Shown: one piece after another, positions 1 to 64,000 of the stretch
How positions within the stretch are numbered: position 1 is the first letter of the stretch
Layout: each line of letters begins with the position of its first letter
NCBI GenBank assembly: GCA_902518965.1
Contig: CABYIQ010000006.1
Span: forward strand, 1 to 64,000
DNA length: 64,000 nt
Direction of reading: 5' to 3'
Source: an uncultured SAR116 cluster alpha proteobacterium
GTDB taxonomy: Bacteria > Pseudomonadota > Alphaproteobacteria > Puniceispirillales > Puniceispirillaceae
The notes under the pieces: model-generated
Databases searched by the model: none
Seen by the model: the letters and a program-made list of their open reading frames with translations, nothing else
Told to the model about the DNA's origin: nothing
Position numbers and translations under genes: made by a program

Positions 1-1
1 A

Positions 2-364
2 GTTCATAAAGGATTTGGTGTTTCAGGAGTGGTGACGAATGGCGTTGTACGTGATCTTGGTGACTTGCCTACTGGCTTTCCTGTCATTGCCGGGTCAATT
101 GGGCCTTCTCATGCGTTCGTCCATGTAAGAGAATTTGGCAAGCCAGTTTCTGTTTTTGGGCTGGCAGTTGAAGAAGGTGATTTAGTCCATGCAGATCGTC
201 ATGGGGCTTTGGTCATTCCATCTTTGGTTATTCCGTCACTTCAGCACGCAATTGAAAAATTGATTGCTACGGAAAGGCTTGTTCTGGATCCCGCGAGTAA
301 GCCTGACTTTGACTTTGAAGCTTTTGCAAAGGCGTGGGCAGAGTTTGAGGCAGCCCGTACCTGA
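2..364 (+). CDS. RraA-family protein, C-terminal part (5' end outside window)
   Basis: The reading frame is open from base 2, so only the C-terminal 120 or so residues are present. The piece carries the RraA core: a VVTNGVVRD stretch (the R-D pair is the usual substrate/metal site), followed by the LPTGFPVIA and DLVHADRHGALVIP segments typical of the family. RraA-like proteins are either RNase E inhibitors or metal-dependent 4-hydroxy-4-methyl-2-oxoglutarate aldolases/oxaloacetate decarboxylases. In a setting of catabolic dehydrogenases and a TRAP carrier the aldolase/decarboxylase role is more likely, but this is inference. It converges on the SDR gene with a 10-base gap. An internal GTG at 29 is not the real start because the family fold extends upstream. 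Confidence 0.8.
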   Translation, partial: VHKGFGVSGVVTNGVVRDLGDLPTGFPVIAGSIGPSHAFVHVREFGKPVSVFGLAVEEGDLVHADRHGALVIPSLVIPSLQHAIEKLIATERLVLDPASKPDFDFEAFAKAWAEFEAART

Positions 365-374
365 ACATGAATTA

Positions 375-1124
375 TCAAAAGGTTGCGCGGCCGCCCGAGA
401 TATCAAAGGCCGCACCTGTCGTAAATGAATTTTCTTTCGATGCCACCCAGGCAATCAAATTAGCGATTTCATCAACGGTAACAAATCGGCCTCGGGGAAT
501 TTTTGATAACATATAATCAATGAATTCTTGTGATATCTGGTCGAAAATCCGTGTCTGTGCTGCTGCAGGGGTGATGCAATTCACTGCTATATCAGAGCCG
601 GCAAGTTCTTTACCAAGTGATTTAGTCAGCGCGATGACGCCTGCTTTTGAGGCTGAATAAGCAGATGCATTTGGGTTGCCTTCTTTGCCAGCAACAGATG
701 CTATATTCACGATGCGGCCATAACCTGAGCCGAGCATTTCTGGAACAACAACTTTGCAACAATGAAAAGTTCCGTCAAGATTCACGGCCTGCACCTTGCG
801 CCATTGGTCGATAGGATAATCGGCAAGTGAATGTGTTGGTCCGGCAACACCCGCACTATTTATGAGAACATTCACAGCGCCGAATGCAGACTTGGTTTTT
901 GCTAGAGCAGCTGCGACACTTTCAAAGTCGCTAACATCTGTCTGAACCTTTTGACAGATGTTAGCAGACAGCGCATCAATCTCTCGCTCACAATCCTCAA
1001 TATTCATGTCCCAAATACAGACTCTTGCACCAGAATGAACGAGCTTTTTGACAACCGCAGCTCCAATCCCATTACAGCCACCAGTAATGACAGCGGTCTG
1101 TTCAGAAAAATCGTAGTTATTCAT
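375..1124 (-). CDS. SDR-family NAD(P)-dependent oxidoreductase
   Basis: A classical short-chain dehydrogenase of 249 residues. It has the TGGCNGIG cofactor motif near residue 14, NSAG near 89, catalytic Ser143, and Tyr156/Lys160 in YSASK. The ATG at 1124 was chosen over an upstream in-frame start at 1190 because a GGGGAG Shine-Dalgarno sits just before it and the family N-terminus fits. Members oxidise sugar acids, hydroxyacids or reduce 3-oxoacyl groups; the substrate cannot be read from sequence. It lies downstream of dctP on the same strand, behind a hairpin, so it may be the enzyme acting on the TRAP substrate together with the RraA-like protein. Confidence 0.88.
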   Translation of the reverse strand: MNNYDFSEQTAVITGGCNGIGAAVVKKLVHSGARVCIWDMNIEDCEREIDALSANICQKVQTDVSDFESVAAALAKTKSAFGAVNVLINSAGVAGPTHSLADYPIDQWRKVQAVNLDGTFHCCKVVVPEMLGSGYGRIVNIASVAGKEGNPNASAYSASKAGVIALTKSLGKELAGSDIAVNCITPAAAQTRIFDQISQEFIDYMLSKIPRGRFVTVDEIANLIAWVASKENSFTTGAAFDISGGRATF

Positions 1125-1175
1125 CAGTGGTCTCCCCACGTGGATCTCTAGCTGAAAAATCCGACCTTTAAACAA

Positions 1176-1207
1176 ACAGGCGGCCTGCAAAAATACAGAC
1201 CGCCTGT
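1176..1207 (-). terminator. Hairpin after dctP (terminator or attenuator)
   Basis: An inverted repeat with ACAGGCGG/CCGCCTGT outer arms and an inner CTG/CAG pairing (one mismatch) closes an A/T-rich loop. On the minus strand it is followed by TTTGTTT. It lies between the dctP stop and the SDR start, so it probably ends most dctP transcripts and lets some through to the SDR gene. Confidence 0.65.
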
Positions 1208-1230
1208 CAGAAATATTCTGTCAGCAGGAA

Positions 1231-2250
1231 TTAGTCTAGCAGACCAATCTTCCTCATGTAAGACAGATTTGATTCTAGAGCTTCCTTTGCAAGAGGGCTT
1301 TTCGCTGCGAAAGCATTCCAAGATTCAACAGCGATCTCTCTGAATTTTTTACGCTCTTCAGTTGACCAATTGATAATTGTCAGGTCACCTGCCGCTTTGT
1401 CTTTAGCCACTTGGTCCAGACCTTCAAGGCGTGAATCGCGAAGTTTACTCGCCCATATTGAGTAAGTTAGAGATTCCATCGCGGCCTTCTCAGATGCTGA
1501 CATCTTATCCCACACACGCTTGTTAATAATAGTTTGAAGGTTTGCCATTGAGTGAATCCCAGGATAGAGGGGATATTTCGCAATTTTATGGAAACCAGAA
1601 GCGTGGTTGTTGATGTAAACAGATGCGTCAGCTGCATCAACAATTCCCTTTTCCAAAGAAGTGTAAACCTCTGAAAACGGAATTGAAGATGGTGAGGCGC
1701 CTGCACGGCGGAAGACGTCAGCTGCTAATCCCTCAGGGGAACGAAGTTTTAAACCCTTCAGATCTGCAACTCCTCTAATTGGAACGGTAGATACGAATGC
1801 CTCTTTTCCATAGGGGCCGCATCCTAGAACTTTGATTTTCCCTGGCATTAAAGAATCATAAATCTTTTGCAGCATTTCTTTGCCGCCGCCATGCATGCAG
1901 TACTCCTGGTATTGGTCAGGAGTGTCATAACCCGCTATCAAGTCTCCCATAATGGCAAATGCAGGGTCGCGACCAGCAAAATAAGCAATCGCATTCATGT
2001 CACCATCAAGGATCCCATTGGCTACAGCATCGATTGTCTCGCGATGTGGTACCACAGCTTTGGTAGGCAGTACATCCATTTTGAGTGAGCCCTCAGTGAC
2101 TACCTCAAGCTGTTTCCAATTCTCTGTTAAATAATTATGAGCCCAGTCTCCTGATTTAGAGCTAATCTGGAACTTGAGGGTTTTAGCATCTGCCACGCCA
2201 GACCCAAGAACCATTACACCGGCCACTAAAGCCAATAATGATTTTTTCAT
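1231..2250 (-). CDS. dctP: TRAP transporter substrate-binding protein (DctP family)
   Basis: A periplasmic solute receptor of 339 residues. It starts with a Lys-Lys and hydrophobic signal peptide ending in VADA, then the mature chain. The ATG at 2250 follows a strong GGAGGAAG ribosome site; longer in-frame versions are rejected. The body has the features of the DctP family, including the LKGLKLRSPEG segment with the conserved Arg that usually grips a carboxylate, and the helical GIVDAADAS region. It would hand an organic acid to the DctQM permease, which is encoded divergently about 350 bases away. The 40-residue membrane peptide is just upstream in the same operon. The ligand is unknown. Confidence 0.9.
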   Translation of the reverse strand: MKKSLLALVAGVMVLGSGVADAKTLKFQISSKSGDWAHNYLTENWKQLEVVTEGSLKMDVLPTKAVVPHRETIDAVANGILDGDMNAIAYFAGRDPAFAIMGDLIAGYDTPDQYQEYCMHGGGKEMLQKIYDSLMPGKIKVLGCGPYGKEAFVSTVPIRGVADLKGLKLRSPEGLAADVFRRAGASPSSIPFSEVYTSLEKGIVDAADASVYINNHASGFHKIAKYPLYPGIHSMANLQTIINKRVWDKMSASEKAAMESLTYSIWASKLRDSRLEGLDQVAKDKAAGDLTIINWSTEERKKFREIAVESWNAFAAKSPLAKEALESNLSYMRKIGLLD

Positions 2251-2273
2251 TTTCTTCCTCCGATTTTTAATCA

Positions 2274-2396
2274 TTAAGCAAAGCCATCTGCCACGACGAA
2301 CATAAAATAGGTTATTGCGCCCCCTAAGGCCAAACCGATAAGTGATGCCCAAATACCATATGTTCTAACGTGGTCTTTTCTTGCGTCTGCACTCAA
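2274..2396 (-). CDS. Small single-pass membrane protein upstream of dctP
   Basis: A 40-residue frame with a TTG start placed eight bases after GGGAG. It has a charged N-terminus (SADARKDHVR) and one long hydrophobic helix (WASLIGLALGGAITYFMFVV). It ends 23 bases before the dctP start, so the two should be co-transcribed. I do not recognise the family. It could be an accessory subunit of the TRAP system, a stabilising peptide, or chance. The good ribosome site, clean transmembrane helix and operon position argue for a real gene. A longer version starting at 2534 would add an unconvincing N-terminus. Confidence 0.45.
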   Translation of the reverse strand: MSADARKDHVRTYGIWASLIGLALGGAITYFMFVVADGFA

Positions 2397-2599
2397 TGTC
2401 TTTACTCCCTTGTAAAATGAGAAATGAATTAAAAGTGTTTTTTCACATCCCTCAGGGTAACGTTGACAAAGTTCTTCAGGCTTCGCAAGAGAGAATTTTA
2501 CCGGAGCGTACTTTATAAAATTTTCAGTTGTCAAAGTAGATATTTACGTGCGAGCCTTTTCGAAGAATTAGTTGGCGCTCAAGCTATCTGGGGAAAAAA

Positions 2600-4648
2600 A
2601 TGTCAAATCATATTGAATCGTTACCTGATACTGAAGGGGAAACCTTTAAAGCTGGAAAGGATGGTTTTGGGTTTTTTGATCATTTTAGCAAGTTTTCAGG
2701 TCTCGCAGTTGCGCAGCTATATTTCTTATGCGCAGCAGTGACTGGATATGAAGTCATCTCGAGATATGTTTTCAATGCACCAACCCAGTGGGCTTTTGAA
2801 GTTGTAATGGTGTTGTGTGCGACAGCATGGATGATTTCAGCTGGTTACATTACCTCTCACAAAAGACACATAGCAATAACAGTTTTTTATATAATTGCTA
2901 CAGACAAAACACGATGGTGGCTTGATTTACTTGCATATATTGTGGGCATTTTAGCCCTTTGGCTGCTCGTGGATGACACTACTATCAGAGCTCTTGAATC
3001 TGTTCTAATGACTGAGCGGGCGGGCAGTGCTTGGAATTCCCCACAACCACTAGTATTAAAATCTATGCTCGCCATTGGCGCATTCATTTACTTGCTTCAG
3101 CTCTTGATAAATCTGTACCGCCATTTTTCTTCACAGATTGCTAAAAAGGTGATTTTGGGAATAAGCGCTCTGATCATAATCAGACTATTGTCAGTCTTTT
3201 TTGAGCATTTAACTGGAAGTGGAGTATTTGCAGCTATTAACGGCATATATGCATCAGTATTTTCTCCATTTGATCCCTCGCTTTATGTGGATATGAGGGA
3301 CATGGATATTAGCATAGCAAGTCTTATAATTGTAGCATTAATGCTTGCTCTCATGATGACTGGAATGCCGCTCGGCGTTGTTACCTTATTTGTGTCTATC
3401 CTGAGTGCAGTTGCGTACTTTGGTTACGGCGGTCTTTATCTTGTTTCAACGAATGCTTTTGGACTTTTGGAAAAATATCCTCTAGTCGCTGTGCCTTTGT
3501 TTGTTCTCATGGCCTCTATTTTAGAAAGAGCTGGTATCGCAGAGGACTTGTTTGATGCGATGTCTATCTTTGCTGGGAAATTTAGAGGTGGTGTTGCTAT
3601 ACAAACGATTGCAGTTGCAGTTGTTTTGGCAGCTATGTCTGGGGTTATGGGTGGGGAAATCGTTATGCTCGGGCTCGTTGCCCTGCCTCAGCTTTTAAGA
3701 CTCGGTTACGATCGAAAAATGTCCATAGGAGTAATTTGCGCTTCAGGAGCATTAGCGACACTCATCCCTCCAAGTATAATTATGATTATTTATGGGTTGT
3801 CGGCTCAGGTAGCCATTGGTGACTTGTTCATGGCTGGGGCAGTGCCGGGTTTAATGCTTGCGACGTTGTATGGAATTTATGTTTTAGTAAGAGTTAATAT
3901 TAATCCTGCAATGGCTCCAACTGCTGAAGAGGTAGCCAAGGCGCGCGGCAAAGAAATGAAAATGTCTAAGACAAAATTTTATGCTGTGATGCTCAGTATT
4001 TTCCTAATATTCTGTGTGATGGGCTCGATTTATGCCGGCATCGCCTCTGTTACTGAAGCTGCTGCTGTAGGTGTTTTAGGCGCAATGGTGGTAGCAGCTT
4101 TGAGGAACTCCTTTAGTTGGCACCTAATGCAACAAGCTTTAGCTGGGACTATGTCGACTGTTGGCACAATTATATGGCTTATTTTAGGTGCCGTAGCATT
4201 TGTTGGCATTTATAATCTCATCGGCGGTGCTGATTTCATGCGTTCCTTGTTTAGCGGTTTAGGATTACCAGCGCTCGGCATTGTGTTCGTTATGATGGCG
4301 ATATTGGTAGTACTTGGGACATTTATGGAGTGGATCGCCATTGCATTTATTACAGTCCCCGTGTTTGCACCGGTAGTTGTCGCTATGGCTCCAGAACTCG
4401 GACTTGAACCGGAGTGGGCTGCTGTATGGTTTGGTGTATTATTTGTTATGAATATCCAAATCTACTTTTTATCTCCACCATTTGGCCCGGCTTGTTTTTG
4501 GCTTAAATCAGTCGCGCCAAAGGATATAGAGCTACAGGAAATATTCATGGCTGTGCTGCCATTTATCGCTCTTCAAATAATTGGGATGCTAGCGGTAATG
4601 TTCTATCCAGAGATAGCGTTATGGTTCCCTAAATATTTAAATGGTTGA
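2600..4648 (+). CDS. dctQM: TRAP transporter permease, fused small and large subunits (DctQM)
   Basis: A 682-residue integral membrane protein in which a DctQ-type four-helix domain (about residues 30-190) is fused to a DctM-type domain (about 230-675). The DctM part shows the expected SGVMGGEIVMLG and GALATLIPPSIIMIIYG motifs near the sodium and substrate sites. Fused QM permeases are a known TRAP variant. It works with the divergently encoded DctP receptor at 1231-2250, using a sodium gradient for uptake of an organic acid across the inner membrane. The ATG at 2600 follows GGGGA. Its neighbour downstream is a hydroxyacid dehydrogenase 48 bases away, which suggests a hydroxyacid or related ligand. 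Confidence 0.92.
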   Translation: MSNHIESLPDTEGETFKAGKDGFGFFDHFSKFSGLAVAQLYFLCAAVTGYEVISRYVFNAPTQWAFEVVMVLCATAWMISAGYITSHKRHIAITVFYIIATDKTRWWLDLLAYIVGILALWLLVDDTTIRALESVLMTERAGSAWNSPQPLVLKSMLAIGAFIYLLQLLINLYRHFSSQIAKKVILGISALIIIRLLSVFFEHLTGSGVFAAINGIYASVFSPFDPSLYVDMRDMDISIASLIIVALMLALMMTGMPLGVVTLFVSILSAVAYFGYGGLYLVSTNAFGLLEKYPLVAVPLFVLMASILERAGIAEDLFDAMSIFAGKFRGGVAIQTIAVAVVLAAMSGVMGGEIVMLGLVALPQLLRLGYDRKMSIGVICASGALATLIPPSIIMIIYGLSAQVAIGDLFMAGAVPGLMLATLYGIYVLVRVNINPAMAPTAEEVAKARGKEMKMSKTKFYAVMLSIFLIFCVMGSIYAGIASVTEAAAVGVLGAMVVAALRNSFSWHLMQQALAGTMSTVGTIIWLILGAVAFVGIYNLIGGADFMRSLFSGLGLPALGIVFVMMAILVVLGTFMEWIAIAFITVPVFAPVVVAMAPELGLEPEWAAVWFGVLFVMNIQIYFLSPPFGPACFWLKSVAPKDIELQEIFMAVLPFIALQIIGMLAVMFYPEIALWFPKYLNG

Positions 4649-4696
4649 CGCAACTTTACTGAGTGTTGATTGCATGAAATTTAGAGGCAAACGGGA

Positions 4697-5659
4697 ATGA
4701 GGACTGTTCTTTTGACAGAGAAAATTGATGACTCGGGGCCTGCTTTGCTCAGGGAAAAAGGGTTTGAAGTCATAGAAGGTTGGACGCTGAGTGAAGAGCA
4801 GCTTGAAGGTTGGTCAGAAAAGATAGAAGCTATTCTTGTGCGTACCAATCGGATATTTTCTGAACAAATTCTCTCTATGCCAAACCTGAAAATCATATCT
4901 AAGCATGGGGTCGGTTGCGACACCATCGATGTGGCCTGTGCCCGATCACGGAATATAACTGTTGCTATTGCATCTGATGCAAACGCACAGTCTGTTGTGG
5001 AACACACCTTTATGTTTATGCTGAATATGGCAAAAAATTCGGTTTATATGGATCAGGTTGTGCGCAGTGATTATAGCCAGCGGACTAATATCAAGGCATT
5101 TGATTTGGGCTCGCGCACTTTGCTGGTACTTGGCTATGGCCGGATTGGCACGCGCGTAGCCCGGCTAGCTAGTGCCTTTGGTATGACTGTGCTTGTGTGT
5201 GATGAAAAATTTGCCCTTGGCGTCAGCGAAGTTGATGGCTTCGAAATTATCCATGATCTAGACGAAGGCTTGGCGCGAAGTACCTTCCTGACCGTTCATA
5301 TTCCGCTTACAGATAAATCTGCTAATCTGATTGATAAAGATCGGCTGCTGAAAATGCCGAAAGGTAGCTATCTGGTGAATTGTGCACGTGGCGGGATTGT
5401 TGATGAACAGTCTCTGACGGAATTGACTCATTCAGGCCACATTTCTGCTTCGGCTTTTGACGTTTTCTCAGTTGAGCCGATTACAGCAGATAATCCTCTC
5501 TTGTCTGCAAAGAATACACAACTTAGCCCTCATGCTGCGGCCTTTACGGCTGAAAGCCTGCGCCGCATGTCTTATCAGGCGGCATCAAATATATGTGACT
5601 ATTTTGGTGAGGGGGTTCCGAAAGCCAATATATATGAGTTGGATGCGTTTACGGCCTAG
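4697..5659 (+). CDS. D-isomer-specific 2-hydroxyacid dehydrogenase (SerA-like)
   Basis: A 320-residue NAD-dependent dehydrogenase. It has the GYGRIG nucleotide motif at about residues 146-151 and the catalytic triad Arg231 (in NCARGG), Glu260 (in SVEP) and His279 (in SPHA). The length fits the short phosphoglycerate/hydroxypyruvate dehydrogenase group without the C-terminal ACT domain of biosynthetic SerA. It follows the TRAP permease by 48 bases, so it may oxidise the imported hydroxyacid. Sulfolactate dehydrogenase SlcC belongs to this wider family, but nothing in the sequence singles it out. The stop codon overlaps that of the convergent AtuA small-subunit gene by four bases. Confidence 0.88.
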   Translation: MRTVLLTEKIDDSGPALLREKGFEVIEGWTLSEEQLEGWSEKIEAILVRTNRIFSEQILSMPNLKIISKHGVGCDTIDVACARSRNITVAIASDANAQSVVEHTFMFMLNMAKNSVYMDQVVRSDYSQRTNIKAFDLGSRTLLVLGYGRIGTRVARLASAFGMTVLVCDEKFALGVSEVDGFEIIHDLDEGLARSTFLTVHIPLTDKSANLIDKDRLLKMPKGSYLVNCARGGIVDEQSLTELTHSGHISASAFDVFSVEPITADNPLLSAKNTQLSPHAAAFTAESLRRMSYQAASNICDYFGEGVPKANIYELDAFTA

Positions 5660-6054
5660 TATGTTTGCCAACGAAAATCAGGGTCGAGATAGGGCGAGCT
5701 GTCGGGAATAAGGTCTATTGGCATGTCAATGATGAACCTACCCAGCAGAATATAACTTAGCGTTTTGCCATGCCTGTCAATTGACCGCGATGCATTGACC
5801 CCGCCATCCAGAACATCGTCTATAACAAAATTAAATGCAGAGAGGAGGGGTAAATCATAGCGTGTAACACCACTTGCTCCTAAGTGAGCATAAAGCTTAT
5901 GAACCTTGTCTGCTGTCACATTTGTCGCTAGAAACTTGTAAGCCTCTGGTCGATAGGCAACCAAAGATACATTGCTGACATTACCTTTGTCGCCAGCCCG
6001 GCTGTGGGCGATAGCGTGAAGTGGCAAACGGCGCATTTCTGAGCAGCTAATCAT
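5656..6054 (-). CDS. AtuA-associated small subunit
   Basis: A 132-residue protein matching the short partner that accompanies AtuA-type proteins (HSRAGDKGNVSNVSLVAY near the N-terminus is its hallmark). In some bacteria the same region is fused to the AtuA C-terminus. The ATG overlaps the stop of the large subunit by four bases, so the two are translationally coupled and probably form a complex. The family was named from acyclic terpene (citronellol/geraniol) use, but many members occur outside terpene pathways. Its biochemical role remains unsettled. The 3' end overlaps the convergent dehydrogenase gene by four bases. Confidence 0.85.
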   Translation of the reverse strand: MISCSEMRRLPLHAIAHSRAGDKGNVSNVSLVAYRPEAYKFLATNVTADKVHKLYAHLGASGVTRYDLPLLSAFNFVIDDVLDGGVNASRSIDRHGKTLSYILLGRFIIDMPIDLIPDSSPYLDPDFRWQTY

Positions 6055-7433
6055 CTATCAACAACCTCCACAGCAATATGAGGTTCAATGAGTGTTCTGT
6101 TTAGCAAAATAGAGGCTGATGCCATCTGCGGCGTGACTGAACTGCGATATCCACCACCAGCAGCTGGTCCTGAGCAATAAAGATGCTGAAGCTCGTCACA
6201 CAATGTCTGCGCGGTTTTTTGATCAGCTGAAATGAGGGACAACCGAACTCTGTAATCGCCGTCAAAGGGCAGGTTATTTGCTTGGCTAGCTGACGCATCG
6301 CCGCCATCAAGAACAGAAAATGCCCCAATAATATCGCGGCGAATTTCACCATTGAAACCAGATTTTTGCATGCGCTCTAAAACGATGTCCGCAGCTAATT
6401 TAGCACGCGCAAGGCTGTTCATGCCAGCATAACTAAGTTCTGCCTCGGCCATAAACCCGCCATCAACACATACAGTTGCTTTAAGCTGTTCTGGTCGGGG
6501 GCTACCCTTTATCCCTCGCACTAGAATTCTGTCTATTCCGTCTTCTGCAAGATACAGGCCACTGACATCTGCACAAACATCCGGCACAACATAACAAGTC
6601 GGATCATGCATTTCATATAACAGCTGTTCTGTAACTGTGGCAGAGGTGACGCAACCCCCAGTCTGTTCAGGCTTTGTTATAATAAAATCTCCGGATTCGT
6701 AAACCTCTGCAACAGGGAATCCCACGTCAACTAGTGCAGGAACATCCTTAAAACCAGGATCGGCAAAATAGGCCCCTGTTACTTGTGCACCGCATTCCAG
6801 AAGATGGCCACAGATTGTGCCAGCCGCCAGTTTGTCCCAATCATCGTTAGCCCATCCAAATTCGTGTAGCAGTGGACCTAAAACTAACGCGCTGTCAGTG
6901 GTGCGACCAACAAGAACAAAATCCACATTCATTGCCAGTGCGTTTGCAACAGCGTCTCCGCCCAGATATACGTTAGCTGCTTTTAAATCACGGCCTGACA
7001 ATTGGTTGCCTTCCATTGTAGGGGCCTCTAAGAGTGTTTGCTCATCAACATAACTAGACAAATCATCACCTGATAAAACGGCGATTCTAAATGGAGGTAG
7101 GCCTAATTCACCAGCCAGCTTGTTAATATGTTTTGCCGCTGCTAGTGGGTTGGCAGCGCCCATGTTTGAGACAACCTTGATGTGATGCATTTTTATTTGT
7201 TCTAAGACTGGGCGAAGGTAAGCTTCAAGATAAGGGGAGTAACCTGCATCAGGATCTTTTGTTTTTGTAATTTGCGCGAGAGCTATTGTTCGCTCTGCCA
7301 GAACCTCAAAAATCAGATATCGTGGGCCATCGCAATTCGCTAAATGTTCAACCAGTGGCACAGCAGCATCAAAGCGATCACCAGAAAATCCTGCTCCCCC
7401 AGCGATAAAGACGCGTTCAGTCATAACCCTCAT
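6051..7433 (-). CDS. AtuA-family (DUF1446) large subunit
   Basis: A 460-residue cytoplasmic protein of the acyclic-terpene-utilisation AtuA family. The N-terminal IAGGAGFSGDR segment, the KVVSNMGAANP motif near residue 85 and the VLVGRTTDSALVLGP motif near 175 are characteristic. It is directly followed by its small partner with a four-base overlap. AtuA proteins occur with acyl-CoA carboxylases and hydratases in terpenoid and leucine-like degradation, but none of those enzymes is in this window. The pair may thus act on a different acyl or hydroxyacid substrate. The start at 7433 leaves a five-residue extension before a second ATG and is not certain. Confidence 0.85.
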   Translation of the reverse strand: MRVMTERVFIAGGAGFSGDRFDAAVPLVEHLANCDGPRYLIFEVLAERTIALAQITKTKDPDAGYSPYLEAYLRPVLEQIKMHHIKVVSNMGAANPLAAAKHINKLAGELGLPPFRIAVLSGDDLSSYVDEQTLLEAPTMEGNQLSGRDLKAANVYLGGDAVANALAMNVDFVLVGRTTDSALVLGPLLHEFGWANDDWDKLAAGTICGHLLECGAQVTGAYFADPGFKDVPALVDVGFPVAEVYESGDFIITKPEQTGGCVTSATVTEQLLYEMHDPTCYVVPDVCADVSGLYLAEDGIDRILVRGIKGSPRPEQLKATVCVDGGFMAEAELSYAGMNSLARAKLAADIVLERMQKSGFNGEIRRDIIGAFSVLDGGDASASQANNLPFDGDYRVRLSLISADQKTAQTLCDELQHLYCSGPAAGGGYRSSVTPQMASASILLNRTLIEPHIAVEVVDR

Positions 7434-7535
7434 TCTCTAGTGTGAAATCTAATCCGATCAGAACGTGAAGCTTTTGTGCTGTCAAGACTGTTATTGGTTG
7501 CTGGATTGGGTATAGACTGAGGTCAGTAATAAAGT

Positions 7536-8963
7536 TTGTTAAGTGGGTATACTAAACTGGTTCCTTCATTCCTTAAATCTCTGCAGACTGTCACTGGGCT
7601 GCTGATGGTTATAGTGATGGTAACGATGCTGTGCGCGCGCGCAACAAGCATGCCTGTATTCAATTTTATTTCTTACTGCGCCGCAGCAGGGGTCTTTTTT
7701 TGCAGCTGGCGTCTAATAGGATTGCGCGAAATCTATCTTCTGAGCGTATGTGGTTGCCTGACAGCTTTTGCCTTGCTGGTTTTACAAATGCCTTGGGAAA
7801 TATTTCAAACGGCAATTAATCAGGCTGTTTTTCTGATGGCCTTTTTGCTCTTGCTTGCATTGCTTCATGAAGCTGCAGTCACTTCAACGGCGGTAGCTAA
7901 CTGTGGACAATTTTTAACCCGCCAACCACCAGCAAAGCGATATTTTGCTGTCTTTGGCGGTTCGAATATCATGTCTGTTCTATTTAATTTAGGCATTATA
8001 AGTTTACTCACACCCCTGATCCAAAAAGGTGTTGAAAAAGAACAAACAGATGTTGCAGATATCAGAGAACGAAGACAGCTTACATCAATGCTGCGCGGTT
8101 TTAGTTGGAGTGTTGCTTGGTCACCAACAGCGATTGCACCACTCGCGGTCCTTGAACTTATAGACGGTATAAGTAGAGAATGGTGGAGCATATATGGCCT
8201 CATGTGTACTGCAGCTATTTGTATCATCGGTTGGGCTGAAGACAGATGGAGGTTTCGGCATGTGCAGCGCAGTCCTGCCCGACCACGTCAACAGTTGAAA
8301 TTGCCTTTATTGGCACTGGTCAGTTTCTTTTCTGTCTTGTTGTCACTAGTCTGTTTGACAATTCTTGTTTCTTTTTTTTTCGGTGAGAGTTTTGTTTTTG
8401 GCTTGTTGGTTTCATGTCCTCTAGTCATGATTTTGTGGTTATGGGCGCAGAATCACCAAAGAGATAAAACTCCGGCTACAGCGCTAAAATGCGCTGCAGG
8501 TATTTGTCTGACACGCTTACCTGAAAATGCGAAAATTATGCTGGCGTTAGCTTCATCTGGTTATATTGGGATGCTGAGTGCGGAGATGGTTCCGGCTGAA
8601 TACTTATCTGATAATCTAGGACTAATGTCGATGCCCGATTATATGGTGCTGATTTGCTTGACGGTAGTGATGATGCCTTTTTCATGGCTGGGTGTCAGTC
8701 CTATCATGATGGCCGTTTTTTTTGGCAGTCTCTTGGGCAGCCTTCCTGTTTTGCCTGTAGATCCAACATTGGCTGCGTTGGCAATTTCCTGCGGTTGGGC
8801 CTTGTCAATGACCACTTCACCTTTCGCAACTGTTGTGCTGATGGTATCTTCTTTAAATGGCAAGAGTCCTCTTCAGCTGACCTTAGGTTGGAACTCTGTA
8901 TTCTCAATAATGGCAACGCTTTGTCTGTGCGTTATTTTCTTCATGCTAACAGGGGGAAGATAA
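7536..8963 (+). CDS. Multi-span membrane transporter, ion-transporter-superfamily-like
   Basis: A highly hydrophobic protein of 475 residues with about 12 membrane spans. The last third contains short re-entrant-like stretches (GVSPIMMAVFFGSLLG and CGWALSMTTSPFATVV) of the kind seen in IT-superfamily carriers such as ArsB, CitT and GntP relatives. I cannot assign a family or substrate with confidence. The TTG at 7536 lies 12 bases after GAGGT; a downstream ATG at 7605 would give a shorter N-terminus and is possible. It is divergent from the AtuA pair (102-base gap) and converges on livF with a 10-base gap, so it may export or import a compound handled by AtuA. Confidence 0.7.
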   Translation: MLSGYTKLVPSFLKSLQTVTGLLMVIVMVTMLCARATSMPVFNFISYCAAAGVFFCSWRLIGLREIYLLSVCGCLTAFALLVLQMPWEIFQTAINQAVFLMAFLLLLALLHEAAVTSTAVANCGQFLTRQPPAKRYFAVFGGSNIMSVLFNLGIISLLTPLIQKGVEKEQTDVADIRERRQLTSMLRGFSWSVAWSPTAIAPLAVLELIDGISREWWSIYGLMCTAAICIIGWAEDRWRFRHVQRSPARPRQQLKLPLLALVSFFSVLLSLVCLTILVSFFFGESFVFGLLVSCPLVMILWLWAQNHQRDKTPATALKCAAGICLTRLPENAKIMLALASSGYIGMLSAEMVPAEYLSDNLGLMSMPDYMVLICLTVVMMPFSWLGVSPIMMAVFFGSLLGSLPVLPVDPTLAALAISCGWALSMTTSPFATVVLMVSSLNGKSPLQLTLGWNSVFSIMATLCLCVIFFMLTGGR

Positions 8964-8973
8964 ATTTGCCCCG

Positions 8974-9678
8974 TCAGATGCCTAGATATCTGTCAATGGT
9001 CTCAGGTTCAGCCAGAAGTGCGGTTGATGTGCCTTGCCAAGAAACTCTTCCCTTATCTAAAATATAATGGCGATCTGCTAGTTTTGTGATAGCTGAAATA
9101 TCCTTATCAATGATCAAAATAGACTGGCCTTTCTGCTTTAGCTTATTCAGACAGGCCCATATCTGACGTCTTATTAGCGGGGCTAACCCCTCTGTCGCCT
9201 CGTCGAGGATAATTAATTTTGGGTTGGTGATAAGGGCCCTACCAATTGCTAGCATTTGCTGCTCGCCACCAGACAAACGATCTCCGGCGTGGTCAAGTCG
9301 TTCTTTCAGCTGCGGGAACAACTCAATGACACTATCGAATGACCATTCATCCTGTGTATCTGTTTGGGCAGGCCGGTAGAAGGTGAGTAGATTTTCACTA
9401 ACAGATAAATTTGGGAAAATCTGACGGCCTTCTGGAACCAAACCAATGCCCTGGCGGGCAACCTCAAAACTTTCCATGTCAGCATTGGTAATGCCAAACC
9501 TTTTTATCTGGCCTGATTGCAGCGGTAGTTCACCCATGATAGCCCTTACAGTTGTCGTTTTTCCCATGCCGTTGCGACCCATAAGAGAAACACATTCTCC
9601 AGCATTGATATGCAGAGATAAATCAAACAGAACCTGAGCAGCCCCATAACCGGCATTCACTTTATCTAAAGTCAGCAT
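8974..9678 (-). CDS. livF: Branched-chain-type ABC transporter ATP-binding protein (LivF)
   Basis: A 234-residue ATPase with Walker A GRNGMGKTT, the LSGGEQQ signature and Walker B LIILDEA. The ATG at 9678 lies one base after the livG stop, so translation is coupled; longer versions are rejected on family length. LivF and LivG form the nucleotide-binding pair of a HAAT-type importer with LivH and LivM in the membrane and the binding protein at 12437-13594. The usual substrates are branched-chain amino acids, amides, urea or aromatic acids; the ligand here is unknown. Confidence 0.93.
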   Translation of the reverse strand: MLTLDKVNAGYGAAQVLFDLSLHINAGECVSLMGRNGMGKTTTVRAIMGELPLQSGQIKRFGITNADMESFEVARQGIGLVPEGRQIFPNLSVSENLLTFYRPAQTDTQDEWSFDSVIELFPQLKERLDHAGDRLSGGEQQMLAIGRALITNPKLIILDEATEGLAPLIRRQIWACLNKLKQKGQSILIIDKDISAITKLADRHYILDKGRVSWQGTSTALLAEPETIDRYLGI

Positions 9679-9679
9679 G

Positions 9680-10429
9680 TTAATCACCATCGCCGAGATA
9701 GGCTTTGCGAACGGCGCTGTTGTTGCTAATTTCATCAGGTGTTCCGCTGGCGATGGTTTCTCCTTCCACCAGCACTGTTATACGGTCTGCCAATTTAAAT
9801 ACGGCATCCATATCATGCTCAATCAGCAAGGTAGCATGTTGGCTTTTTAAGCTTTTGATGATTGAAGTGATATGGCGGCTCTCTTCTGCACCAGCCCCTG
9901 CCATAGGCTCATCCAGCAATAGAAGTTTAGGGTTTGTTGCGATCGCCAATGCCAGTTCAAGAAGTCGGCGTTCTCCATGAGAGATTTCAGCAGCAAGTTT
10001 TTCAGCCTGATGAAGCAACCCAACCCCTTGCAGAATATCGTGTGCGCCAGATAAAAGAGAGGGATTACTAAAGGCTGGTTCGAAAAACCGGAAGGCTTCC
10101 CCCTTTCGGGCAAGCTCGGCAACAAGTGCATTTTGCAGCACTGTAAATCCCAAAAGAACATTGCTGATTTGAAAGGAACGGCCAATTCCTTTGCGCACCC
10201 TTACAGAGGGTGATGTATTATTTATAAGTTCTCCATTTAAGAGAATTTGTCCAGAATCAGGTTGTTCAGATCCGTATATCTGTTTTATCAGAGTTGTTTT
10301 CCCAGCACCATTTGGCCCGATAAGCGCATGGACATCACCCTTGTTGACAGACAAGTTCAGTTTATGTGTTGCCCGCAGGGCTCCATAAGATTTGCTGATA
10401 TCCTTGAGTTCAAGAATTACTTTAGTCAT
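9680..10429 (-). CDS. livG: Branched-chain-type ABC transporter ATP-binding protein (LivG)
   Basis: A 249-residue ATPase with Walker A GPNGAGKTT, the LivG-style signature ISHGERRLLELA in place of LSGGQ, and Walker B LLLLDEPMAG. It overlaps livM by four bases and precedes livF by one, showing a tightly coupled livHMGF operon. It powers import together with LivF. The modified signature is normal for LivG and is no sign of loss of function. Confidence 0.93.
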   Translation of the reverse strand: MTKVILELKDISKSYGALRATHKLNLSVNKGDVHALIGPNGAGKTTLIKQIYGSEQPDSGQILLNGELINNTSPSVRVRKGIGRSFQISNVLLGFTVLQNALVAELARKGEAFRFFEPAFSNPSLLSGAHDILQGVGLLHQAEKLAAEISHGERRLLELALAIATNPKLLLLDEPMAGAGAEESRHITSIIKSLKSQHATLLIEHDMDAVFKLADRITVLVEGETIASGTPDEISNNSAVRKAYLGDGD

Positions 10430-11430
10430 GTTGTGCCCTGCCGCCGGGTAAGCCGCAAGTATATCTGATGAAATATTGCCATCAGACCACCTTTGGTGAA
10501 CAGGACAACAGCAATCAGCATCGGTCCAAATATTATCATCCAGTTTTCGCTGTAATTAGGGGCAATGAAAAAAAGCAGTTCAGGTAGAAACTCCTCAAGC
10601 AGAAAAAAAACAATCGCGCCGATTAGCGGACCGGCAATATAGGAAAGACCTCCCAAGATAATAACAATCATCAATTCGCCTGACCGGGACCAATGCATAA
10701 TATCGGGTGAGACATATTCCTGCCAGTTTGCAAATAAAGCACCAGCAAGTCCACAAACAGCAGCAGATAAAACATAGGCTATTATTTTGAAACGCAGAGC
10801 AGACAGCCCCATCGCTTCAATGCGTGATTCATTATCCTTAATCCCCTGCAAGATTACGCCAAAGCGAGAATTGATGATGAGTAGAAGAAGAAGGCAAACA
10901 GCAAAAAGAGCCATCCAAATAAGGTAATAGAGTCGGAGTGGATCCCATAAATCAATAATTAAAAATTCAGCACGGTCTACGCCCATACCATCATCACCGC
11001 CGAAGACCTCGAGACTGACAAAGAAAAAATAGAGCATCTGCGCAAAGGCCAGCGTTATCATGATAAAATAAATGCCCTTGGTTCTGAGTGCCAGAAAGCC
11101 AATCGCAAGACCAACAACAGCGCAGAACAGAAGTGCAAAAAGAATATGTAGCCAGCCATTATCAATTCCGTAAAACTGGCTGATGCCGACACTGTAAGCC
11201 CCTATACCGATAAAGGCAGCATGACCAAACGAGACCATTCCTCCAAATCCAAGAATAAGGTTCAGCCCTAACGCAGCCATGCCCAGCAGCATAATACGCA
11301 TGGCAATATCATTCCAAAATGGTAAATCAGTTATGCTAGTGTAAATTGGGAATAAACCAAACCCCAGCAACAGAATAAACAAGGTAGGGGATGATTTAAC
11401 AATTTCCAGACTTCTTTTAAGCGCTTGCAT
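10426..11430 (-). CDS. livM: Branched-chain-type ABC transporter permease (LivM)
   Basis: A 334-residue inner-membrane permease with about nine or ten spans. It includes the GLNLILGFGGMVSFGHAAFIGIGAY segment and the EARAxG-like loop (ESRIEAMGLSALRFK) that contacts the ATPase. The ATG at 11430 is four bases after the livH stop; an upstream in-frame ATG at 11475 would overlap livH and adds a cysteine-rich tail not found in the family. It pairs with LivH to form the channel. Confidence 0.92.
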   Translation of the reverse strand: MQALKRSLEIVKSSPTLFILLLGFGLFPIYTSITDLPFWNDIAMRIMLLGMAALGLNLILGFGGMVSFGHAAFIGIGAYSVGISQFYGIDNGWLHILFALLFCAVVGLAIGFLALRTKGIYFIMITLAFAQMLYFFFVSLEVFGGDDGMGVDRAEFLIIDLWDPLRLYYLIWMALFAVCLLLLLIINSRFGVILQGIKDNESRIEAMGLSALRFKIIAYVLSAAVCGLAGALFANWQEYVSPDIMHWSRSGELMIVIILGGLSYIAGPLIGAIVFFLLEEFLPELLFFIAPNYSENWMIIFGPMLIAVVLFTKGGLMAIFHQIYLRLTRRQGTT

Positions 11431-11434
11431 CACC

Positions 11435-12355
11435 CTAACCTTTCGGCGGAAACAGGCCAGTTGGCTTGAACACAAGTATTACGGCCATCAAGATATATAT
11501 CATCATGGAGGCAAGAGCTGGTCCTGCGCCGTCAGCGGCCGACTGATCCATGAACGCTCTCAGCATCTCTGGCAGGAACACCCTTCCGATTGTATCGACA
11601 AGACCAACAAGAACAGCGGCAATGAAGGCACCACGGACAGAGCCGATGCCGCCAATAATAATGACCACGAGAGACAAGATCAGCAGAGGTTCTCCCATGC
11701 CGGGTTCAACAACTGTCAGAGGAGCAAGCATCATGCCTGCGACGCCTGCCAGGCTCGCACCAACTGAAAAAATAAACCGCCTCAGCATATGAATGTTTAC
11801 ACCAAGCGCAGCAGTCATATCTGGGTTGGCCGCACCTGCTCTGACCATGGCGCCCATGCGTGTTTTGGCAACAAGAATATAAATGCTAATTGCCAATGCC
11901 AGCCCTACAAAAATAACGATAAGGCGAAAGGCCGGATATGGTGTTTCTGGCAGGATGTAAACAAACCCCGACAGAGAGGGTGGCAAATTGGAAAATAGAG
12001 CAGCAGGCCCAAAGCCAATGCGGATCAATTCGTTGAAGAACAGGATTAGTCCGAAAGTTGCTAGCACCTGCTCCATATGGTCGCGTTTATATAAATGTCT
12101 GATGATCAGATATTCAAGCAGATATCCGCTAGCAAAGGTTAATGGGATGGCCAAAAAAATACCAAGATAAAAATTGCCTGTCAGCAGGGTAAATCCTGTG
12201 GCAGCGTATGCCCCAATCATAACCTGCGCGCCATGGGCCAGAAAGACCAGGTCCATAATTCCCAAAATCAGCGTCAGACCAGCAGCCACCAAAAATAGGG
12301 TGACACCAGACTGAATGCCATTGAACACTTGCTCTAACAATAGCGTTATGGTCAT
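11435..12355 (-). CDS. livH: Branched-chain-type ABC transporter permease (LivH)
   Basis: A 306-residue permease with about eight spans. It has the N-terminal GIQSGVTLFLVAAGLTLILG stretch of LivH and the coupling-loop region around RAGAANPDMTAALGVN. It is the first gene of the livHMGF run, 81 bases after the binding-protein gene. A weak hairpin in that gap is not convincing as a terminator. Together with LivM it forms the membrane path for the ligand delivered by the binding protein. Confidence 0.92.
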   Translation of the reverse strand: MTITLLLEQVFNGIQSGVTLFLVAAGLTLILGIMDLVFLAHGAQVMIGAYAATGFTLLTGNFYLGIFLAIPLTFASGYLLEYLIIRHLYKRDHMEQVLATFGLILFFNELIRIGFGPAALFSNLPPSLSGFVYILPETPYPAFRLIVIFVGLALAISIYILVAKTRMGAMVRAGAANPDMTAALGVNIHMLRRFIFSVGASLAGVAGMMLAPLTVVEPGMGEPLLILSLVVIIIGGIGSVRGAFIAAVLVGLVDTIGRVFLPEMLRAFMDQSAADGAGPALASMMIYILMAVILVFKPTGLFPPKG

Positions 12356-12436
12356 TCGACTTGCCGCCTGCCGTTCAATTTGAAAACCGGATGAATGGCA
12401 GTCAGATCATGGCTGCCCTGCCTTGTTCAGTTTACT

Positions 12437-13594
12437 CTAAAATTTGCAGTCCTTGGCATAGACATCGCCATGATTTTCCATAACGGTTCCAATGATTTTT
12501 AACGTCGCATTACCTTCCTTGTCCAAGATGACTTCACGCAGATAAACATTTTGCACGGGGAACTGATTTGTATTCATCGCTAAAAGGCCACGTGTTGTGG
12601 GGATATTGCCTTTTGCTAAAACAGATCTCATTGCTTCTGTCTCTGTGCTACCAGACGTCCGTACAGCATGATCAATTGCCATCATCGTATCATAAGCTTG
12701 CGCTGCATAGAATGAGGGGTAACCGCCATATGCTGCTTTGTAGTCGGCCACAAATTTCTTGTTCATGTCATTATCAAGGTCAGGTGACCAGGTCTGTGTA
12801 TTGATTGTGCCAAGGGCTGTTTCTTTAAGCGCTGGCAGAGAAATTCCATCAACAGCAAACACAGAATAAAGCTTGCTAACCGAATCCATATTGCTTTGGT
12901 TCCACTGCTTCACAAAGTTCACAGCCATGCCGCCAGGTTGAAATATGAACGTGGCTTCTGGTTTGGCTGAGCGCAACGCAGACAATTCAGCCTGAAAATC
13001 ACTTTGACCAAGTTTGGTGTAAACTTCGCCAATAATCTCGCCTTTGAAATGTCGTTTGAAACCAGTTAGCATATCTTTACCAGCCTGATAATTTGGGGCT
13101 AGCATATAGACAGAGTTTATGCCGGCATCCTGCATATATTTGCCCATGCCCTCAGATGTCTGATCATTTTGCCAAGACATGGACACAAAATTCTTATGAC
13201 ATTTATCACCGGCCAACGGAGATGGGCCTGCATTTGAGCTAATTAGCAATGTGTCAGATCGCGTGACCTGCTTATGAATGGCCATTAACAAATTCGACCA
13301 AATGATGCCAGCAACTACATTAACCTTGTCGCGTTTAATCAAACGGTTCGCTAACTGCTTGGCAACATCAGGCTTACGTTGGTCGTCAACAAAAATTACT
13401 TCCGCGTCATGGCCGCCAAGTTTGCCTCCGGTATGCTCGAGCGCTAGATTAACGCCATTCTGCATCTGCTTGCCAATAATGCCTGCAGAACCAGATAAGG
13501 TTGTCATATATCCCACTTTAAAGGAATCTGCGAATGCTGAGCTGTTTGCCAGCATCAAAGTTGTCACGGCAACTGCCATTATCGTATGTTTCAT
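12437..13594 (-). CDS. ABC transporter substrate-binding protein, type I fold (LivK-like)
   Basis: A secreted binding protein of 385 residues. The signal peptide ends SSAFA, followed by DSFKVGYMTTLSG, the usual start of the two-lobed leucine/amide-binding fold. AGIIWSNLLMAI and SNAGPSPLAG mark the ligand pocket. The ATG follows AGAGGT. It is the first gene of the liv operon. The pocket does not have the strongest hallmarks of Leu/Ile/Val binding; relatives of this type often bind aromatic or other carboxylic acids. I leave the substrate open. Confidence 0.9.
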   Translation of the reverse strand: MKHTIMAVAVTTLMLANSSAFADSFKVGYMTTLSGSAGIIGKQMQNGVNLALEHTGGKLGGHDAEVIFVDDQRKPDVAKQLANRLIKRDKVNVVAGIIWSNLLMAIHKQVTRSDTLLISSNAGPSPLAGDKCHKNFVSMSWQNDQTSEGMGKYMQDAGINSVYMLAPNYQAGKDMLTGFKRHFKGEIIGEVYTKLGQSDFQAELSALRSAKPEATFIFQPGGMAVNFVKQWNQSNMDSVSKLYSVFAVDGISLPALKETALGTINTQTWSPDLDNDMNKKFVADYKAAYGGYPSFYAAQAYDTMMAIDHAVRTSGSTETEAMRSVLAKGNIPTTRGLLAMNTNQFPVQNVYLREVILDKEGNATLKIIGTVMENHGDVYAKDCKF

Positions 13595-13797
13595 GATATT
13601 GACCTCTGATTTCTACATATAATCAAATTCATTAAGAAATTTTCATTTAAATAAATTTGGCCCTAAGTTGCAAATTTAATTAGCACAAATGGTCATAAAA
13701 AGACCTTTATCAATGGTTTTGGCCTATCAAAAGCAAGAAAATATAGAGTTCTTTTGAAAGACCTAATGGAAATTTCGGCTTTGCAATTGCTTGAAGA

Positions 13798-13998
13798 TTA
13801 TATTTTAAGAACGCTGTGCGAAATGTCGTAGAAATCAATCTTGGCTACGGCAGATGCCTTCCAAGCCTCAGTTGCATCTTCTTTACTCTCATGAGATGAC
13901 AAAATAGTTACGCGAGCAGGGCGGACAGAACTGTCGACTTCAACCACTTGGAATTTAGACAGGTGGAAAGTTTTCTCTAAGTTCATATCTTGGGACAT
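13798..13998 (-). CDS. Small conserved-looking soluble protein, unknown function
   Basis: A short acidic protein of 66 residues with no signal peptide or membrane helix. Its mixed alpha/beta pattern includes KFQVVEVDSS, RVTILSSHES and KIDFYDIS. Two ATGs are possible; the one at 13998 is preferred because TAGGAG lies nine bases before it, while the ATG at 14004 is too close. It lies alone between the binding protein and the BASS-type carrier. I do not recognise the family. Confidence 0.6.
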   Translation of the reverse strand: MSQDMNLEKTFHLSKFQVVEVDSSVRPARVTILSSHESKEDATEAWKASAVAKIDFYDISHSVLKI

Positions 13999-14082
13999 GT
14001 CCATTTCTCCTATTTTATCAAACGTTGGTGGATTAACAAAATAAATCGATGCACTCAACAGACTCGTTGAGTATTGCTGAAA

Positions 14083-15036
14083 TTATTTCTTGGGTATTTT
14101 TTGTGTTCTGTTCAACAAACCTAAGAAAAGTGGTGTCAGATAGAGCGGTACCTGGTACATAGCTGTGAACAGGCCCATCACTGGGTCATAAGGAAGGGCC
14201 GCATAATACAAGCCAACATTTCGATTGCCAGCTATAACAGCCATTACTTTTAGTGTGTCCTTTGCCTGCTTAGCGCGCAAAAAAATGGCAAGCAACATCA
14301 TGAAGAGTTGACTGCCAAAATTCATGAGGACCGCCAGCGCTAGAAGCTGATAAGCAAGAACAGGCGAAATGGATATCTGTGTGCTGACACCGTTGAATAC
14401 AGGAATGAGAAAAATCAGCATCGCGCACGTTGAAATGCCGTCAAAAACAGTACGATGCTCTTCAATCTTTTTTCTGCTGATAAGCCGTTGTCCTAGCAAG
14501 GCAAGTCCGCCACCAATTACAATCATCAATGCCAAACGTGTTAACAGATCAATGGGATCAATTGAGACGATATTGAATAAAAACAAGCTGCTGACAAATG
14601 GGCCAGATAGAGGGGCAATCAGGCTGGTCATAGCAACCAGTTCCATTGCTAAAATAGGTCTGAACCCAAGAAGAAGACACATCCAAACTGTTGAGGCAAT
14701 GGGCGGAGCAACAGCATACCAGACCAGAACAGGTATGAACATTTCTGCAAGTCCAAGACTTCGTGCAGTGAAAACAAATAGACAGGGAATCAGGATAAGA
14801 ATCACAAGGCTAAGGCCAAGACTTTGGAGAATGCGACGAGGTTGAACAGCTCCCCTTATTGCGATGCCCAGATCTAGTCTTATCATTGCTGATGCATATA
14901 TAATTATGATCACCAACGGCACCATATCCCTTACCTGTTCCCCAAGGTCAGGTAAAATTACTGCGACGCAAAGGCCAATGGGCAAACATAAACGCGCATG
15001 TTTACCCAAAAAGCTAAGGCTGTTTATTAAGAACAT
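14083..15036 (-). CDS. Bile acid:sodium symporter (BASS) superfamily transporter
   Basis: An integral membrane protein of 317 residues with about nine or ten spans. The AGNRNVGLYYAALP segment near the C-terminus is the conserved crossover region of BASS/SBF carriers, which move organic anions with sodium. The ATG at 15036 follows the upstream MFS stop by four bases, implying coupling; a longer frame from 15102 would overlap that gene. Substrate unknown; pantoate, pyruvate-like and sulfated or steroid anions are transported by relatives. Confidence 0.75.
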   Translation of the reverse strand: MFLINSLSFLGKHARLCLPIGLCVAVILPDLGEQVRDMVPLVIIIIYASAMIRLDLGIAIRGAVQPRRILQSLGLSLVILILIPCLFVFTARSLGLAEMFIPVLVWYAVAPPIASTVWMCLLLGFRPILAMELVAMTSLIAPLSGPFVSSLFLFNIVSIDPIDLLTRLALMIVIGGGLALLGQRLISRKKIEEHRTVFDGISTCAMLIFLIPVFNGVSTQISISPVLAYQLLALAVLMNFGSQLFMMLLAIFLRAKQAKDTLKVMAVIAGNRNVGLYYAALPYDPVMGLFTAMYQVPLYLTPLFLGLLNRTQKIPKK

Positions 15037-15040
15037 GATA

Positions 15041-16231
15041 TTACGCTGTGTTTCTATGCAAGCTTGGGAGGATAAATCCAGAAAGAAAAATAAGACAGGC
15101 AATCATACTCATAACGGAAAATAAATCTGACATCTGATAACCTGTCTGCAGCATGAAGCTACTAAGTGGCAGAACAGAAGCACCGATGCATAAGTTTAAA
15201 AGGAATTTTATACTCAGAATCCGGCCCCGCCAGCTGTCAGGTACATAGCGCGACATCACAGCGTCTGTTATAGGGATCTGACCAAAGACAAAGGACATGG
15301 CAATAATCATGAAAAACAGCAGGGCCAGGTCAGAAAAAGACGCGGCCAGAAAAACAAAGACAACTTGTCCAACCGCAATGCATAGCAGCACTGTCTTAGC
15401 AGATATTCTGTCAATCAGCCAACCCACACCAATTTGCGCGAAGGAGGCGATAGCATACACGATCGAGGCCAATAAACCTGTGATAGCAACAGATGTGGTT
15501 AAGTTTTGCATTTCAAGCTCAAAATATCGCGGAACAAGGAAGGTCATGCCCCCAAAGATAAAGCCACCAGCCGAGGTTATTAGAGCTAATGCAAGCAGAG
15601 CGCGGTGCCATCCGTCAACAAAGCCATATTTGTTTGTTTTTGCTGATTGTGTTGGTTGACTATCATGCTCGGTTTTCAAATTAGCAACAAATATCAGGCC
15701 ATAGCCCAAACAGAACAAGCCTGATAGCATAAAGCCCATGCGCCAATCATCGAATAACAGAATTAAACCAATAATGAGCGGCGCAAAGGCCACCCCCATA
15801 TTGCCAAAGACACCGTTTATGCCCAAACGAAATCCGATCTTCTCATTCTGTTTTAGCAATATGGCAATGCCAACTGGATGATAAATAGAGGCAAAAACCC
15901 CAATGAGGGCAAGGCCCATCATCACCCCAATTAGCGATTGTGCAAAGGAAGTTAAGATAGCTGCCACCCCTATTCCAAAATGGTACACAACCATCATTAG
16001 TGAACGCGAATAGCGGTCCGCAAGTCTAGCAGAAATTGGCGCGCAGGCTCCAAACAAAACTAGCCCTAATGTGCCATAGCTTATAATTTGCTCATAGCTA
16101 ACGCCAAAATGCTGCCCAGCATCATAGGCAGCTTTCGCGAAAATCAGCATTACAAAATGATCAAGAAAATGGCTGATATTTATGAACAGATCGTTCACAG
16201 TTTTGTTTCGTAGATGAGAAATCATTTTCAT
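15041..16231 (-). CDS. MFS transporter
   Basis: A 396-residue major facilitator with 12 predicted spans. The motif A-like loop SARLADRYSR lies between helices 2 and 3, and a second copy (GWLIDRISAK) lies at the equivalent place in the second half. It is followed after four bases by the BASS-type carrier and preceded by two small membrane proteins, so the group could be one membrane-transport operon. Substrate not readable from sequence. Confidence 0.85.
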   Translation of the reverse strand: MKMISHLRNKTVNDLFINISHFLDHFVMLIFAKAAYDAGQHFGVSYEQIISYGTLGLVLFGACAPISARLADRYSRSLMMVVYHFGIGVAAILTSFAQSLIGVMMGLALIGVFASIYHPVGIAILLKQNEKIGFRLGINGVFGNMGVAFAPLIIGLILLFDDWRMGFMLSGLFCLGYGLIFVANLKTEHDSQPTQSAKTNKYGFVDGWHRALLALALITSAGGFIFGGMTFLVPRYFELEMQNLTTSVAITGLLASIVYAIASFAQIGVGWLIDRISAKTVLLCIAVGQVVFVFLAASFSDLALLFFMIIAMSFVFGQIPITDAVMSRYVPDSWRGRILSIKFLLNLCIGASVLPLSSFMLQTGYQMSDLFSVMSMIACLIFLSGFILPSLHRNTA

Positions 16232-16253
16232 GAAAAGCCTAATTTCTATGTGA

Positions 16254-16556
16254 TTAGGTTTTCTCAGTTTTGTTCAACAGGTCATCAAGGGTAGTGCTTT
16301 GGTCGCTATCTTTTTCTTCAGTATCATCTCCGTCTTCGTCGTGGTCATTTTTGGATTTTTCCCCAAGAAGCTCTTTATTCTGAGTTTCTAAATGACGAAC
16401 CAAACTCGTCAATCGTTTCAACTGATGGGCGTGAGTGTCTACGTATTGCTTTTGCCGTTCGGTTTCACCCAGAACTTGCATTAATAAGCCTCCTAAAATA
16501 AAGAGACCAATTCCCAAAAGCACAACGGCCCATTCCAGCCAATCAAATTGCGTCAT
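16254..16556 (-). CDS. Small membrane-anchored coiled-coil protein
   Basis: A protein of about 100 residues with one N-terminal transmembrane helix (VVLLGIGLFILGGLLMQVL), then a heptad-like stretch (about residues 35-65), then a very acidic tail rich in Asp/Glu/Ser. Such proteins often act as scaffolds or cell-envelope accessory factors, but I do not recognise a family. A TTG at 16565 or the ATG at 16556 may start it; AAGGA lies upstream of both. It is 22 bases upstream of the MFS gene and may be co-transcribed. Confidence 0.6.
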   Translation of the reverse strand: MTQFDWLEWAVVLLGIGLFILGGLLMQVLGETERQKQYVDTHAHQLKRLTSLVRHLETQNKELLGEKSKNDHDEDGDDTEEKDSDQSTTLDDLLNKTEKT

Positions 16557-16601
16557 GTTTTCCAAACATCCTTTTTGAGTGCCAAGTTATACTACTATAG
16601 T

Positions 16602-16829
16602 TTAGAGAATTTGAGTTAATCCCCACAAGAGATATAAACCAACAAGCACTGTCACGATAGCTTCAAAGCGAGTGATTTCAAATCCAGCTATTGAAAAAAA
16701 AGGTTTAATCTTTTGTTTTTCCACTTTTACTTTAATGAAAGATTTTAAGCCTAAAGCTCTGCCGATACGGTTGGCCCCAGCCCATAATGCTACAAGTCCT
16801 ATACATAAAATGATTAGTTTGCCTATCAT
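16602..16829 (-). CDS. Small two-helix membrane protein
   Basis: About 75 residues with one N-terminal helix (IGKLIILCIGLVALWAGA), a basic linker rich in Lys (KVKVEKQKIKP) and a second helix ending the chain (AIVTVLVGLYLLWGL). The in-frame start could be the ATG at 16829 or a TTG at 16874 overlapping the upstream BKACE gene by 20 bases; no ribosome site decides it. Family unknown. Together with the coiled-coil protein downstream it makes a pair of small membrane genes in the same direction. Confidence 0.55.
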   Translation of the reverse strand: MIGKLIILCIGLVALWAGANRIGRALGLKSFIKVKVEKQKIKPFFSIAGFEITRFEAIVTVLVGLYLLWGLTQIL

Positions 16830-16854
16830 GAATCTTGTCAGTCCACTTACACAA

Positions 16855-17661
16855 TTATTGAGTTTTGGATTCAAAAAGTGTGCGTGCCGCAGTCACTCGT
16901 TCTGTGTTGTTTTCAGCAATTGTTCCATTTGGCATGAATAGCGAATTTTCAAATCCCACACGCACTTTCCCGCCAAGTGACACAGCCTTTTGAAGGCATA
17001 TTTGTTCCTGTTCTGCAAATGCGCAGATGGCCCATTCCGGAGACAGTTTCAGACTCTTTAATTTCTCTAAAAAATGCTCTATCAGTTCAGGTTTACTGAC
17101 CCGTCCGGAATAATGTCCTATTGTAAAAAGACACCAGATATCATCTTCTGGCAGACCTGCCTTGTCGATGATTTGCCGCACGATGTCTAAATGATCTGGA
17201 AAATAGCAGATATGTTGAATCCGTGTTCCAGCCTCATAAAGGGTTTTATACAGCTTAATATCATCTGAGGTCGGCTGACCATCGGGAATCATTTCAATTA
17301 TTCCAATTGAAATTCCTGGTGGCATAACCTCATAGGCGAGGGCGCGCATATCTTCAGGACTGTAGCGTCCCACACTCTCTGTTGTAATTTGAAGATGCAT
17401 TTCTGGGACGGCAATAGCCAGCTCAGCAAGGGCTTCTTTATAAAGGCCAGCGTCAAGAACATGTTGTTGTTCATTATCACGAACATGAAAATGCATCGCA
17501 CCTGCACCCGCTTCATAACACGATGCGGCCGTTGTAACGATTTCTTTGATTGTAACGGGTATAGCCGGATGGTCTGCTATTGTGCGGCGTGCCCCGTTTG
17601 GGGCAACCATTATTTGCGGCAGTATTTTAGGCTTTGCGAAGGCCATCGTGGCTTTATCCAT
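16855..17661 (-). CDS. BKACE-family (DUF849) beta-keto acid cleavage enzyme
   Basis: A metal-dependent enzyme of about 268 residues that splits a beta-keto acid with acetyl-CoA, giving a CoA thioester and acetoacetate. The N-terminal MVAPNGARR and HPAIPVT segments, the zinc-binding HFHVRD near the first third, the catalytic Glu region (QITTES) and RVGFEN near the end are all hallmarks. The start is uncertain: in-frame ATGs exist at 17661, 17673, 17724 and 17814, and the family usually begins shortly before the KILPQIMVAPNG segment, so 17661 is used. 3-Keto-5-aminohexanoate, betaine-derived dehydrocarnitine and other beta-keto acids are known substrates; specificity is not assignable here. Confidence 0.85.
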   Translation of the reverse strand: MDKATMAFAKPKILPQIMVAPNGARRTIADHPAIPVTIKEIVTTAASCYEAGAGAMHFHVRDNEQQHVLDAGLYKEALAELAIAVPEMHLQITTESVGRYSPEDMRALAYEVMPPGISIGIIEMIPDGQPTSDDIKLYKTLYEAGTRIQHICYFPDHLDIVRQIIDKAGLPEDDIWCLFTIGHYSGRVSKPELIEHFLEKLKSLKLSPEWAICAFAEQEQICLQKAVSLGGKVRVGFENSLFMPNGTIAENNTERVTAARTLFESKTQ

Positions 17662-17834
17662 GTCAAAAAACATCACTGGATTTACTCTAGCTGTCCTCTG
17701 TAAGCGCGTCCATAGCGTAGACATCTTGTCCTTGAGGTTGGTCCATCTGTCTTGATTGATGCGGTCTTGTTTCCTAGGGTGTGACGCGGTAATATTTTTA
17801 AAACATTGCTTCAAAATAGGTCGTGCAAGGAAGA

Positions 17835-18704
17835 ATGTCAGTTCCGCAGGTAAAGGGTTTTTTTGATCCGAACAGTCATACGATCAGTTATGTGGTCTTT
17901 GATCAGGATAGCAAACAGAGTGCTGTAATCGATTCCGTTCTTGATTTTGATTATGCGTCAGGGACAATTAGCTATGACATGGCAGATCAGATTTTAGCTT
18001 ATATTCAGAAGCTTGACCTTGATGTTGTCTGGCATATTGAAACGCATGTTCATGCTGACCACTTGTCTGCGGCTCCATATTTGCAGGAAAAGGTTGGCGG
18101 CCAGCTGATGATTTCAAGAGAAATTACAGAGGTACAGAAAATTTTTGGCAAGGTTTTCAATGCCGGCACTGAGTTTGAGCGTGATGGCAGTCAATTTGAT
18201 AGACTTTTGGATGATAATGACAGCTATCAACTGGGTTGCTTTTCTGGACGGGCCATTCACACGCCAGGTCACACGCCGGCCTGTATGGCCCACATAATTG
18301 GGGATGCAGTTTTTGTGGGGGATACATTATTTATGCCTGACGGCGGGACGGCCCGCGCTGATTTTCCGGGTGGCGATGCCCGGATATTGTATCGTTCAAT
18401 TCATAAAATTCTTGCTTTGCCTGATACAACACGTCTGTTTGTGTGTCACGACTATATGCCAGACGGCCGAAAGTTGGCGTGGCAAACAACAGTGGGGGAA
18501 CAGAGGCAAAAAAATATCCATGTTGGAGGCGGTATCAGTGAAGATGATTTTGCGGCAATGCGCGAAGCACGTGATGCGAGCCTATCTATGCCCCGTCTGA
18601 TTATGCCCTCTATTCAGGTGAATATGCGTGCTGGCAATATGCCGCCGAGCGAAGAGAACGGTGAGATTTATTTGAAAGTCCCGGTGTCTGGATTAAAAGG
18701 GTGA
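17835..18704 (+). CDS. Metallo-beta-lactamase-fold hydrolase, ETHE1/Blh-like
   Basis: A protein of 289 residues with the metal motif HVHADH (His71, His73, Asp75, His76), HTPGHTPA near 140 and VGDTLF near 160. These place it with persulfide dioxygenase (ETHE1) and Blh-type proteins, which oxidise glutathione persulfide to sulfite. The ATG at 17835 follows AAGGAAG; a GTG at 17823 is less likely. Two YeeE/YedE genes follow within 15 bases each, the usual company of Blh in alphaproteobacterial sulfide-detoxification operons. No rhodanese domain is fused. Confidence 0.85.
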   Translation: MSVPQVKGFFDPNSHTISYVVFDQDSKQSAVIDSVLDFDYASGTISYDMADQILAYIQKLDLDVVWHIETHVHADHLSAAPYLQEKVGGQLMISREITEVQKIFGKVFNAGTEFERDGSQFDRLLDDNDSYQLGCFSGRAIHTPGHTPACMAHIIGDAVFVGDTLFMPDGGTARADFPGGDARILYRSIHKILALPDTTRLFVCHDYMPDGRKLAWQTTVGEQRQKNIHVGGGISEDDFAAMREARDASLSMPRLIMPSIQVNMRAGNMPPSEENGEIYLKVPVSGLKG

Positions 18705-18707
18705 GTC

Positions 18708-19139
18708 ATGCAAATTAACTGGGCTGAATTTACCCCTATACTGTCTCTTTTGGGCGGTATGCTGATTGGTGGTGCCGCGTTGCTCCTGATGTTGGCCAAT
18801 GGGCGTGTAATGGGCGTGAGTAGCATTCTTGGTGGCCTATTAGGCGAGGCGGAGCCAAAAAACTGGCGTTTGGCATTTATCGCTGGGGCTATTTTAGCTC
18901 CAATTTTTTTGGTTCAATCTGGTCTGTATGATATTCCTGTCCAGCGGGTAGCTAATGGGGCTACACTTTACATTGCTGCCTTTCTCGTTGGCTTGGGGAC
19001 CGCAATTGGATCAGGCTGCACATCTGGGCATGGCATTTGCGGTCTGTCTCGTCTGTCTGCTCGTTCATTTGATGCTGTGGCTATCTTTATCACTACAGCT
19101 ATAATTACAGTTTACATGTTCCGGCATGGTGCTGGTTAG
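18708..19139 (+). CDS. YeeE/YedE-family sulfur transport protein, first half
   Basis: A 143-residue membrane protein with about four spans. It contains GSGCTSGHGICGLSR, the cysteine-bearing motif that in YeeE relatives passes thiosulfate across the membrane. It begins three bases after the metallo-hydrolase gene and is followed by its partner after 12 bases. Two separate half-size genes are a normal arrangement in this family, so it is no broken gene. It probably moves a reduced sulfur compound linked to the upstream persulfide dioxygenase. Confidence 0.85.
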   Translation: MQINWAEFTPILSLLGGMLIGGAALLLMLANGRVMGVSSILGGLLGEAEPKNWRLAFIAGAILAPIFLVQSGLYDIPVQRVANGATLYIAAFLVGLGTAIGSGCTSGHGICGLSRLSARSFDAVAIFITTAIITVYMFRHGAG

Positions 19140-19151
19140 GCAGGTGGGTTC

Positions 19152-19571
19152 ATGCCGCGTTCAGTCATTACAGCTGCTTTATCAGGGTTTATTTTTGGCG
19201 TGGGCCTGTCCTTAGCAGGCATGCTTAATCCATCCAAGGTTTCAGGTTTTCTGGATATTTTTGGTTTGTGGGATCCGTCTCTTGCCTTTGTTATGGCTGG
19301 TGGAATCTCGGTTAATGCTGCAGGTTATTTCCTTTTCGCCCGCAGAGGTCTGCCTTGGTTCACATCTCAGTTTCACCTTCCAAAGACTACCAATATTGAC
19401 ATGCCTCTTATTATGGGTAGCGCGCTGTTTGGAATTGGCTGGGGCATGGCAGGCCTATGTCCAGGGCCTGTCGTGTCTAGCCTGTTTCTTAATCCGGCTG
19501 AGATGTTCTTTTTTTTAGTCATCATGTGTGCGGGCTTAAAGCTTGGGTCTGTGCTGAAAGTAAAGTTGTGA
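19152..19571 (+). CDS. YeeE/YedE-family sulfur transport protein, second half
   Basis: A 139-residue membrane protein with four spans and the matching cysteine motif GIGWGMAGLCPGP. With the preceding gene it forms a two-part YeeE/YedE channel. Its TGA stop overlaps the GTG start of the following protease gene (GTGA), which couples a sulfur transporter and a secreted protease in one transcript. Confidence 0.85.
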   Translation: MPRSVITAALSGFIFGVGLSLAGMLNPSKVSGFLDIFGLWDPSLAFVMAGGISVNAAGYFLFARRGLPWFTSQFHLPKTTNIDMPLIMGSALFGIGWGMAGLCPGPVVSSLFLNPAEMFFFLVIMCAGLKLGSVLKVKL

Positions 19572-20722
19572 TCAAAACTCAGCTAAAGCGAACATTCACA
19601 CAGCCTTTGCCACTCTTTCTGTTCTGGTTATTTGGCATGTGTTTTCTTTTCGCTCCCAACGGAGTCGGAATGGCCGCCAAGCCTGTTTGCAAGGTAGAGG
19701 CAAAAATATGTGCATGGACAGATAAAATTGTTGGCGTAAAAACCCCAAATATGGTTGCGTCTGGTTTTAAAATCTCACCAGATTTGATTGTCACCAATCG
19801 TCATGTCGCTGAAGATCATCTTCGAGTTTTGGTCCGCAATGCCGAAGGCAAGGTTCAACCCGCTGTAACCTTGCCGCATGATTTTCCAGCAGACTTGGTT
19901 CTCCTTCGCCTAGAGGATAGCCAGCCAGATTTAAATTTAAAAATTGAACTCACCCAGCAGAAATCAGAAAAGCTTTATGTTGTGGCATTTGATCAAGGTC
20001 GGAATGGGCCTCGCATTTATAAGCCTGGAGAATTCGCACATTATCCTGATACAGCCGCTTTACCACAGGCCCGTATTCATACTGATGCACGAGCTTTGCC
20101 AGGAAACAGCGGTGGTGCGGTCGTGGATGAACATGGTCGGTTGTTGGGTGTCTTAGCTTCTGGCGATGGTAATTTGAGCGAGGTAATTCCAGCGGAACAT
20201 ATCAATGCGGTTATGCGCCAAACAGATAATAAGCATCAGGCTGACTTCTTAGAGCAGGCAAAAGCTCTTCGCATCTGCGCGGACACTCTTTATTTTGCGA
20301 CGCAAATCCCCCGCGATCCCCCGTTGCCTTTGGTTAGCAAAATAAATTCAAACTGCAAAAAGGCCAGAAATAAACAGCTTTACGATCAAGCAGGGCAATT
20401 ATTCGGAAAATGGTGGATGTTTGATGAATCAGAAAAGTTTTTGCTGCGCAGTCAGAAATTAGATCCAGGCAGTCCAAACACGCTGATGTCGCTTGCTGTG
20501 ACTTATCATCTAAACAGAACACCAGAAAAAGAACTACCGGTCTTAAAACGTTATCTGCAGATAAACCCATCTAATCCTCAAGCGCTAAGACTGGGAATCC
20601 AGACAGCTGGAATGCTAAAAGACAAAGAATTTGCAGATGAGGTTCTTGCGCTTATGCGTGTGCATAATCCAGCCGCATTGCCCCTTGCTGAATCTTTTGT
20701 AAAAGAAGCTTTTGCCGACTAA
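19568..20722 (+). CDS. Exported trypsin-like serine protease with C-terminal TPR-like region
   Basis: A protein of 384 residues with an N-terminal hydrophobic segment (about 12-30) for export or anchoring. The S1 domain has a full triad: His79 (TNRHVAE), Asp109 (PADLVLL) and Ser181 (PGNSGGAV). The C-terminal 100 residues contain at least two TPR-like helical pairs (GKWWMFDESEKFLLRSQKL and LPVLKRYLQINPSNPQA). The GTG at 19568 overlaps the YeeE stop. It lacks a PDZ domain, so it is unlike DegP. It converges on a subtilase gene with a four-base overlap. A periplasmic protein-processing or quality-control role is likely; the target is unknown. Confidence 0.85.
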   Translation: MIKTQLKRTFTQPLPLFLFWLFGMCFLFAPNGVGMAAKPVCKVEAKICAWTDKIVGVKTPNMVASGFKISPDLIVTNRHVAEDHLRVLVRNAEGKVQPAVTLPHDFPADLVLLRLEDSQPDLNLKIELTQQKSEKLYVVAFDQGRNGPRIYKPGEFAHYPDTAALPQARIHTDARALPGNSGGAVVDEHGRLLGVLASGDGNLSEVIPAEHINAVMRQTDNKHQADFLEQAKALRICADTLYFATQIPRDPPLPLVSKINSNCKKARNKQLYDQAGQLFGKWWMFDESEKFLLRSQKLDPGSPNTLMSLAVTYHLNRTPEKELPVLKRYLQINPSNPQALRLGIQTAGMLKDKEFADEVLALMRVHNPAALPLAESFVKEAFAD

Positions 20723-21924
20723 AAACCAAAATCATCTGTTGGATCAGGTATCCAGCCAAAAGCACTTATATTCCCTTGTCCACTGATTGCTCGTTTTTGC
20801 AGAAAACTGATTATCTGCTGAGTGTCCGCGTCAGGATTTACCCGCAGATATCGGACAGCAAGGGCGGCTACACGCGGCGCTGCATAGCTAGTTCCACCTG
20901 TAGTAGTGCGCACGCCTCTGTGATCGGTAACGGATACTTGTTCAGCAGGGACAAAGATATCGACATGCTGAGAGCCCGTGTTTGAAGCTGCCCCGGGGCG
21001 GCCAAAATGATCTGATGAGCTTACAACAACTAGATTATCCAATGATAGCGCAGCAGGATAGACTGGATGTTCATCAATGTTGCGACCGTTATTGCCAGCC
21101 GATACCACAAACAAAACAGATGGGGAGTTTTGAGCTGCAGTGGCAAAACAGGTCCAGTCATCAATGTTGTTGGACCCCATCGAAATATTCATGACGCGCA
21201 CACCAGCATTAACAGCATGGTTAATCAGCTCTTTGTACCGACACATATTTATAGCTGGAAAGCGGTAGACGGCGATTGCCTCACCTGGTGCTTCAGCAGC
21301 TAAAACACTAAATACGGTGGTACCGTGATGAAACGGATAATAGGGATTTTGGCGGGGGTCACTATCAAAGGGCCGTTCATCCATATCCCAAAAATCATAG
21401 CCTAAAAGATTGCCATTAGCAGTTCTGGCGATATGGGGCTGAATCTCTGGCAGCAGATAATTTACTCCTGTATCTGCAATTGCCAACAAAGGTTTCTTTT
21501 TCTCTGCTGCCTGATAAACATTTGGAACTGCTGGGTTTACAACATCCTCTGCCGTAACTGTTACCAAGTCAGGTCCCAGAGTTTGTAGCGATAGCAGCTT
21601 GCCAGCTTTATCGTAGACTGCCTGTCTTGCTTGTGTGATTTTACAAGGTTGCTGCAAACGCACCATAAGCTGCAGCTTGCTCTCTTTGTCCCGAATGTCA
21701 ACTACGGCGACAGACCAGTTGTCTATATTGGGGCGAAAGCGGAAATAAATCTGCTGGTCTTTTTGTTCATCCTTTTTCAGATAACCGCCGGGGATTTTGG
21801 TTCTTTTGCCGTCAGACACCAGATACCTACAGATAGTTTCTGGTGTGCTAGCAGCCGCAAAACAAGGCTGAATTAAAACCGCGACACCTGCAAGAAGTAG
21901 TGAGAGCTTAAGGGGCATTATCAA
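20719..21924 (-). CDS. Secreted subtilisin-like (S8) serine protease
   Basis: A 401-residue protein with a signal peptide (cleavage near CFAAA), a region of about 110 residues with no recognisable fold, then a complete S8 catalytic domain. The triad is Asp151 (IADTG), His200 (HHGT) and Ser346 (GGTSYAAP), with oxyanion Asn278 (SAGNNG). A second ATG two codons later is an equally good start. The gene shares its last four bases with the convergent trypsin-like gene. It is probably exported to the periplasm or outside; substrate unknown. Confidence 0.88.
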   Translation of the reverse strand: MIMPLKLSLLLAGVAVLIQPCFAAASTPETICRYLVSDGKRTKIPGGYLKKDEQKDQQIYFRFRPNIDNWSVAVVDIRDKESKLQLMVRLQQPCKITQARQAVYDKAGKLLSLQTLGPDLVTVTAEDVVNPAVPNVYQAAEKKKPLLAIADTGVNYLLPEIQPHIARTANGNLLGYDFWDMDERPFDSDPRQNPYYPFHHGTTVFSVLAAEAPGEAIAVYRFPAINMCRYKELINHAVNAGVRVMNISMGSNNIDDWTCFATAAQNSPSVLFVVSAGNNGRNIDEHPVYPAALSLDNLVVVSSSDHFGRPGAASNTGSQHVDIFVPAEQVSVTDHRGVRTTTGGTSYAAPRVAALAVRYLRVNPDADTQQIISFLQKRAISGQGNISAFGWIPDPTDDFGF

Positions 21925-21956
21925 TACTTTTCTGATACTTGCTCATACATTAAAAA

Positions 21957-23204
21957 TTACGTTGCTACAGAGGCTGGCGCTGGACGCGGTTTTTCAGATA
22001 TTGGCAAATGAATCAATGTGGAAATTAGACCCGTACCAATTCCTACCCACCAGACGGTTGTGTAAGAACCAAAAACATCATGCATAAACCCACCAAGCCA
22101 GACGCCAAGAAAAGAACCCAACTGATGTGAAAAAAATACCAGCCCATACAGTGTGCCCATGTACCGCAGGCCAAATAGATAAGCGACTAAGCCAGATGTT
22201 AGTGGCACAGTTGCAAGCCAAAGAGAGCCCATTACAACAGAGAACACCAAAACTGAAAAAGGTGTCATAGGCACAAGAATAAACCATGTTGAGATTAGAG
22301 TTCGTCCTGCATAAATGAATGCTAAAAGATATTTTTTTTGGAACCTATTTCCGAGCACTCCGGCAGAAATGGTGCCAAAAATATTAAATACGCCGATTAC
22401 TCCTAAAGCAACGGCGCCCAGTGCAGCTGTAGTTGTTATACCAAATTTAGCTAAAAGACCGTTTGCGTCGATAGAGGCGCATATCTCCGTTACAAATGCA
22501 GGAAAATGCGCGGTCATGAATCCTAGCTGAAAACCACAGGAAAAAAAACCAATAAAAATCATGATATAGCTTGGGTCTCGCAAGGCACGTGAAATTATGC
22601 TGGATAGTGTTTCCTCAAGCTCTTCTTTACTTGCCTTGTAGTCTGAACGTAAAAACGGCAGGCAGATTAAACAAAGCAAAATCATGCCAGAGAATACAAG
22701 AAATACAGAAGACCAATGCATCCAATTGAGCAGATATTGCGCAAATGGAGGTCCAAAAACTTGACCCATGCTCCCTGCAGCCGTCGTCAGACCAAGCGCA
22801 AGAGAACGTTGTTCAGGGGCAGCTGAGCGTCCAACAACGCCTAAAACAACCCCAAAACCCGTTCCAGCAATGCCAAGCCCCACAAAAATTTCAAGCCATT
22901 GGTGTTGGAAAGGACTAATTGCAAAAGCACTCAAGCACAAGCCAGCAGAATATAGAAGTGTTCCTAAGAGAATAGCTCGCTTATCACCAAATCGTTCAGC
23001 AATGGCTCCGAAGATAGGGGTACCTAGTCCCCAAGCCAAATTTTGTATTGCTAGGGCGAGTGAAAATTCACTTCTAAACCATCCAAGGTCAGCTGCAATA
23101 GGTATTTGAAAAACGCCAAAGCTTGACCGAATAACGAAACTCAAGAACAATATAAGGCTTGCCGCAATCAAAATTGGAGTAAAAATGGAAGCTTGAGGTC
23201 TCAT
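21957..23204 (-). CDS. MFS transporter, monocarboxylate/oxalate-formate type
   Basis: A 415-residue major facilitator with 12 spans. Features include the RSSFGVFQIPIAADLGWFRSEFS start, a motif A-like loop GAIAERFGDKRA, and a long acidic central loop (EELEETLSS). This layout is typical of the oxalate/formate antiporter and monocarboxylate porter groups, which carry small organic acids. It lies 33 bases upstream (on the minus strand) of the protease gene and may be transcribed with it, but no functional link is visible. Confidence 0.85.
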   Translation of the reverse strand: MRPQASIFTPILIAASLILFLSFVIRSSFGVFQIPIAADLGWFRSEFSLALAIQNLAWGLGTPIFGAIAERFGDKRAILLGTLLYSAGLCLSAFAISPFQHQWLEIFVGLGIAGTGFGVVLGVVGRSAAPEQRSLALGLTTAAGSMGQVFGPPFAQYLLNWMHWSSVFLVFSGMILLCLICLPFLRSDYKASKEELEETLSSIISRALRDPSYIMIFIGFFSCGFQLGFMTAHFPAFVTEICASIDANGLLAKFGITTTAALGAVALGVIGVFNIFGTISAGVLGNRFQKKYLLAFIYAGRTLISTWFILVPMTPFSVLVFSVVMGSLWLATVPLTSGLVAYLFGLRYMGTLYGLVFFSHQLGSFLGVWLGGFMHDVFGSYTTVWWVGIGTGLISTLIHLPISEKPRPAPASVAT

Positions 23205-23333
23205 TTGGTTTCCAATTTCTGATAAGAGGGCACGTAGCTACAGTGTCAGGATCAGTCCTACAAATTCCAATATATTGCTGAACATCAACTTGGCAATAAA
23301 AGTTTTAGCAAGACCACATGGAAGAGGGTTTTA

Positions 23334-23507
23334 ATGCTGAAAGTTCTCCTAACTGCTCTCTTGATCACAGTAATTTTTGGCATTGTGATGCAGATGTCAC
23401 CATCTTTGTCTGCCCGGGCTAAAACCCTACTCCGGCATCCGTTGGCTAGGACAATAATATTTCAGGTTGTCCTGCGCCTTATTCGCATTTTCATTCTTAG
23501 GCGGTGA
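23334..23507 (+). CDS. 57-residue basic membrane protein
   Basis: A short frame with ATG eight bases after GAGGG. It starts with a hydrophobic helix (VLLTALLITVIFGIVMQM), followed by a basic, Arg-rich tail (ARAKTLLRHPLART, VVLRLIRIFILRR) with a second amphipathic or membrane stretch. The net charge is strongly positive. It lies between two minus-strand genes, 130 bases from the divergent MFS gene and 12 bases before the convergent udh end, and fills the gap almost exactly. I do not know the family. Confidence 0.55.
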   Translation: MLKVLLTALLITVIFGIVMQMSPSLSARAKTLLRHPLARTIIFQVVLRLIRIFILRR

Positions 23508-23518
23508 CACCCTTATGT

Positions 23519-24322
23519 TTAGTCATCTTCGGAAGCATATATCGGATCAACTGTAAAATAACCACCCTGATAGACAGCGTCAGGCGCGTCGGGCTTAGGG
23601 CGTTCCATTCTTTTATCCAGAGTTTCTAGAAAATTCCGCCCATTATCTTTTGGCTGCCAACCGAGATAGGCGGTTCCCGAATTGTCCCACCATTTTCCAT
23701 CATTATCTGAAATACCGTAGATAATTGGGCAGCCAAGTTGTGATATGTTGAAAATGCAGTCAATTAGGGCGGTGAAATCGTCATAAGACATCCAAGTCGC
23801 CATCATTCTATGATTTTTTGGCTCTGGGAAACAGGAACCGATCCGCACGATTGCTGTTTCTATCCCAAATTTATCATGATAAAGACTGGCAATAGCTTCA
23901 CCAAAAACCTTTGAGACGCCATAAAGACCATCTGGACGCGGCAGGGCTTTATCATCAAGATAATCTGTCTGTTTATAAAAGCCTACAGCATGGTTCGAGC
24001 TGGCAAACAGGATGCGTGTGCAACCTGTCTTTCTTGCCGCTTCGTATAGATTGTACACGCCCTCGATGTTGGCGGGGCGAATTAAAGACCATGGTTTTTC
24101 TACAGAAATGCCGCCAAAATGAACGATGCCATTACAGCCCTTCACAAGTTTATAAACATCATCTTCATTACTTAGGTCGCAGTAGACGATCTCTTCATTT
24201 GGGGCTGCGTCACCCAAATCATTAATGTCAGATACACGTAAAATTTCCGCTAGCGGTGCAAGTTTTTTTCGCAAAACTGAGCCAATACTTCCGGCAGCGC
24301 CTGTTAGCAGAAGTCGTTTCAT
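23519..24322 (-). CDS. udh: Uronate dehydrogenase
   Basis: A 267-residue extended short-chain dehydrogenase that oxidises D-glucuronate or D-galacturonate with NAD to the aldarolactone. The sequence follows the Agrobacterium-type enzyme closely along its length: RLLLTGAAGSIG, GIVHFGGISVEKP, FASSNHAVGFY, catalytic YGVSK, RIGSCFPEP and KWWDNS. The ATG at 24322 follows AAGGA; a longer version from 24367 is rejected. The SMP-30 gene ends four bases upstream, and that enzyme would open the lactone. Together they feed uronates from algal or plant polysaccharides towards aldarates. Confidence 0.92.
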   Translation of the reverse strand: MKRLLLTGAAGSIGSVLRKKLAPLAEILRVSDINDLGDAAPNEEIVYCDLSNEDDVYKLVKGCNGIVHFGGISVEKPWSLIRPANIEGVYNLYEAARKTGCTRILFASSNHAVGFYKQTDYLDDKALPRPDGLYGVSKVFGEAIASLYHDKFGIETAIVRIGSCFPEPKNHRMMATWMSYDDFTALIDCIFNISQLGCPIIYGISDNDGKWWDNSGTAYLGWQPKDNGRNFLETLDKRMERPKPDAPDAVYQGGYFTVDPIYASEDD

Positions 24323-24326
24323 GTAG

Positions 24327-25214
24327 TTATCCTTTGAAACGTGGCTGCCTAAGGCCTGTAACGCCAAGGCCTTTTATAGCAAACAGACCACCTGCATCTG
24401 GCTGGTTGGCTTCGCTTCCCTCAGTTAGGCCAAAACCAATAGAAGTTAGGTATAATATGTCGAGATTTTTGCCACCAAACATTGGTTTGGTAGGTTTTTC
24501 AACAGGCACATCCAGCGTAAATAGCAGCTCACCCTCTGGCGAAATGCGGTAAATCTGCCAACCGTTGACACCAGCCATCCAATAGCAGCCTTCTGCATCA
24601 ACCGTGCCGCCGTCTGGTCTTCCTTTAACCTGGCGGGTATCAAAGAAAGTTTTAGCATTTCCGGTTAAACCGGTCGCACTGTCATAATTGCAAGACCAAA
24701 TTGTGCGGGTCAGTTTATTGCTGTCTGAAAAATAAATGGTGTCCCCGTTTGGCGAGAAAGCAAGGCCGTTGGTAGTATAGAACAGTTTGTCCATCTCAGT
24801 CAGCTTCAAGTCTGTATCAAGCAGATAAAACTTTCCCTGTTGTTTAGGCTCGCCACCATCTTTCATGGTTCCTGCCCAAAACCGCCCGGCTGGGTCTACC
24901 GTGCCATCATTAAACCTGTTTTCTGGCTGATCTTCTTCAGGATCTATAATATGCCGTTTCTGGCCAGTTTGCGGGTCAAAAAACCAGAAGCCCGATTTGG
25001 CAGCCACAACAAGGCCGCCATGCTCACGTCTTGCAATACAGCCGACCGGTTCGCCAAAGGCAAAACTCTGGTTACTCTTATCTTCCGGATTATAACAGTG
25101 TATTAGACCAACGGTAATATCCACCCACCATAGTCTTTGATCTTCTGTGTCCCAGACTGCGCCCTCGCCAAGACGCTCTGCACCAGAAACGATTGTTGAG
25201 ATTTCAACTGACAT
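24327..25214 (-). CDS. SMP-30/gluconolactonase-family lactonase
   Basis: A six-bladed beta-propeller hydrolase of 295 residues. Metal ligands fit the family: Glu17 in GEGAVWD, the Asn/Asp of NRFNDGTVDPAGRFWAGT and the Asp in RPDGGTVDAEG. It precedes udh by four bases in the same operon, so the natural substrate is probably the glucaro- or galactarolactone made by uronate dehydrogenase. Relatives act on arabinono- or gluconolactone, but the context favours aldarolactone. Confidence 0.9.
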   Translation of the reverse strand: MSVEISTIVSGAERLGEGAVWDTEDQRLWWVDITVGLIHCYNPEDKSNQSFAFGEPVGCIARREHGGLVVAAKSGFWFFDPQTGQKRHIIDPEEDQPENRFNDGTVDPAGRFWAGTMKDGGEPKQQGKFYLLDTDLKLTEMDKLFYTTNGLAFSPNGDTIYFSDSNKLTRTIWSCNYDSATGLTGNAKTFFDTRQVKGRPDGGTVDAEGCYWMAGVNGWQIYRISPEGELLFTLDVPVEKPTKPMFGGKNLDILYLTSIGFGLTEGSEANQPDAGGLFAIKGLGVTGLRQPRFKG

Positions 25215-25372
25215 CGGGTTGTCCCCAATTTTAATTTAATTTGCTCTCTAACCCTAACAGATGGATGTAAGAAAGTCAGTCCTTACAAGAAAAGGATTAA
25301 AGCAAAAAGATGACGCCGTAGCGCTGGCAGTGCTAGACTAGTAAACCTGGCAATGTAGAGAATGAGGGAGGC

Positions 25373-26050
25373 ATGCCCAAACAGGTACGGATATTAGTTT
25401 ATGGAGACTCAAATAGCTGGGGGTATTTGGATAACCAGCAGGGTATGAGATATCAGAGGCGGTGGCCAATAGAGATGTCCAGACATCTGTCTGAAACCCT
25501 TCCAGTAACATTGATCGAAGAATGTTTGCCTGGTCGCACAACAGATCTTGATGATCCAGTGATGGGCAATGGATTTAATGGAAGAGCCCATTTAGAAACG
25601 GTTTTGCGCTCGCATCAGCCTCTTGACCATATTGTGATTATGTTGGGAACAAATGATTTAAAAGCTCGGTTTGACAGGTCAGCTGACGATATTGCACTAG
25701 CCTTTATAAGCTTGGGGCAACTTGCCCGTAACTTAGCTGTAGGTCAGGGGAGTTGGGCAGCAGCACAGTCAGCAGATGTCACTTTGATTTGTCCTCTTGT
25801 GATTGGCCGGCGGGCAAGTGATCCTGCCTGGGAAAGAGCTGAAGAATGGACAGGTGCTCTCGAAAAATCTTCTGCTCTATCATCTGCTATTCAGATAGCT
25901 GGTGCGGCTGTCAGCTTGCGAGTTATTGATGGCAACCAGTTTGGCTGTTCTTCAGAAAACGATCCGATCCATTGGAGTGAAGACACGCATTTAAAGTTTG
26001 GCGCTGGCATTGCAAAGATCTTTCAAAAACAGATCTTTGGGAAAACGTAA
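25373..26050 (+). CDS. SGNH/GDSL-family hydrolase (esterase)
   Basis: A 225-residue protein with all four SGNH blocks: VYGDSNSWG (nucleophile Ser13), the Gly in block II, GTND in block III and DPIHWSEDTHLKFG with the Asp and His of the triad. There is no signal peptide, so it acts in the cytoplasm. Relatives are acyl- or arylesterases and carbohydrate deacetylases. It is divergent from the uronate operon with a 158-base gap, so a deacetylase acting on sugar derivatives is plausible, not proven. Confidence 0.85.
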   Translation: MPKQVRILVYGDSNSWGYLDNQQGMRYQRRWPIEMSRHLSETLPVTLIEECLPGRTTDLDDPVMGNGFNGRAHLETVLRSHQPLDHIVIMLGTNDLKARFDRSADDIALAFISLGQLARNLAVGQGSWAAAQSADVTLICPLVIGRRASDPAWERAEEWTGALEKSSALSSAIQIAGAAVSLRVIDGNQFGCSSENDPIHWSEDTHLKFGAGIAKIFQKQIFGKT

Positions 26051-26098
26051 TTATATTTTAAGTTAAACCGCTGCTGGACTGAGGCTGTGCCTTGAGAA

Positions 26099-26130
26099 GG
26101 ACATTTCGCACTTCAGAATAAGAAATGTCC
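26099..26130 (+). terminator. Stem-loop after the SGNH hydrolase gene
   Basis: A perfect nine-base inverted repeat (GGACATTTC/GAAATGTCC) around a 14-base loop lies 49 bases after the hydrolase stop. No U-run follows directly, so it is at best a weak intrinsic terminator or an mRNA-protecting hairpin. Confidence 0.35.
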
Positions 26131-26216
26131 ATCATCTGAGATTATCTCTTTTGGTTTTGCAGCGCACAAGATAACCTAATGCTAATGTTCTGCAAAGACG
26201 ATTAAAAGAGAGAAGA

Positions 26217-27470
26217 ATGCCAACAATTTCAAATGAATTACTGAATGATATCCGGTCAAAGTTTGCCCAGATAGACAGCTGCCCTGTTCAAGGACAACGT
26301 GTGTTTTTTGAAAATGCGGGTGGGGCATTAACCTTAAATAGGGTCGTTGATGTGTCACGTGACTATGCGGCGATTCCAGATAATCAGGGCCGTGATAATC
26401 CTGGCTCACACGAACTGGTGCGGGTTATTCAGAAGGCAAAGGATGATCTGCGCGTATTCATGAATGCCCCGTCAGGGCAGTTTTTCGTCGGTGAAAGTGG
26501 AACTGAATTAATTTTCAGGCTGGTGATGAATGCCTGCCTTGGCACAGAAGATGGCGGAGTGGTACTTGGCTCTACTGTTGAACACCCGGCAACCAGAAGC
26601 GCGTGTGCACGTTGGTCAAAAGTCAGTCGCAAGACTCATGTCTTAATCGCGCATGATGATGATCTTGGTTTGGTAAAGGCAGAAGATTATACCGCACATG
26701 TAACGCAAGCCACCAAAGTGGCGACCATTCTGCATACCTCTCCTGTTACCGGAATGGGAATGGATGTTGCGGCAATTTCGAAAGCTATTCGGGCTGTCTC
26801 GCCGGATTGTTATATAATTGTTGATGGTATTCAGCATGCAGCTCATGGGCAAATTGATATTGCCTCTTATGACGTGGATGGTTACGTGATCTCTCCTTAT
26901 AAAATGTTTTCCCGGCATGGTTATGGTCTAGCTTGGATTTCAGACCGGTTGACAGACCTGCCGCATGACTCTCTTGTTGGCGGACCCGAGCACAATTGGG
27001 AACTGGGCACTCGAGATACCGGTGCTTATGCTACAATCTCAGAAGTCGTTGATTATCTGGAATGGCTGGGCAGTAATGTAACAGAATCTGTTGACAAACG
27101 AACAAGATTTATCGCTGCAGGTGCGGCTATTCACGCACACGAAAAGAGGCTGACTGATGCTATGATAAATGGTACAGGCAATTTACCTGGCCTTGTTGAA
27201 ATGGACAAAGTCAAAATCATTGGAGGTGTTGATAATCCTGCGCGTGAAGGTCTGGTTTCTCTTGTGGTTGACGGATTAAATTCAGCTGATGTAGTGAAAA
27301 AATTGAACGAGCAGGGCATCAGAACGCATCTGCGCAAAGCTGATCATTATTCTGGAAATATTCTGGACCCTTTAGGGCTGGATGGCTGTGTACGGGTGTC
27401 CATGTGTCACTACAATAGTGAACATGAGGTTGCTCAGTTTCTAGCAGCCATGAAAACAATCGCTGCCTAA
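26217..27470 (+). CDS. PLP-dependent class V aminotransferase / cysteine-desulfurase-like protein
   Basis: A 417-residue fold-type I PLP enzyme. The PLP lysine is Lys229 in SPYKMFSRHGYG. Asp203 and His207 in VDGIQHAAH hold the cofactor ring, and ENAGGALTL sits at the N-terminus. It resembles the isopenicillin-epimerase/CsdA-like branch. That branch includes cysteine desulfurases, aminotransferases and lyases, and no active-site loop Cys typical of IscS is obvious. It is bordered by the SGNH hydrolase and overlaps the convergent EamA gene by four bases. Reaction unknown. Confidence 0.82.
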   Translation: MPTISNELLNDIRSKFAQIDSCPVQGQRVFFENAGGALTLNRVVDVSRDYAAIPDNQGRDNPGSHELVRVIQKAKDDLRVFMNAPSGQFFVGESGTELIFRLVMNACLGTEDGGVVLGSTVEHPATRSACARWSKVSRKTHVLIAHDDDLGLVKAEDYTAHVTQATKVATILHTSPVTGMGMDVAAISKAIRAVSPDCYIIVDGIQHAAHGQIDIASYDVDGYVISPYKMFSRHGYGLAWISDRLTDLPHDSLVGGPEHNWELGTRDTGAYATISEVVDYLEWLGSNVTESVDKRTRFIAAGAAIHAHEKRLTDAMINGTGNLPGLVEMDKVKIIGGVDNPAREGLVSLVVDGLNSADVVKKLNEQGIRTHLRKADHYSGNILDPLGLDGCVRVSMCHYNSEHEVAQFLAAMKTIAA

Positions 27471-28393
27471 TTCACCAGATTCTGTTCAATGGGTTTTGAT
27501 CGGGAAATAACAGTCAGCCCTGTTATAACGATGGTGATCGATAGGAAATGATATAAGCCGAACGCTTCATTCAAAATCAGTACACCCAGAGCCGCGCTAT
27601 AAATAGGCACAAGGTTGGAATACACGCCGGCCCGGTCCGGGCCTATTAAATCAACCCCACGCATGTAAAAAATCTGTGACATAAACGACGGAATAAGTGA
27701 GATGAATAAAACAATTAACCAGGCTAGTTGAGTAGCTGGCCATTGTGCCGTGCCTTGAGTGACTTCAATAAGTAAAATGGGAATGGATAAAACCCATGCC
27801 GCTCCAGAAAACACTGTCATCATGGTCATATTATCGATATCCGGACGATTTTGAAGGCCTATGGTATAACCAGCGTAAAAGATGCAGGCAACTAGCATTA
27901 TCCAGTCACCTTCATTGATTTGCAGTCCAACTAACAATGAAAAATCACCTTTACTAATAATAAGAAGAACACCAGCCATCGTCAGAATTGTTCCGATAAT
28001 CTGACCGAAAGTCAGTTTTGTTTTTAAAATCAATGTTGCACCTATCAAGATGAACATTGGCATAGCACATTGAATAAGGCCCAGATTTATTGCTGTTGTC
28101 GATTGTGCAGCGGTATAAAAAAGCGTGTTGAAAAAAGAAAGACCTAAGGCACCCATCATAAATACCCATGGCCATTTACCTTTTAGTTTGGGCAAAGCTG
28201 CAGGCAGTTCTTTGCGTTTGGTCATCAGCAGAGTGGCAAAAACAATTGTCCACCGCAGAAACACAATCACAAAAGGAGACACTTCACCAACAGCAAGGCG
28301 GCCGGCAATAGTATTTCCCGCCCATCCTAATGTGGCGAGGCTGAGAAGAAGAGGTGCGGATCTAAAGGCAGAGCTCAGAAGCCTAGAAACCAT
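27467..28393 (-). CDS. EamA/DMT-family transporter
   Basis: A 308-residue drug/metabolite transporter with ten spans and the two EamA repeats (about residues 15-145 and 160-295). It is the first of three EamA proteins in the window. These are usually metabolite exporters. Its stop overlaps that of the convergent PLP-enzyme gene by four bases, and the alpha/beta hydrolase gene lies 46 bases upstream on the same strand. Confidence 0.88.
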   Translation of the reverse strand: MVSRLLSSAFRSAPLLLSLATLGWAGNTIAGRLAVGEVSPFVIVFLRWTIVFATLLMTKRKELPAALPKLKGKWPWVFMMGALGLSFFNTLFYTAAQSTTAINLGLIQCAMPMFILIGATLILKTKLTFGQIIGTILTMAGVLLIISKGDFSLLVGLQINEGDWIMLVACIFYAGYTIGLQNRPDIDNMTMMTVFSGAAWVLSIPILLIEVTQGTAQWPATQLAWLIVLFISLIPSFMSQIFYMRGVDLIGPDRAGVYSNLVPIYSAALGVLILNEAFGLYHFLSITIVITGLTVISRSKPIEQNLVN

Positions 28394-28439
28394 AAAAAAG
28401 CCTTTTTGTGATATTGAATATGCAGCGCGGCTAGGAGCG

Positions 28440-29237
28440 TTAAGGCGCGGTGTGGTCAGCTAGAAATTTGGAAATAATTTCGCTTAGCATCTCAGGTTGC
28501 TCAACGCAGGGAATGTGGCCTGCCCCCTTGATTAATTTGAAATCTGCGTTCGGAATGAGATTAGCTGTGTCAAGCACAATTTCTGGTGGTGTTGAGCCAT
28601 CATCCTCACCCACTACACAAATTACAGGCAAATCAAGATGGACTGCAGCCGAGGTTAAATCAGCATTCCGCAGGGCCGTCGCTGTCCCCAAATATCCCTG
28701 AAGAGGTGTTCGCAAAAACATATTACAATAGCCTGCCAGATCATCTGAACGATGGGCGTGAAAATCTTGTGTAAACCAACGTTGCATATTTCCATCCACC
28801 AAAGCTGACAGCCCTTCTGAACGAGCAGCTTGCATGCGTTCATCCCACATATCAGGATTTCCAATTTTTGCAGCTGTATCGCATAATATTAGTCCCTTTG
28901 TCAGATCGGGGCGAAGGGTGGCTAACCTCTGTGCGATCATTCCGCCAACAGATAAGCCGCAGATAAAAACATCCTTCTTCCCCATTAAGTCAAGCAGACC
29001 TGCTAAATCGCCAACTAGCTCATCAAGCTGATAAGGAGGGTTTCCTATATCGGATAAGCCGTGGCCACGATTGTCATAGGTAATGATTTCCGCTTTGCCA
29101 ACAAGCCTGACGATAACATCCCGCCAGATACGGAAATCTGTGGCTAATGAATTTGAAAAAACAAGGACAGGACTACCCTCTGGTGCTGTAATATGTTGAT
29201 AGTGGAGGGTGATGTCGTTAATTCTTGCAAATTGCAT
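28440..29237 (-). CDS. pcaD: Alpha/beta hydrolase, 3-oxoadipate enol-lactonase type
   Basis: A 265-residue hydrolase with nucleophile Ser96 (GLSVGG), acid Asp212 or 213 (VGEDDGSTPP), His241 (GAGHIPCVEQP) and the RGHGLSD loop. The length and motifs match PcaD, which opens the enol-lactone in the beta-ketoadipate pathway. No other protocatechuate-pathway gene is present here, so a role on another lactone, for instance a sugar-acid lactone, is possible. The gene symbol is tentative. Confidence 0.75.
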   Translation of the reverse strand: MQFARINDITLHYQHITAPEGSPVLVFSNSLATDFRIWRDVIVRLVGKAEIITYDNRGHGLSDIGNPPYQLDELVGDLAGLLDLMGKKDVFICGLSVGGMIAQRLATLRPDLTKGLILCDTAAKIGNPDMWDERMQAARSEGLSALVDGNMQRWFTQDFHAHRSDDLAGYCNMFLRTPLQGYLGTATALRNADLTSAAVHLDLPVICVVGEDDGSTPPEIVLDTANLIPNADFKLIKGAGHIPCVEQPEMLSEIISKFLADHTAP

Positions 29238-29380
29238 GAGCAGTTGATGTCCTTTAGAAGAGGGTTTTAACTTCTATTGGCATACTCTCTTGGAAAGATA
29301 AAATCCAGTATGCTTAAATGGAAGCCAATCTGCGTAACAGTCTGGAAGACAATTTCTACCTGCCTTAGGAGGGAATAAAA

Positions 29381-29494
29381 GTGCAGCGAGTGCAAGCCTT
29401 TAATCTTGTGGTGTGTCTGGCTCATTTGATCAGAGGCAAAAAAGGTGGAATTGTGAAAACATTCATGTTTGTCCCTTTTCTTGAGGAGGGCTAA
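29381..29494 (+). CDS. 37-residue leader frame upstream of dgoK (possible)
   Basis: A short frame starts with GTG nine bases after a strong TTAGGAGGG and ends in a TAA that overlaps the dgoK ATG (TAATG). The peptide has no clear fold. The upstream region between 29237 and this frame shows no other gene. It could be a real small protein, a regulatory leader that couples translation into dgoK, or a chance frame; dgoK also has its own GAGGAGGG site. Confidence 0.35.
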   Translation: MQRVQAFNLVVCLAHLIRGKKGGIVKTFMFVPFLEEG

Positions 29495-30423
29495 TGTCAG
29501 AAGCTGAACAGAGACCAGCCTTTATTGGAGTTGATTGGGGAACCAGTTCTTTCCGTGCCTGGCTGTTTGGTGAGGAAGGCGGTGTGTTGGACGTTTTTCA
29601 AGGACCTTTTGGCATCAGACAAATAACAGATCAATCGTTTGAAAAAACACTGCGGACGGCAATCGGCAGTTGGTTGGTAGCAAATGAAGATATAGCTGTC
29701 ATCATGTGCGGAATGATTGGTAGTGCGCAGGGCTGGTATGAAGCTGGATATCTGTCTGGTCAAATAGGTGTTGGTGAGCTTTCTTCAGGAATGGTCAAGG
29801 TGCCTGACACGCAATTAAATGTGATGATTGTTCCAGGAATAAGAGGTGTATCTGTTGCTGGCTTAAATGATGTTGTGCGCGGTGAGGAGACATTGCTGGC
29901 AGGATGGTTAAAGCAACCAACAGATTGCGAGGCTGTGTTTTGTTTACCAGGCACGCATTCAAAATGGATTGTTGCAAGAGAGGGCCAAGTTAATCACCTG
30001 ACGACATTTATGACAGGTGAGTTGTTTGAATTGATGCGAACGCGCTCTATCCTTGCACCACTTATAGATAGCCAGGCAGTTGCAGACAGTAAGTCAGATA
30101 TATTCTGTGAAGGGCTTACACTTGCTCAAAGTGCCGCTGGCCTGCTGCATCAGATGTTTGCAATCCGTGCAGGTGTTTTGACAGGTCAATTTCCCAAGTC
30201 AGATGTACTTACCTTGTTATCCGGTGTGCTGGTTGGCGCTGAATGTTTGGCTGTAAAGTCACTTGTACAGAATAGGTCTGTTACTTTGATGTCGTCTGGG
30301 GATCTAAAGCAGACTTATCAGAACGCATTTGAACATTTTGGTTTCGTTTTTAATGTTGCAGATTCAGAACAAGCTGCGCAGAAAGGCTTGTTTTCAATCT
30401 TCAATCAAATTCAACAGGGCTAA
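29494..30423 (+). CDS. dgoK: 2-dehydro-3-deoxygalactonokinase
   Basis: A 309-residue sugar-acid kinase of the DgoK family. It has the N-terminal GVDWGTSSFRAWLF phosphate loop, MCGMIGSAQGWYEAGY near residue 70 and LPGTHSKWI near 150. It phosphorylates 2-dehydro-3-deoxy-galactonate at C6 using ATP, in D-galactonate catabolism; an aldolase (DgoA) would follow but is not in the window. Six kilobases away are udh and the lactonase, so several sugar-acid routes lie close together. The stop overlaps that of the convergent TSUP gene by four bases. Confidence 0.9.
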   Translation: MSEAEQRPAFIGVDWGTSSFRAWLFGEEGGVLDVFQGPFGIRQITDQSFEKTLRTAIGSWLVANEDIAVIMCGMIGSAQGWYEAGYLSGQIGVGELSSGMVKVPDTQLNVMIVPGIRGVSVAGLNDVVRGEETLLAGWLKQPTDCEAVFCLPGTHSKWIVAREGQVNHLTTFMTGELFELMRTRSILAPLIDSQAVADSKSDIFCEGLTLAQSAAGLLHQMFAIRAGVLTGQFPKSDVLTLLSGVLVGAECLAVKSLVQNRSVTLMSSGDLKQTYQNAFEHFGFVFNVADSEQAAQKGLFSIFNQIQQG

Positions 30424-31190
30424 AGAAGGCCAGTCATAATCAAACGCACACCTAAAATTAAAAACACACTTAATACAATTTTGCGGAATAAATCCTGAGA
30501 AATATAGCTGCGCATCAACTCGCCAATGCGAAATCCTATAACAACAGCTATCAGGCCCAAGACTGACTGCAACGCCGCCTCAAAGGTCAGCACACCTGAC
30601 AAGATGAGCCCAGCTGCAAGCGGGAAGCAGCCTGCAAGGAACAAAAAGCCTGAGGCGCCAATAAATTCCTCTTTTGATACATTTCGGGCCAAGAGATACA
30701 TTGCCACTGGTGGTGACCAAATAGAACTAAGCCCACCTAAGATTCCTGAGATCAAGCCTACACCCACCTGCCATCCCAAATGACTAGATATAGGTAGGGT
30801 CATGCCAAATAAAAGATTTAAAGAAAACACAACCATCGCCACACCAATTGCCACGGTTAATAGGGCGGTTGGGTAAGAAGCGATAAACAAAGAGGTAATG
30901 AAAATACTGAACATAATAGTAAGTGCAAAGTATTTATATTTTTGTGCTGTTTGGCGACGCTCTTCTGAACGAAAAAATTGCATGATGTTGGCGAAGATGA
31001 TCGGCAGAACCATTAAGGAGATGGCTGTCTTTGGGTCGATAAAAATTGTCAATAGGGCCATTGCTGCAGCAGGCAGGCCGATACCTAAAAATCCTTTAAT
31101 GATGCCTGAACATAAAAAGGCGGCAATAATGACTGGTATATAGTGAACTGGTAGGTTCGGCAGCAGTAATACTTGCAAAACGTCAGTCAC
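30420..31190 (-). CDS. TSUP-family (TauE/SafE) anion exporter, copy 1
   Basis: A 256-residue membrane protein with about eight spans and the repeated GxxxGxxGxG motifs of TSUP (SGIIKGFLGIGLPAAA and SGILGGLSSIWSPPV). TauE/SafE proteins export sulfite or sulfoacetate or take up organic anions. It is 33 bases downstream of the CoA-ligase gene on the same strand, completing an operon of TctCBA, aldehyde dehydrogenase, ligase and exporter. In sulfonate degraders such a carrier removes the sulfite released by Xsc. Confidence 0.88.
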   Translation of the reverse strand: MTDVLQVLLLPNLPVHYIPVIIAAFLCSGIIKGFLGIGLPAAAMALLTIFIDPKTAISLMVLPIIFANIMQFFRSEERRQTAQKYKYFALTIMFSIFITSLFIASYPTALLTVAIGVAMVVFSLNLLFGMTLPISSHLGWQVGVGLISGILGGLSSIWSPPVAMYLLARNVSKEEFIGASGFLFLAGCFPLAAGLILSGVLTFEAALQSVLGLIAVVIGFRIGELMRSYISQDLFRKIVLSVFLILGVRLIMTGLL

Positions 31191-31223
31191 AGTAAATCCT
31201 CACCATATGGCTTTGCCGGCTTG

Positions 31224-32747
31224 TTAACTTCTGTCATAAACCAGATCATGGAGCTTCAAACGCTGTACTTTGCCAGATGGCCCCTTGGGTAAATCATCAA
31301 CAATATGAATATTGTCCGGCGATTTAAATTTGCCAAGTCTGTCCTTACAATGTTGTATTAGACTGTCCGCAGCAGCGTGCATGCCTGGCTTCAGTCGGAT
31401 GCAGGCTTCTACCCGTTGTCCGTAATTTTTGCAAGGCACAGCGAAAGCGGCTGCTTCAAGAACGCAATCGTGTTCTAATAAGGTTTCGTCAATTTCGCGT
31501 GGGGCGATGTTCTCCCCGCCTTTAATGATCAATTCTTTCATCCGGCCTGTCACAAACACATAGCCGTCTTCATCCATATGGCCCAGATCACCTGTCCTCA
31601 GCCAGCCATCTGTTGTAATTGTTTTTGCGGTTTCCTCTGGCTGATGAAGATACCCCTGCATGACATTTGCACCACGAATGAGAATTTCGCCTGTAACCAT
31701 GGCTGCAACTTGGTTTTGTTGGTCATCTGCGATAATTACTTCATTGCCAATTGCTTCGCCTGGTGAGCCAATCTTTCGTTCACCAGGAGGCAGGGGGTTG
31801 GATAAAATTTGAGCACCGGTTTCTGTCAGCCCCATTGTTTCAATTATCGGGATGCCGAAGCGGGTTTCAAATTTTCGATGTGTTTCAGGGGGCAGGGGGG
31901 CAGATGCTGAACGAGCAAAACGTAGTCTGTCCGTATTTATGTCAGGTGTGACATCGTCATTCAGAAGATAGGCAAACAGAGTTGGCACCGCGCTAAACCA
32001 GCTTACGTTGTGTTGTTTGACTTGAGGCCAGAAGGAGGAAACAGAAAATTTATAGGGTATTACTAAACCACTGGCTGAGACTAATGATCCCATCACTGTC
32101 ACGCACATCCCGTTAATATGATAGATGGGCAAAACACACAAGCCTATGTCTTCACTTGTGATTTTATGTGCTGTGACAACATTTTGTCCAGCAGCCAGCA
32201 GATTTGCGTGCGAAAGGACAGCCCCTTTGGGATTGCCGGTCGTGCCAGAAGTATACATCAGTAGAGCGGGGCTGTCCGGATGTGGGGCGTCAGTTGTTGG
32301 AGATTGAGCCCATTTAAAATTTTCCGGCCAGATGGGGCCCGTTTCAGGATGTAGCGGTATTATCAGAATCTCATCCTGTGCTTCGCTCAGCACTTCATCC
32401 ATAAGGGCTTTGTTTTCTGGTGTGCAGAATAATACTTTTGCCTGACAATGGCTCAGAACATAAGAGATAGCCTTAGTCCCAGATACCAGGTTCAGAGGCG
32501 TGCCCAGATATCCGGCACTTGCAATTGCGGTGAATAATAATGCGCTAGCAATGCAATTTTGAGCGGCAATGGCAACAGGTTCACCTGGACGCAGCCCAAG
32601 CTGATGAAGATAACTGACAATATCCTGAATGTTGTGCTGTGCCTGCGCCCAGTTGACTGTCTGTCCTGTTTCGGGTGAGGTCAGCCAAATGGCGTCTGCC
32701 TTAGTTGCAGCATTATGGGCAAGTTTGGATGGGAGGGTTGTGGTCAT
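31224..32747 (-). CDS. AMP-forming acyl-CoA ligase, candidate sulfoacetate-CoA ligase
   Basis: A 507-residue ANL-superfamily enzyme. It has the P-loop LLMYTSGTTGNPKGA near residue 165, the MGLTETGA region, the GWLRTGDLGHMDEDGY hinge and the catalytic C-terminal Lys in GPSGKVQR. It activates a carboxylate with ATP and CoA. The start overlaps the aldehyde-dehydrogenase stop by four bases. The pair of ligase plus CoA-acylating aldehyde dehydrogenase next to a TTT carrier and TSUP exporter mirrors the sauT/sauS arrangement of sulfoacetate degraders. The substrate is inferred from that context only; malonate-type or other short acids remain possible. Confidence 0.85.
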   Translation of the reverse strand: MTTTLPSKLAHNAATKADAIWLTSPETGQTVNWAQAQHNIQDIVSYLHQLGLRPGEPVAIAAQNCIASALLFTAIASAGYLGTPLNLVSGTKAISYVLSHCQAKVLFCTPENKALMDEVLSEAQDEILIIPLHPETGPIWPENFKWAQSPTTDAPHPDSPALLMYTSGTTGNPKGAVLSHANLLAAGQNVVTAHKITSEDIGLCVLPIYHINGMCVTVMGSLVSASGLVIPYKFSVSSFWPQVKQHNVSWFSAVPTLFAYLLNDDVTPDINTDRLRFARSASAPLPPETHRKFETRFGIPIIETMGLTETGAQILSNPLPPGERKIGSPGEAIGNEVIIADDQQNQVAAMVTGEILIRGANVMQGYLHQPEETAKTITTDGWLRTGDLGHMDEDGYVFVTGRMKELIIKGGENIAPREIDETLLEHDCVLEAAAFAVPCKNYGQRVEACIRLKPGMHAAADSLIQHCKDRLGKFKSPDNIHIVDDLPKGPSGKVQRLKLHDLVYDRS

Positions 32748-34168
32748 TTACCAAACTCATCCCAATAACTAGCAAAAATATCCTCAAGTTCTGGCTTTTT
32801 CTCAGGAATAACGCGCACCACATTGACCCTGTTCACAAAATGAGACCAGTTTAAATTCTCATCAATTGAATTACCGCCCCAACTGCCACAGCCCATTGAG
32901 AGGGAAAAGGGCATACCATTATTAAAGAAACCACCCGTTGCAAAACAATGTGCCTGATTAACTATGACCCTGCAGGTGCGCGCTCGCATGGCTAGATAGC
33001 GGGCCCGTTCATCATCGACTGAATGCAAACCAAGCGAATGTCCTGCCCCCTGGAAAGACTGGATAGCTATAGCTTTTTCAACAGCTCCTTCAAAATTGGC
33101 TGCTTTATGTATTGATAAAAACCTAGCCATTTTTTCACCTGTCAGCGGATATTCTGGGCCAATATCAGACTGAGGCAAAATTAGAAACCGAGTGTTGTTA
33201 GGAGCTGTTTTGTTTAGACCTGTTGCGTCTAGCACCTTGTCAATATCCTGGGCTAGAAGTGTGGTTGTCATTTTCCCATTCTGCCAGTGAACTGATTGCA
33301 CTAGCTGACTCTGCTCTTCATTCAAGAGAAAACCGCCAGCATTAGCCAGTGCAGTAATCATCTGATCATATATTGGCTCCACCACTACAAGTGAATTTTC
33401 AGATGAACAGGATGTTGCGTTGTCAAAAGTTTTAGAGGCGGCAATTTTTGTGGCTGCGTCATTCAAATCGGCGGTCTCATCGATGATTGTCACAACATTT
33501 CCCGCACCAACACCAATGGCGGGCGTGCCAGACATATATCCCGCCCTTACATTGCTTTGCGAACCTGTGACCACTACCAAGTCAGCCAATTGCATTAGCT
33601 TTTGTGTCTTTAATTTGGAAGGGGGGCTAGGAACCATCTGTACCAGTTCTACAGGTAAACCAAGTTTGGCTATCGCATCATGAATATAGCCTAACAAGAG
33701 TCTTGCTGGCTTTACTCCCTTCGGACTTGGCGCGATAATAATCGCATTCCCTGTTTTTAAGGCATTAATTATATTATTTACCGGTGTGGCTAGAGGGTTG
33801 GTAGACGGGACTATCGCGGCAATGACACCCTTTGGGCGCAGATAAGATGACAGACCTTTCTCTTTATTATCGCTGATATGTCCGAAGCTTTTGACATCCT
33901 TTAGGTCACGCATCAGCCCCAGTGTTTTATTATGGTTTTTTTTGATTTTGTCGGCCACATTGCCAAGACCAGTTTCAGCGACTGCCAGTTCGGCAAGCTG
34001 TTTGTTTCGCTCGGGTTCCATCAAGACCCAGGCTACGGCCTGACAAGCTTTGTCAAAAACTTCTTGTGACCCATTTGCTTCATAATGCTGCTGAGCCAAT
34101 CGGCCAGCAGCAACCAGGTCATCAATGATTTTTTCGTCCTCAAATTGTGTATCTTCTGCAACTGTCAT
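32744..34168 (-). CDS. CoA-acylating aldehyde dehydrogenase, candidate sulfoacetaldehyde dehydrogenase (SauS-like)
   Basis: A 474-residue member of the EutE/AdhE-N-terminal type of aldehyde dehydrogenases, which use CoA as acceptor. Catalytic Cys254 lies in NATSCSSENS and the cofactor region is VPSTNPLATPVNNI near residue 120. The ATG at 34168 follows AAGGC; a longer frame from 34273 overlaps tctA and adds a basic tail. In the reducing direction it would turn an acyl-CoA into an aldehyde. With the ligase it could convert sulfoacetate to sulfoacetaldehyde, as SauT and SauS do. The Xsc enzyme needed next is not in this window. No microcompartment-targeting peptide or shell gene is present. Confidence 0.82.
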   Translation of the reverse strand: MTVAEDTQFEDEKIIDDLVAAGRLAQQHYEANGSQEVFDKACQAVAWVLMEPERNKQLAELAVAETGLGNVADKIKKNHNKTLGLMRDLKDVKSFGHISDNKEKGLSSYLRPKGVIAAIVPSTNPLATPVNNIINALKTGNAIIIAPSPKGVKPARLLLGYIHDAIAKLGLPVELVQMVPSPPSKLKTQKLMQLADLVVVTGSQSNVRAGYMSGTPAIGVGAGNVVTIIDETADLNDAATKIAASKTFDNATSCSSENSLVVVEPIYDQMITALANAGGFLLNEEQSQLVQSVHWQNGKMTTTLLAQDIDKVLDATGLNKTAPNNTRFLILPQSDIGPEYPLTGEKMARFLSIHKAANFEGAVEKAIAIQSFQGAGHSLGLHSVDDERARYLAMRARTCRVIVNQAHCFATGGFFNNGMPFSLSMGCGSWGGNSIDENLNWSHFVNRVNVVRVIPEKKPELEDIFASYWDEFGK

Positions 34169-34205
34169 GATGTTGTACTTTTGCCTTTTCGGATAGCAAG
34201 CCTTA

Positions 34206-35696
34206 TCAGGCTTTTTTCGCCGGCGCGCGTAGAGCTTGATAAACACCAACACCGAGCGTAAGCACACCCGCAAGAATTAATAATGAGCAAATAGGACGCG
34301 AAAGATAGGCCACAATATCATAATGCACCATCTGCATGCCTTGAGCAAAGTTTTGCTCGCCAATCTTGCCCAGAATGATACCAAGAACAATACCAGGAAT
34401 AGAATAACCAGACCGTCGCAGCAAAAATCCTATGATGCCAGCAAGGAACATTACCATTACATCTAGAACCAAACCACGCCCTATATAGGCACCAATGCTA
34501 GCTAGAAGAAGAATTAGCGGTGCCAAAAACTGAAATGGTATTTTCAGTAAGTAGAGTATTGTTTTGGTTTCCAGAATGCCTACGAATAAAATTGACAAAT
34601 TGGCATAAAACATAGCCGCAAAGACTACCCAGATTAAATCTGGCGAGTTGTAAAATACTAGCGGGCCAGGCTCAAGATCATGCATCTGGAATACAGCGAC
34701 CATCATAGCAGTCAATGCGCCGCCTGGAAGCCCGAGGGCAAGAAGCGGTATCATCGCGGCCCCCGTCGCCGCATTATTGGCTGTCTCTGATGAAATTACA
34801 CCTTCAATGTTCCCTTTTCCAAAGCTTTCTTTGTCCTTAGACCATCTGACTGCTTCCCCATAGCCCATAAAGGCGGCTAGTGTGGCGCCAATACCAGGTA
34901 GAATGCCACAAAAAAATCCAACCAGAATTGAACGCAGGACAGCTATTTTCTGCGCCCATAATTCAAACAGGGTTGGGAAAGACATTCCCACTTTTGGCGC
35001 ATTGAATGTGCCTGTTGCGCGCTTTTCAGCTTGGACAAAAATTTCAGATACAGCGAAAAAACCTAGAATTGCAGGAACAAATGCAATGCCAGCTGCCAGA
35101 TCAGCAAAGCCAAAATTAAACCGGTTTATACCACCGACCGGATCCTGACCAATTGTGGCAATCAACAGACCTAGAAGAACAGATAGCCAGCCTTTCCAAA
35201 TGGTGCGCCCGCCAACAGATGAGGCAACCGCGAGACCAAAGAAGACCAGAGCGAAGATTTCAGGTGGGCCAATATTCCTGATCGCCCATGTAGCCAGAGG
35301 CTGGGTTGCAGCCATCATAACCAAAGCAGAAGCTACCCCGCCAATGGCAGAGCATAGCACTGCTGCTCCAACTGCTTTCCCGGACTTGCCTTGCTTTGTC
35401 ATAGGATAGCCATCAAAGGCTGTTGGTGCATTTTCAGGCGCGCCAGGAATGTTGAAGAGAATAGCTGTAATCGCCCCTCCATATGTACCTGTGCAATAAA
35501 TCACAGCAAATAACATCACCCCTTGTGCTGGCGATAAATCAGACGTGAATGGCAGCAGGATGGCTGCCAATGTTAGCATGCTCACCCCGGGTATAGCACC
35601 AAAGAGCATGCCGCCAATAACGCCAAAAAAGAAGATCGCCAGGGTGAAGGGATCTCCAAAGAGAGCGGAACTACCTGCAATGAAATTTTCAATCAT
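34206..35696 (-). CDS. tctA: Tripartite tricarboxylate transporter large permease (TctA)
   Basis: A 496-residue membrane protein with about 11 spans and the TctA signatures GAIPGVSMLTLAAILLPF (near residue 30) and GILPGIGATLAAFMGYG (near 265). It is the main channel of a TTT importer with TctB and the TctC receptor. It sits between tctB and the aldehyde-dehydrogenase gene in one operon, so the imported acid is probably the substrate of the ligase. Confidence 0.93.
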   Translation of the reverse strand: MIENFIAGSSALFGDPFTLAIFFFGVIGGMLFGAIPGVSMLTLAAILLPFTSDLSPAQGVMLFAVIYCTGTYGGAITAILFNIPGAPENAPTAFDGYPMTKQGKSGKAVGAAVLCSAIGGVASALVMMAATQPLATWAIRNIGPPEIFALVFFGLAVASSVGGRTIWKGWLSVLLGLLIATIGQDPVGGINRFNFGFADLAAGIAFVPAILGFFAVSEIFVQAEKRATGTFNAPKVGMSFPTLFELWAQKIAVLRSILVGFFCGILPGIGATLAAFMGYGEAVRWSKDKESFGKGNIEGVISSETANNAATGAAMIPLLALGLPGGALTAMMVAVFQMHDLEPGPLVFYNSPDLIWVVFAAMFYANLSILFVGILETKTILYLLKIPFQFLAPLILLLASIGAYIGRGLVLDVMVMFLAGIIGFLLRRSGYSIPGIVLGIILGKIGEQNFAQGMQMVHYDIVAYLSRPICSLLILAGVLTLGVGVYQALRAPAKKA

Positions 35697-35702
35697 ATTT
35701 GC

Positions 35703-36260
35703 CTACCACAATTGCTGGAGGTCATTATTTAAACGCAAAATTAATGCGCTGTAATCATAGAAAGGTGAGGTGTTTCCCTGCGGAAGGGGCGCGTTTAAAA
35801 CAACCATGAAAAGACCAAGCAATAAACCATAAATTAGAGCGGTAATACATAGTATCCATTTCCAGCGTCGCTCCCCAAAAATAACAATAATCAGAGCAAT
35901 GAAAAAAGGTGTCGCAAAGTAGAAGCCAACTGGTTTAAGCGACAAGGCAAATAAGAAAGGTGTGCCTAGGACAGCTAATACCTTTATAACTGCCGCCAAA
36001 TTATCATAGCTACCTACCTCATCATCATCGGCAATGCCTACGCGCCCTGCCTGAGTGGTTGAGCCATATTTGAGATGGTGATAAAAGTTACCAAATGTCA
36101 CAATTAGCATCAGGCCGATAACGACCCGTGGCCAACCAGTAGCTCCAAAAATGTATATTTCAATTGGTTGATTGAATTCAAATGTAAAGCCAAAAAATAT
36201 AACCGCGATCAACAGCCACACTGCTGTTTCAATCATATGTGATTTTGTTAGTTTGCCCAT
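35703..36260 (-). CDS. tctB: Tripartite tricarboxylate transporter small permease (TctB)
   Basis: A 185-residue protein with four spans in the pattern of TctB: one N-terminal helix, a long soluble loop and three C-terminal helices. The ATG at 36260 is preferred over one at 36284. It is followed by tctA after six bases and preceded by tctC behind a hairpin. TctB sequences are poorly conserved, so the call rests on topology and position. Confidence 0.88.
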   Translation of the reverse strand: MGKLTKSHMIETAVWLLIAVIFFGFTFEFNQPIEIYIFGATGWPRVVIGLMLIVTFGNFYHHLKYGSTTQAGRVGIADDDEVGSYDNLAAVIKVLAVLGTPFLFALSLKPVGFYFATPFFIALIIVIFGERRWKWILCITALIYGLLLGLFMVVLNAPLPQGNTSPFYDYSALILRLNNDLQQLW

Positions 36261-36306
36261 TAAATATCTACCGCTACATATCAATTCTTATGACATCGAA
36301 GAATAA

Positions 36307-36337
36307 GAGCTGGTCCCGCAATTAGCGAGACCAGCTC
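36307..36337 (-). terminator. Hairpin between tctC and tctB
   Basis: A 13-base-pair stem (one G-U pair) with arms GAGCTGGTCTCGC and GCGGGACCAGCTC on the minus strand and a five-base loop, followed by TTATTCTT. It lies 18 bases after the tctC stop. It probably ends or protects the tctC transcript so that more receptor than permease is made. Confidence 0.65.
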
Positions 36338-36355
36338 ACCAGAAAGAAACAAACG

Positions 36356-37378
36356 TTATTTAACGTCAAGTCCCATCTGCTTGTACACAGCTCGATATTG
36401 CGGGATCGTCGCATTAATTAGCTCAATTGAACCTTCCGTATCACGATAGCTATCAATGACTGTCATGAATTTAGATTCATTAAACTTCTGGTAGCTGTCT
36501 TGGCAATAACCACGCTGGAATGCCCATTTAAGCCATTCTACACGGTCCGCTGGTGCATCTTTATGCACATAAAAACCACGGAAACGCAGAAGTGGTTCAA
36601 AATCCATGCCCATTTCTTTATGAGTTGGTACGTCCGCAAAAACCCCAGGGCGTTCATTAAATATGGTCAGAATGGGCTTAAAGTCCCCTGAATCTAGAAA
36701 CTTTCGCACATCACCAGGCTGCTCATAAAGAGCATCAACTTGACCGCCAAGCAACGCACCATAACGAGGGGCACCTTTATCAAAAGAAATTTGCTGAATG
36801 CTCATATTGCTGGCATCTGTGATGAACTTCATCGTCACTCGCTCCATTGAGCCTTCTTTTGAAACATTGGCAATTGTAGCTTTGCCATCTTGGGCTTTCA
36901 CCCATTTCACAAATGATGGCCAATCTGAGTACCTTGTCTCATTGGATCTAATATAAATTTGTGAAAATGTTACTTGTGCAGTTACCAGCGGAATTAAATC
37001 CCTGCCGGGGTGTGGTTTGCTTGAATCAAGCGCATGGGCTGATGAAGCGTCATCAATATGTTCAAGAACTGTATAACCGTCAGTTGGTGCAGCCATATAC
37101 GCTGTCATCCCAACCGTGCCTGAGCCGCCTGACTTATGGTCCCTATTTATGGAGACACCAGTTAATTCTGTGACTGCTTCAGCCATTGCTGCAGCAATTT
37201 GTCCTGAACCACCAGCTGGCCCGTAAGGAACAATCATGGTTAAAGCCCGGTCAGGAAAGCCATTTGGCTTAGCCATACTTGCGTTTTTAACTTTGCATTC
37301 AAATGCGTTTGCAACACTAACCGATAGTGCCATCATAGAAGATAGCGCGGTTACTGAAATTATTTTAGTTAACTTCAT
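36356..37378 (-). CDS. tctC: TTT transporter substrate-binding protein (TctC/Bug family)
   Basis: A 340-residue periplasmic receptor with a signal peptide ending SVANA. It has the Bug-family PDRALTMIVPYGPAGGSGQIA segment near residue 45 that closes over a carboxylate, and conserved loops such as GGQVDALYEQPGDV. The ATG at 37378 is spaced five bases from GGAGG; the ATG one codon earlier is too close. Bug receptors bind di- and tricarboxylates, and in some sulfonate degraders sulfonated acids. The ligand is inferred from the downstream ligase and acylating dehydrogenase. Confidence 0.92.
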   Translation of the reverse strand: MKLTKIISVTALSSMMALSVSVANAFECKVKNASMAKPNGFPDRALTMIVPYGPAGGSGQIAAAMAEAVTELTGVSINRDHKSGGSGTVGMTAYMAAPTDGYTVLEHIDDASSAHALDSSKPHPGRDLIPLVTAQVTFSQIYIRSNETRYSDWPSFVKWVKAQDGKATIANVSKEGSMERVTMKFITDASNMSIQQISFDKGAPRYGALLGGQVDALYEQPGDVRKFLDSGDFKPILTIFNERPGVFADVPTHKEMGMDFEPLLRFRGFYVHKDAPADRVEWLKWAFQRGYCQDSYQKFNESKFMTVIDSYRDTEGSIELINATIPQYRAVYKQMGLDVK

Positions 37379-37553
37379 CATTTCCTCCGTTCGATTGCAT
37401 CATTAAGTTGAACCAAAATATTTGAAAAATGCAAACCTAATTTCTCAGTTTTTGCTCTTTGAAAATGATTCTGGAGTAAATTTTAGATTGCAACTATTCT
37501 CCTACAGGTAACTTCGTTTTAGCGTCCCGATATCCGATTATTGAACAAAAGCT

Positions 37554-38285
37554 ATGAATACAATCACAGTCCAAGTTAGCCGAGGCTCCGAAAAACATTC
37601 TGAGTTTCAGACATTTGAGGTACCTGAACAGGAAAATCAAACCGTATTGGATTTGGTAACATACATACAAGAATATATCGATCCTACATTATCTTACAGA
37701 TTCGCTTGCAGGGTAGGTATGTGTGGGTCATGCGGAATGATGGTAAATGGTGAGCCTCGCTGGACTTGCAGAACACATGTAAAAAAAGTGCTTGGAAGTT
37801 CCAAAACTATTGAGGTTGGACCTCTAAAAAATCTTCCAGTTATTAAAGACTTGGTTGTTGATATGGACACATTTTTTGATAAATGGATCGCGGTAGGTGG
37901 AGTTCATCACCCTTCAAAAAATAGACATCAATCAATTGAAAAAATCTCTGAACTTAGTGCTGAGCGCATGTCAGCTAATGAGGCTGTTGAATGTATTAAT
38001 TGCGGCGTTTGTTACGCATCATGTGATGTTGTATCTGCAAATAGTGATTATTTCGGTCCAGCAGCTCTTAATCGGGCTTGGTCTTTAGTTAATGACGTTA
38101 AAACCAAAAACAAAGATTCTATATTGGAAGCTGTTAGTGGCAACGCTGGCTGCCACAACTGTCATTCGCAACAGAATTGTTCTAATTATTGTCCAAATGA
38201 ACTTAACCCGTCAGCATCAATAGCCTCACTAAAGCGGACAGTATTTGCCTCAAAAATAAATAATCTTTTCGGAAATTCAAAATGA
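37554..38285 (+). CDS. Succinate dehydrogenase/fumarate reductase-like iron-sulfur subunit
   Basis: A 243-residue electron-transfer subunit. The N-terminal 2Fe-2S domain has Cys52, Cys57, Cys60 and Cys72. The C-terminal domain has the cysteine group 147/150/153/157 (CINCGVCYASC) and a second group at 200/203/209/213 (CHNCHSQQNCSNYCP). It therefore looks able to carry three clusters like SdhB, but the first C-terminal group lacks the Pro that usually follows the fourth Cys. It overlaps the first anchor gene by four bases. It links the flavoprotein to the quinone pool. Confidence 0.85.
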   Translation: MNTITVQVSRGSEKHSEFQTFEVPEQENQTVLDLVTYIQEYIDPTLSYRFACRVGMCGSCGMMVNGEPRWTCRTHVKKVLGSSKTIEVGPLKNLPVIKDLVVDMDTFFDKWIAVGGVHHPSKNRHQSIEKISELSAERMSANEAVECINCGVCYASCDVVSANSDYFGPAALNRAWSLVNDVKTKNKDSILEAVSGNAGCHNCHSQQNCSNYCPNELNPSASIASLKRTVFASKINNLFGNSK

Positions 38286-38611
38286 TATCAGCAAAACTAT
38301 TCATTTTACAGCGTTTGACAGCGTTAATCATGGCGCCTCTTGTGCTGGGTCATCTGGCATTAATGATTTATGCGGTCCAGGGTGGATTAAGCGCGAGTGA
38401 AATACTTGGGCGTACTCAAGGCAGTGTATTTTGGGCGATTTTCTATGCACTTTTCGTTTTTGCTGTCGCTATTCACGCTGCTATCGGAGTGCGCACTGTA
38501 CTTTTTGAATGGCTAAAAATCCGCGGCTCCGTTTTGGAACTTTTATCTTGGAGCCTGGGACTGGCACTTTTAGTGATGGGTTTATACTCCGTTTATGCGG
38601 TAACAGCATGA
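38282..38611 (+). CDS. SDH-like membrane anchor subunit 1
   Basis: A 109-residue protein with three membrane helices. QRLTALIMAPLVLGHLALM near the N-terminus carries an Arg and His placed like the quinone- and haem-binding residues of SdhC/FrdC. It overlaps the genes on both sides by four bases, so the anchor is translated in step with the iron-sulfur subunit. Confidence 0.78.
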   Translation: MISAKLFILQRLTALIMAPLVLGHLALMIYAVQGGLSASEILGRTQGSVFWAIFYALFVFAVAIHAAIGVRTVLFEWLKIRGSVLELLSWSLGLALLVMGLYSVYAVTA

Positions 38612-38970
38612 TCTCATATTCATTAGCCCCTCATCGTCGTAATCTTCTGTGGTCAGCATTTTTAATTCACCGTCTTTCTGGGCTGTGCTTGGCACTTTTT
38701 CTTCCCCTTCATTTTTGGGTGTTGTCACGGGCTCTGCACGATCCCGCCGCTTTAGAGGGTTTTCTTAAATGGACAGACCTGTGGTATGTGAAACTTGGTG
38801 AATACCTTCTTGTCTTTTTGCTAGGCGCTCATTTTTTTGGTGGGCTTCGGCTTATGGCATTCGAAGCCCTGCCTTGGTCTAACAGGCAAAAGACATTTGC
38901 GGCGTTAGCGTTTGCATTATCATTTATTTCAGCAACATTATTTCTTTTTTCGGCGGTGCAATATGGCTAA
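38608..38970 (+). CDS. SDH-like membrane anchor subunit 2
   Basis: A 120-residue protein with three membrane helices. HRLSGLCLALFLPLHFW is the SdhC-type signature with the Arg-Ser-Gly motif and a probable haem-ligand His. The ATG at 38608 overlaps the previous stop (ATGA); a longer frame starting at 38509 has no merit. It overlaps the flavoprotein gene by eight bases. With anchor 1 it would give a two-protein cytochrome b. Confidence 0.78.
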   Translation: MISYSLAPHRRNLLWSAFLIHRLSGLCLALFLPLHFWVLSRALHDPAALEGFLKWTDLWYVKLGEYLLVFLLGAHFFGGLRLMAFEALPWSNRQKTFAALAFALSFISATLFLFSAVQYG

Positions 38971-40723
38971 CACATCATTTGGAAATATTGATAGACACGA
39001 TACCGACATCCTTATCATAGGCTCTGGTGGAGCTGGCCTGTTTGCAGCTTTACATGCTCAAAAAGCTGCTCCAACCCAAAAAGTGACGATAGCTGTTAAA
39101 GGCCTTATCGGTAAGTGTGGTTGCACCAGAATGGTTCAGGGGGGTTATAATGTTGCCCTTGGCGGAGGTGACACCGTCGAAAGACATTTCATGGACACCA
39201 TTATTGGTGGAAAGTGGTTGCCAAACCAAGATATGGCATGGCGATTATGTAATTTAGCCGTGGAGAGAATTACTGAGCTTGAAAATGAAGTGGGGTGTTT
39301 TTTCGATAGAAATGAAGACGGTACCTTACACCAAAAAGCTTTTGCTGGTCAGACCGCGGATAGAACAGTTCATAAAGGCGACCTCACCGGTATTGAAATA
39401 ATAAATCGCCTTATGGAACAAGTTTTGAGCCGGCCAATCGAAAAATTACAAGAACATAGAGCTCTAAGTCTTATTCCTGCAACTGGTGGGGAAGGGATAT
39501 CTGGTGTTTTGTTCATAGATATGCGAACCGGTCGCTTTCGATTTGTTAGGGCTAAAACAATACTCATGGGTATGGGTGGTGGCCCAACCATGTATAAATA
39601 TCAAACACCTTCTGGAGACAAGACAATGGACGGTCAAGCCATGGCCTTGAGAGCTGGCTTGCCGCTACGAGATATGGAGATGGTTCAGTTTCACCCCACA
39701 GGATTATTGGCCGGAAATAACACTCGAATGACAGGGACGGTTTTAGAGGAGGGCTTGAGAGGGGCTGGTGGATATCTTTTAAACAGCCAAGATCACCGGT
39801 TTATGTTTGATTATGACCCGAAAGGTGAAAGAGCAACTCGAGATCTGGTTAGTAGAGCAATTTACTCTGAAATGAAAAAAAATAATAGTTCACCAAATGG
39901 TGGAGTATTCATTTCTATGAGCCATTTAGGACCAGGGGTTGTACGTTCAAAGTTCCCTGGAATGGTCAAACGCTGTGCTGATAGTGGCTTTGATTTAGCT
40001 GGTGGAAAGGTCGAAGTTGTGCCCACCGCTCATTACCTCATGGGTGGTGTTGTTGTTGATGTTGACACTCGTACAGAAGTTCCTGGGTTATTTGTCGCTG
40101 GAGAAGATGCTGGTGGAGCTCACGGCTCAAATCGCCTGGGTGGAAACGGAGTGGCCAATTCCACAGTATATGGCGGTGTAGCTGGAGATGTTATGGGCAA
40201 AGAAGCTACAAAAATGACTAAGCTGCGAACACCTGATGAGGGAATTTTGGAACAAGAAATGATGAGAGCCTGTGCGCCATTTAATAAATCAGTTGCTCCA
40301 TTGGCAGAAATTAGAGAAAAAATGCGTCAAATTATGTGGGATGATGTTGGGGTTGTAAAAACTGGTAGTGGTCTGATCCGAGGCATCAAATCATTAGCTG
40401 CTTTAGAAGGGGAACTTGACTCTATTGGCGTTGATGACAAAGAGCTTGCCTTCAATTTAACTTGGCACGATTGGCTAAACTTAAAGAATTTGATGCAAAT
40501 GTCTAATGTGATTGCTCAAGCTGCACTAGCTCGCGAAAATTCTAGAGGGGCACACCATCGAGAAGATTACCCTGATACCGGGGATTTAGAGAGTTCTTAC
40601 TTTACTTTAGTGCGTCAATCGGGAGATGAATTAAGTGTGAGTCGAGAACCAGTGCAGTTTACAATAGTTAAACCTGGTGAGACAATTTTGCCAGAGCATG
40701 AGCCTGAGTCACTGGTTGGCTAA
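38963..40723 (+). CDS. SDH/fumarate-reductase-like flavoprotein lacking the FAD-linking His
   Basis: A 586-residue flavoprotein with GSGGAG FAD binding near residue 20. The dicarboxylate active-site pieces are all there: QFHPTG, EEGLRGAGGYLLN, RDLVSR, PTAHYLMGG and GSNRLGGNG. The position of the His that carries covalent FAD in SdhA (five residues before QGG) is Cys54. FAD is therefore probably bound without the usual link, which lowers its potential and argues against ordinary succinate oxidation. Gene order is iron-sulfur, two anchors, flavoprotein, then fumarase-like genes, unlike the usual sdhCDAB. A substituted succinate or a fumarate-reducing role are both possible. Confidence 0.88.
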   Translation: MANTSFGNIDRHDTDILIIGSGGAGLFAALHAQKAAPTQKVTIAVKGLIGKCGCTRMVQGGYNVALGGGDTVERHFMDTIIGGKWLPNQDMAWRLCNLAVERITELENEVGCFFDRNEDGTLHQKAFAGQTADRTVHKGDLTGIEIINRLMEQVLSRPIEKLQEHRALSLIPATGGEGISGVLFIDMRTGRFRFVRAKTILMGMGGGPTMYKYQTPSGDKTMDGQAMALRAGLPLRDMEMVQFHPTGLLAGNNTRMTGTVLEEGLRGAGGYLLNSQDHRFMFDYDPKGERATRDLVSRAIYSEMKKNNSSPNGGVFISMSHLGPGVVRSKFPGMVKRCADSGFDLAGGKVEVVPTAHYLMGGVVVDVDTRTEVPGLFVAGEDAGGAHGSNRLGGNGVANSTVYGGVAGDVMGKEATKMTKLRTPDEGILEQEMMRACAPFNKSVAPLAEIREKMRQIMWDDVGVVKTGSGLIRGIKSLAALEGELDSIGVDDKELAFNLTWHDWLNLKNLMQMSNVIAQAALARENSRGAHHREDYPDTGDLESSYFTLVRQSGDELSVSREPVQFTIVKPGETILPEHEPESLVG

Positions 40724-40756
40724 CTTTTAGGTGTTTAAATTTGCTTGGGGGAAGAC

Positions 40757-41722
40757 TTGATACCGATCAATATAATTCAAAAGACCGCCGAAACACTTAT
40801 GGAAAAAGCCGCGATTGAGATCCCTCAGGATTATTTGAGTGGTTTGAAACGTGCGGCTAAAGATGAAGATGGAGATCTATCGTCATTTGTTCTCGAGGCA
40901 ATGCTTGAAAATTATGAGGCTGCTAAACAAGATAGAAGTGCTATGTGCGGAGATACTGGCACGCCCCGTTGGTATGTCAAGATGGGCAATAATGCGAGGA
41001 TAGAGGGTGGTCCAATCGCGCTTGAGAGTGCATTAAGAAGAGCAACTGCAAGCGCGACCAAAACAGTACCTCTGCGTCCTAATCGTGTGCATCCACTTTG
41101 GAGAACAGATTACGATAATAACGTTGGCATTGGAGCGCCAGAGATTGAATATGCATTTGAACCTGAGGGTGAATGGATTGATTTGATTACTGTTCATAAA
41201 GGTGGACTGTTTGGGACAGATTATAGGATGTTATTCCCGTCAGACGGTATTGAGGGAATAAAAAGGTTTTACCTCGATAGTCTGATCGCATTTGGAAAGA
41301 GGGGCCTAGCATGTCAGCCAGCCATAATTGGGATTGGTTTGGGGGGCTCTAAAGATGCATGTATGGTTCTCGGAAAAAGGGCTGCTTGCCTTAGAATTGT
41401 TGGAGACCAAAATCCAGATCCTAAGATAGCAAATTTAGAACAAGAGTTTAAAGAACTTGGAAACTCGATAGGAATGGGTGCAATGGGTTTTGTAGGAAAA
41501 TCCATGGTGATAGACTGTAATATTGAAGTAGGCTTTTGCCACACTGGTGGTATGCAAATGTCAGTCCACGCTTTCTGTTTATCGTCACGTAGAGCAGTTG
41601 CGCGAATATTTCCTAATGGAGAGGTTGTGTATCGCACAGATCCTGAGTGGTATACTCCGTATCAAAGAAGAGAAACTGTGGATTGGCAGGAGAGCCCAGA
41701 ATGGCAAAGCCACGCCGGTTAA
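40757..41722 (+). CDS. Class I fumarase/tartrate dehydratase-type hydratase, alpha subunit
   Basis: A 321-residue iron-sulfur hydro-lyase subunit with a cluster Cys in MCGDTGTP near residue 80, GLGGSKDACMVLGKRA near 210 and a Cys in GFCHTGG near 265. A TTG at 40757 after GGGGGAAGAC is the probable start; a TTG at 40745 is possible. The end overlaps the beta-subunit gene by 22 bases. It needs the beta subunit for activity. The family adds water to fumarate, mesaconate-like acids, or removes it from tartrate. Confidence 0.87.
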   Translation: MIPINIIQKTAETLMEKAAIEIPQDYLSGLKRAAKDEDGDLSSFVLEAMLENYEAAKQDRSAMCGDTGTPRWYVKMGNNARIEGGPIALESALRRATASATKTVPLRPNRVHPLWRTDYDNNVGIGAPEIEYAFEPEGEWIDLITVHKGGLFGTDYRMLFPSDGIEGIKRFYLDSLIAFGKRGLACQPAIIGIGLGGSKDACMVLGKRAACLRIVGDQNPDPKIANLEQEFKELGNSIGMGAMGFVGKSMVIDCNIEVGFCHTGGMQMSVHAFCLSSRRAVARIFPNGEVVYRTDPEWYTPYQRRETVDWQESPEWQSHAG

Positions 41723-42369
41723 CATTAAGCACAAACCCGAAGAAGGAAGAGTTGACTGAGCTTCGCTTGGGCGATGTCGTATATCTTGATGGCACAATAT
41801 ACACAGCTCGAGAAGGCGTTTACAAACGTGCGTTAGAGGAAAAAGCCAATCTGCCTGTGGATTTGCCTCATCAGAGTGCTGCAAATTTTCATTGCTCACC
41901 GGCGGCCTCTATGAATTCGGATGGAAGTTTTAACTTGGGGTCAGTCACCGCAACTGCATCATTTAGGTTTTCCAAATGGATTGGTCAGTGGTTGTCTCAA
42001 TCTGGTGCGAAGCTGATCATCGGAAAAGGGGGAATGAGTGCAGAGGACTATAAAAAGCATTTTGTTCCTAATGGCGCAATCTACCTGACAACAGTTGGAT
42101 ATGGAACAGGAGCACTTTTAGGCCGTGGGGTAGAAAAAGTTTCTGGTGTCTATTGGCATTCTGAACTTGGTTTGGCGCAGGCAATGTGGGTGATCGATGT
42201 AAAACAAATGGGCCCCTTTATGGTCGAGAGTGATTTGCTAGGAAATTCATTATTTGAACGTGAAAACAGGAAAATTGCAGAGGGTATTGGAAAACTATAT
42301 GAAGGAACGAAGCCCGCTACTCTTAAGCGTTATGGTGAAACAGACAACCGCTCAGATGAACTAATTTAA
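41701..42369 (+). CDS. Class I fumarase/tartrate dehydratase-type hydratase, beta subunit
   Basis: A 222-residue partner subunit with the swivel-domain motifs LRLGDVVYLDGTIYTARE near the N-terminus and IGKGGMSAEDYKKHFVPNGAIYLTTVGYG near residue 120. The ATG at 41701 lies inside the end of the alpha gene; a longer frame from 41647 is not needed. The two-subunit form is typical of archaeal and many bacterial enzymes, including tartrate dehydratase TtdAB. Its placement after the SDH-like complex suggests sequential oxidation and hydration of one substrate. Confidence 0.87.
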   Translation: MAKPRRLTLSTNPKKEELTELRLGDVVYLDGTIYTAREGVYKRALEEKANLPVDLPHQSAANFHCSPAASMNSDGSFNLGSVTATASFRFSKWIGQWLSQSGAKLIIGKGGMSAEDYKKHFVPNGAIYLTTVGYGTGALLGRGVEKVSGVYWHSELGLAQAMWVIDVKQMGPFMVESDLLGNSLFERENRKIAEGIGKLYEGTKPATLKRYGETDNRSDELI

Positions 42370-42452
42370 AATGTCCTTTACTAACTTCATGAGTACTAAA
42401 AGCCATTTTGTTCTGTGTTAAATAAGTGTGGTTGCCAATCCTAGGTCAATGA

Positions 42453-43214
42453 ATGTTTGAACTTCAATTTATTGCTTTTGTAGCAATTGGGGCTTCTGTT
42501 GGTGGCTTTGTGAATGGTATTGCTGGTTTTGGCACAGGTCTGTTCGCACTAGGTTGGTGGCTTCTAGTGTTACCTCCAAAGGCATCAGTGTTATTGGTTG
42601 TAGCGCTATCTCTTGTAAGCGGAATTCAAGGCGTTGTAGCTATAAAGCAAAATTTAAATTGGCCGCGGTTAATTAGATTTTTAGCTCCAGCTTTTGTGGG
42701 ATTACCCCTAGGGTTTTTGTTCCTTGAGAGCATAAATGCCCAATTTTTGAAGGTCTTGGTTGGCACATTACTTTTATTCTTTGGGGTATTCTTTGCTTTT
42801 AGGCCAAATTTTCCAAGAATGGCTACGGACAATAATTTTGGTGATATGTTAACTGGATTCGCTGGAGGTGTTTTGGGTTCAGTTGCAGGCTTATCTGGAG
42901 CGTTGCCGACTATTTGGAGTTCTCTTCATGGCTGGAATAAATATGAACAGCGGGCCCTATTGCAACCTTTTAATGTGATCATTCTTGGCATTGTTCTCTT
43001 GTGCTCGCTTTATAAAAACCCAATTCATGATCAATTTTTATTTGCGTTTTTCATTTCGATCCCGTTTTCAGTTTTTGGTTCACAGCTTGGGATATTCACA
43101 TTTAAAAAACTAACAGATAATCAGTTTCGCAGATTATTGGTTTGGCTAATATTTGTGTCTGGTATAGTCTTATTAATCCGTGAAACAAGCGACTTAATTA
43201 TTCTTTTGATTTAG
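42453..43214 (+). CDS. TSUP-family (TauE/SafE) anion transporter, copy 2
   Basis: A 253-residue protein with about eight spans and both TSUP repeats (GGFVNGIAGFGTGLFALG near the start and GGVLGSVAGLSGALPTIW near residue 135). It lies between the hydratase and the DUF3604 gene on the same strand with gaps of 83 and 29 bases. It may carry the organic acid used by the SDH-like and hydratase enzymes or export an inorganic product. Confidence 0.88.
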   Translation: MFELQFIAFVAIGASVGGFVNGIAGFGTGLFALGWWLLVLPPKASVLLVVALSLVSGIQGVVAIKQNLNWPRLIRFLAPAFVGLPLGFLFLESINAQFLKVLVGTLLLFFGVFFAFRPNFPRMATDNNFGDMLTGFAGGVLGSVAGLSGALPTIWSSLHGWNKYEQRALLQPFNVIILGIVLLCSLYKNPIHDQFLFAFFISIPFSVFGSQLGIFTFKKLTDNQFRRLLVWLIFVSGIVLLIRETSDLIILLI

Positions 43215-43243
43215 AACAAGCCCGAAAAATTAGAGATTTTAAA

Positions 43244-45580
43244 ATGACTGAGATTCCTTTAGGAAGCCGTGATGACATTCATTCTGGAGGAGGTGTAGGA
43301 GGAGAAAAAAGCAGTCCAGTTGCATATCCCATTCCTTCTGAAGAATTAGGTTTAGTTTCAATTAGTCCATCCGGTTCATTTGAAGCTGGAAGCTATCAAA
43401 CGTTTACACTGGTTTACACAGCGGGGAAATTTGGTATTGATGACTCTGGCTCTATGAGGATTTGTTTCAGGTTTGCTAGTGACCAAACAAGGCCGCAATT
43501 TGAGAATCCAACAGGACCAAATTATACAACCATCGTTGCTTCAAATAATGCTGTCTTGAATTATCACTATGATCCAAAGGGCAATGTTAGGCCCTGGGAT
43601 CGGACTTTATATATAAAAGTTGTTCGCGGTTTCCTCAAAGAGGGTGATACAATAACTGTAAAATTCGGCGATAAATCGAAGGGGTCGCCGGGAATGCGAC
43701 TTCAAACTTTTTGCGAGGAAAGTTATGAATTTCACACGTTGGTCGACCCTATTGCTACCTATTGCTATCAACCCATGCCCGAACAACCTACTATCAAAAT
43801 TGTTCCAGGGCCTGCAGAAAGATTTTTAGCAATTGGACCAACGATCAGGGCAGTAGGTGAGCCATTTCAGATCAAAATAAAAGGTGAAGATAAATGGGGA
43901 AACCCTACTAACTTGTGCGATTATGAATTTGATGTAGTGTCGGCTTGTAAAATTAAGGGCCTTCCCAAGAAGGTGACACTTAAATCCGGAGAGTTCACGG
44001 CGACATTGTCAGACCTGAGGGTTCAGACGGCAGAAGATTTCACTGTTAAATTTACGAATGATGAGAACAATATTGCTTTTGAAACAAATCCAATAAGAAT
44101 TGAAGAAAAACCGCAATCCAGACATTTTTGGGGTGATTTGCACGGACAATCAGAGGAGACCATAGGCACCAATTCTGCGGAAGCTTATTTCAAATTTGCC
44201 CGCGATCTGGCTTTTGTTGATGTTTCTGGACATCAGGGAAATGATTTCCAAATCACTACTGATTTTTGGAAACATCTTGATGAGCTTTGTAAAAAGTTCA
44301 ATCAAGATGGAAAGTTTATTGCGATTCCAGGATATGAATGGTCAGGAAACACAGGCCTTGGTGGAGACCGAAACATATATTTCCCTACTGAAGGCCGAAC
44401 TCTTCGTCGCTCGTCACACGCACTAGTGAGTGACCATTCGGATATATCTACTGACTGTAATTCAGCTACAGAATTGTTCTCTGCTTTTGCAGAAAATGAT
44501 GAGTCGGATGTTGTGGTCTATGCTCATTGTGGAGGACGCTACGCAGATATTGAATTAGCCCATGACGGACGTTTTGAAAAGTCGATGGAAATACACTCTA
44601 GTTGGGGTACTTTTGAGTGGTTAATTCAAGATGCTTTTCGTCTTGGTTATCGGGTCGGGATTGTGGCGAATTCAGATGGTCATAAGGGAAGGCCGGGAGC
44701 TAGTTATCCTGGAGCTGCTTTGTTTGGTGCGGTTGGCGGTTTAACTTGCTTTCTAGTCAATGAACTGGCCAGAGAGTCGATTTTAGATTGCATTCGTAAA
44801 CGTCGGCATTATGCGACCACTGGGGGAGAGCATGGTCGGCCACTAATAAATGTGACAGCTAAATTTTCTGAATCTGGCCAAATATATAACGATGATCCGA
44901 AGCTATTTTCCTCAAATAGCACTGGGTCAAATAGTGCTCTAATGGGAGACATAGTTCATCTACCCAACGGACAAATGGAGTTAAATATTGAGGTTAAGTG
45001 CAGCGCACCTATTGAGCGAATAGACATATTCAATGGTCTTGAGAAACTCGAAACAATAAAGCCCTATAAACAGGACGAATTAGGAAACAGAATAAGGATT
45101 ATCTGGGAGGGTGCGGAGTATCGGGGGCGTTTTAGACAGGTAATTTGGGATGGTTCAGCTTATTTATCAGATAATGAGGTAGTTTCATCCAAGGCTATAA
45201 ATTTCTTCAATAAGGACAAAAGTCTCATTCAGTCTTCCCCTAATGAATTGACATGGAGGGCACTAACCACTGGCAACATCGGTGGTTTTGATATGATATT
45301 AGCTGATCCTTATAGTGGCACACTAAAAATCGAGACACCCCTTGTTAAGGCTGGCATTCCAATTGAAGACATAGGATATGAGGATGAAATTTTTGACAAT
45401 AGCGGTGTTTTGCCAAGATACTTGAAGGTTTTCAGACTACCAACCGAAAATCCTCATAAAACAATGCAAGTGAAATATCCTGTAGAACTGAATTCAAAAG
45501 GTGACAATCCTATCTTTGTGAGGCTCACTCAGGAAGACGGTACCTTAGCTTGGACAAGTCCAATCTACGTTTACAGATAG
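43244..45580 (+). CDS. DUF3604-domain protein, PHP-like metal-dependent hydrolase
   Basis: A 778-residue soluble protein without signal peptide. The N-terminal 290 residues are beta-rich, with Ig-like stretches. The central part has metal-binding motifs in the order of the PHP fold: HFWGDLHGQSE near residue 300, SGHQGND near 330, YAHCGG near 425 and ANSDGHKG near 475. A beta-sandwich-like C-terminus ends the chain. DUF3604 proteins are often large and of unknown function; the metal site suggests a phosphoester- or amide-type hydrolase. It ends the plus-strand run that starts with the SDH-like genes. Confidence 0.8.
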   Translation: MTEIPLGSRDDIHSGGGVGGEKSSPVAYPIPSEELGLVSISPSGSFEAGSYQTFTLVYTAGKFGIDDSGSMRICFRFASDQTRPQFENPTGPNYTTIVASNNAVLNYHYDPKGNVRPWDRTLYIKVVRGFLKEGDTITVKFGDKSKGSPGMRLQTFCEESYEFHTLVDPIATYCYQPMPEQPTIKIVPGPAERFLAIGPTIRAVGEPFQIKIKGEDKWGNPTNLCDYEFDVVSACKIKGLPKKVTLKSGEFTATLSDLRVQTAEDFTVKFTNDENNIAFETNPIRIEEKPQSRHFWGDLHGQSEETIGTNSAEAYFKFARDLAFVDVSGHQGNDFQITTDFWKHLDELCKKFNQDGKFIAIPGYEWSGNTGLGGDRNIYFPTEGRTLRRSSHALVSDHSDISTDCNSATELFSAFAENDESDVVVYAHCGGRYADIELAHDGRFEKSMEIHSSWGTFEWLIQDAFRLGYRVGIVANSDGHKGRPGASYPGAALFGAVGGLTCFLVNELARESILDCIRKRRHYATTGGEHGRPLINVTAKFSESGQIYNDDPKLFSSNSTGSNSALMGDIVHLPNGQMELNIEVKCSAPIERIDIFNGLEKLETIKPYKQDELGNRIRIIWEGAEYRGRFRQVIWDGSAYLSDNEVVSSKAINFFNKDKSLIQSSPNELTWRALTTGNIGGFDMILADPYSGTLKIETPLVKAGIPIEDIGYEDEIFDNSGVLPRYLKVFRLPTENPHKTMQVKYPVELNSKGDNPIFVRLTQEDGTLAWTSPIYVYR

Positions 45581-45632
45581 CGCATGAATTTCTGTTTGAG
45601 ATACTTCAATAGCGCTAGCTTCTATAAAAAGT

Positions 45633-45658
45633 TGCCTAGCCTAAGAAAAGGCTAGGCA
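45633..45658. terminator. Bidirectional hairpin between DUF3604 and aldehyde dehydrogenase genes
   Basis: A perfect ten-base stem (TGCCTAGCCT/AGGCTAGGCA) with a six-base loop lies between two convergent genes. On the minus strand it is followed by ACTTTTTATA, a good U-run for the aldehyde dehydrogenase side. On the plus strand the U-run is poor, but the hairpin could still stop DUF3604 transcripts. Confidence 0.75.
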
Positions 45659-45692
45659 TTCGAATTACCTTACATTGATTTGACGCAACAGT

Positions 45693-47129
45693 TTAAGTGT
45701 ATATCTCACTAGAATATTTTGTTACCAGAAAAGCTTCTAGTCCTTCGATGCTTCCCTCATAACCATATCCACTGTGCTTTAGCCCGCCGAATGGCGTTTC
45801 GACTGAATGAATGTGCATAGAATTTATTGCAAGCATTCCAGATTCAATTTCTGATTTTAATATCTGACTAGTTCTTGGATTGCTAGTAAATGCATATGAT
45901 GCGAGGCCAAAGGGCAAAGAATTTGCTCTTTCTATAATTTCATCGATAGATGAAAATGATGCGCTGGGAGCCACTGGGCCAAATGGCTCTTCAATCATGA
46001 TTTTTGCAGTATCAGGAACATCTCTGATCAGAGTAGGTTCAAAGAATGAGCCCGGGCTTTGACCTCTTCCACCTCCAGAAATTACTTCCCCTCCGCTTGA
46101 AACCGCATCAGATATGAAGTCTTCCATTACTTCTAATCGTCGGTCTGCCACTAATGGTCCCATAGTTGACTTTGAGTCAAGTCCGTCTCCAACGTTTATT
46201 GCTTCAACATGACTTTTGAATGATTTAATGAATTCATCATAAACTGGCTCCTCAATAAAAAATCTTGTTGGTGAAATACACACTTGGCCAGCATTTCGAA
46301 ATTTGCCTGCTGCACAATGTTTTACAGCAGCTTCAATATCTGCGTCTTTGAAAATCATCACAGGCGAATGTCCTCCGAGTTCCATCGTACACCTAATCAG
46401 ATTTTGTGCTGCCAGTTTTTGCAGATGAATTCCTACGGGCACACTGCCAGTGAAGCTGAGTTTTCGTGGAATTGGAGAAGAGAGCAAGTGCTCTGATACT
46501 TCAGAGGGTACACCAAATACTATATTTAAAACTCCGGCTGGCAAGCCAGCTTCCATCAGTGCTTTACCAATCGCTATTGCTGTTGCTGGGGTCTCTTCAC
46601 TGGGTTTGATCGTAATTGAGCATCCAGCTGCTAATGCCCCAGCAACCTTTCTCATCACGTTGGTAGCAGGAAAATTCCATGCAACAAATGCTAGAACCGG
46701 CCCCACAGGCACTTTTCTGGCCTCGTGTTCCATATTTGGAATTCTTGAGGGAATAATGCGTCCATAGACACGTTTTCCCTCTTCGCCGTACCATCGTAAC
46801 AAATCAATTGCTACTTGCATCTCTATCTTGGCTTCGGCTAGCGGCTTACCCATTTCACGGGTCAGGTTTTCAGAATTCTTGTCAAATTCGCGCTCTAATA
46901 TTTTCGCTGCTTTTTCCAAGATAGACTGGCGGTTCAGGGGCGTCTCACTGCGCCACTTGTTAAAGCCCTCAAGGCTGCTATTCAGCGCATCATCTAAATC
47001 CTCTTTGCTTGCATGAGGTAATTCGCCAAGAACAGTTCCATCTGCAGGACAAATAACGTTTTCAGTGACACCCGATGTGCCATTGGTCCATTCACCAGCA
47101 ATGAGCATTTGTAATTGGGGGTAAGACAT
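45693..47129 (-). CDS. NAD(P)-dependent aldehyde dehydrogenase, succinate-semialdehyde-dehydrogenase type
   Basis: A 478-residue aldehyde dehydrogenase with catalytic Cys284 (GQVCISPTRF), Glu250 (MELGGHSP), Asn152 (WNFPATN) and the FTGS cofactor motif near 226. Its overall pattern is that of GabD/short-chain semialdehyde dehydrogenases. Relatives of GabD also oxidise sulfolactaldehyde in sulfoglycolysis. It is 37 bases downstream of a GMC alcohol oxidoreductase on the same strand, an arrangement that suggests alcohol to aldehyde to acid conversion. Confidence 0.88.
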   Translation of the reverse strand: MSYPQLQMLIAGEWTNGTSGVTENVICPADGTVLGELPHASKEDLDDALNSSLEGFNKWRSETPLNRQSILEKAAKILEREFDKNSENLTREMGKPLAEAKIEMQVAIDLLRWYGEEGKRVYGRIIPSRIPNMEHEARKVPVGPVLAFVAWNFPATNVMRKVAGALAAGCSITIKPSEETPATAIAIGKALMEAGLPAGVLNIVFGVPSEVSEHLLSSPIPRKLSFTGSVPVGIHLQKLAAQNLIRCTMELGGHSPVMIFKDADIEAAVKHCAAGKFRNAGQVCISPTRFFIEEPVYDEFIKSFKSHVEAINVGDGLDSKSTMGPLVADRRLEVMEDFISDAVSSGGEVISGGGRGQSPGSFFEPTLIRDVPDTAKIMIEEPFGPVAPSASFSSIDEIIERANSLPFGLASYAFTSNPRTSQILKSEIESGMLAINSMHIHSVETPFGGLKHSGYGYEGSIEGLEAFLVTKYSSEIYT

Positions 47130-47166
47130 CTTGTTCTCCTATAAAATTCAGTCTCAATAATTTAAA

Positions 47167-48777
47167 TCAGCAATCCCTAAGGATTAAGTCTGCTGCTTTT
47201 TCAGCAATCATAAGTGTTGGTGCATTAGTATTTGCAGATGTAATTAAGGGCATAATAGACGCATCTACAACCCTTAAGCCATCCACACCATGCACACGTA
47301 AGTCAGGAGAGACAACTGACTCCTTATCTACACCCATCTTACAGGTTCCAACTGGATGATATACGGTACCACCACCTTGGCGAATGGCTCTCAAAATTTC
47401 TTTATCACTCTTTACATCAATTCCAGGCACAACTTCTTCTTCCCAGAGGTCTCGGAATTTAGGTTGTAAATAAATCTCTCGGAGAATTTTTATACCCTCA
47501 ATCATGGTTTTTTGGTCAAGCTCTTCACAAAGATAATTAGGCTCAATTCTTGGACTATCATTTGGGTCTGGAGAGGTAATTTCGATTTTTCCACGAGAGC
47601 TTGGATGACATTGCCATATCGCACTGGTAAAACCTGAATATTTGTGCAGTGGCTCGCCCGGCTTGTCTACAGACAATGGCATTATAAACAGCTGAAGGTC
47701 AGGCTTTTGGTCAGGGGCAAACTTTGTTCGCATTGCCCCGCCAACCTGACCTGCTCCCACAGTGAGTGCTCCTTTTCCGTTCATTGCCCAATCCAAGCCC
47801 ATCTTTATAAGAGAAAAGGGATTCCTTATCTGATTATTCAGAGATTTTTTCGACCGCATTCTTACAATCGTTCTCATCTGATAATGGTCTTGAAGGTTTT
47901 TTCCCACTCCATTACTGTTTGATACCACATCAATCTCGAAGTTTTTGAGCAGTTTTCCCGGACCAATTCCAGATAGTTGTAAAATTTGAGGAGACTGTAT
48001 TGAACCTGCCGATAGTATTATTTCAGCTTCGGTGAAAACCTCAGAGACGACACCTTCTCTTGATAGTTGAACACCAATTGCTCTTTTGTTCTTGAAAAGA
48101 ATTTTTGTTACCATTGTATTTGTAAATATGGTGAGGTTTTCTCTGTTTTTGATTGGATTTAAAAAGGCGCTTGCAGAACTGCTTCGCCACCTTGAGCCAA
48201 TGGAAAGATGATATCCCCCTACACCTTCGGTAGTTTCTGCATTGAAATCTGGGTTTGAGGGGAGACCGTACTCATTTGCCGCCTCAAGCCACGCTTCGCA
48301 ATGTGGGTGTTGATTTCGCAATTGGGAGACTTGGAGTTCTCCGTGTTGTCCATGAAATTGCGAAGGAGGTCCCTTATAGCATTCTAATTTTCTAAAATAT
48401 GGAAGTACTTCTTGATATGACCATCCTTTATTGCCGAGGGACGCCCAATCATTAAAATTTTCATGTTGCCCACGAATAAATATTAGTCCATTAATGCTGC
48501 TTGAGCCGCCAATCACACGTCCACGTGGCCAATTAACAACCCGCCCGTCAAAGCCTGTACTTGGTTCTGTTGCAAAATGCCTTGATACATTTGGGTTGTT
48601 CATTGTTTTATAATAACCAACGGGCAGCTTCAGCCAGAAACCGTTATCCCATCCGCCTGCCTCAATGAGTAAAATACGGTTGTTTGGTCTTGCGCTCAGC
48701 CGATTTGCAAGAAGACACCCTGCTGAACCAGCGCCTATTATTATATGAGTGAAACTTTGAACGTTTGTCTGATGCAT
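47167..48777 (-). CDS. GMC-family FAD-dependent alcohol oxidoreductase, copy 1
   Basis: A 536-residue flavoenzyme with the N-terminal GAGSAGCLLANRLS dinucleotide motif, the GMC signature RGRVIGGSSSINGLIFIRG near residue 85 and the C-terminal catalytic His (VYHPVGTCKMG) and Asn (SANTNAPT). The His-Asn pair and lack of a signal peptide fit the choline-dehydrogenase-like cytoplasmic group. It oxidises a primary or secondary alcohol. The alcohol is unknown. A related copy is encoded at 52051-53673. Confidence 0.9.
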   Translation of the reverse strand: MHQTNVQSFTHIIIGAGSAGCLLANRLSARPNNRILLIEAGGWDNGFWLKLPVGYYKTMNNPNVSRHFATEPSTGFDGRVVNWPRGRVIGGSSSINGLIFIRGQHENFNDWASLGNKGWSYQEVLPYFRKLECYKGPPSQFHGQHGELQVSQLRNQHPHCEAWLEAANEYGLPSNPDFNAETTEGVGGYHLSIGSRWRSSSASAFLNPIKNRENLTIFTNTMVTKILFKNKRAIGVQLSREGVVSEVFTEAEIILSAGSIQSPQILQLSGIGPGKLLKNFEIDVVSNSNGVGKNLQDHYQMRTIVRMRSKKSLNNQIRNPFSLIKMGLDWAMNGKGALTVGAGQVGGAMRTKFAPDQKPDLQLFIMPLSVDKPGEPLHKYSGFTSAIWQCHPSSRGKIEITSPDPNDSPRIEPNYLCEELDQKTMIEGIKILREIYLQPKFRDLWEEEVVPGIDVKSDKEILRAIRQGGGTVYHPVGTCKMGVDKESVVSPDLRVHGVDGLRVVDASIMPLITSANTNAPTLMIAEKAADLILRDC

Positions 48778-48878
48778 TGCCTATTTCCAGTCTTTCTACA
48801 AATGAAGTGTCTATGAAACAGAGAAACAATACAATGGCATTATCAAACAATTTCAGCGTTATAGTTCAGGCTTTGGTT

Positions 48879-49715
48879 CTAATTTTTAGAGACCTTACTG
48901 GTTATTCTGAAAGAAACAAGTCCTGCTCCAACAATCAATGCACAGCCTATGAAAATTATGAAGTTAAACTCGTCCTTAAAGAAAAAAATACCGATTGAAG
49001 ATGCAAAAAGTAATTGTAAATAAGCAAATGGCTGGATAGTGGCGGCTTCAACTGTTGATAAAGCTTTGATCAATAAAAAATGTCCAAACGCACCTACTAC
49101 GCACAAAGCTCCCATCCAAAACCAGTCGCTACCTTTTGGAAGGTCGAAAAAAAATACTAATAGGAAAAGCATCGCAGAACCCCCAACGGTTGCTGCCCAA
49201 AAAAGACTTGTATGAGAATCGTCAGTTTTTGATGCAAAACGTGTAAGTATTCCATAAATTGCCATTAAGACCGCTGCTGAAATTGCAAGAATACTTCCTG
49301 AATTAACAAGATTTGCGTCAGGTCTTAGAATAAAAATAACGCCAATAAAGCCCACTATAACTGCAATCCACTGACGCCAGCTTACATGTTCAGATAACAG
49401 TGGTGCCGAGAGCGCCAATATAATTAATGGATAGCTTGCGAATATTGAATGGAAATTCACAAGACCGTTCCTAACGGTACTCATAATTGCGAGCGAACTC
49501 ATAAGTGCTAAAATAAGTCCGCGAATGATCTGTAATGGCGCATTTTTTGTGGATGCCATTCTCTCTAGGCTGCCAATTACAAAGTGCCCGTAAAAAAGAA
49601 CAAACACTATGAAAAATGCATATCTAATTGCCACTGTTGTAATGACATTATAGTTCTCTGCTAAGTGTCGTGAAAGACCATCTTGAACTGCAAAGCAGAC
49701 CATGGCAACGACCAT
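48879..49715 (-). CDS. EamA/DMT-family transporter
   Basis: A 278-residue membrane protein with about nine or ten spans and two EamA repeats. AAGGA lies about 12 bases before the ATG. It begins at MVVAMVCFAVQDGLSRHL, slightly short for the family, so one helix may be partly shaved or the true start may be a non-ATG codon further upstream. It lies upstream of the GMC/aldehyde-dehydrogenase pair with a 101-base gap and may export an intermediate. Confidence 0.85.
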   Translation of the reverse strand: MVVAMVCFAVQDGLSRHLAENYNVITTVAIRYAFFIVFVLFYGHFVIGSLERMASTKNAPLQIIRGLILALMSSLAIMSTVRNGLVNFHSIFASYPLIILALSAPLLSEHVSWRQWIAVIVGFIGVIFILRPDANLVNSGSILAISAAVLMAIYGILTRFASKTDDSHTSLFWAATVGGSAMLFLLVFFFDLPKGSDWFWMGALCVVGAFGHFLLIKALSTVEAATIQPFAYLQLLFASSIGIFFFKDEFNFIIFIGCALIVGAGLVSFRITSKVSKN

Positions 49716-49897
49716 AAATCTTATTCCTTTTTGAGAATTTGTGGAAATTATGAAGTCCTTCCAAAAGCTGATATTCTAAATCCTTGAATCATCCAGAACA
49801 CCTTTCCTCAATTAATTTGTCAATCTACAAACAAAAGGTACTATCAAAGGGAAGAGTTAAACGTTGCAAACCTCAAAAAATGCTATTGGAGTGGGTA

Positions 49898-50830
49898 ATG
49901 AACGAAATTAACGTTTCACATCATTATTTGGATGTAGACGGGATTAAATGGCACTGGGTCGAGCAAGGTGAGGGCACACCGATTGTTCTTCTGCACGGAA
50001 TTCCAGAGAGTTGGCAGTGTTGGAAACATCAAATCCCAAGTTTATCAAAACAATTTCGCGTAATAGCTATCGACTTAAAAGGCTATGGTAAGTCTAGTAA
50101 AGAGGACGGTGATTATTCTATGACAGCGGTAGCCTCAGAAATAATCAAACTCCTCAATCATATTGAAGTAAGTAATTTTCATTTGGCTGGACATGATTGG
50201 GGTGTTGCCATCTCGGATAATATAATAAATCAAGCACCGGATCGTGTGTTGCGATATATTCGTTGTTGTCTGTCTCTGCATGAATATGACCCTCGTAATT
50301 CTCTCCATCATCAGTGGAATGCTGAGAATGTAGAGGAGGCTGCAAAACTAATGAATAAAGCAGAAGCTTACGTGAGAGTTTGGTTTGAGAGCTCCTGCAA
50401 GCCCGACCTTGTGCCTTCAGGTGCTGAACTGGAAGAAATAATTTTGGAGTTTTCTGAACCAGGAACAGGGGATGCCGTTCCTCGATATTTTCGTGATATT
50501 CGAAAAAGTGAGCCGGTTGACCTTTCAAAATTTAAAATGCCAATTTTGTATATTCATGGTGAGCATGATCCTCGTCAACCAATTGAATATTGTATTGGTA
50601 TGGATGAATATTTGCCAGGGCTTGAGGCGATTTTAGTTCTGGACTCTGGGCATTTTGTGACACGTGAAAGGCCTCTTGAAGTAACGAATGCAATGGTTTG
50701 GTTTCTAAATTCAATGCTCGCATCTGGCCTTCCAATCTTCGAACGCTCAAGACATTACGGGTTGCCTACTCGGCCAGTCAAAGACCCCAAAACACAATTT
50801 GGGGTGAATGCAGTGACAACAAAGAAGTAA
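49898..50830 (+). CDS. Alpha/beta hydrolase, epoxide-hydrolase/dehalogenase type
   Basis: A 310-residue hydrolase whose nucleophile is Asp100 (GHDWG), not Ser. It has the HGIPESW oxyanion motif near residue 33, an acid in HGEHDPRQP and the His in DSGHFVTRE. Those features place it with soluble epoxide hydrolases and haloalkane/haloacetate dehalogenases. A Tyr in RYFRDI in the cap could be the epoxide-opening Tyr. The ATG at 49898 follows TTGGAG; earlier ATGs give an unlikely basic extension. It is followed by the enolase-family gene after 47 bases. Confidence 0.83.
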   Translation: MNEINVSHHYLDVDGIKWHWVEQGEGTPIVLLHGIPESWQCWKHQIPSLSKQFRVIAIDLKGYGKSSKEDGDYSMTAVASEIIKLLNHIEVSNFHLAGHDWGVAISDNIINQAPDRVLRYIRCCLSLHEYDPRNSLHHQWNAENVEEAAKLMNKAEAYVRVWFESSCKPDLVPSGAELEEIILEFSEPGTGDAVPRYFRDIRKSEPVDLSKFKMPILYIHGEHDPRQPIEYCIGMDEYLPGLEAILVLDSGHFVTRERPLEVTNAMVWFLNSMLASGLPIFERSRHYGLPTRPVKDPKTQFGVNAVTTKK

Positions 50831-50877
50831 AGATATTTCGTCTAGAAATATAAACTTTTGAAACAAAGGTGCGGTGA

Positions 50878-51996
50878 ATGATAAAGATACGAAGCTTGGA
50901 AACAGCTGTTTACAGATATCCTCTTAAAACTCCCGTTCAGACATCTTTTGGAATCATGCGCGACCGTCCGATGGTTTTAGTTAAGCTATTTGACGACGAG
51001 GGTGTTACTGGGATTGGTGAAATTTGGTGTAATTTTCCTGCGGTTGGAGCAGAACATCGCGCTAATCTGGTTAACAGCATTTTCTCACCATTACTCTCAT
51101 CTCAAACATTTGAAAGCCCAGAAGATGCTTTTGATTACTTGACAAAAAAAACGTGGGTTTTGGGACTTCAGACTGGAGAATTCGGTCCACTGGCTCAAAG
51201 CATCGCAGGCATTGATATAGCTCTGAATGACCTTTTTGCTCGGAAGTTATCAAAGCCTTTATGGGAATTCTATGGTGGAAAAAAAAGTGAGGTACCTATT
51301 TACGCGAGCGGAATAAATCCAAAGGGCGCTGAAAAAATGGCTGAAAGTGCGTTAGACAAAGGGTTTAAAGCTCTCAAGCTAAAGATAGGTTTTGATAGGA
51401 AGAAAGACATTCAAAATATAAAGTCTCTCAAAACACTTTTAGGTGAAAATGAAAAGCTCATGACTGACGCTAACCAAGCTTGGGATGTCAATGAAGCCTT
51501 GCAAATGATGGATGAAATTTCAGAATACAATTTATCATGGTTGGAGGAACCAATACCAGTTGATCGCCCCAGCGATGAATGGAGAAAATTACATGAGACT
51601 GGTACAACGCCCCTTGCTGGCGGTGAGAATGTCATGGGAGTGCTGGGGTTTAACAGCTTGCTTTCTGAAGGCGTTTTAGACGTGATTCAGCCAGATTTAG
51701 CTAAATGGGGAGGATTAACAAAAACCATTCCTGTAGCTCAAAAAATATTATCTTCTCGAAAAAGTTATTGCCCTCATTATCTTGGAGGCGGTGTTGGCTT
51801 AGTTGCTTCGGCTCATGCTTTAGCAGCAGTGGATGGGAATGGAATGCTTGAAGTTGATTTCAATAATAATCCACTTCGTTCATTAATTGTTGACCCTATG
51901 TTAGATGAATCATCAGGTTCTATGGAATTAGGAAAAGGCTATGGTTTAGGAATTGAGTTTGATTTTAAGCGGATTGAAGAATTCAGAGTTCTTTAA
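50878..51996 (+). CDS. Mandelate racemase/muconate lactonizing enzyme family protein (MR subgroup)
   Basis: A 372-residue enolase-superfamily enzyme. Catalytic Lys167/Lys169 (LKLKIG), metal ligands Asp197 (TDANQ), Glu223 (WLEEP) and Glu250 (AGGEN), and the Asp273/His300 dyad (QPDLAKWGG, CPHYLGGG) are all present. The KxK motif with a His-Asp dyad marks the mandelate racemase subgroup, mostly sugar-acid dehydratases and racemases. The MR fold abstracts a proton alpha to a carboxylate. It belongs to the oxidation cluster between two GMC genes; the substrate is unknown. Confidence 0.87.
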   Translation: MIKIRSLETAVYRYPLKTPVQTSFGIMRDRPMVLVKLFDDEGVTGIGEIWCNFPAVGAEHRANLVNSIFSPLLSSQTFESPEDAFDYLTKKTWVLGLQTGEFGPLAQSIAGIDIALNDLFARKLSKPLWEFYGGKKSEVPIYASGINPKGAEKMAESALDKGFKALKLKIGFDRKKDIQNIKSLKTLLGENEKLMTDANQAWDVNEALQMMDEISEYNLSWLEEPIPVDRPSDEWRKLHETGTTPLAGGENVMGVLGFNSLLSEGVLDVIQPDLAKWGGLTKTIPVAQKILSSRKSYCPHYLGGGVGLVASAHALAAVDGNGMLEVDFNNNPLRSLIVDPMLDESSGSMELGKGYGLGIEFDFKRIEEFRVL

Positions 51997-52050
51997 ATCG
52001 TTTTGCGTTTTGAATATTATGCAAGAAAAGATCAGATTTTATTTAGATTT

Positions 52051-53673
52051 TCAATTTCTTTCTAAAATCAGGTCAGCGCCTTTCTCCGCAATCATCATAA
52101 CGGCAGCGTTTAAGTTCGCTGACACCATTGTTGGCATGATTGAAGCGTCTATAACACGTAAGTTCTGAATACCATGCACTTTTAATTGATGGTCAACAAC
52201 TGACATTCGATTGGTTTTTGGGCCCATTTGGCAGGTGCCCATTAAATGATATATCGACTGACCGATCTCACGAGCTGAGTTTAAAAGGTCATCGTCTGAA
52301 ACACAGTGCATTCCAGGATAGGTCTCCTCTACAAAATATGGTTTGAGAGCGTTGGTCTGCGTCAGCCCCCGACAAATTTTTATTGCCTCTACTATAACTC
52401 TCTGGTCAATTTCTGCTTGAAGATAGTTTGGCTGAATTTCTGGATTATTAAATGGGTCAGTGTTTTTTGCTCTAACATAGCCGAAACTTTCTGGCCTGTG
52501 TTGCCACGTAGCTAGAGTAAAACCCGCATCTCTTTCCAAGGTAGATTGCATGCCATGTTGATGGGTCCCAGGGGTGAAGTTAATTTGAATGTCAGGTTGG
52601 TCTAGATTTTTATCAGATCGCAGGAAACAAAAAATCGCGGTAGGACCAAGTTCTAAAATTGAACGTCTTCCAATAAAGTATTTAAATATTTCCCCTAAAA
52701 GAGGTAAGCCTCTGGCCCGGTTGTTAATTGTGTTCACACCTTTCACGCGGCAGGTAAGGCGTGTTGCATAATGGTCCCTTAAGTTTTCACCAACACCTGG
52801 CAGTTCATGTTTAACCTTGCTACCAATTTTTTGAAGCAATTTTGAACAACCAACACCGGATAATTGCAGTAACTGAGGTGAGTTAATTGCTCCTGCTGAT
52901 AAAATTATTTCTTTATTTGCATAAATTGTTTTTTCTGCTTCCGTGCTTTTGCCGACCACGCAAGATATTCCAATTGCCTTTTGTTTGTTAAATATAATCT
53001 GTGTTACATGTGCGTGAGTTAGGATTTCAAGGTTTTGTCTTTTCCGTGCAGGATTTAGGAAGGCTCGAGATGCGCTCATCCTCGTCCTTCCTTTTACTGT
53101 TCTTTGAAGGTAGGATATACCCTCCTGGTCTGCCCCATTGTAGTCAGGGTTTCTCTTTATTCCTAAGCTTTCTGCTCCATGCATAAAGGCTTCGCAAAGT
53201 GTATCATTCCAATTTAAGTCACTAATTGTGACCTCTCCAGTGGTCCCCCGATAACTCTGGTCTTCTTTTGAAACATAGCTTTCAAAGCGCTTAAAATATG
53301 GGAGTATGTCATCGTATGACCATCCTGAATTCCCCATTTGAGCCCACACATCAAAATCCATTTTTTGCCCACGATTAAAGCCCATGCCATTAATTGAACT
53401 TGAGCCGCCCAGCACTTTTCCTCTGGGTGCTGGGATGATGCGACCGTTGGTTCCCTCTGAGGGACTGCTCTCATACATCCAGTTAAAATTTGGGTTAACC
53501 AGTGTTTTCATGAAACCAGCCGGAATATACAGAATTGGGTGCCAGTCACGTCCGCCAGCTTCTAAAACTAAAACGCTTTGCTTTCCGCATGCACTAAGGC
53601 GGTTAGCAAGAATACATCCTGCAGTTCCAGCACCTACTATGATGTAGTCGAAAGTTGTTTGGTTAATTTGCAT
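52051..53673 (-). CDS. GMC-family FAD-dependent alcohol oxidoreductase, copy 2
   Basis: A 540-residue flavoenzyme related to the copy at 47167-48777. It has GAGTAGCILANRLS, the signature RGKVLGGSSSINGMGFNRG and the C-terminal His (IYHLMGTCQMG) and Asn (SANLNAAV). The ATG at 53673 follows GGGACAGGG; a TTG four codons earlier is rejected. It lies 32 bases downstream of the Baeyer-Villiger-type monooxygenase gene, so it may make the ketone substrate or oxidise the alcohol released afterwards. Confidence 0.9.
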   Translation of the reverse strand: MQINQTTFDYIIVGAGTAGCILANRLSACGKQSVLVLEAGGRDWHPILYIPAGFMKTLVNPNFNWMYESSPSEGTNGRIIPAPRGKVLGGSSSINGMGFNRGQKMDFDVWAQMGNSGWSYDDILPYFKRFESYVSKEDQSYRGTTGEVTISDLNWNDTLCEAFMHGAESLGIKRNPDYNGADQEGISYLQRTVKGRTRMSASRAFLNPARKRQNLEILTHAHVTQIIFNKQKAIGISCVVGKSTEAEKTIYANKEIILSAGAINSPQLLQLSGVGCSKLLQKIGSKVKHELPGVGENLRDHYATRLTCRVKGVNTINNRARGLPLLGEIFKYFIGRRSILELGPTAIFCFLRSDKNLDQPDIQINFTPGTHQHGMQSTLERDAGFTLATWQHRPESFGYVRAKNTDPFNNPEIQPNYLQAEIDQRVIVEAIKICRGLTQTNALKPYFVEETYPGMHCVSDDDLLNSAREIGQSIYHLMGTCQMGPKTNRMSVVDHQLKVHGIQNLRVIDASIMPTMVSANLNAAVMMIAEKGADLILERN

Positions 53674-53705
53674 ACCCTGTCCCAAAATACTTCTTCTATT
53701 GACTT

Positions 53706-55322
53706 TTAAGAGCTTATTTTAAAGCCAGTATATCCGCCAGCTGCAACAGTTTCGCACTCGTCACGATAATTGTTTAAACCGTTAGCATAAGGCATGAAAA
53801 CTCTTGGTTTTCCTGGTATATTTGCTCCTAGATACCAAGAGTGACCTGCTTTGGGCATGAGTGTTTTATTGGCTATTTCAGTTACATATTCTGTCCAATT
53901 CTCTGCATCAATTGCTTTGGCCTCCACTTTCGTCATATTGGAGTTCATTAAATATCTCAGAAACTGAGTTATCCAATCTACATGCTGTTCGATTGATCTT
54001 GGCATGTTCGTGAGAACAGATGGGCTCCCTGGTCCAGTTATTGTAAAAAGATTTGGAAAATTAGGAATTGCTAAACCTAAATAAGTTTGAGGACCGCTGC
54101 GCCAAAAGTCCTCAAGTCTAATACCATTCTTGCCAATTAGACCCAATTTTTGCAACGAGCCGGTCATAGCATCAAAACCGGTTGCGAAAACAAGAATATC
54201 AACGCTAATTTTTTTCCCATCCTCTAGAATAATTTCATTTTTATCACACGACTTAATTGGACTATTTTTCAAATTTATGAGTTCGACATTGTTTCGGTTA
54301 AAAGTTTCAAAATAGTTTGTGTCTATGGGTGGTCTTTTTGTTCCAAAGGGATGGTCAACAGGAGAGAGACTTTTGGCAGTTTCCGCATCTTCTACAATTT
54401 CATATATTTTTTTGCGGATGAACTCTGATATTATTTCATTTGAGTATTCATCTAGGATTATATCATCAAAGCTTTCCCTAAAACGTAACCCTCCTTTTTC
54501 CCAATTATTCTCAAGAATTGCTGAACGCTCTCTCTCGTCTGTTTCACAAAGTTTTCGTGGTGGTGCTTTCCATGGGTGACCGTGGCGGGAATCGAACATC
54601 TTTTCCCGCCACATTTCAATTTTAGATATAAATTCAGAATGAAAGCTTTCCTCTAATTTGTGGTTTCTAGCAGGCACGCTGAAATTTGGTGTGCGCTGCA
54701 ATACAAAGAGTTGTTTTGCCTCCTCAGCAATCACTGGGATTGCTTGTATTCCCGAAGAGCCAGTGCCAATTACTGCAACTGACTTATTTCGAAATTCAAT
54801 TTTTTTATGTGGCCACTCTCCAGTGTAATAAATTTCCCCTTCAAATGCAGATAATTGAGAAATTTCAGGCTTGTTCGTGGATGACAAGCAACCTACAGCA
54901 GTAATCAAGAATTTGGATGAATAAATTTTTCCGGACTCAGAGGTTAGACTCCAAATCTCTTTATGTTCGTCCCAAAAACAAGAACAAATTCGTTCATTGA
55001 AATAAATGTCTTTTTTTAGGCTTAACTTATCAGCGCAGTAATTGAGATAATTTTGAATTTCTTCTTGGGCAGGATATCTTTCTGACCACTTCCATTCCTT
55101 TAAAATTTCATCATTGAAGTAATAACAGTAGGTGTGACTTTCTGAGTCACATCTAGCCCCTGGATATCGGTTCCAATACCAAGTTCCTCCAACCCCGTCA
55201 GCCGCCTCGATTATTTTTGCGTCCAAATTAAGTTGGTCTCGCAAACAATAGAGCTGATAAAGGCCAGAAAAGCCAGCACCTATAATCAAAGCTTCGTGAT
55301 GTTGAATTTTCTGATTGCTCAT
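53706..55322 (-). CDS. Baeyer-Villiger-type flavin monooxygenase with altered fingerprint
   Basis: A 538-residue class B flavoprotein monooxygenase. It has the FAD motif GAGFSG near residue 15, GGTWYWNRYPGARCD near 45, an NADPH motif GTGSSG near 186 and a candidate catalytic Arg in FIRKKI. The family fingerprint FxGxxxHxxxW(P/D) reads FEGEIYYTGEWP at residues 160-171, with Tyr166 where His is normal. It inserts oxygen next to a ketone (giving an ester or lactone) or oxygenates N or S. It shares a likely transcript with GMC copy 2. Confidence 0.87.
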   Translation of the reverse strand: MSNQKIQHHEALIIGAGFSGLYQLYCLRDQLNLDAKIIEAADGVGGTWYWNRYPGARCDSESHTYCYYFNDEILKEWKWSERYPAQEEIQNYLNYCADKLSLKKDIYFNERICSCFWDEHKEIWSLTSESGKIYSSKFLITAVGCLSSTNKPEISQLSAFEGEIYYTGEWPHKKIEFRNKSVAVIGTGSSGIQAIPVIAEEAKQLFVLQRTPNFSVPARNHKLEESFHSEFISKIEMWREKMFDSRHGHPWKAPPRKLCETDERERSAILENNWEKGGLRFRESFDDIILDEYSNEIISEFIRKKIYEIVEDAETAKSLSPVDHPFGTKRPPIDTNYFETFNRNNVELINLKNSPIKSCDKNEIILEDGKKISVDILVFATGFDAMTGSLQKLGLIGKNGIRLEDFWRSGPQTYLGLAIPNFPNLFTITGPGSPSVLTNMPRSIEQHVDWITQFLRYLMNSNMTKVEAKAIDAENWTEYVTEIANKTLMPKAGHSWYLGANIPGKPRVFMPYANGLNNYRDECETVAAGGYTGFKISS

Positions 55323-55477
55323 TTAATTGTCTTTTAATTGCTCCAGACTAAAATGTGAAAGTCACATGCTCTTGTTTCACTTCAAAGAGTAAACGCCATC
55401 TGAAATATTTCAATCAACAAAGATTTGTTTTCTTCAGATCAATGTGGTGCAATCACTAAATAATTAGGAGCAAAAGT

Positions 55478-56254
55478 ATGATTGATGTTTCGCGAAAATC
55501 AATTGTTGTGACTGGAGGAGCAAGCGGTATTGGAGCAGCAGTTTGCGGTGCAGCGATTGAACAGGGTGCCTATGTTGGCGTAATTGACATAGATGAAGAT
55601 GCTGGGCGCACCATTTGCGAAAAATTAGGTGATAAAGCTTTTTTTGCAGCCGGAAATGTTGAATCTGAAAGTTCGATGAATGAGGCAATATCAAAGTTAA
55701 GTTCTGATATGCCTAATTTTAATGGTGCTGTTTGTTGTGCGGGGGTGATGCCAACACGAGAGCCAATAGTTGAGGCTCCATTAGAAAATTTCGACAGGGT
55801 GCTAAGAAATCACCTTAATGGCACCTTTTTAACTTGTAAGTTATTGGGAAAGAAAATGCTTCAACATGGAGGTGGCTCTATAGTCACTCTATCTTCAGTT
55901 CTAGCAATAAGGCCAGGTCCAGTTCTTGGCTATGGCGCCGCAAAAGCAGGAATTATTAATTTAACGCAATCTTTAGCTGTGCAGTGGGGCAAAAAAAATA
56001 TTCGAGTGAATGCTATTTGTCCTGGTTGGGTAGATACTCCATTCATAAGAAAACAAGAGGCAGCGGGTCGTGATTTATCGCCCATAATCGAAATGACACC
56101 TCTCGGTAGACTGGCAGAGCCGCATGAAATTTCGAACGTCGTTATGTTTCTTTTGTCGGACGCATCAAGCGCAGTTACTGGCTCTGCGGTGGTTGTTGAT
56201 TGCGGTATTACTTTAGCCGGTGGTTACATGCCATATGGAAGATTGCCTGATTGA
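55478..56254 (+). CDS. SDR-family oxidoreductase
   Basis: A 258-residue classical short-chain dehydrogenase with VTGGASGIG near residue 11, CCAG near 87, catalytic Ser140, Tyr152 and Lys156 (YGAAKAG). It is divergent from the monooxygenase gene (155-base gap) and 51 bases before the beta-hydroxyacid dehydrogenase gene. In the cluster it could interconvert a secondary alcohol and ketone. The substrate is unknown. Confidence 0.88.
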   Translation: MIDVSRKSIVVTGGASGIGAAVCGAAIEQGAYVGVIDIDEDAGRTICEKLGDKAFFAAGNVESESSMNEAISKLSSDMPNFNGAVCCAGVMPTREPIVEAPLENFDRVLRNHLNGTFLTCKLLGKKMLQHGGGSIVTLSSVLAIRPGPVLGYGAAKAGIINLTQSLAVQWGKKNIRVNAICPGWVDTPFIRKQEAAGRDLSPIIEMTPLGRLAEPHEISNVVMFLLSDASSAVTGSAVVVDCGITLAGGYMPYGRLPD

Positions 56255-56305
56255 TAAGAAAAATGGGTTATGTAATTTATCTATTTTGATTTTTGGAAAG
56301 CAGTT

Positions 56306-57193
56306 ATGACACAAAAAATTCTAATAGTTGGAATTGGTGTTATGGGCGCACCCATGGCCAAAAATATTATAAATGCAGGTTTTGATGTTGCTGTTTGTGA
56401 TGAGAGCAGTGACGCACTCGTTGATTTTCAAGATATTGCAACGCTGGCGTCAACAAGCCCATCCAAGGCTGCCTTAAATAGGAATGTCATTATTACAGTT
56501 CTTCCGAACAGTGACATTGTTGAGAATGTTTTATTCGGTGAAGAGGGAGCTCTAGCTTCGGCTGTTCCAAATAGTTTAGTGGTAGATATGTCTACCGGCT
56601 CTTATGACAAGACAATGAAAATAGCAAAAAAAATAGAAAAACTAGGCCATAAATTTGTAGATGCGCCTGTTGGAAGGACACCTAGAGAAGCGCTTACTGG
56701 TCAGTTACTGGTTATGGTTGGTGGAAAAGAACAGCATGTCAAAGAATTAAACGGCATTTTCAATGCAGTCGGAAATACAATTATTCATGTTGGTGAAACC
56801 GGATGTGGCCTTAAGGCAAAATTGGTAAATAATTACATGGCGATGATAAATAACGTTGTAACTGGGGAGACGCTATCACTGGCTAATTCTGTAGGCCTCG
56901 ATGTTGGTTTAATGGCTGATTTGATGAGTACAACTGCTGCAGGCCTAGGACAATTGAATACAAACTACCCGAAGAAGGTGTTGTCCGGGGATTTAAAACC
57001 GGACTTCCCGATTTTTATGGCGATAAAAGATTTAACGATGGCAATTGAATTAGCAGAGGGCCACGATGCTGTACCTAAATTTGGTAGGTTGGCACGAAAA
57101 ACTTTTGAAGGGGCAAAAGAAAGAGGGATGGGTTCTCTCGACCAGACAGCAATTATGAAATATTTGATGTCTGATGATGCGAAAAACTCTTAA
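56306..57193 (+). CDS. Beta-hydroxyacid dehydrogenase with GRT motif (sulfolactaldehyde-reductase-like)
   Basis: A 295-residue dehydrogenase with GIGVMGAPMAKN near residue 9, VVDMST near 92 and catalytic Lys172 (KLVNNY). The substrate loop reads DAPVGRTPREA, with Arg124 in GRT in place of the Ser-Gly-Gly of tartronate semialdehyde and hydroxyisobutyrate enzymes. E. coli YihU (sulfolactaldehyde reductase) has the same GRT, and its Arg binds the sulfonate. Stretches such as VLFGE, NNYM, TAAG and KVLSGDLxPxF also match. It may interconvert sulfolactaldehyde and dihydroxypropanesulfonate or act on succinic or similar semialdehydes. Confidence 0.85.
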   Translation: MTQKILIVGIGVMGAPMAKNIINAGFDVAVCDESSDALVDFQDIATLASTSPSKAALNRNVIITVLPNSDIVENVLFGEEGALASAVPNSLVVDMSTGSYDKTMKIAKKIEKLGHKFVDAPVGRTPREALTGQLLVMVGGKEQHVKELNGIFNAVGNTIIHVGETGCGLKAKLVNNYMAMINNVVTGETLSLANSVGLDVGLMADLMSTTAAGLGQLNTNYPKKVLSGDLKPDFPIFMAIKDLTMAIELAEGHDAVPKFGRLARKTFEGAKERGMGSLDQTAIMKYLMSDDAKNS

Positions 57194-57199
57194 TAAAAT

Positions 57200-57361
57200 T
57201 CATCGCAGATATTGTTCAAAGATGAAAAGAAGACAAAAAAGGACACCTAATGCAATAACGGTCCCATAAATAGTGTCTTTGATTGACTTAGGTGAAATCA
57301 TTTTCTGGAAGCCTGCAATCAGCCACTCTTCAATTTTTTTTGCTGAACGTCCGATTATCAC
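57200..57361 (-). CDS. 53-residue single-pass membrane protein
   Basis: A small frame with GTG seven bases after GGAAG. It has a basic amphipathic N-terminal half (IGRSAKKIEEWLIAGFQKM) and one strong transmembrane helix near the C-terminus (GTVIALGVLFCLLFIFEQ). It converges on the beta-hydroxyacid dehydrogenase with a six-base gap and fills an otherwise empty 260-base interval. I do not recognise the family; composition and ribosome site make it a probable real gene. Confidence 0.5.
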   Translation of the reverse strand: MIIGRSAKKIEEWLIAGFQKMISPKSIKDTIYGTVIALGVLFCLLFIFEQYLR

Positions 57362-57452
57362 AGAATTTCTTCCAATCTATGTTTTATCAAATTTTTCCAA
57401 TATAGTGTATCAGTTCTCTTAATCTCAATAAACTCATAGAGGAAAGATTTCA

Positions 57453-57938
57453 TTGAAATGGCATAAATATATTTTGTTTCCTCTGCTTCTCTTATTCACC
57501 TGTAAAGCAGTGGCAGATGATCTAAACGACGGATTTTTAAAGCTTTCAGAAAATAAACCTGAAGAGGCTATTCAATTATGGATGCCTCTTGCGGAAGCCG
57601 GCGATAAGGTCGCGCAAGCTAGCCTTGGCTTGCTTTTTCAAACAGGTCAAGGCACGGAAGTAGACTTCATTCGTGCCTTGGAATTATTCAGAGCATCCGC
57701 AAAGCAGGGTTACCCATTTGCTTTCACAGCGCTAGGGAATAGCTACCATGAGGGGTTAGGCGTAGAAGAGAACAGACGAATTGCATTGATTTGGTTTTTA
57801 CTTGGTGCTGAGCATGACCCTAATTCAGCATTCATGGCTCAGGCTTTGATGACAGAAATACCAGAAAAAGAAGTCCAGTCACTCATACAGAAGGCTCTAG
57901 TTTGTCAGGATAGTAAGTATCTAAAATGTGATTTCTAG
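57453..57938 (+). CDS. Secreted Sel1-repeat protein
   Basis: A 161-residue protein with a signal peptide ending CKAVA and two to three Sel1-like repeats: EAIQLWMPLAEAGDKVAQASLGLLFQ, RALELFRASAKQGYPFAFTALGNSY and RIALIWFLLGAEH. Sel1 repeats make a helical scaffold for protein contacts, often in the periplasm. A TTG start after GAGGAAAG is used. Partner unknown. Confidence 0.85.
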   Translation: MKWHKYILFPLLLLFTCKAVADDLNDGFLKLSENKPEEAIQLWMPLAEAGDKVAQASLGLLFQTGQGTEVDFIRALELFRASAKQGYPFAFTALGNSYHEGLGVEENRRIALIWFLLGAEHDPNSAFMAQALMTEIPEKEVQSLIQKALVCQDSKYLKCDF

Positions 57939-58004
57939 AGGGTTTTGTGGGATGCAAAAGTGTAAAAATTTTGAAATAACGAACTCATTAGAAAACAAAA
58001 TGTT

Positions 58005-58889
58005 TTGATAGATATTAATTTAAATAGGGCGCTAGCTATTAAGATGATGGTTGTTTCTGCAACCATGGTAAGCACAGCAGGGCTAATCTTTAGAAGTTTA
58101 TATTCTATTGACGCTTTCGAAGTGATTTTCTTTCGTGGTCTCGCTCTTACCCTATCAATGATAGTGATAATATCGGTTTTCTACAGAAACAAAGCGGTGA
58201 AAGCGACAAAAGGCATTGGTTTTTCGGGTTTGTCGGGTGCCGCTTTTTTTACATCTGCGCAAACTTTTTATGTGTTTGCTTTTTCAAACACCACAGTAGC
58301 AAACAGCACATTCACTATTGCTACTGCTCCATTCATTACCGCTGTTCTCGCTTGGTTGGTCTTAAAAGAGACTATTTCAAAGGTTACAATAGTCGCAATG
58401 GCATCTGCATGTTTCGGCGTCATTCTCATTGTCCTAGCTGATGTAACCGCTGAAGGTAAATTAGGAATTGCATTTGCTTTTTTGACGGCCTGTTCGTTTT
58501 CATGTTTTGCAGTGATACTGCGCCATAATAAGAATGTGGAAATGCTCCCAGTGCTTTTCTTTACAGGCATCATTAGCATGGGAGTTGGCCTGGTATTTGG
58601 ACAATGGAAAGGCATGCCGTTGGCAAGTGACGTTGCTTTATGCTTTTTATGGGGGGGTGTTTTGCAGGGTGTTGGGCAGTCTCTTCTTGTTCTCTCGACA
58701 AAAGTATTAAAGGCTGCTGAGGTGCCTCTAATAATGCTTCTGGAATTTACACTGGGACCTGTTTGGGTCTGGTTGATATATGGTGAAAATATTAGCCTAG
58801 GGACATTATTTGGGGGTAGTTTGATATTTGCGTCTATTTTTGGGTTTGCGTTTTTTGAGATTAACAAAAGAAAAATTGTGAAAAATTAA
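58005..58889 (+). CDS. EamA/DMT-family transporter
   Basis: A 294-residue transporter with ten spans and two EamA domains. The likely start is the TTG at 58005; an ATG at 58044 would shorten the N-terminus but keep the first helix. It is the third EamA gene of the window, with TSUP copy 3 beginning 21 bases after its end, suggesting a two-exporter operon. Confidence 0.86.
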   Translation: MIDINLNRALAIKMMVVSATMVSTAGLIFRSLYSIDAFEVIFFRGLALTLSMIVIISVFYRNKAVKATKGIGFSGLSGAAFFTSAQTFYVFAFSNTTVANSTFTIATAPFITAVLAWLVLKETISKVTIVAMASACFGVILIVLADVTAEGKLGIAFAFLTACSFSCFAVILRHNKNVEMLPVLFFTGIISMGVGLVFGQWKGMPLASDVALCFLWGGVLQGVGQSLLVLSTKVLKAAEVPLIMLLEFTLGPVWVWLIYGENISLGTLFGGSLIFASIFGFAFFEINKRKIVKN

Positions 58890-58910
58890 ACATAACAAGT
58901 TAGGCGTGAA

Positions 58911-59654
58911 ATGCTCTTTGGCTTAGAAATTTTAGAGATTATTTTTTGCATCTCTGTTATTGCTGTTGGAGGTTTTCTGCGAGGGTTTCTTGGCTTTGGC
59001 GCTGCTTTAGTAATTGTCCCATCATTGAGCATTGTTTTACCACCTGTATTTGCTATTGGTATTTTAGTGATAATTGAAATTCCAACAATTATGTATCTTG
59101 TCCCCGCTAACATTCGTGATGCTAATCTAAAAACACTTGTTCCAATGCTATGCGGTCTTGTAATTAGCGTTCCAATTGGCACGTTGATATTGGTACAAAC
59201 AGAACCAACAATCATGAAATTGATTATCTCTGTTGTTCTGTTGTTGACTGTGGGATTGCTGGCGTCGGGCTGGCGCTTCAAGGGTGATGTGGGAAAGGGA
59301 TTGATGACATTGTCTGGCACGGTTGGCGGGCTTATCCAGGGCTCTGCAGGTATGGGTGGGCCACCTCTGGTGACAGCGCTTATGTCACTGCCTGACAACC
59401 CCACAACCACTCGTGCAAATATAGTTATGGCTCTCAGCACCATGTCATCACTTAATTTAGTCTCTCTTATATTTTTAGAAAAAGTCACTCAAGAGCTTTT
59501 ATATTTTAGCGCGCTTTGTGCGCCAGTTTACCTGCTTATCAACTATATTGGTGCGCGTTTCTTTAAGCAGCATGGCAGTGCTCATTTTCGCACTGCGGCA
59601 CTAATAGTTTTGACCTTTATTGCTCTTGTCACGATTTATTCGAACTTATCCTAA
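58911..59654 (+). CDS. TSUP-family (TauE/SafE) anion transporter, copy 3
   Basis: A 247-residue membrane protein with about eight spans and TSUP repeats GGFLRGFLGFGAALVIVPS near residue 20 and GGLIQGSAGMGGPPLVTAL near 140. It follows the EamA gene by 21 bases. Like its relatives it may export sulfite or another small anion. Three TSUP copies in 30 kb is unusual and supports a sulfur-anion theme. Confidence 0.88.
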   Translation: MLFGLEILEIIFCISVIAVGGFLRGFLGFGAALVIVPSLSIVLPPVFAIGILVIIEIPTIMYLVPANIRDANLKTLVPMLCGLVISVPIGTLILVQTEPTIMKLIISVVLLLTVGLLASGWRFKGDVGKGLMTLSGTVGGLIQGSAGMGGPPLVTALMSLPDNPTTTRANIVMALSTMSSLNLVSLIFLEKVTQELLYFSALCAPVYLLINYIGARFFKQHGSAHFRTAALIVLTFIALVTIYSNLS

Positions 59655-59792
59655 TTTTTTACTAATCAGGATATAACAAATCATAGTCGATTATTGACAA
59701 TTTAAATCCAATTAGGGCTTGCCAAACAGCACTTACATCGAACACTATCAATTAGTAATTTTTTAACTAAACTTAAAAATAGGGAGGTAGTT

Positions 59793-60785
59793 ATGAGAAT
59801 GCTAAAGCTTTTTATAAGCTCATTGTTTGTCAGTGTGTTGTTTTTAGCGGCGCCAGCACAAGCTAAAAATGTGACCATGAATATTGGTTACTCGGTAAAT
59901 GAGGGTCACCCGTATGGAACTTTCATGCATCTGTTTGCAGAGAGATTTCAAACGCTTTCAGGTGGGACAGTAAAAGTAAAGGTTCATTGCTGCCATAAAA
60001 TGGGAAGCGAGCAAGAGCAGTTCAAAAAATTGCAGCTTGGCACACTGGATGGAACAATGATTGCCCAGAATAATGCTGGTCCATTTTATCCAAAAATTGA
60101 CCTTTTAGTTCTTCCATACATGATTCAAAATTATGAGCATGCAGTGAAAGTGGCTGATGGCCCCGTAGGACAGGAAATTTGGGGTGGTATGCCAAAAGAA
60201 GTTGGTGTTCACCTCGTAACAATCCCTTTGTTCTCATTCAGACATATTTACAACACCAAGCAGCCAATCAACAATTTGGCTGATTTTGCAAAAATGAAAT
60301 ACCGTGTGCCAAAGAATACTGTAATGGTTGACACGTATAAGGCTTTCGGTTCTGACCCTGTGCCAATTGCTTGGTCTGAAGCCCTTACTGCAACCCAGAC
60401 TGGGACAGTAGATGGTGGTGATTTGCCATTGGACGTTCAGTACTCACAAAAGTTCCATGACATTGCAAAGCACGTAGCAATGACCGGACATTTTGTTCTC
60501 GCACCACCATTTTTCGTGAGCGACAAGTTTATGAAGAAGCTCAATGATGAACAGATGGAAGCAATGCAAATGGCTGCAAAGATCGCCACTGCTGCTTCCA
60601 GGTTCCATACAAACTATGGAATGTCCATCGTTCAAAAGAAGATGGAAGGAACTGGTGTGAAATTCACCCAGCCAGATATTGGTCCTTGGGTAGAAAAGGC
60701 AAAAGCCGTTCACACAGCGTTTGCTAAGGAGCGTGGAGCTGAATATACAGCGATAATGGAAAAAATTTACGCTGCAGCGAAATAA
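59793..60785 (+). CDS. dctP: TRAP transporter substrate-binding protein (DctP family)
   Basis: A 330-residue periplasmic receptor with a signal peptide ending APAQA. Family features include GYSVNEGHPYG near the start of the mature chain, MKYRVPKN with the carboxylate-binding Arg near residue 167, and the GTVDGGDLP segment. GGGAGG lies before the ATG. A strong hairpin follows, then dctQ and dctM. The ligand is probably an organic acid handled by the downstream enzymes. Confidence 0.92.
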   Translation: MRMLKLFISSLFVSVLFLAAPAQAKNVTMNIGYSVNEGHPYGTFMHLFAERFQTLSGGTVKVKVHCCHKMGSEQEQFKKLQLGTLDGTMIAQNNAGPFYPKIDLLVLPYMIQNYEHAVKVADGPVGQEIWGGMPKEVGVHLVTIPLFSFRHIYNTKQPINNLADFAKMKYRVPKNTVMVDTYKAFGSDPVPIAWSEALTATQTGTVDGGDLPLDVQYSQKFHDIAKHVAMTGHFVLAPPFFVSDKFMKKLNDEQMEAMQMAAKIATAASRFHTNYGMSIVQKKMEGTGVKFTQPDIGPWVEKAKAVHTAFAKERGAEYTAIMEKIYAAAK

Positions 60786-60795
60786 GAAAAACTTT

Positions 60796-60828
60796 AATCT
60801 GGCCCTCATACAAGAGGGCCAGATTTTT
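60796..60828 (+). terminator. Intrinsic terminator/attenuator between dctP and dctQ
   Basis: A perfect 12-base stem (AATCTGGCCCTC/GAGGGCCAGATT) with a six-base loop, ending in five T residues, starts 10 bases after the dctP stop. It should end most transcripts after the receptor gene and allow fewer through to dctQM. Confidence 0.85.
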
Positions 60829-60852
60829 ATTTGAGTTAAGAGTGAAGTCATC

Positions 60853-61362
60853 ATGTGGAATTTTATAGAAAAGCATTTTGAAGAAGTGCTGGCTGGCACA
60901 TTGGTTATGTTTATGGCCTCAATGGTGTTTTTCCAGGTAGTGATGCGTTATGTGTTCAGCATGCCAACATCATGGTCAGATGAGCTGGCGATTTATGCGA
61001 TGTTGTGGTCAGTTTATATTTCAGTCGCTTGGGCTGTAAGAGAGCGGGCTCACATTCGAGTGATGAATTTTGTTGAGTTATTCCCAAAAAAAATTGCTTT
61101 GGGTTTAACTATTTTCAGTGACTTTATTTGGTTTCTTTTTGGTATTTTTCTTACCTATCAGAGTGTTCTTCTCGACCTTTCTTTTTGGAAAGATGAATAC
61201 CGCTCACCTGCTTTAGACATTGACCAAAAATGGCCCTACATGTGCTTGATACTGGGCTTTGGGCTTATGACCGTTAGGCTTGCGCAAGTGTATTACCGCT
61301 GGCTGAAATATGGTGAGCCAATTCTTGAGCCTCGTGAAAGTGAGGAGCTTCCACATGCATGA
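60853..61362 (+). CDS. dctQ: TRAP transporter small permease (DctQ)
   Basis: A 169-residue protein with four membrane helices and the DctQ features QVVMRYVFSMPTSWSDELA near residue 30 and a charged loop (VRERAHIRVM). It overlaps dctM by eight bases. It supports the DctM channel and docks the receptor. Confidence 0.92.
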   Translation: MWNFIEKHFEEVLAGTLVMFMASMVFFQVVMRYVFSMPTSWSDELAIYAMLWSVYISVAWAVRERAHIRVMNFVELFPKKIALGLTIFSDFIWFLFGIFLTYQSVLLDLSFWKDEYRSPALDIDQKWPYMCLILGFGLMTVRLAQVYYRWLKYGEPILEPRESEELPHA

Positions 61363-62689
61363 TATGTTGATGGACATAATCTTTCATCTGAGCGAAGCAC
61401 AACAAGCACTAATTATGTTTGGCGCTATGGTGCTAATGATAGTGTTGGCTGTTCCCATTCCTATTGCAGTAGCTATTGGCACCGCTATTGGCTACTTCAT
61501 GATGGACTTAAATTTGGTTCAAGTGGCATTATCAATGTACACAGGCGTTGAACCATTTCCTCTCGTAACTGTGCCATTGTTTGTCTTTGCGGGCTCTCTA
61601 ATGGAACAAGGAGGAATGGCTCGACGAATTGTTAATATGGCGCAGTCCATGATTGGGAATTACACCGGCAGCTTGGGCTTGGTTGCTGTGCTTGGGTGTG
61701 CGTTTTTCGCCGCATTATCTGGCTCAGGTCCTGCGACGACTGCGGCTATTGGTGCTGTGATGATCCCTTCGATGATAAAACAAAAGTGGGATCCCGCTAT
61801 GGGTGGAGCCATCGCAGCCGCTGGCGGCGCCCTCGGAAGCCTAATACCCCCAAGTAACTTAATGATTATTTACGGAATTGTTGCTGAGCAATCGATACCA
61901 CGTCTTTTCCTTGCTGGTTTTATCCCAGGCTTTGTTGCAACAGCCCTTTTGATGGTGACCGTATACATCATCGCAAAGAAAAGAAATTATGTCGGTGATG
62001 GGTCAGAGTTTTCGTGGTCTGAAGTTAGGCGTACATTGGTCGACGGCAAATGGGCAATCCTTGCGCCATTTATTATTCTTGGTGGTATTTACTCAGGTGC
62101 GTTTACACCTACCGAAGCGGCATCAGTTGCTGTGTTTTATGCGCTATTGATTGGAGGTGTTGCGTATAAAGAACTGACCATTAAGAAAATATTTGCTTGC
62201 CTGAAAGTAACGGCAATGATCTCTGGTGCAGTCTTGATTATTGTTGGCCCAGCAAAAGCCTTTGGCGAACTGATGAGTTTGCTGTCTGTCCCTGACATGA
62301 TTGGTGAGGCGCTTTCGGGGGTTACAGAAAGTCCATTCCTTTTGTTAATGATTATTTCAGTCATTTTAATCATTACCGGAATGTTCCTTGAGTCTATAGC
62401 TCAGATTATTTTACTTACACCTCTGCTTCTTCCGATTGTAATGGCTCTTGGGGTTGACCCAATCGTTTTTGGAATAATCATGGTAATTTCTTGTGAAGTT
62501 GGATTTTTGACACCTCCGGTCGGTGCAAATCTCTTTGTTGCTGCTCGAATAACCAACTTGGGGATAGATAAAATATCGATAGCTGTTTTGCCATTCCTAT
62601 TAGCCTACATAGGCGTGTTGATATTCGTTTCGCTATTCCCTGATCTCATCACATGGTTACCAGATTTGGTATATGGTAATTTTGGATAA
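61355..62689 (+). CDS. dctM: TRAP transporter large permease (DctM)
   Basis: A 444-residue permease with about 12 to 13 spans. The DctM motifs ALSGSGPATTAAIGAVMIPSM and GALGSLIPPSNLMIIYGI form the sodium and ligand sites. The ATG at 61355 overlaps dctQ; an ATG three codons later is also possible. The system is separate from the QM-fused one at 2600-4648, with which it shares the family but not the gene layout. Confidence 0.93.
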   Translation: MHDMLMDIIFHLSEAQQALIMFGAMVLMIVLAVPIPIAVAIGTAIGYFMMDLNLVQVALSMYTGVEPFPLVTVPLFVFAGSLMEQGGMARRIVNMAQSMIGNYTGSLGLVAVLGCAFFAALSGSGPATTAAIGAVMIPSMIKQKWDPAMGGAIAAAGGALGSLIPPSNLMIIYGIVAEQSIPRLFLAGFIPGFVATALLMVTVYIIAKKRNYVGDGSEFSWSEVRRTLVDGKWAILAPFIILGGIYSGAFTPTEAASVAVFYALLIGGVAYKELTIKKIFACLKVTAMISGAVLIIVGPAKAFGELMSLLSVPDMIGEALSGVTESPFLLLMIISVILIITGMFLESIAQIILLTPLLLPIVMALGVDPIVFGIIMVISCEVGFLTPPVGANLFVAARITNLGIDKISIAVLPFLLAYIGVLIFVSLFPDLITWLPDLVYGNFG

Positions 62690-62734
62690 AATTGAAATTT
62701 GATAATCTTCAAGTGATTTGAAAGAGAAATTGTT

Positions 62735-63718
62735 TTGACTGAGGAAAAAAGTGCTTCTGGTTGGAACTATCAGCCCAGTGAACCAATAAAATACAATCCT
62801 CTTTTTGATCTTCCACCAAAATTAGGCTCAATTTGCGGTTGGATGATAACGAGATGGGTGAGTGTTTCACGCTTCGTACTTTTCCTTATTGCCGCTGTTA
62901 TTTTAACTCTTCATTTCACGCCAAGTCTGTCTCTAATTGAAGATTCTAACTACGATTGGATCGCCTACTTATTTGCGCGCAATACAGCTTTGCTATTCAT
63001 CGTAGCTGGAACGTTGCATTTATATCTCCATGTCCTGAAGGTGCAGGGAGATGAGTATAAATTCCTAAAAAGAGAAATGGCTAAAAACAGTAAGAAATTT
63101 AAATTTAACAGTCAGGTTTACGATAATGTTTTTTGGAGTGTTTTTAGTGGCGTAACAGTATGGACTTTTTATGAGGCAATCTATTGGAATGGGGTTGCAA
63201 ATGGATTTGTTGAGACAATAACTTTTCAGAGTAATCCCATTCAGTTTTTTCTTTGGATATTCTGTCTGCCCCTCATTAGGGGCACACATTTTTATTTTAT
63301 TCACCGGCTTCTTCATATTCCGTTTTTATACAAACATGTCCATTCAACACATCATCGCAATGTAAATACTGGGCCTTGGTCTGGTATATCAATGCATCCT
63401 GTAGAAAATATAATTTATCAATCATCTCCTCTAATTCATCTATTTATACCTACTGACCCAATAATATTTACATTGCATTTAATTGTTGTAACTCTGAATC
63501 CCGCTTTCACTCATTCTGGATTTGAGCAAATAAAAAGCAAAAAAACCAAAATATTAGATTCAGCAGATTTTCATCATCAATTACATCACAGATATTTTGA
63601 CTGTAATTATGGGAATATGGATGTGCCCTTAGATATCTGGTTTGGCACACATCATGATGGCAGTGAGAAAGCCACAAAACAGATGCGATTAAGAATAAAG
63701 GGTGTAGCTAGCAATTAA
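62735..63718 (+). CDS. Fatty acid hydroxylase/sterol desaturase superfamily membrane protein
   Basis: A 327-residue di-iron membrane enzyme with several spans and the histidine boxes of the family: HRLLH (190-194), HVHSTHH (201-207), a further His at 260 and FHHQLHHRYFDCNYGN (279-294). It would insert a hydroxyl or double bond into a lipid-like or alkyl chain using O2. It begins with TTG, 45 bases after dctM, so it may act on the TRAP substrate or on a membrane lipid. Confidence 0.85.
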   Translation: MTEEKSASGWNYQPSEPIKYNPLFDLPPKLGSICGWMITRWVSVSRFVLFLIAAVILTLHFTPSLSLIEDSNYDWIAYLFARNTALLFIVAGTLHLYLHVLKVQGDEYKFLKREMAKNSKKFKFNSQVYDNVFWSVFSGVTVWTFYEAIYWNGVANGFVETITFQSNPIQFFLWIFCLPLIRGTHFYFIHRLLHIPFLYKHVHSTHHRNVNTGPWSGISMHPVENIIYQSSPLIHLFIPTDPIIFTLHLIVVTLNPAFTHSGFEQIKSKKTKILDSADFHHQLHHRYFDCNYGNMDVPLDIWFGTHHDGSEKATKQMRLRIKGVASN

Positions 63719-63754
63719 AGTTCTTTACTTATTGTTTAGGATCGGAACTCTCTG

Positions 63755-64000
63755 GTGAGTGATGTTTTTTTGGCTGGTTACAGCGATAAATTATCAGTGA
63801 GAGAAGGCGACAAGATACAGTTCTACGTATCTAGTTATGCTAAATCAAATTTCACAGCGTCTGTTTTTAGATCCATATGTGCGGATCCAAATCCAGACGG
63901 TCCTGGAATTATTGAAGAAGACGCTAGTACATTTTTTCCAAAGACAAGTTATCCATCTAGAATACAAGATATAAATCCTGGCTCATATGCGAGGTCAGTG
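63755..64000 (+). CDS. N,N-dimethylformamidase large-subunit-like protein, N-terminal part (3' end outside window)
   Basis: Open to the window edge, about 82 residues visible. The start LAGYSDKLSVREGDKIQFYVSS is the usual N-terminal beta-domain opening of dimethylformamidase large-subunit-like proteins. A GTG at 63755 is used, eight bases after GGA; a stop codon lies five codons upstream in frame. The catalytic iron-site domain, if present, is beyond the window, so the call rests on this segment only. The TRAP-hydroxylase-amidase order suggests uptake and breakdown of an alkylated or amide compound. Confidence 0.55.
   Translation, partial: MSDVFLAGYSDKLSVREGDKIQFYVSSYAKSNFTASVFRSICADPNPDGPGIIEEDASTFFPKTSYPSRIQDINPGSYARSV

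Follow-up and report, generated by a model that had tools for sequence, protein, structure and literature searches.

Six adjacent plus-strand genes in a 64,000-nucleotide stretch of DNA from a SAR116-type marine bacterium (the window; contig CABYIQ010000006.1, from an assembly that is 76% complete) likely resemble two citric-acid-cycle enzymes rebuilt for the breakdown of 3-sulfopropionate. Our literature search found no published genes for this part of the sulfur cycle. The run, referred to here as the module, joins a complex-II-like dehydrogenase (genes B-D-C-A) to a class-I fumarase-like hydratase (alpha and beta). A role in a sulfonate pathway is well supported and very probable from the sequences, and 3-sulfopropionate is probably the substrate, with 3-sulfolactate as the hydrated product. 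The initial annotation had proposed that a substituted succinate is oxidized and the product hydrated in a dicarboxylate pathway. The form of that scheme stands. Its substrate, judged from the gene context, is more likely 3-sulfopropionate, the sulfonate counterpart of succinate, and this argues for a sulfonate pathway instead.

Organization and distribution of the module

Profile matches and coordinates (Table 1) agree with the earlier description of an SDH-like run and a two-subunit hydratase followed by TSUP and DUF3604 genes. They also bear out the overlaps that had been reported within the first four genes (4, 4 and 8 bases between consecutive genes) and between alpha and beta (22 bases), as well as the 33-base gap separating the flavoprotein gene from alpha. 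The gene order, previously given as B, C, D, A, reads B-D-C-A and differs from SdhCDAB. A TTG lies upstream of the flavoprotein gene at 38912, and the ATG was taken as its start. Homologues of the DUF3604 protein (52-53% identical) adjoin TauE in two other loci, L253 and L255.

Table 1. Features of the module and its surroundings in the window
Feature	Position	Strand	Basis
Second TauE/TSUP transporter	30420..31190	-	PF01925
SauT-like acyl-CoA ligase (presumed sulfoacetate--CoA ligase)	31224..32747	-	PF00501; adjoins SauS, kept in L197
SauS, acylating sulfoacetaldehyde dehydrogenase	32744..34168	-	NF047625, 641 bits (cut-off 600)
TctA	34206..35696	-	groups with TctA genes from 36 loci; 87% identical to L197 protein
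TctB	35703..36284	-	profile match; compared with L197
TctC, solute-binding protein of TTT importer	36356..37381	-	homologue at the equivalent site in L197, 84% identical
SdhB-like iron-sulfur subunit (2Fe-2S and dicluster domains; Fer2_3 and 4Fe-4S)	37554..38285	+	TIGR00384, 193.8 bits (cut-off 88); Pfam
SdhD-like membrane anchor, 109 aa	38282..38611	+	PF01127
SdhC-like membrane anchor, 120 aa	38608..38970	+	PF01127
SdhA/FrdA-like flavoprotein, 586 aa from ATG; proposed catalytic subunit	38963..40723	+	tree, residue changes, PDB comparison
Hydratase alpha, class-I fumarase/tartrate-dehydratase type, TTG start	40757..41722	+	TIGR00722, 210 bits (cut-off 100.65)
Hydratase beta, TtdB/FumA-C type	41701..42369	+	PF05683, 78.6 bits (cut-off 22.2)
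TauE/TSUP-family transporter; proposed sulfite (or sulfonate) exporter	42453..43214	+	PF01925
DUF3604/CehA-McbA-like hydrolase	43244..45580	+	PF12228, 31.1 bits
Succinate-semialdehyde-dehydrogenase-like aldehyde dehydrogenase	45693..47129	-	TIGR01780, 438 bits (below cut-off 646)

The module occurs in more than 500 genome loci. Most of its hosts, which include SAR116, roseobacters, Paracoccus and relatives of rhizobia, are Alphaproteobacteria from the sea or from soil. The arrangement B-D-C-A-alpha-beta recurs in 17 of 20 loci read across the SAR116 order and in 16 of 20 from other alphaproteobacterial families (genes on high-GC loci were called with a codon-position model), and the SdhB-like gene holds the first position across the loci compared. 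Since the same order is kept across the order and in other families, the gene run is not due to chance. Two SAR116 genomes count against our proposal, as they carry a TauD-like dioxygenase beside alpha and beta in place of the complex.

Divergence from complex II and class-I fumarases

The domains PF00890, PF02910, PF13085 and, twice, PF01127 all score above cut-off within one operon, as expected of the complex II superfamily. The complex shares with E. coli SdhCDAB and FrdABCD a flavoprotein, an iron-sulfur subunit and two three-helix anchors, and its flavoprotein retains the catalytic arginine, both histidines and the binding arginine. In contrast, the gene order is B-D-C-A and the flavoprotein, at 32-34% identity, forms a separate clade outside the SdhA/FrdA/NadB group (support 100/100). 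It scores 427 bits against TIGR01812 (cut-off 567) and 347 bits against the L-aspartate oxidase (NadB) model TIGR00551 (cut-off 452.75), does not group with NadB in the tree, and has thiol:fumarate reductase as its best model match. In all 38 of the 38 relatives examined, the FAD-binding His is Cys, a Val is Arg and the carboxylate-binding Thr is Glu; the module thus lacks the covalent-FAD His and the Thr at the substrate carboxylate that identify a canonical TCA succinate dehydrogenase. Flavoproteins without the FAD-linking His often favour reduction over oxidation, so this loss is a point against 3-sulfopropionate oxidation, and the Thr-to-Glu change, which puts a negative charge where the substrate carboxylate normally binds, is a point against 3-sulfopropionate as substrate. 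The AlphaFold model of the flavoprotein offers no pocket argument because pLDDT is below 50 in the active-site loops (45-65 and 242-262).

The hydratase has the two-subunit class-I fumarase/TtdAB fold (PF05681 in alpha, PF05683 in beta) and shares its alpha and beta subunits and three cluster cysteines with TtdAB and the M. jannaschii fumarase 7xky. It differs from them in detail, alpha being 25% identical to E. coli TtdA and the motif CQDTG reading C(G/A)DTG. The equivalog cut-offs for fumarate hydratase and tartrate dehydratase are not reached (PRK06246, 198 against 276 bits; PRK08230, 139 against 365; PRK08228, 121 against 264), and alpha belongs to a discrete subfamily with 66-97% identity within it, followed by a gap to about 35%. 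Two hydratase types are known beside the complex, the second in 8 genomes, 8/8 of which have SuyB. It seems reasonably likely that two different fumarase lineages were recruited to one type of complex, and that dehydrogenase and hydratase together mirror, for a sulfonate, the TCA-cycle steps from succinate through fumarate to malate, passing electrons from 3-sulfopropionate to the quinone pool and supplying sulfolactate.

Sulfonate genes and the predicted pathway

Divergent from the module, a minus-strand operon at 30420-37381 (TctC-TctB-TctA, SauS, a SauT-like CoA ligase and the second TauE/TSUP transporter) consists of sulfoacetate-type genes that the initial annotation did not mention. SauS/SauT and the same TctCBA also stand beside the module in Tateyamaria (L197). 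We regard sulfoacetate catabolism (SauS, SauT, Xsc), represented by a SauS/SauT/TTT/TauE operon that borders the module in the window and in L197, as an adjacent pathway distinct from the module itself. Among 120 loci, the recurrent neighbours are LysR (68), TauE (52), TctA (36), and SsuABC-like (10), YeiH (9) and SorA-like (6) proteins. A ThDP enzyme found in 25 loci was rejected as Xsc (152 bits, cut-off 676), and the 104-aa protein beside SorA-like genes was rejected as a sulfite-dehydrogenase cytochrome, being a NIPSNAP protein.

In two distant loci (L248 and L249), orthologues of B-D-C and A, together with the two genes of a class-I hydratase, lie in one cluster with SuyA, SuyB, dehydrogenases of ComC-like and SlcC-like (D-2-hydroxyacid) type, TauE and an SsuABC-like importer. 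Their A proteins, 62-63% identical, nest inside the module clade; their SuyB is 69-70% identical to a Paracoccus Merri protein taken as SuyB, and the best match of their ComC-like proteins is NF040650 (L-sulfolactate dehydrogenase; 200 and 182 bits, below the cut-off of 500). Genes for sulfolactate desulfonation and sulfite export are therefore co-localized with the module in both loci, as TauE is widely. In a sample of 385 Alphaproteobacteria, SuyB was present in 11 of 24 module genomes and 22 of 361 others (Fisher p 4e-7), and SuyB or Xsc in 16/24 and 51/361, respectively (p 3e-8). A point against the proposal is that SuyB is absent, and Xsc does not exceed its cut-off, in seven module genomes, of which four are 94-100% complete.

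From gene order, families, clade, residue changes, co-localization (SuyAB, ComC, SlcC-type, TauE, SauST) and co-occurrence we infer substrate, product, direction of flux and stereochemistry. B-D-C-A would be a membrane-bound complex-II-type 3-sulfopropionate:quinone oxidoreductase, removing two hydrogens from 3-sulfopropionate (-O2C-CH2-CH2-SO3-) to give 3-sulfoacrylate and passing the electrons through the iron-sulfur subunit to quinone; alpha/beta would then add water to yield 3-sulfolactate. Desulfonation of sulfolactate may take place elsewhere, with SuyAB yielding pyruvate and sulfite, or with oxidation and decarboxylation to sulfoacetaldehyde, the substrate for Xsc. Sulfite could leave through TauE, or be oxidized by a SorA-like enzyme before export by YeiH. 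TTT, TRAP or SsuABC-type importers would serve uptake, and an adjacent LysR protein may regulate the module in most genomes. Sulfolactate and DHPS catabolism (hpsRNOUP-suyAB, SlcC/ComC, SuyAB) has these neighbours in common with the module, uses the same kinds of importer and exporter and likewise passes through sulfolactate; however, in place of DHPS or sulfolactaldehyde, the module would start from 3-sulfopropionate, desaturating it and then hydrating the product to sulfolactate.

According to PMC11489063, which cites a thesis, Roseovarius nubinhibens ISM degrades 3-sulfopropionate via sulfoacrylate and sulfolactate. Such a route calls for a single SDH-type reaction followed by a single fumarase-type one, which supports the proposed function; the likeness is one of reactions, both being those predicted here, and the citing paper gives no genes. 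In Paracoccus strain Merri, proteomics found nine proteins of "cluster 3" (MDP0926751-761, with a TauE homologue as seventh gene) to be up on sulfofucose, and sulfolactate accumulates in cells grown on it. By gene layout, the 11-gene Merri locus (L165) matches this cluster, the inducer being sulfofucose and not 3-sulfopropionate. Its finders linked it to the Krebs cycle; our reading, if true, would explain its induction.

Some bacteria, Enterococcus gilvus among them, produce 3-sulfopropionate from sulfoquinovose and DHPS; others start from homotaurine. A 2024 paper describes the bacterial degradation of 3-sulfopropionate as unreported apart from a thesis. If the proposal is true, this step can be assigned genes in bacteria that are abundant in the sea and in soil, and respiratory complex II gains a non-succinate substrate.

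Other readings of the module

Sulfosuccinate was initially favoured as substrate because of SauST and TauE. The complex would form sulfofumarate; water added to the carbon that bears the sulfonate would then give an unstable hydroxysulfonate that collapses to oxaloacetate and sulfite. Sulfite freed with no further enzyme would suit the module genomes lacking Xsc and SuyB, TauE adjoins the hydratase, and there are TTT importers, a family in which most known ligands have two acid groups. We now consider this unlikely, since SuyAB and sulfolactate dehydrogenases share one cluster with the module genes and sulfolactate is named in the literature; both that cluster and the SuyB co-occurrence would go unexplained, and our literature search found neither a pathway of this kind nor genes for one.

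The loss of the covalent-FAD His and the thiol:fumarate reductase match would also suit flux in reverse, from sulfolactate through sulfoacrylate to 3-sulfopropionate at the expense of quinol, with export by the TSUP protein; the module would then be a fumarate-reductase-like electron sink. Indeed, a TauE protein has been named the probable 3-sulfopropionate exporter in Enterococcus gilvus. This is nevertheless quite doubtful, given the adjoining importers, SorA-like sulfite dehydrogenase and YeiH, the co-localized SuyAB that would compete for sulfolactate, and the mostly marine or soil hosts, in which respiration is expected.

Evidence against our proposal also comes from the SAR116 genus g5, where the module neighbours are a CoA-transferase (CaiB), CitE, MaoC and PrpD, which suit C5 dicarboxylates. 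Methylsuccinate would be oxidized to mesaconate and hydrated to citramalate, which a CitE-type lyase would cleave after CoA transfer; in most of nine loci, a different CaiB separates alpha from beta. However, g5 is one genus whose synteny counts once, and most loci lack such genes and have recurrent sulfite- or sulfonate-handling genes instead, making this route highly improbable.

The view that the module is no more than the succinate dehydrogenase and fumarase of the organism's TCA cycle is largely refuted: neither a second SdhA nor FumC was found in the window's 76%-complete assembly, nor FumC in 11 SAR116-order genomes tested, but the flavoprotein clade is separate from SdhA (the outcome of a tree called for at the outset), its active site is altered, and canonical SdhA is also present in the complete module-bearing relatives examined. 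The separate enzymes that the initial annotation had thought to look for are thus found in relatives, if not in the window's own assembly; module genomes from outside the SAR116 order have FumC, eight within it have a separate class-I fumarase-like protein of ~540 aa, and many SAR116 relatives do without the module. If our reading is true, surveys of genomes and metagenomes may mistake module genes for those of the TCA-cycle SDH and fumarase. Finally, and speculatively, the aldehyde dehydrogenase at 45693-47129 could be a source of 3-sulfopropionate from its aldehyde.

The six-gene module and the TCA-cycle enzymes

Gene calls and family matches agree on the six-gene run described in the initial annotation (start sites were adjusted using orthologues and sequence), and a TauE/TSUP gene and then a DUF3604 gene lie downstream of hydratase beta, as stated there.

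Module genes and nearby genes in the window
Gene	Product	Coordinates	Strand
B	SdhB-like iron-sulfur subunit	37554-38285	+
D	Membrane anchor	38282-38611	+
C	Membrane anchor	38608-38970	+
A	SdhA/FrdA-like flavoprotein	38963-40723	+
Hydratase alpha	Fumarase-type hydratase	40757-41722	+
Hydratase beta	Fumarase-type hydratase	41701-42369	+
DUF3604	DUF3604/CehA-like protein	43244-45580	
SSADH-like, GMC	Aldehyde dehydrogenase; alcohol oxidoreductase	45693-48777	
Enolase superfamily	Mandelate racemase type	50878-51996	

Orthologues of hydratase alpha are 66-97% identical, followed by a gap down to about 35%; among 385 sampled Alphaproteobacteria, 24 genomes have one. At least 541 loci turned up when named genomes were scanned, and the 80 best belong to SAR116, roseobacters, Paracoccus, Hyphomicrobiales and others. 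The order of the six genes is mostly unbroken across the loci read. The module is discrete and widespread.

The suspicion that the flavoprotein is not the ordinary SdhA is borne out by its phylogeny (44 sequences), in which the window's A and all module relatives form one group (100/100) outside E. coli SdhA, FrdA and NadB, and also apart from three canonical SdhA of the SAR116 order; the NadB branch is very long and the root position serves drawing only. The flavoproteins compared, 30 from the module and 8 that are more distant, all have Cys in place of the FAD-carrying His, Arg instead of the Val two residues further on and Glu instead of the Thr that contacts a substrate carboxylate; they retain the catalytic Arg, both His and the binding Arg. 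Complete module-bearing relatives also carry an ordinary SdhA (~36% identity). Outside the SAR116 order, 8 of the 9 module genomes tested had a FumC match above the cut-off; the 11 tested within it had none. A separate class-I fumarase-like protein (~540 aa, near the detection limit) is present in eight module genomes of that order. As a family, the module genes are not the TCA enzymes; in the window's own assembly (76% complete) neither another SdhA nor FumC was found.

Sulfonate genes around the module

Upstream of the module is a divergent minus-strand operon for TctCBA, SauS (its 641 bits exceed the equivalog threshold), a SauT-like ligase and another TauE, and the module thus adjoins sulfoacetate-type genes. 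The arrangement recurs in Tateyamaria (locus L197; identities TctC 84%, TctA 87%, SauS 55%, SauT 51%, TauE 60%), where the operon is split by weak isochorismatase/amidohydrolase-type (L197:9381-9998) and homocysteine-methyltransferase-type (L197:10951-11877) genes.

Over 120 loci (counts slightly inflated, some genomes being in both collections), the neighbours include LysR (68), TauE/TSUP (52), TctA (36), a ThDP enzyme (25, e.g. L156:4121-5722), SsuABC-like importers (10) and, often adjoining the hydratase genes, a CaiB CoA-transferase (9), the putative sulfate exporter YeiH (9) and a SorA-like sulfite dehydrogenase (6). These recurrent neighbours suggest that the pathway handles a sulfonate. 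The ThDP enzyme is of acetolactate-synthase type, not Xsc, and is a candidate single-chain sulfopyruvate decarboxylase. In Paracoccus strain Merri (L165) and relatives, an alcohol dehydrogenase, an SDR and a HisD-type protein come next to the module, the same families as HpsP, HpsO and HpsN, which convert DHPS to sulfolactate.

Sulfolactate and the proposed reactions

SuyB was recognised via a PF04295 protein of strain Merri (393 aa) that directly follows a SuyA-like protein; since the NCBIfam matches included no SuyB model, the assignment is based on its size, its partner and what has been published about the strain. SuyB or Xsc occurs in 16/24 module genomes versus 51/361 others (p 3e-8 in the 385-genome sample, whose related genomes are not independent). 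SuyB is also present in all eight genomes having a second hydratase type (~35% identical). Two loci, L248 and L249, hold orthologous A and B-D-C genes, the second-type hydratase, SuyA and SuyB within ~14 kb on one strand, together with ComC-like and SlcC-like dehydrogenases, TauE and a sulfonate importer. The hydratase product is, on this genomic context, probably sulfolactate.

The module very probably serves a sulfonate pathway. Its individual reactions, which we propose with good though lesser confidence, would be oxidation of 3-sulfopropionate to sulfoacrylate by the complex-II-type dehydrogenase, with quinone as acceptor, and hydration of sulfoacrylate to sulfolactate by the fumarase-type enzyme; the initial annotation had envisaged a substituted succinate. 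The sequences themselves establish the genes and their families, the clade, the altered residues, the kept order, the neighbourhood and the co-occurrence patterns, from which the substrate, product, direction, quinone acceptor and roles of the individual neighbours are inferred. In strain Merri grown on sulfofucose, nine proteins of the 11-gene "cluster 3", whose annotations concern fumarate and tartrate metabolism and which includes the TauE homologue MDP0926757, are raised, and sulfolactate builds up in the cells. Locus L165 has exactly eleven genes (B-D-C-A-alpha-beta-TauE-LysR-SsuABC, TauE seventh) and fits cluster 3, matched by gene layout, not by locus tags. Roseovarius nubinhibens ISM, according to a thesis as cited in PMC11489063, degrades 3-sulfopropionate via sulfoacrylate and sulfolactate; these steps require complex-II dehydrogenase and fumarase-type hydratase chemistry, so the published route fits the module.

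The main loose ends are seven module genomes in which neither Xsc nor SuyB was found and two SAR116 genomes in which a TauD-like dioxygenase (L092:8730-9599, L099:9384-10241) stands immediately upstream of hydratase alpha/beta in place of the SDH-like complex. Others are the lost FAD-linking His and the surroundings in SAR116 genus g5 (L089:14493-18728), where the module adjoins CaiB, CitE/RipC-like, FAS1_DH/MaoC-like and PrpD genes.

Other genes near the module

In most of its nine loci, the CaiB-type CoA-transferase (cluster m24; e.g. L174:10951-12105) separates the two hydratase genes, alpha and beta. A class-III aminotransferase (L176:17330-18649 and five other loci) could convert homotaurine to 3-sulfopropionaldehyde, and the window's SSADH-like and GMC proteins could take 3-hydroxypropanesulfonate to 3-sulfopropionate. 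The DUF3604/CehA-like protein, found with TauE also at distant loci (L253:2593-4860, L255:7624-9864; 52-53% identity), possibly frees a sulfonate from an ester or amide. The enolase-superfamily gene has homologues close to the module at 14 loci.
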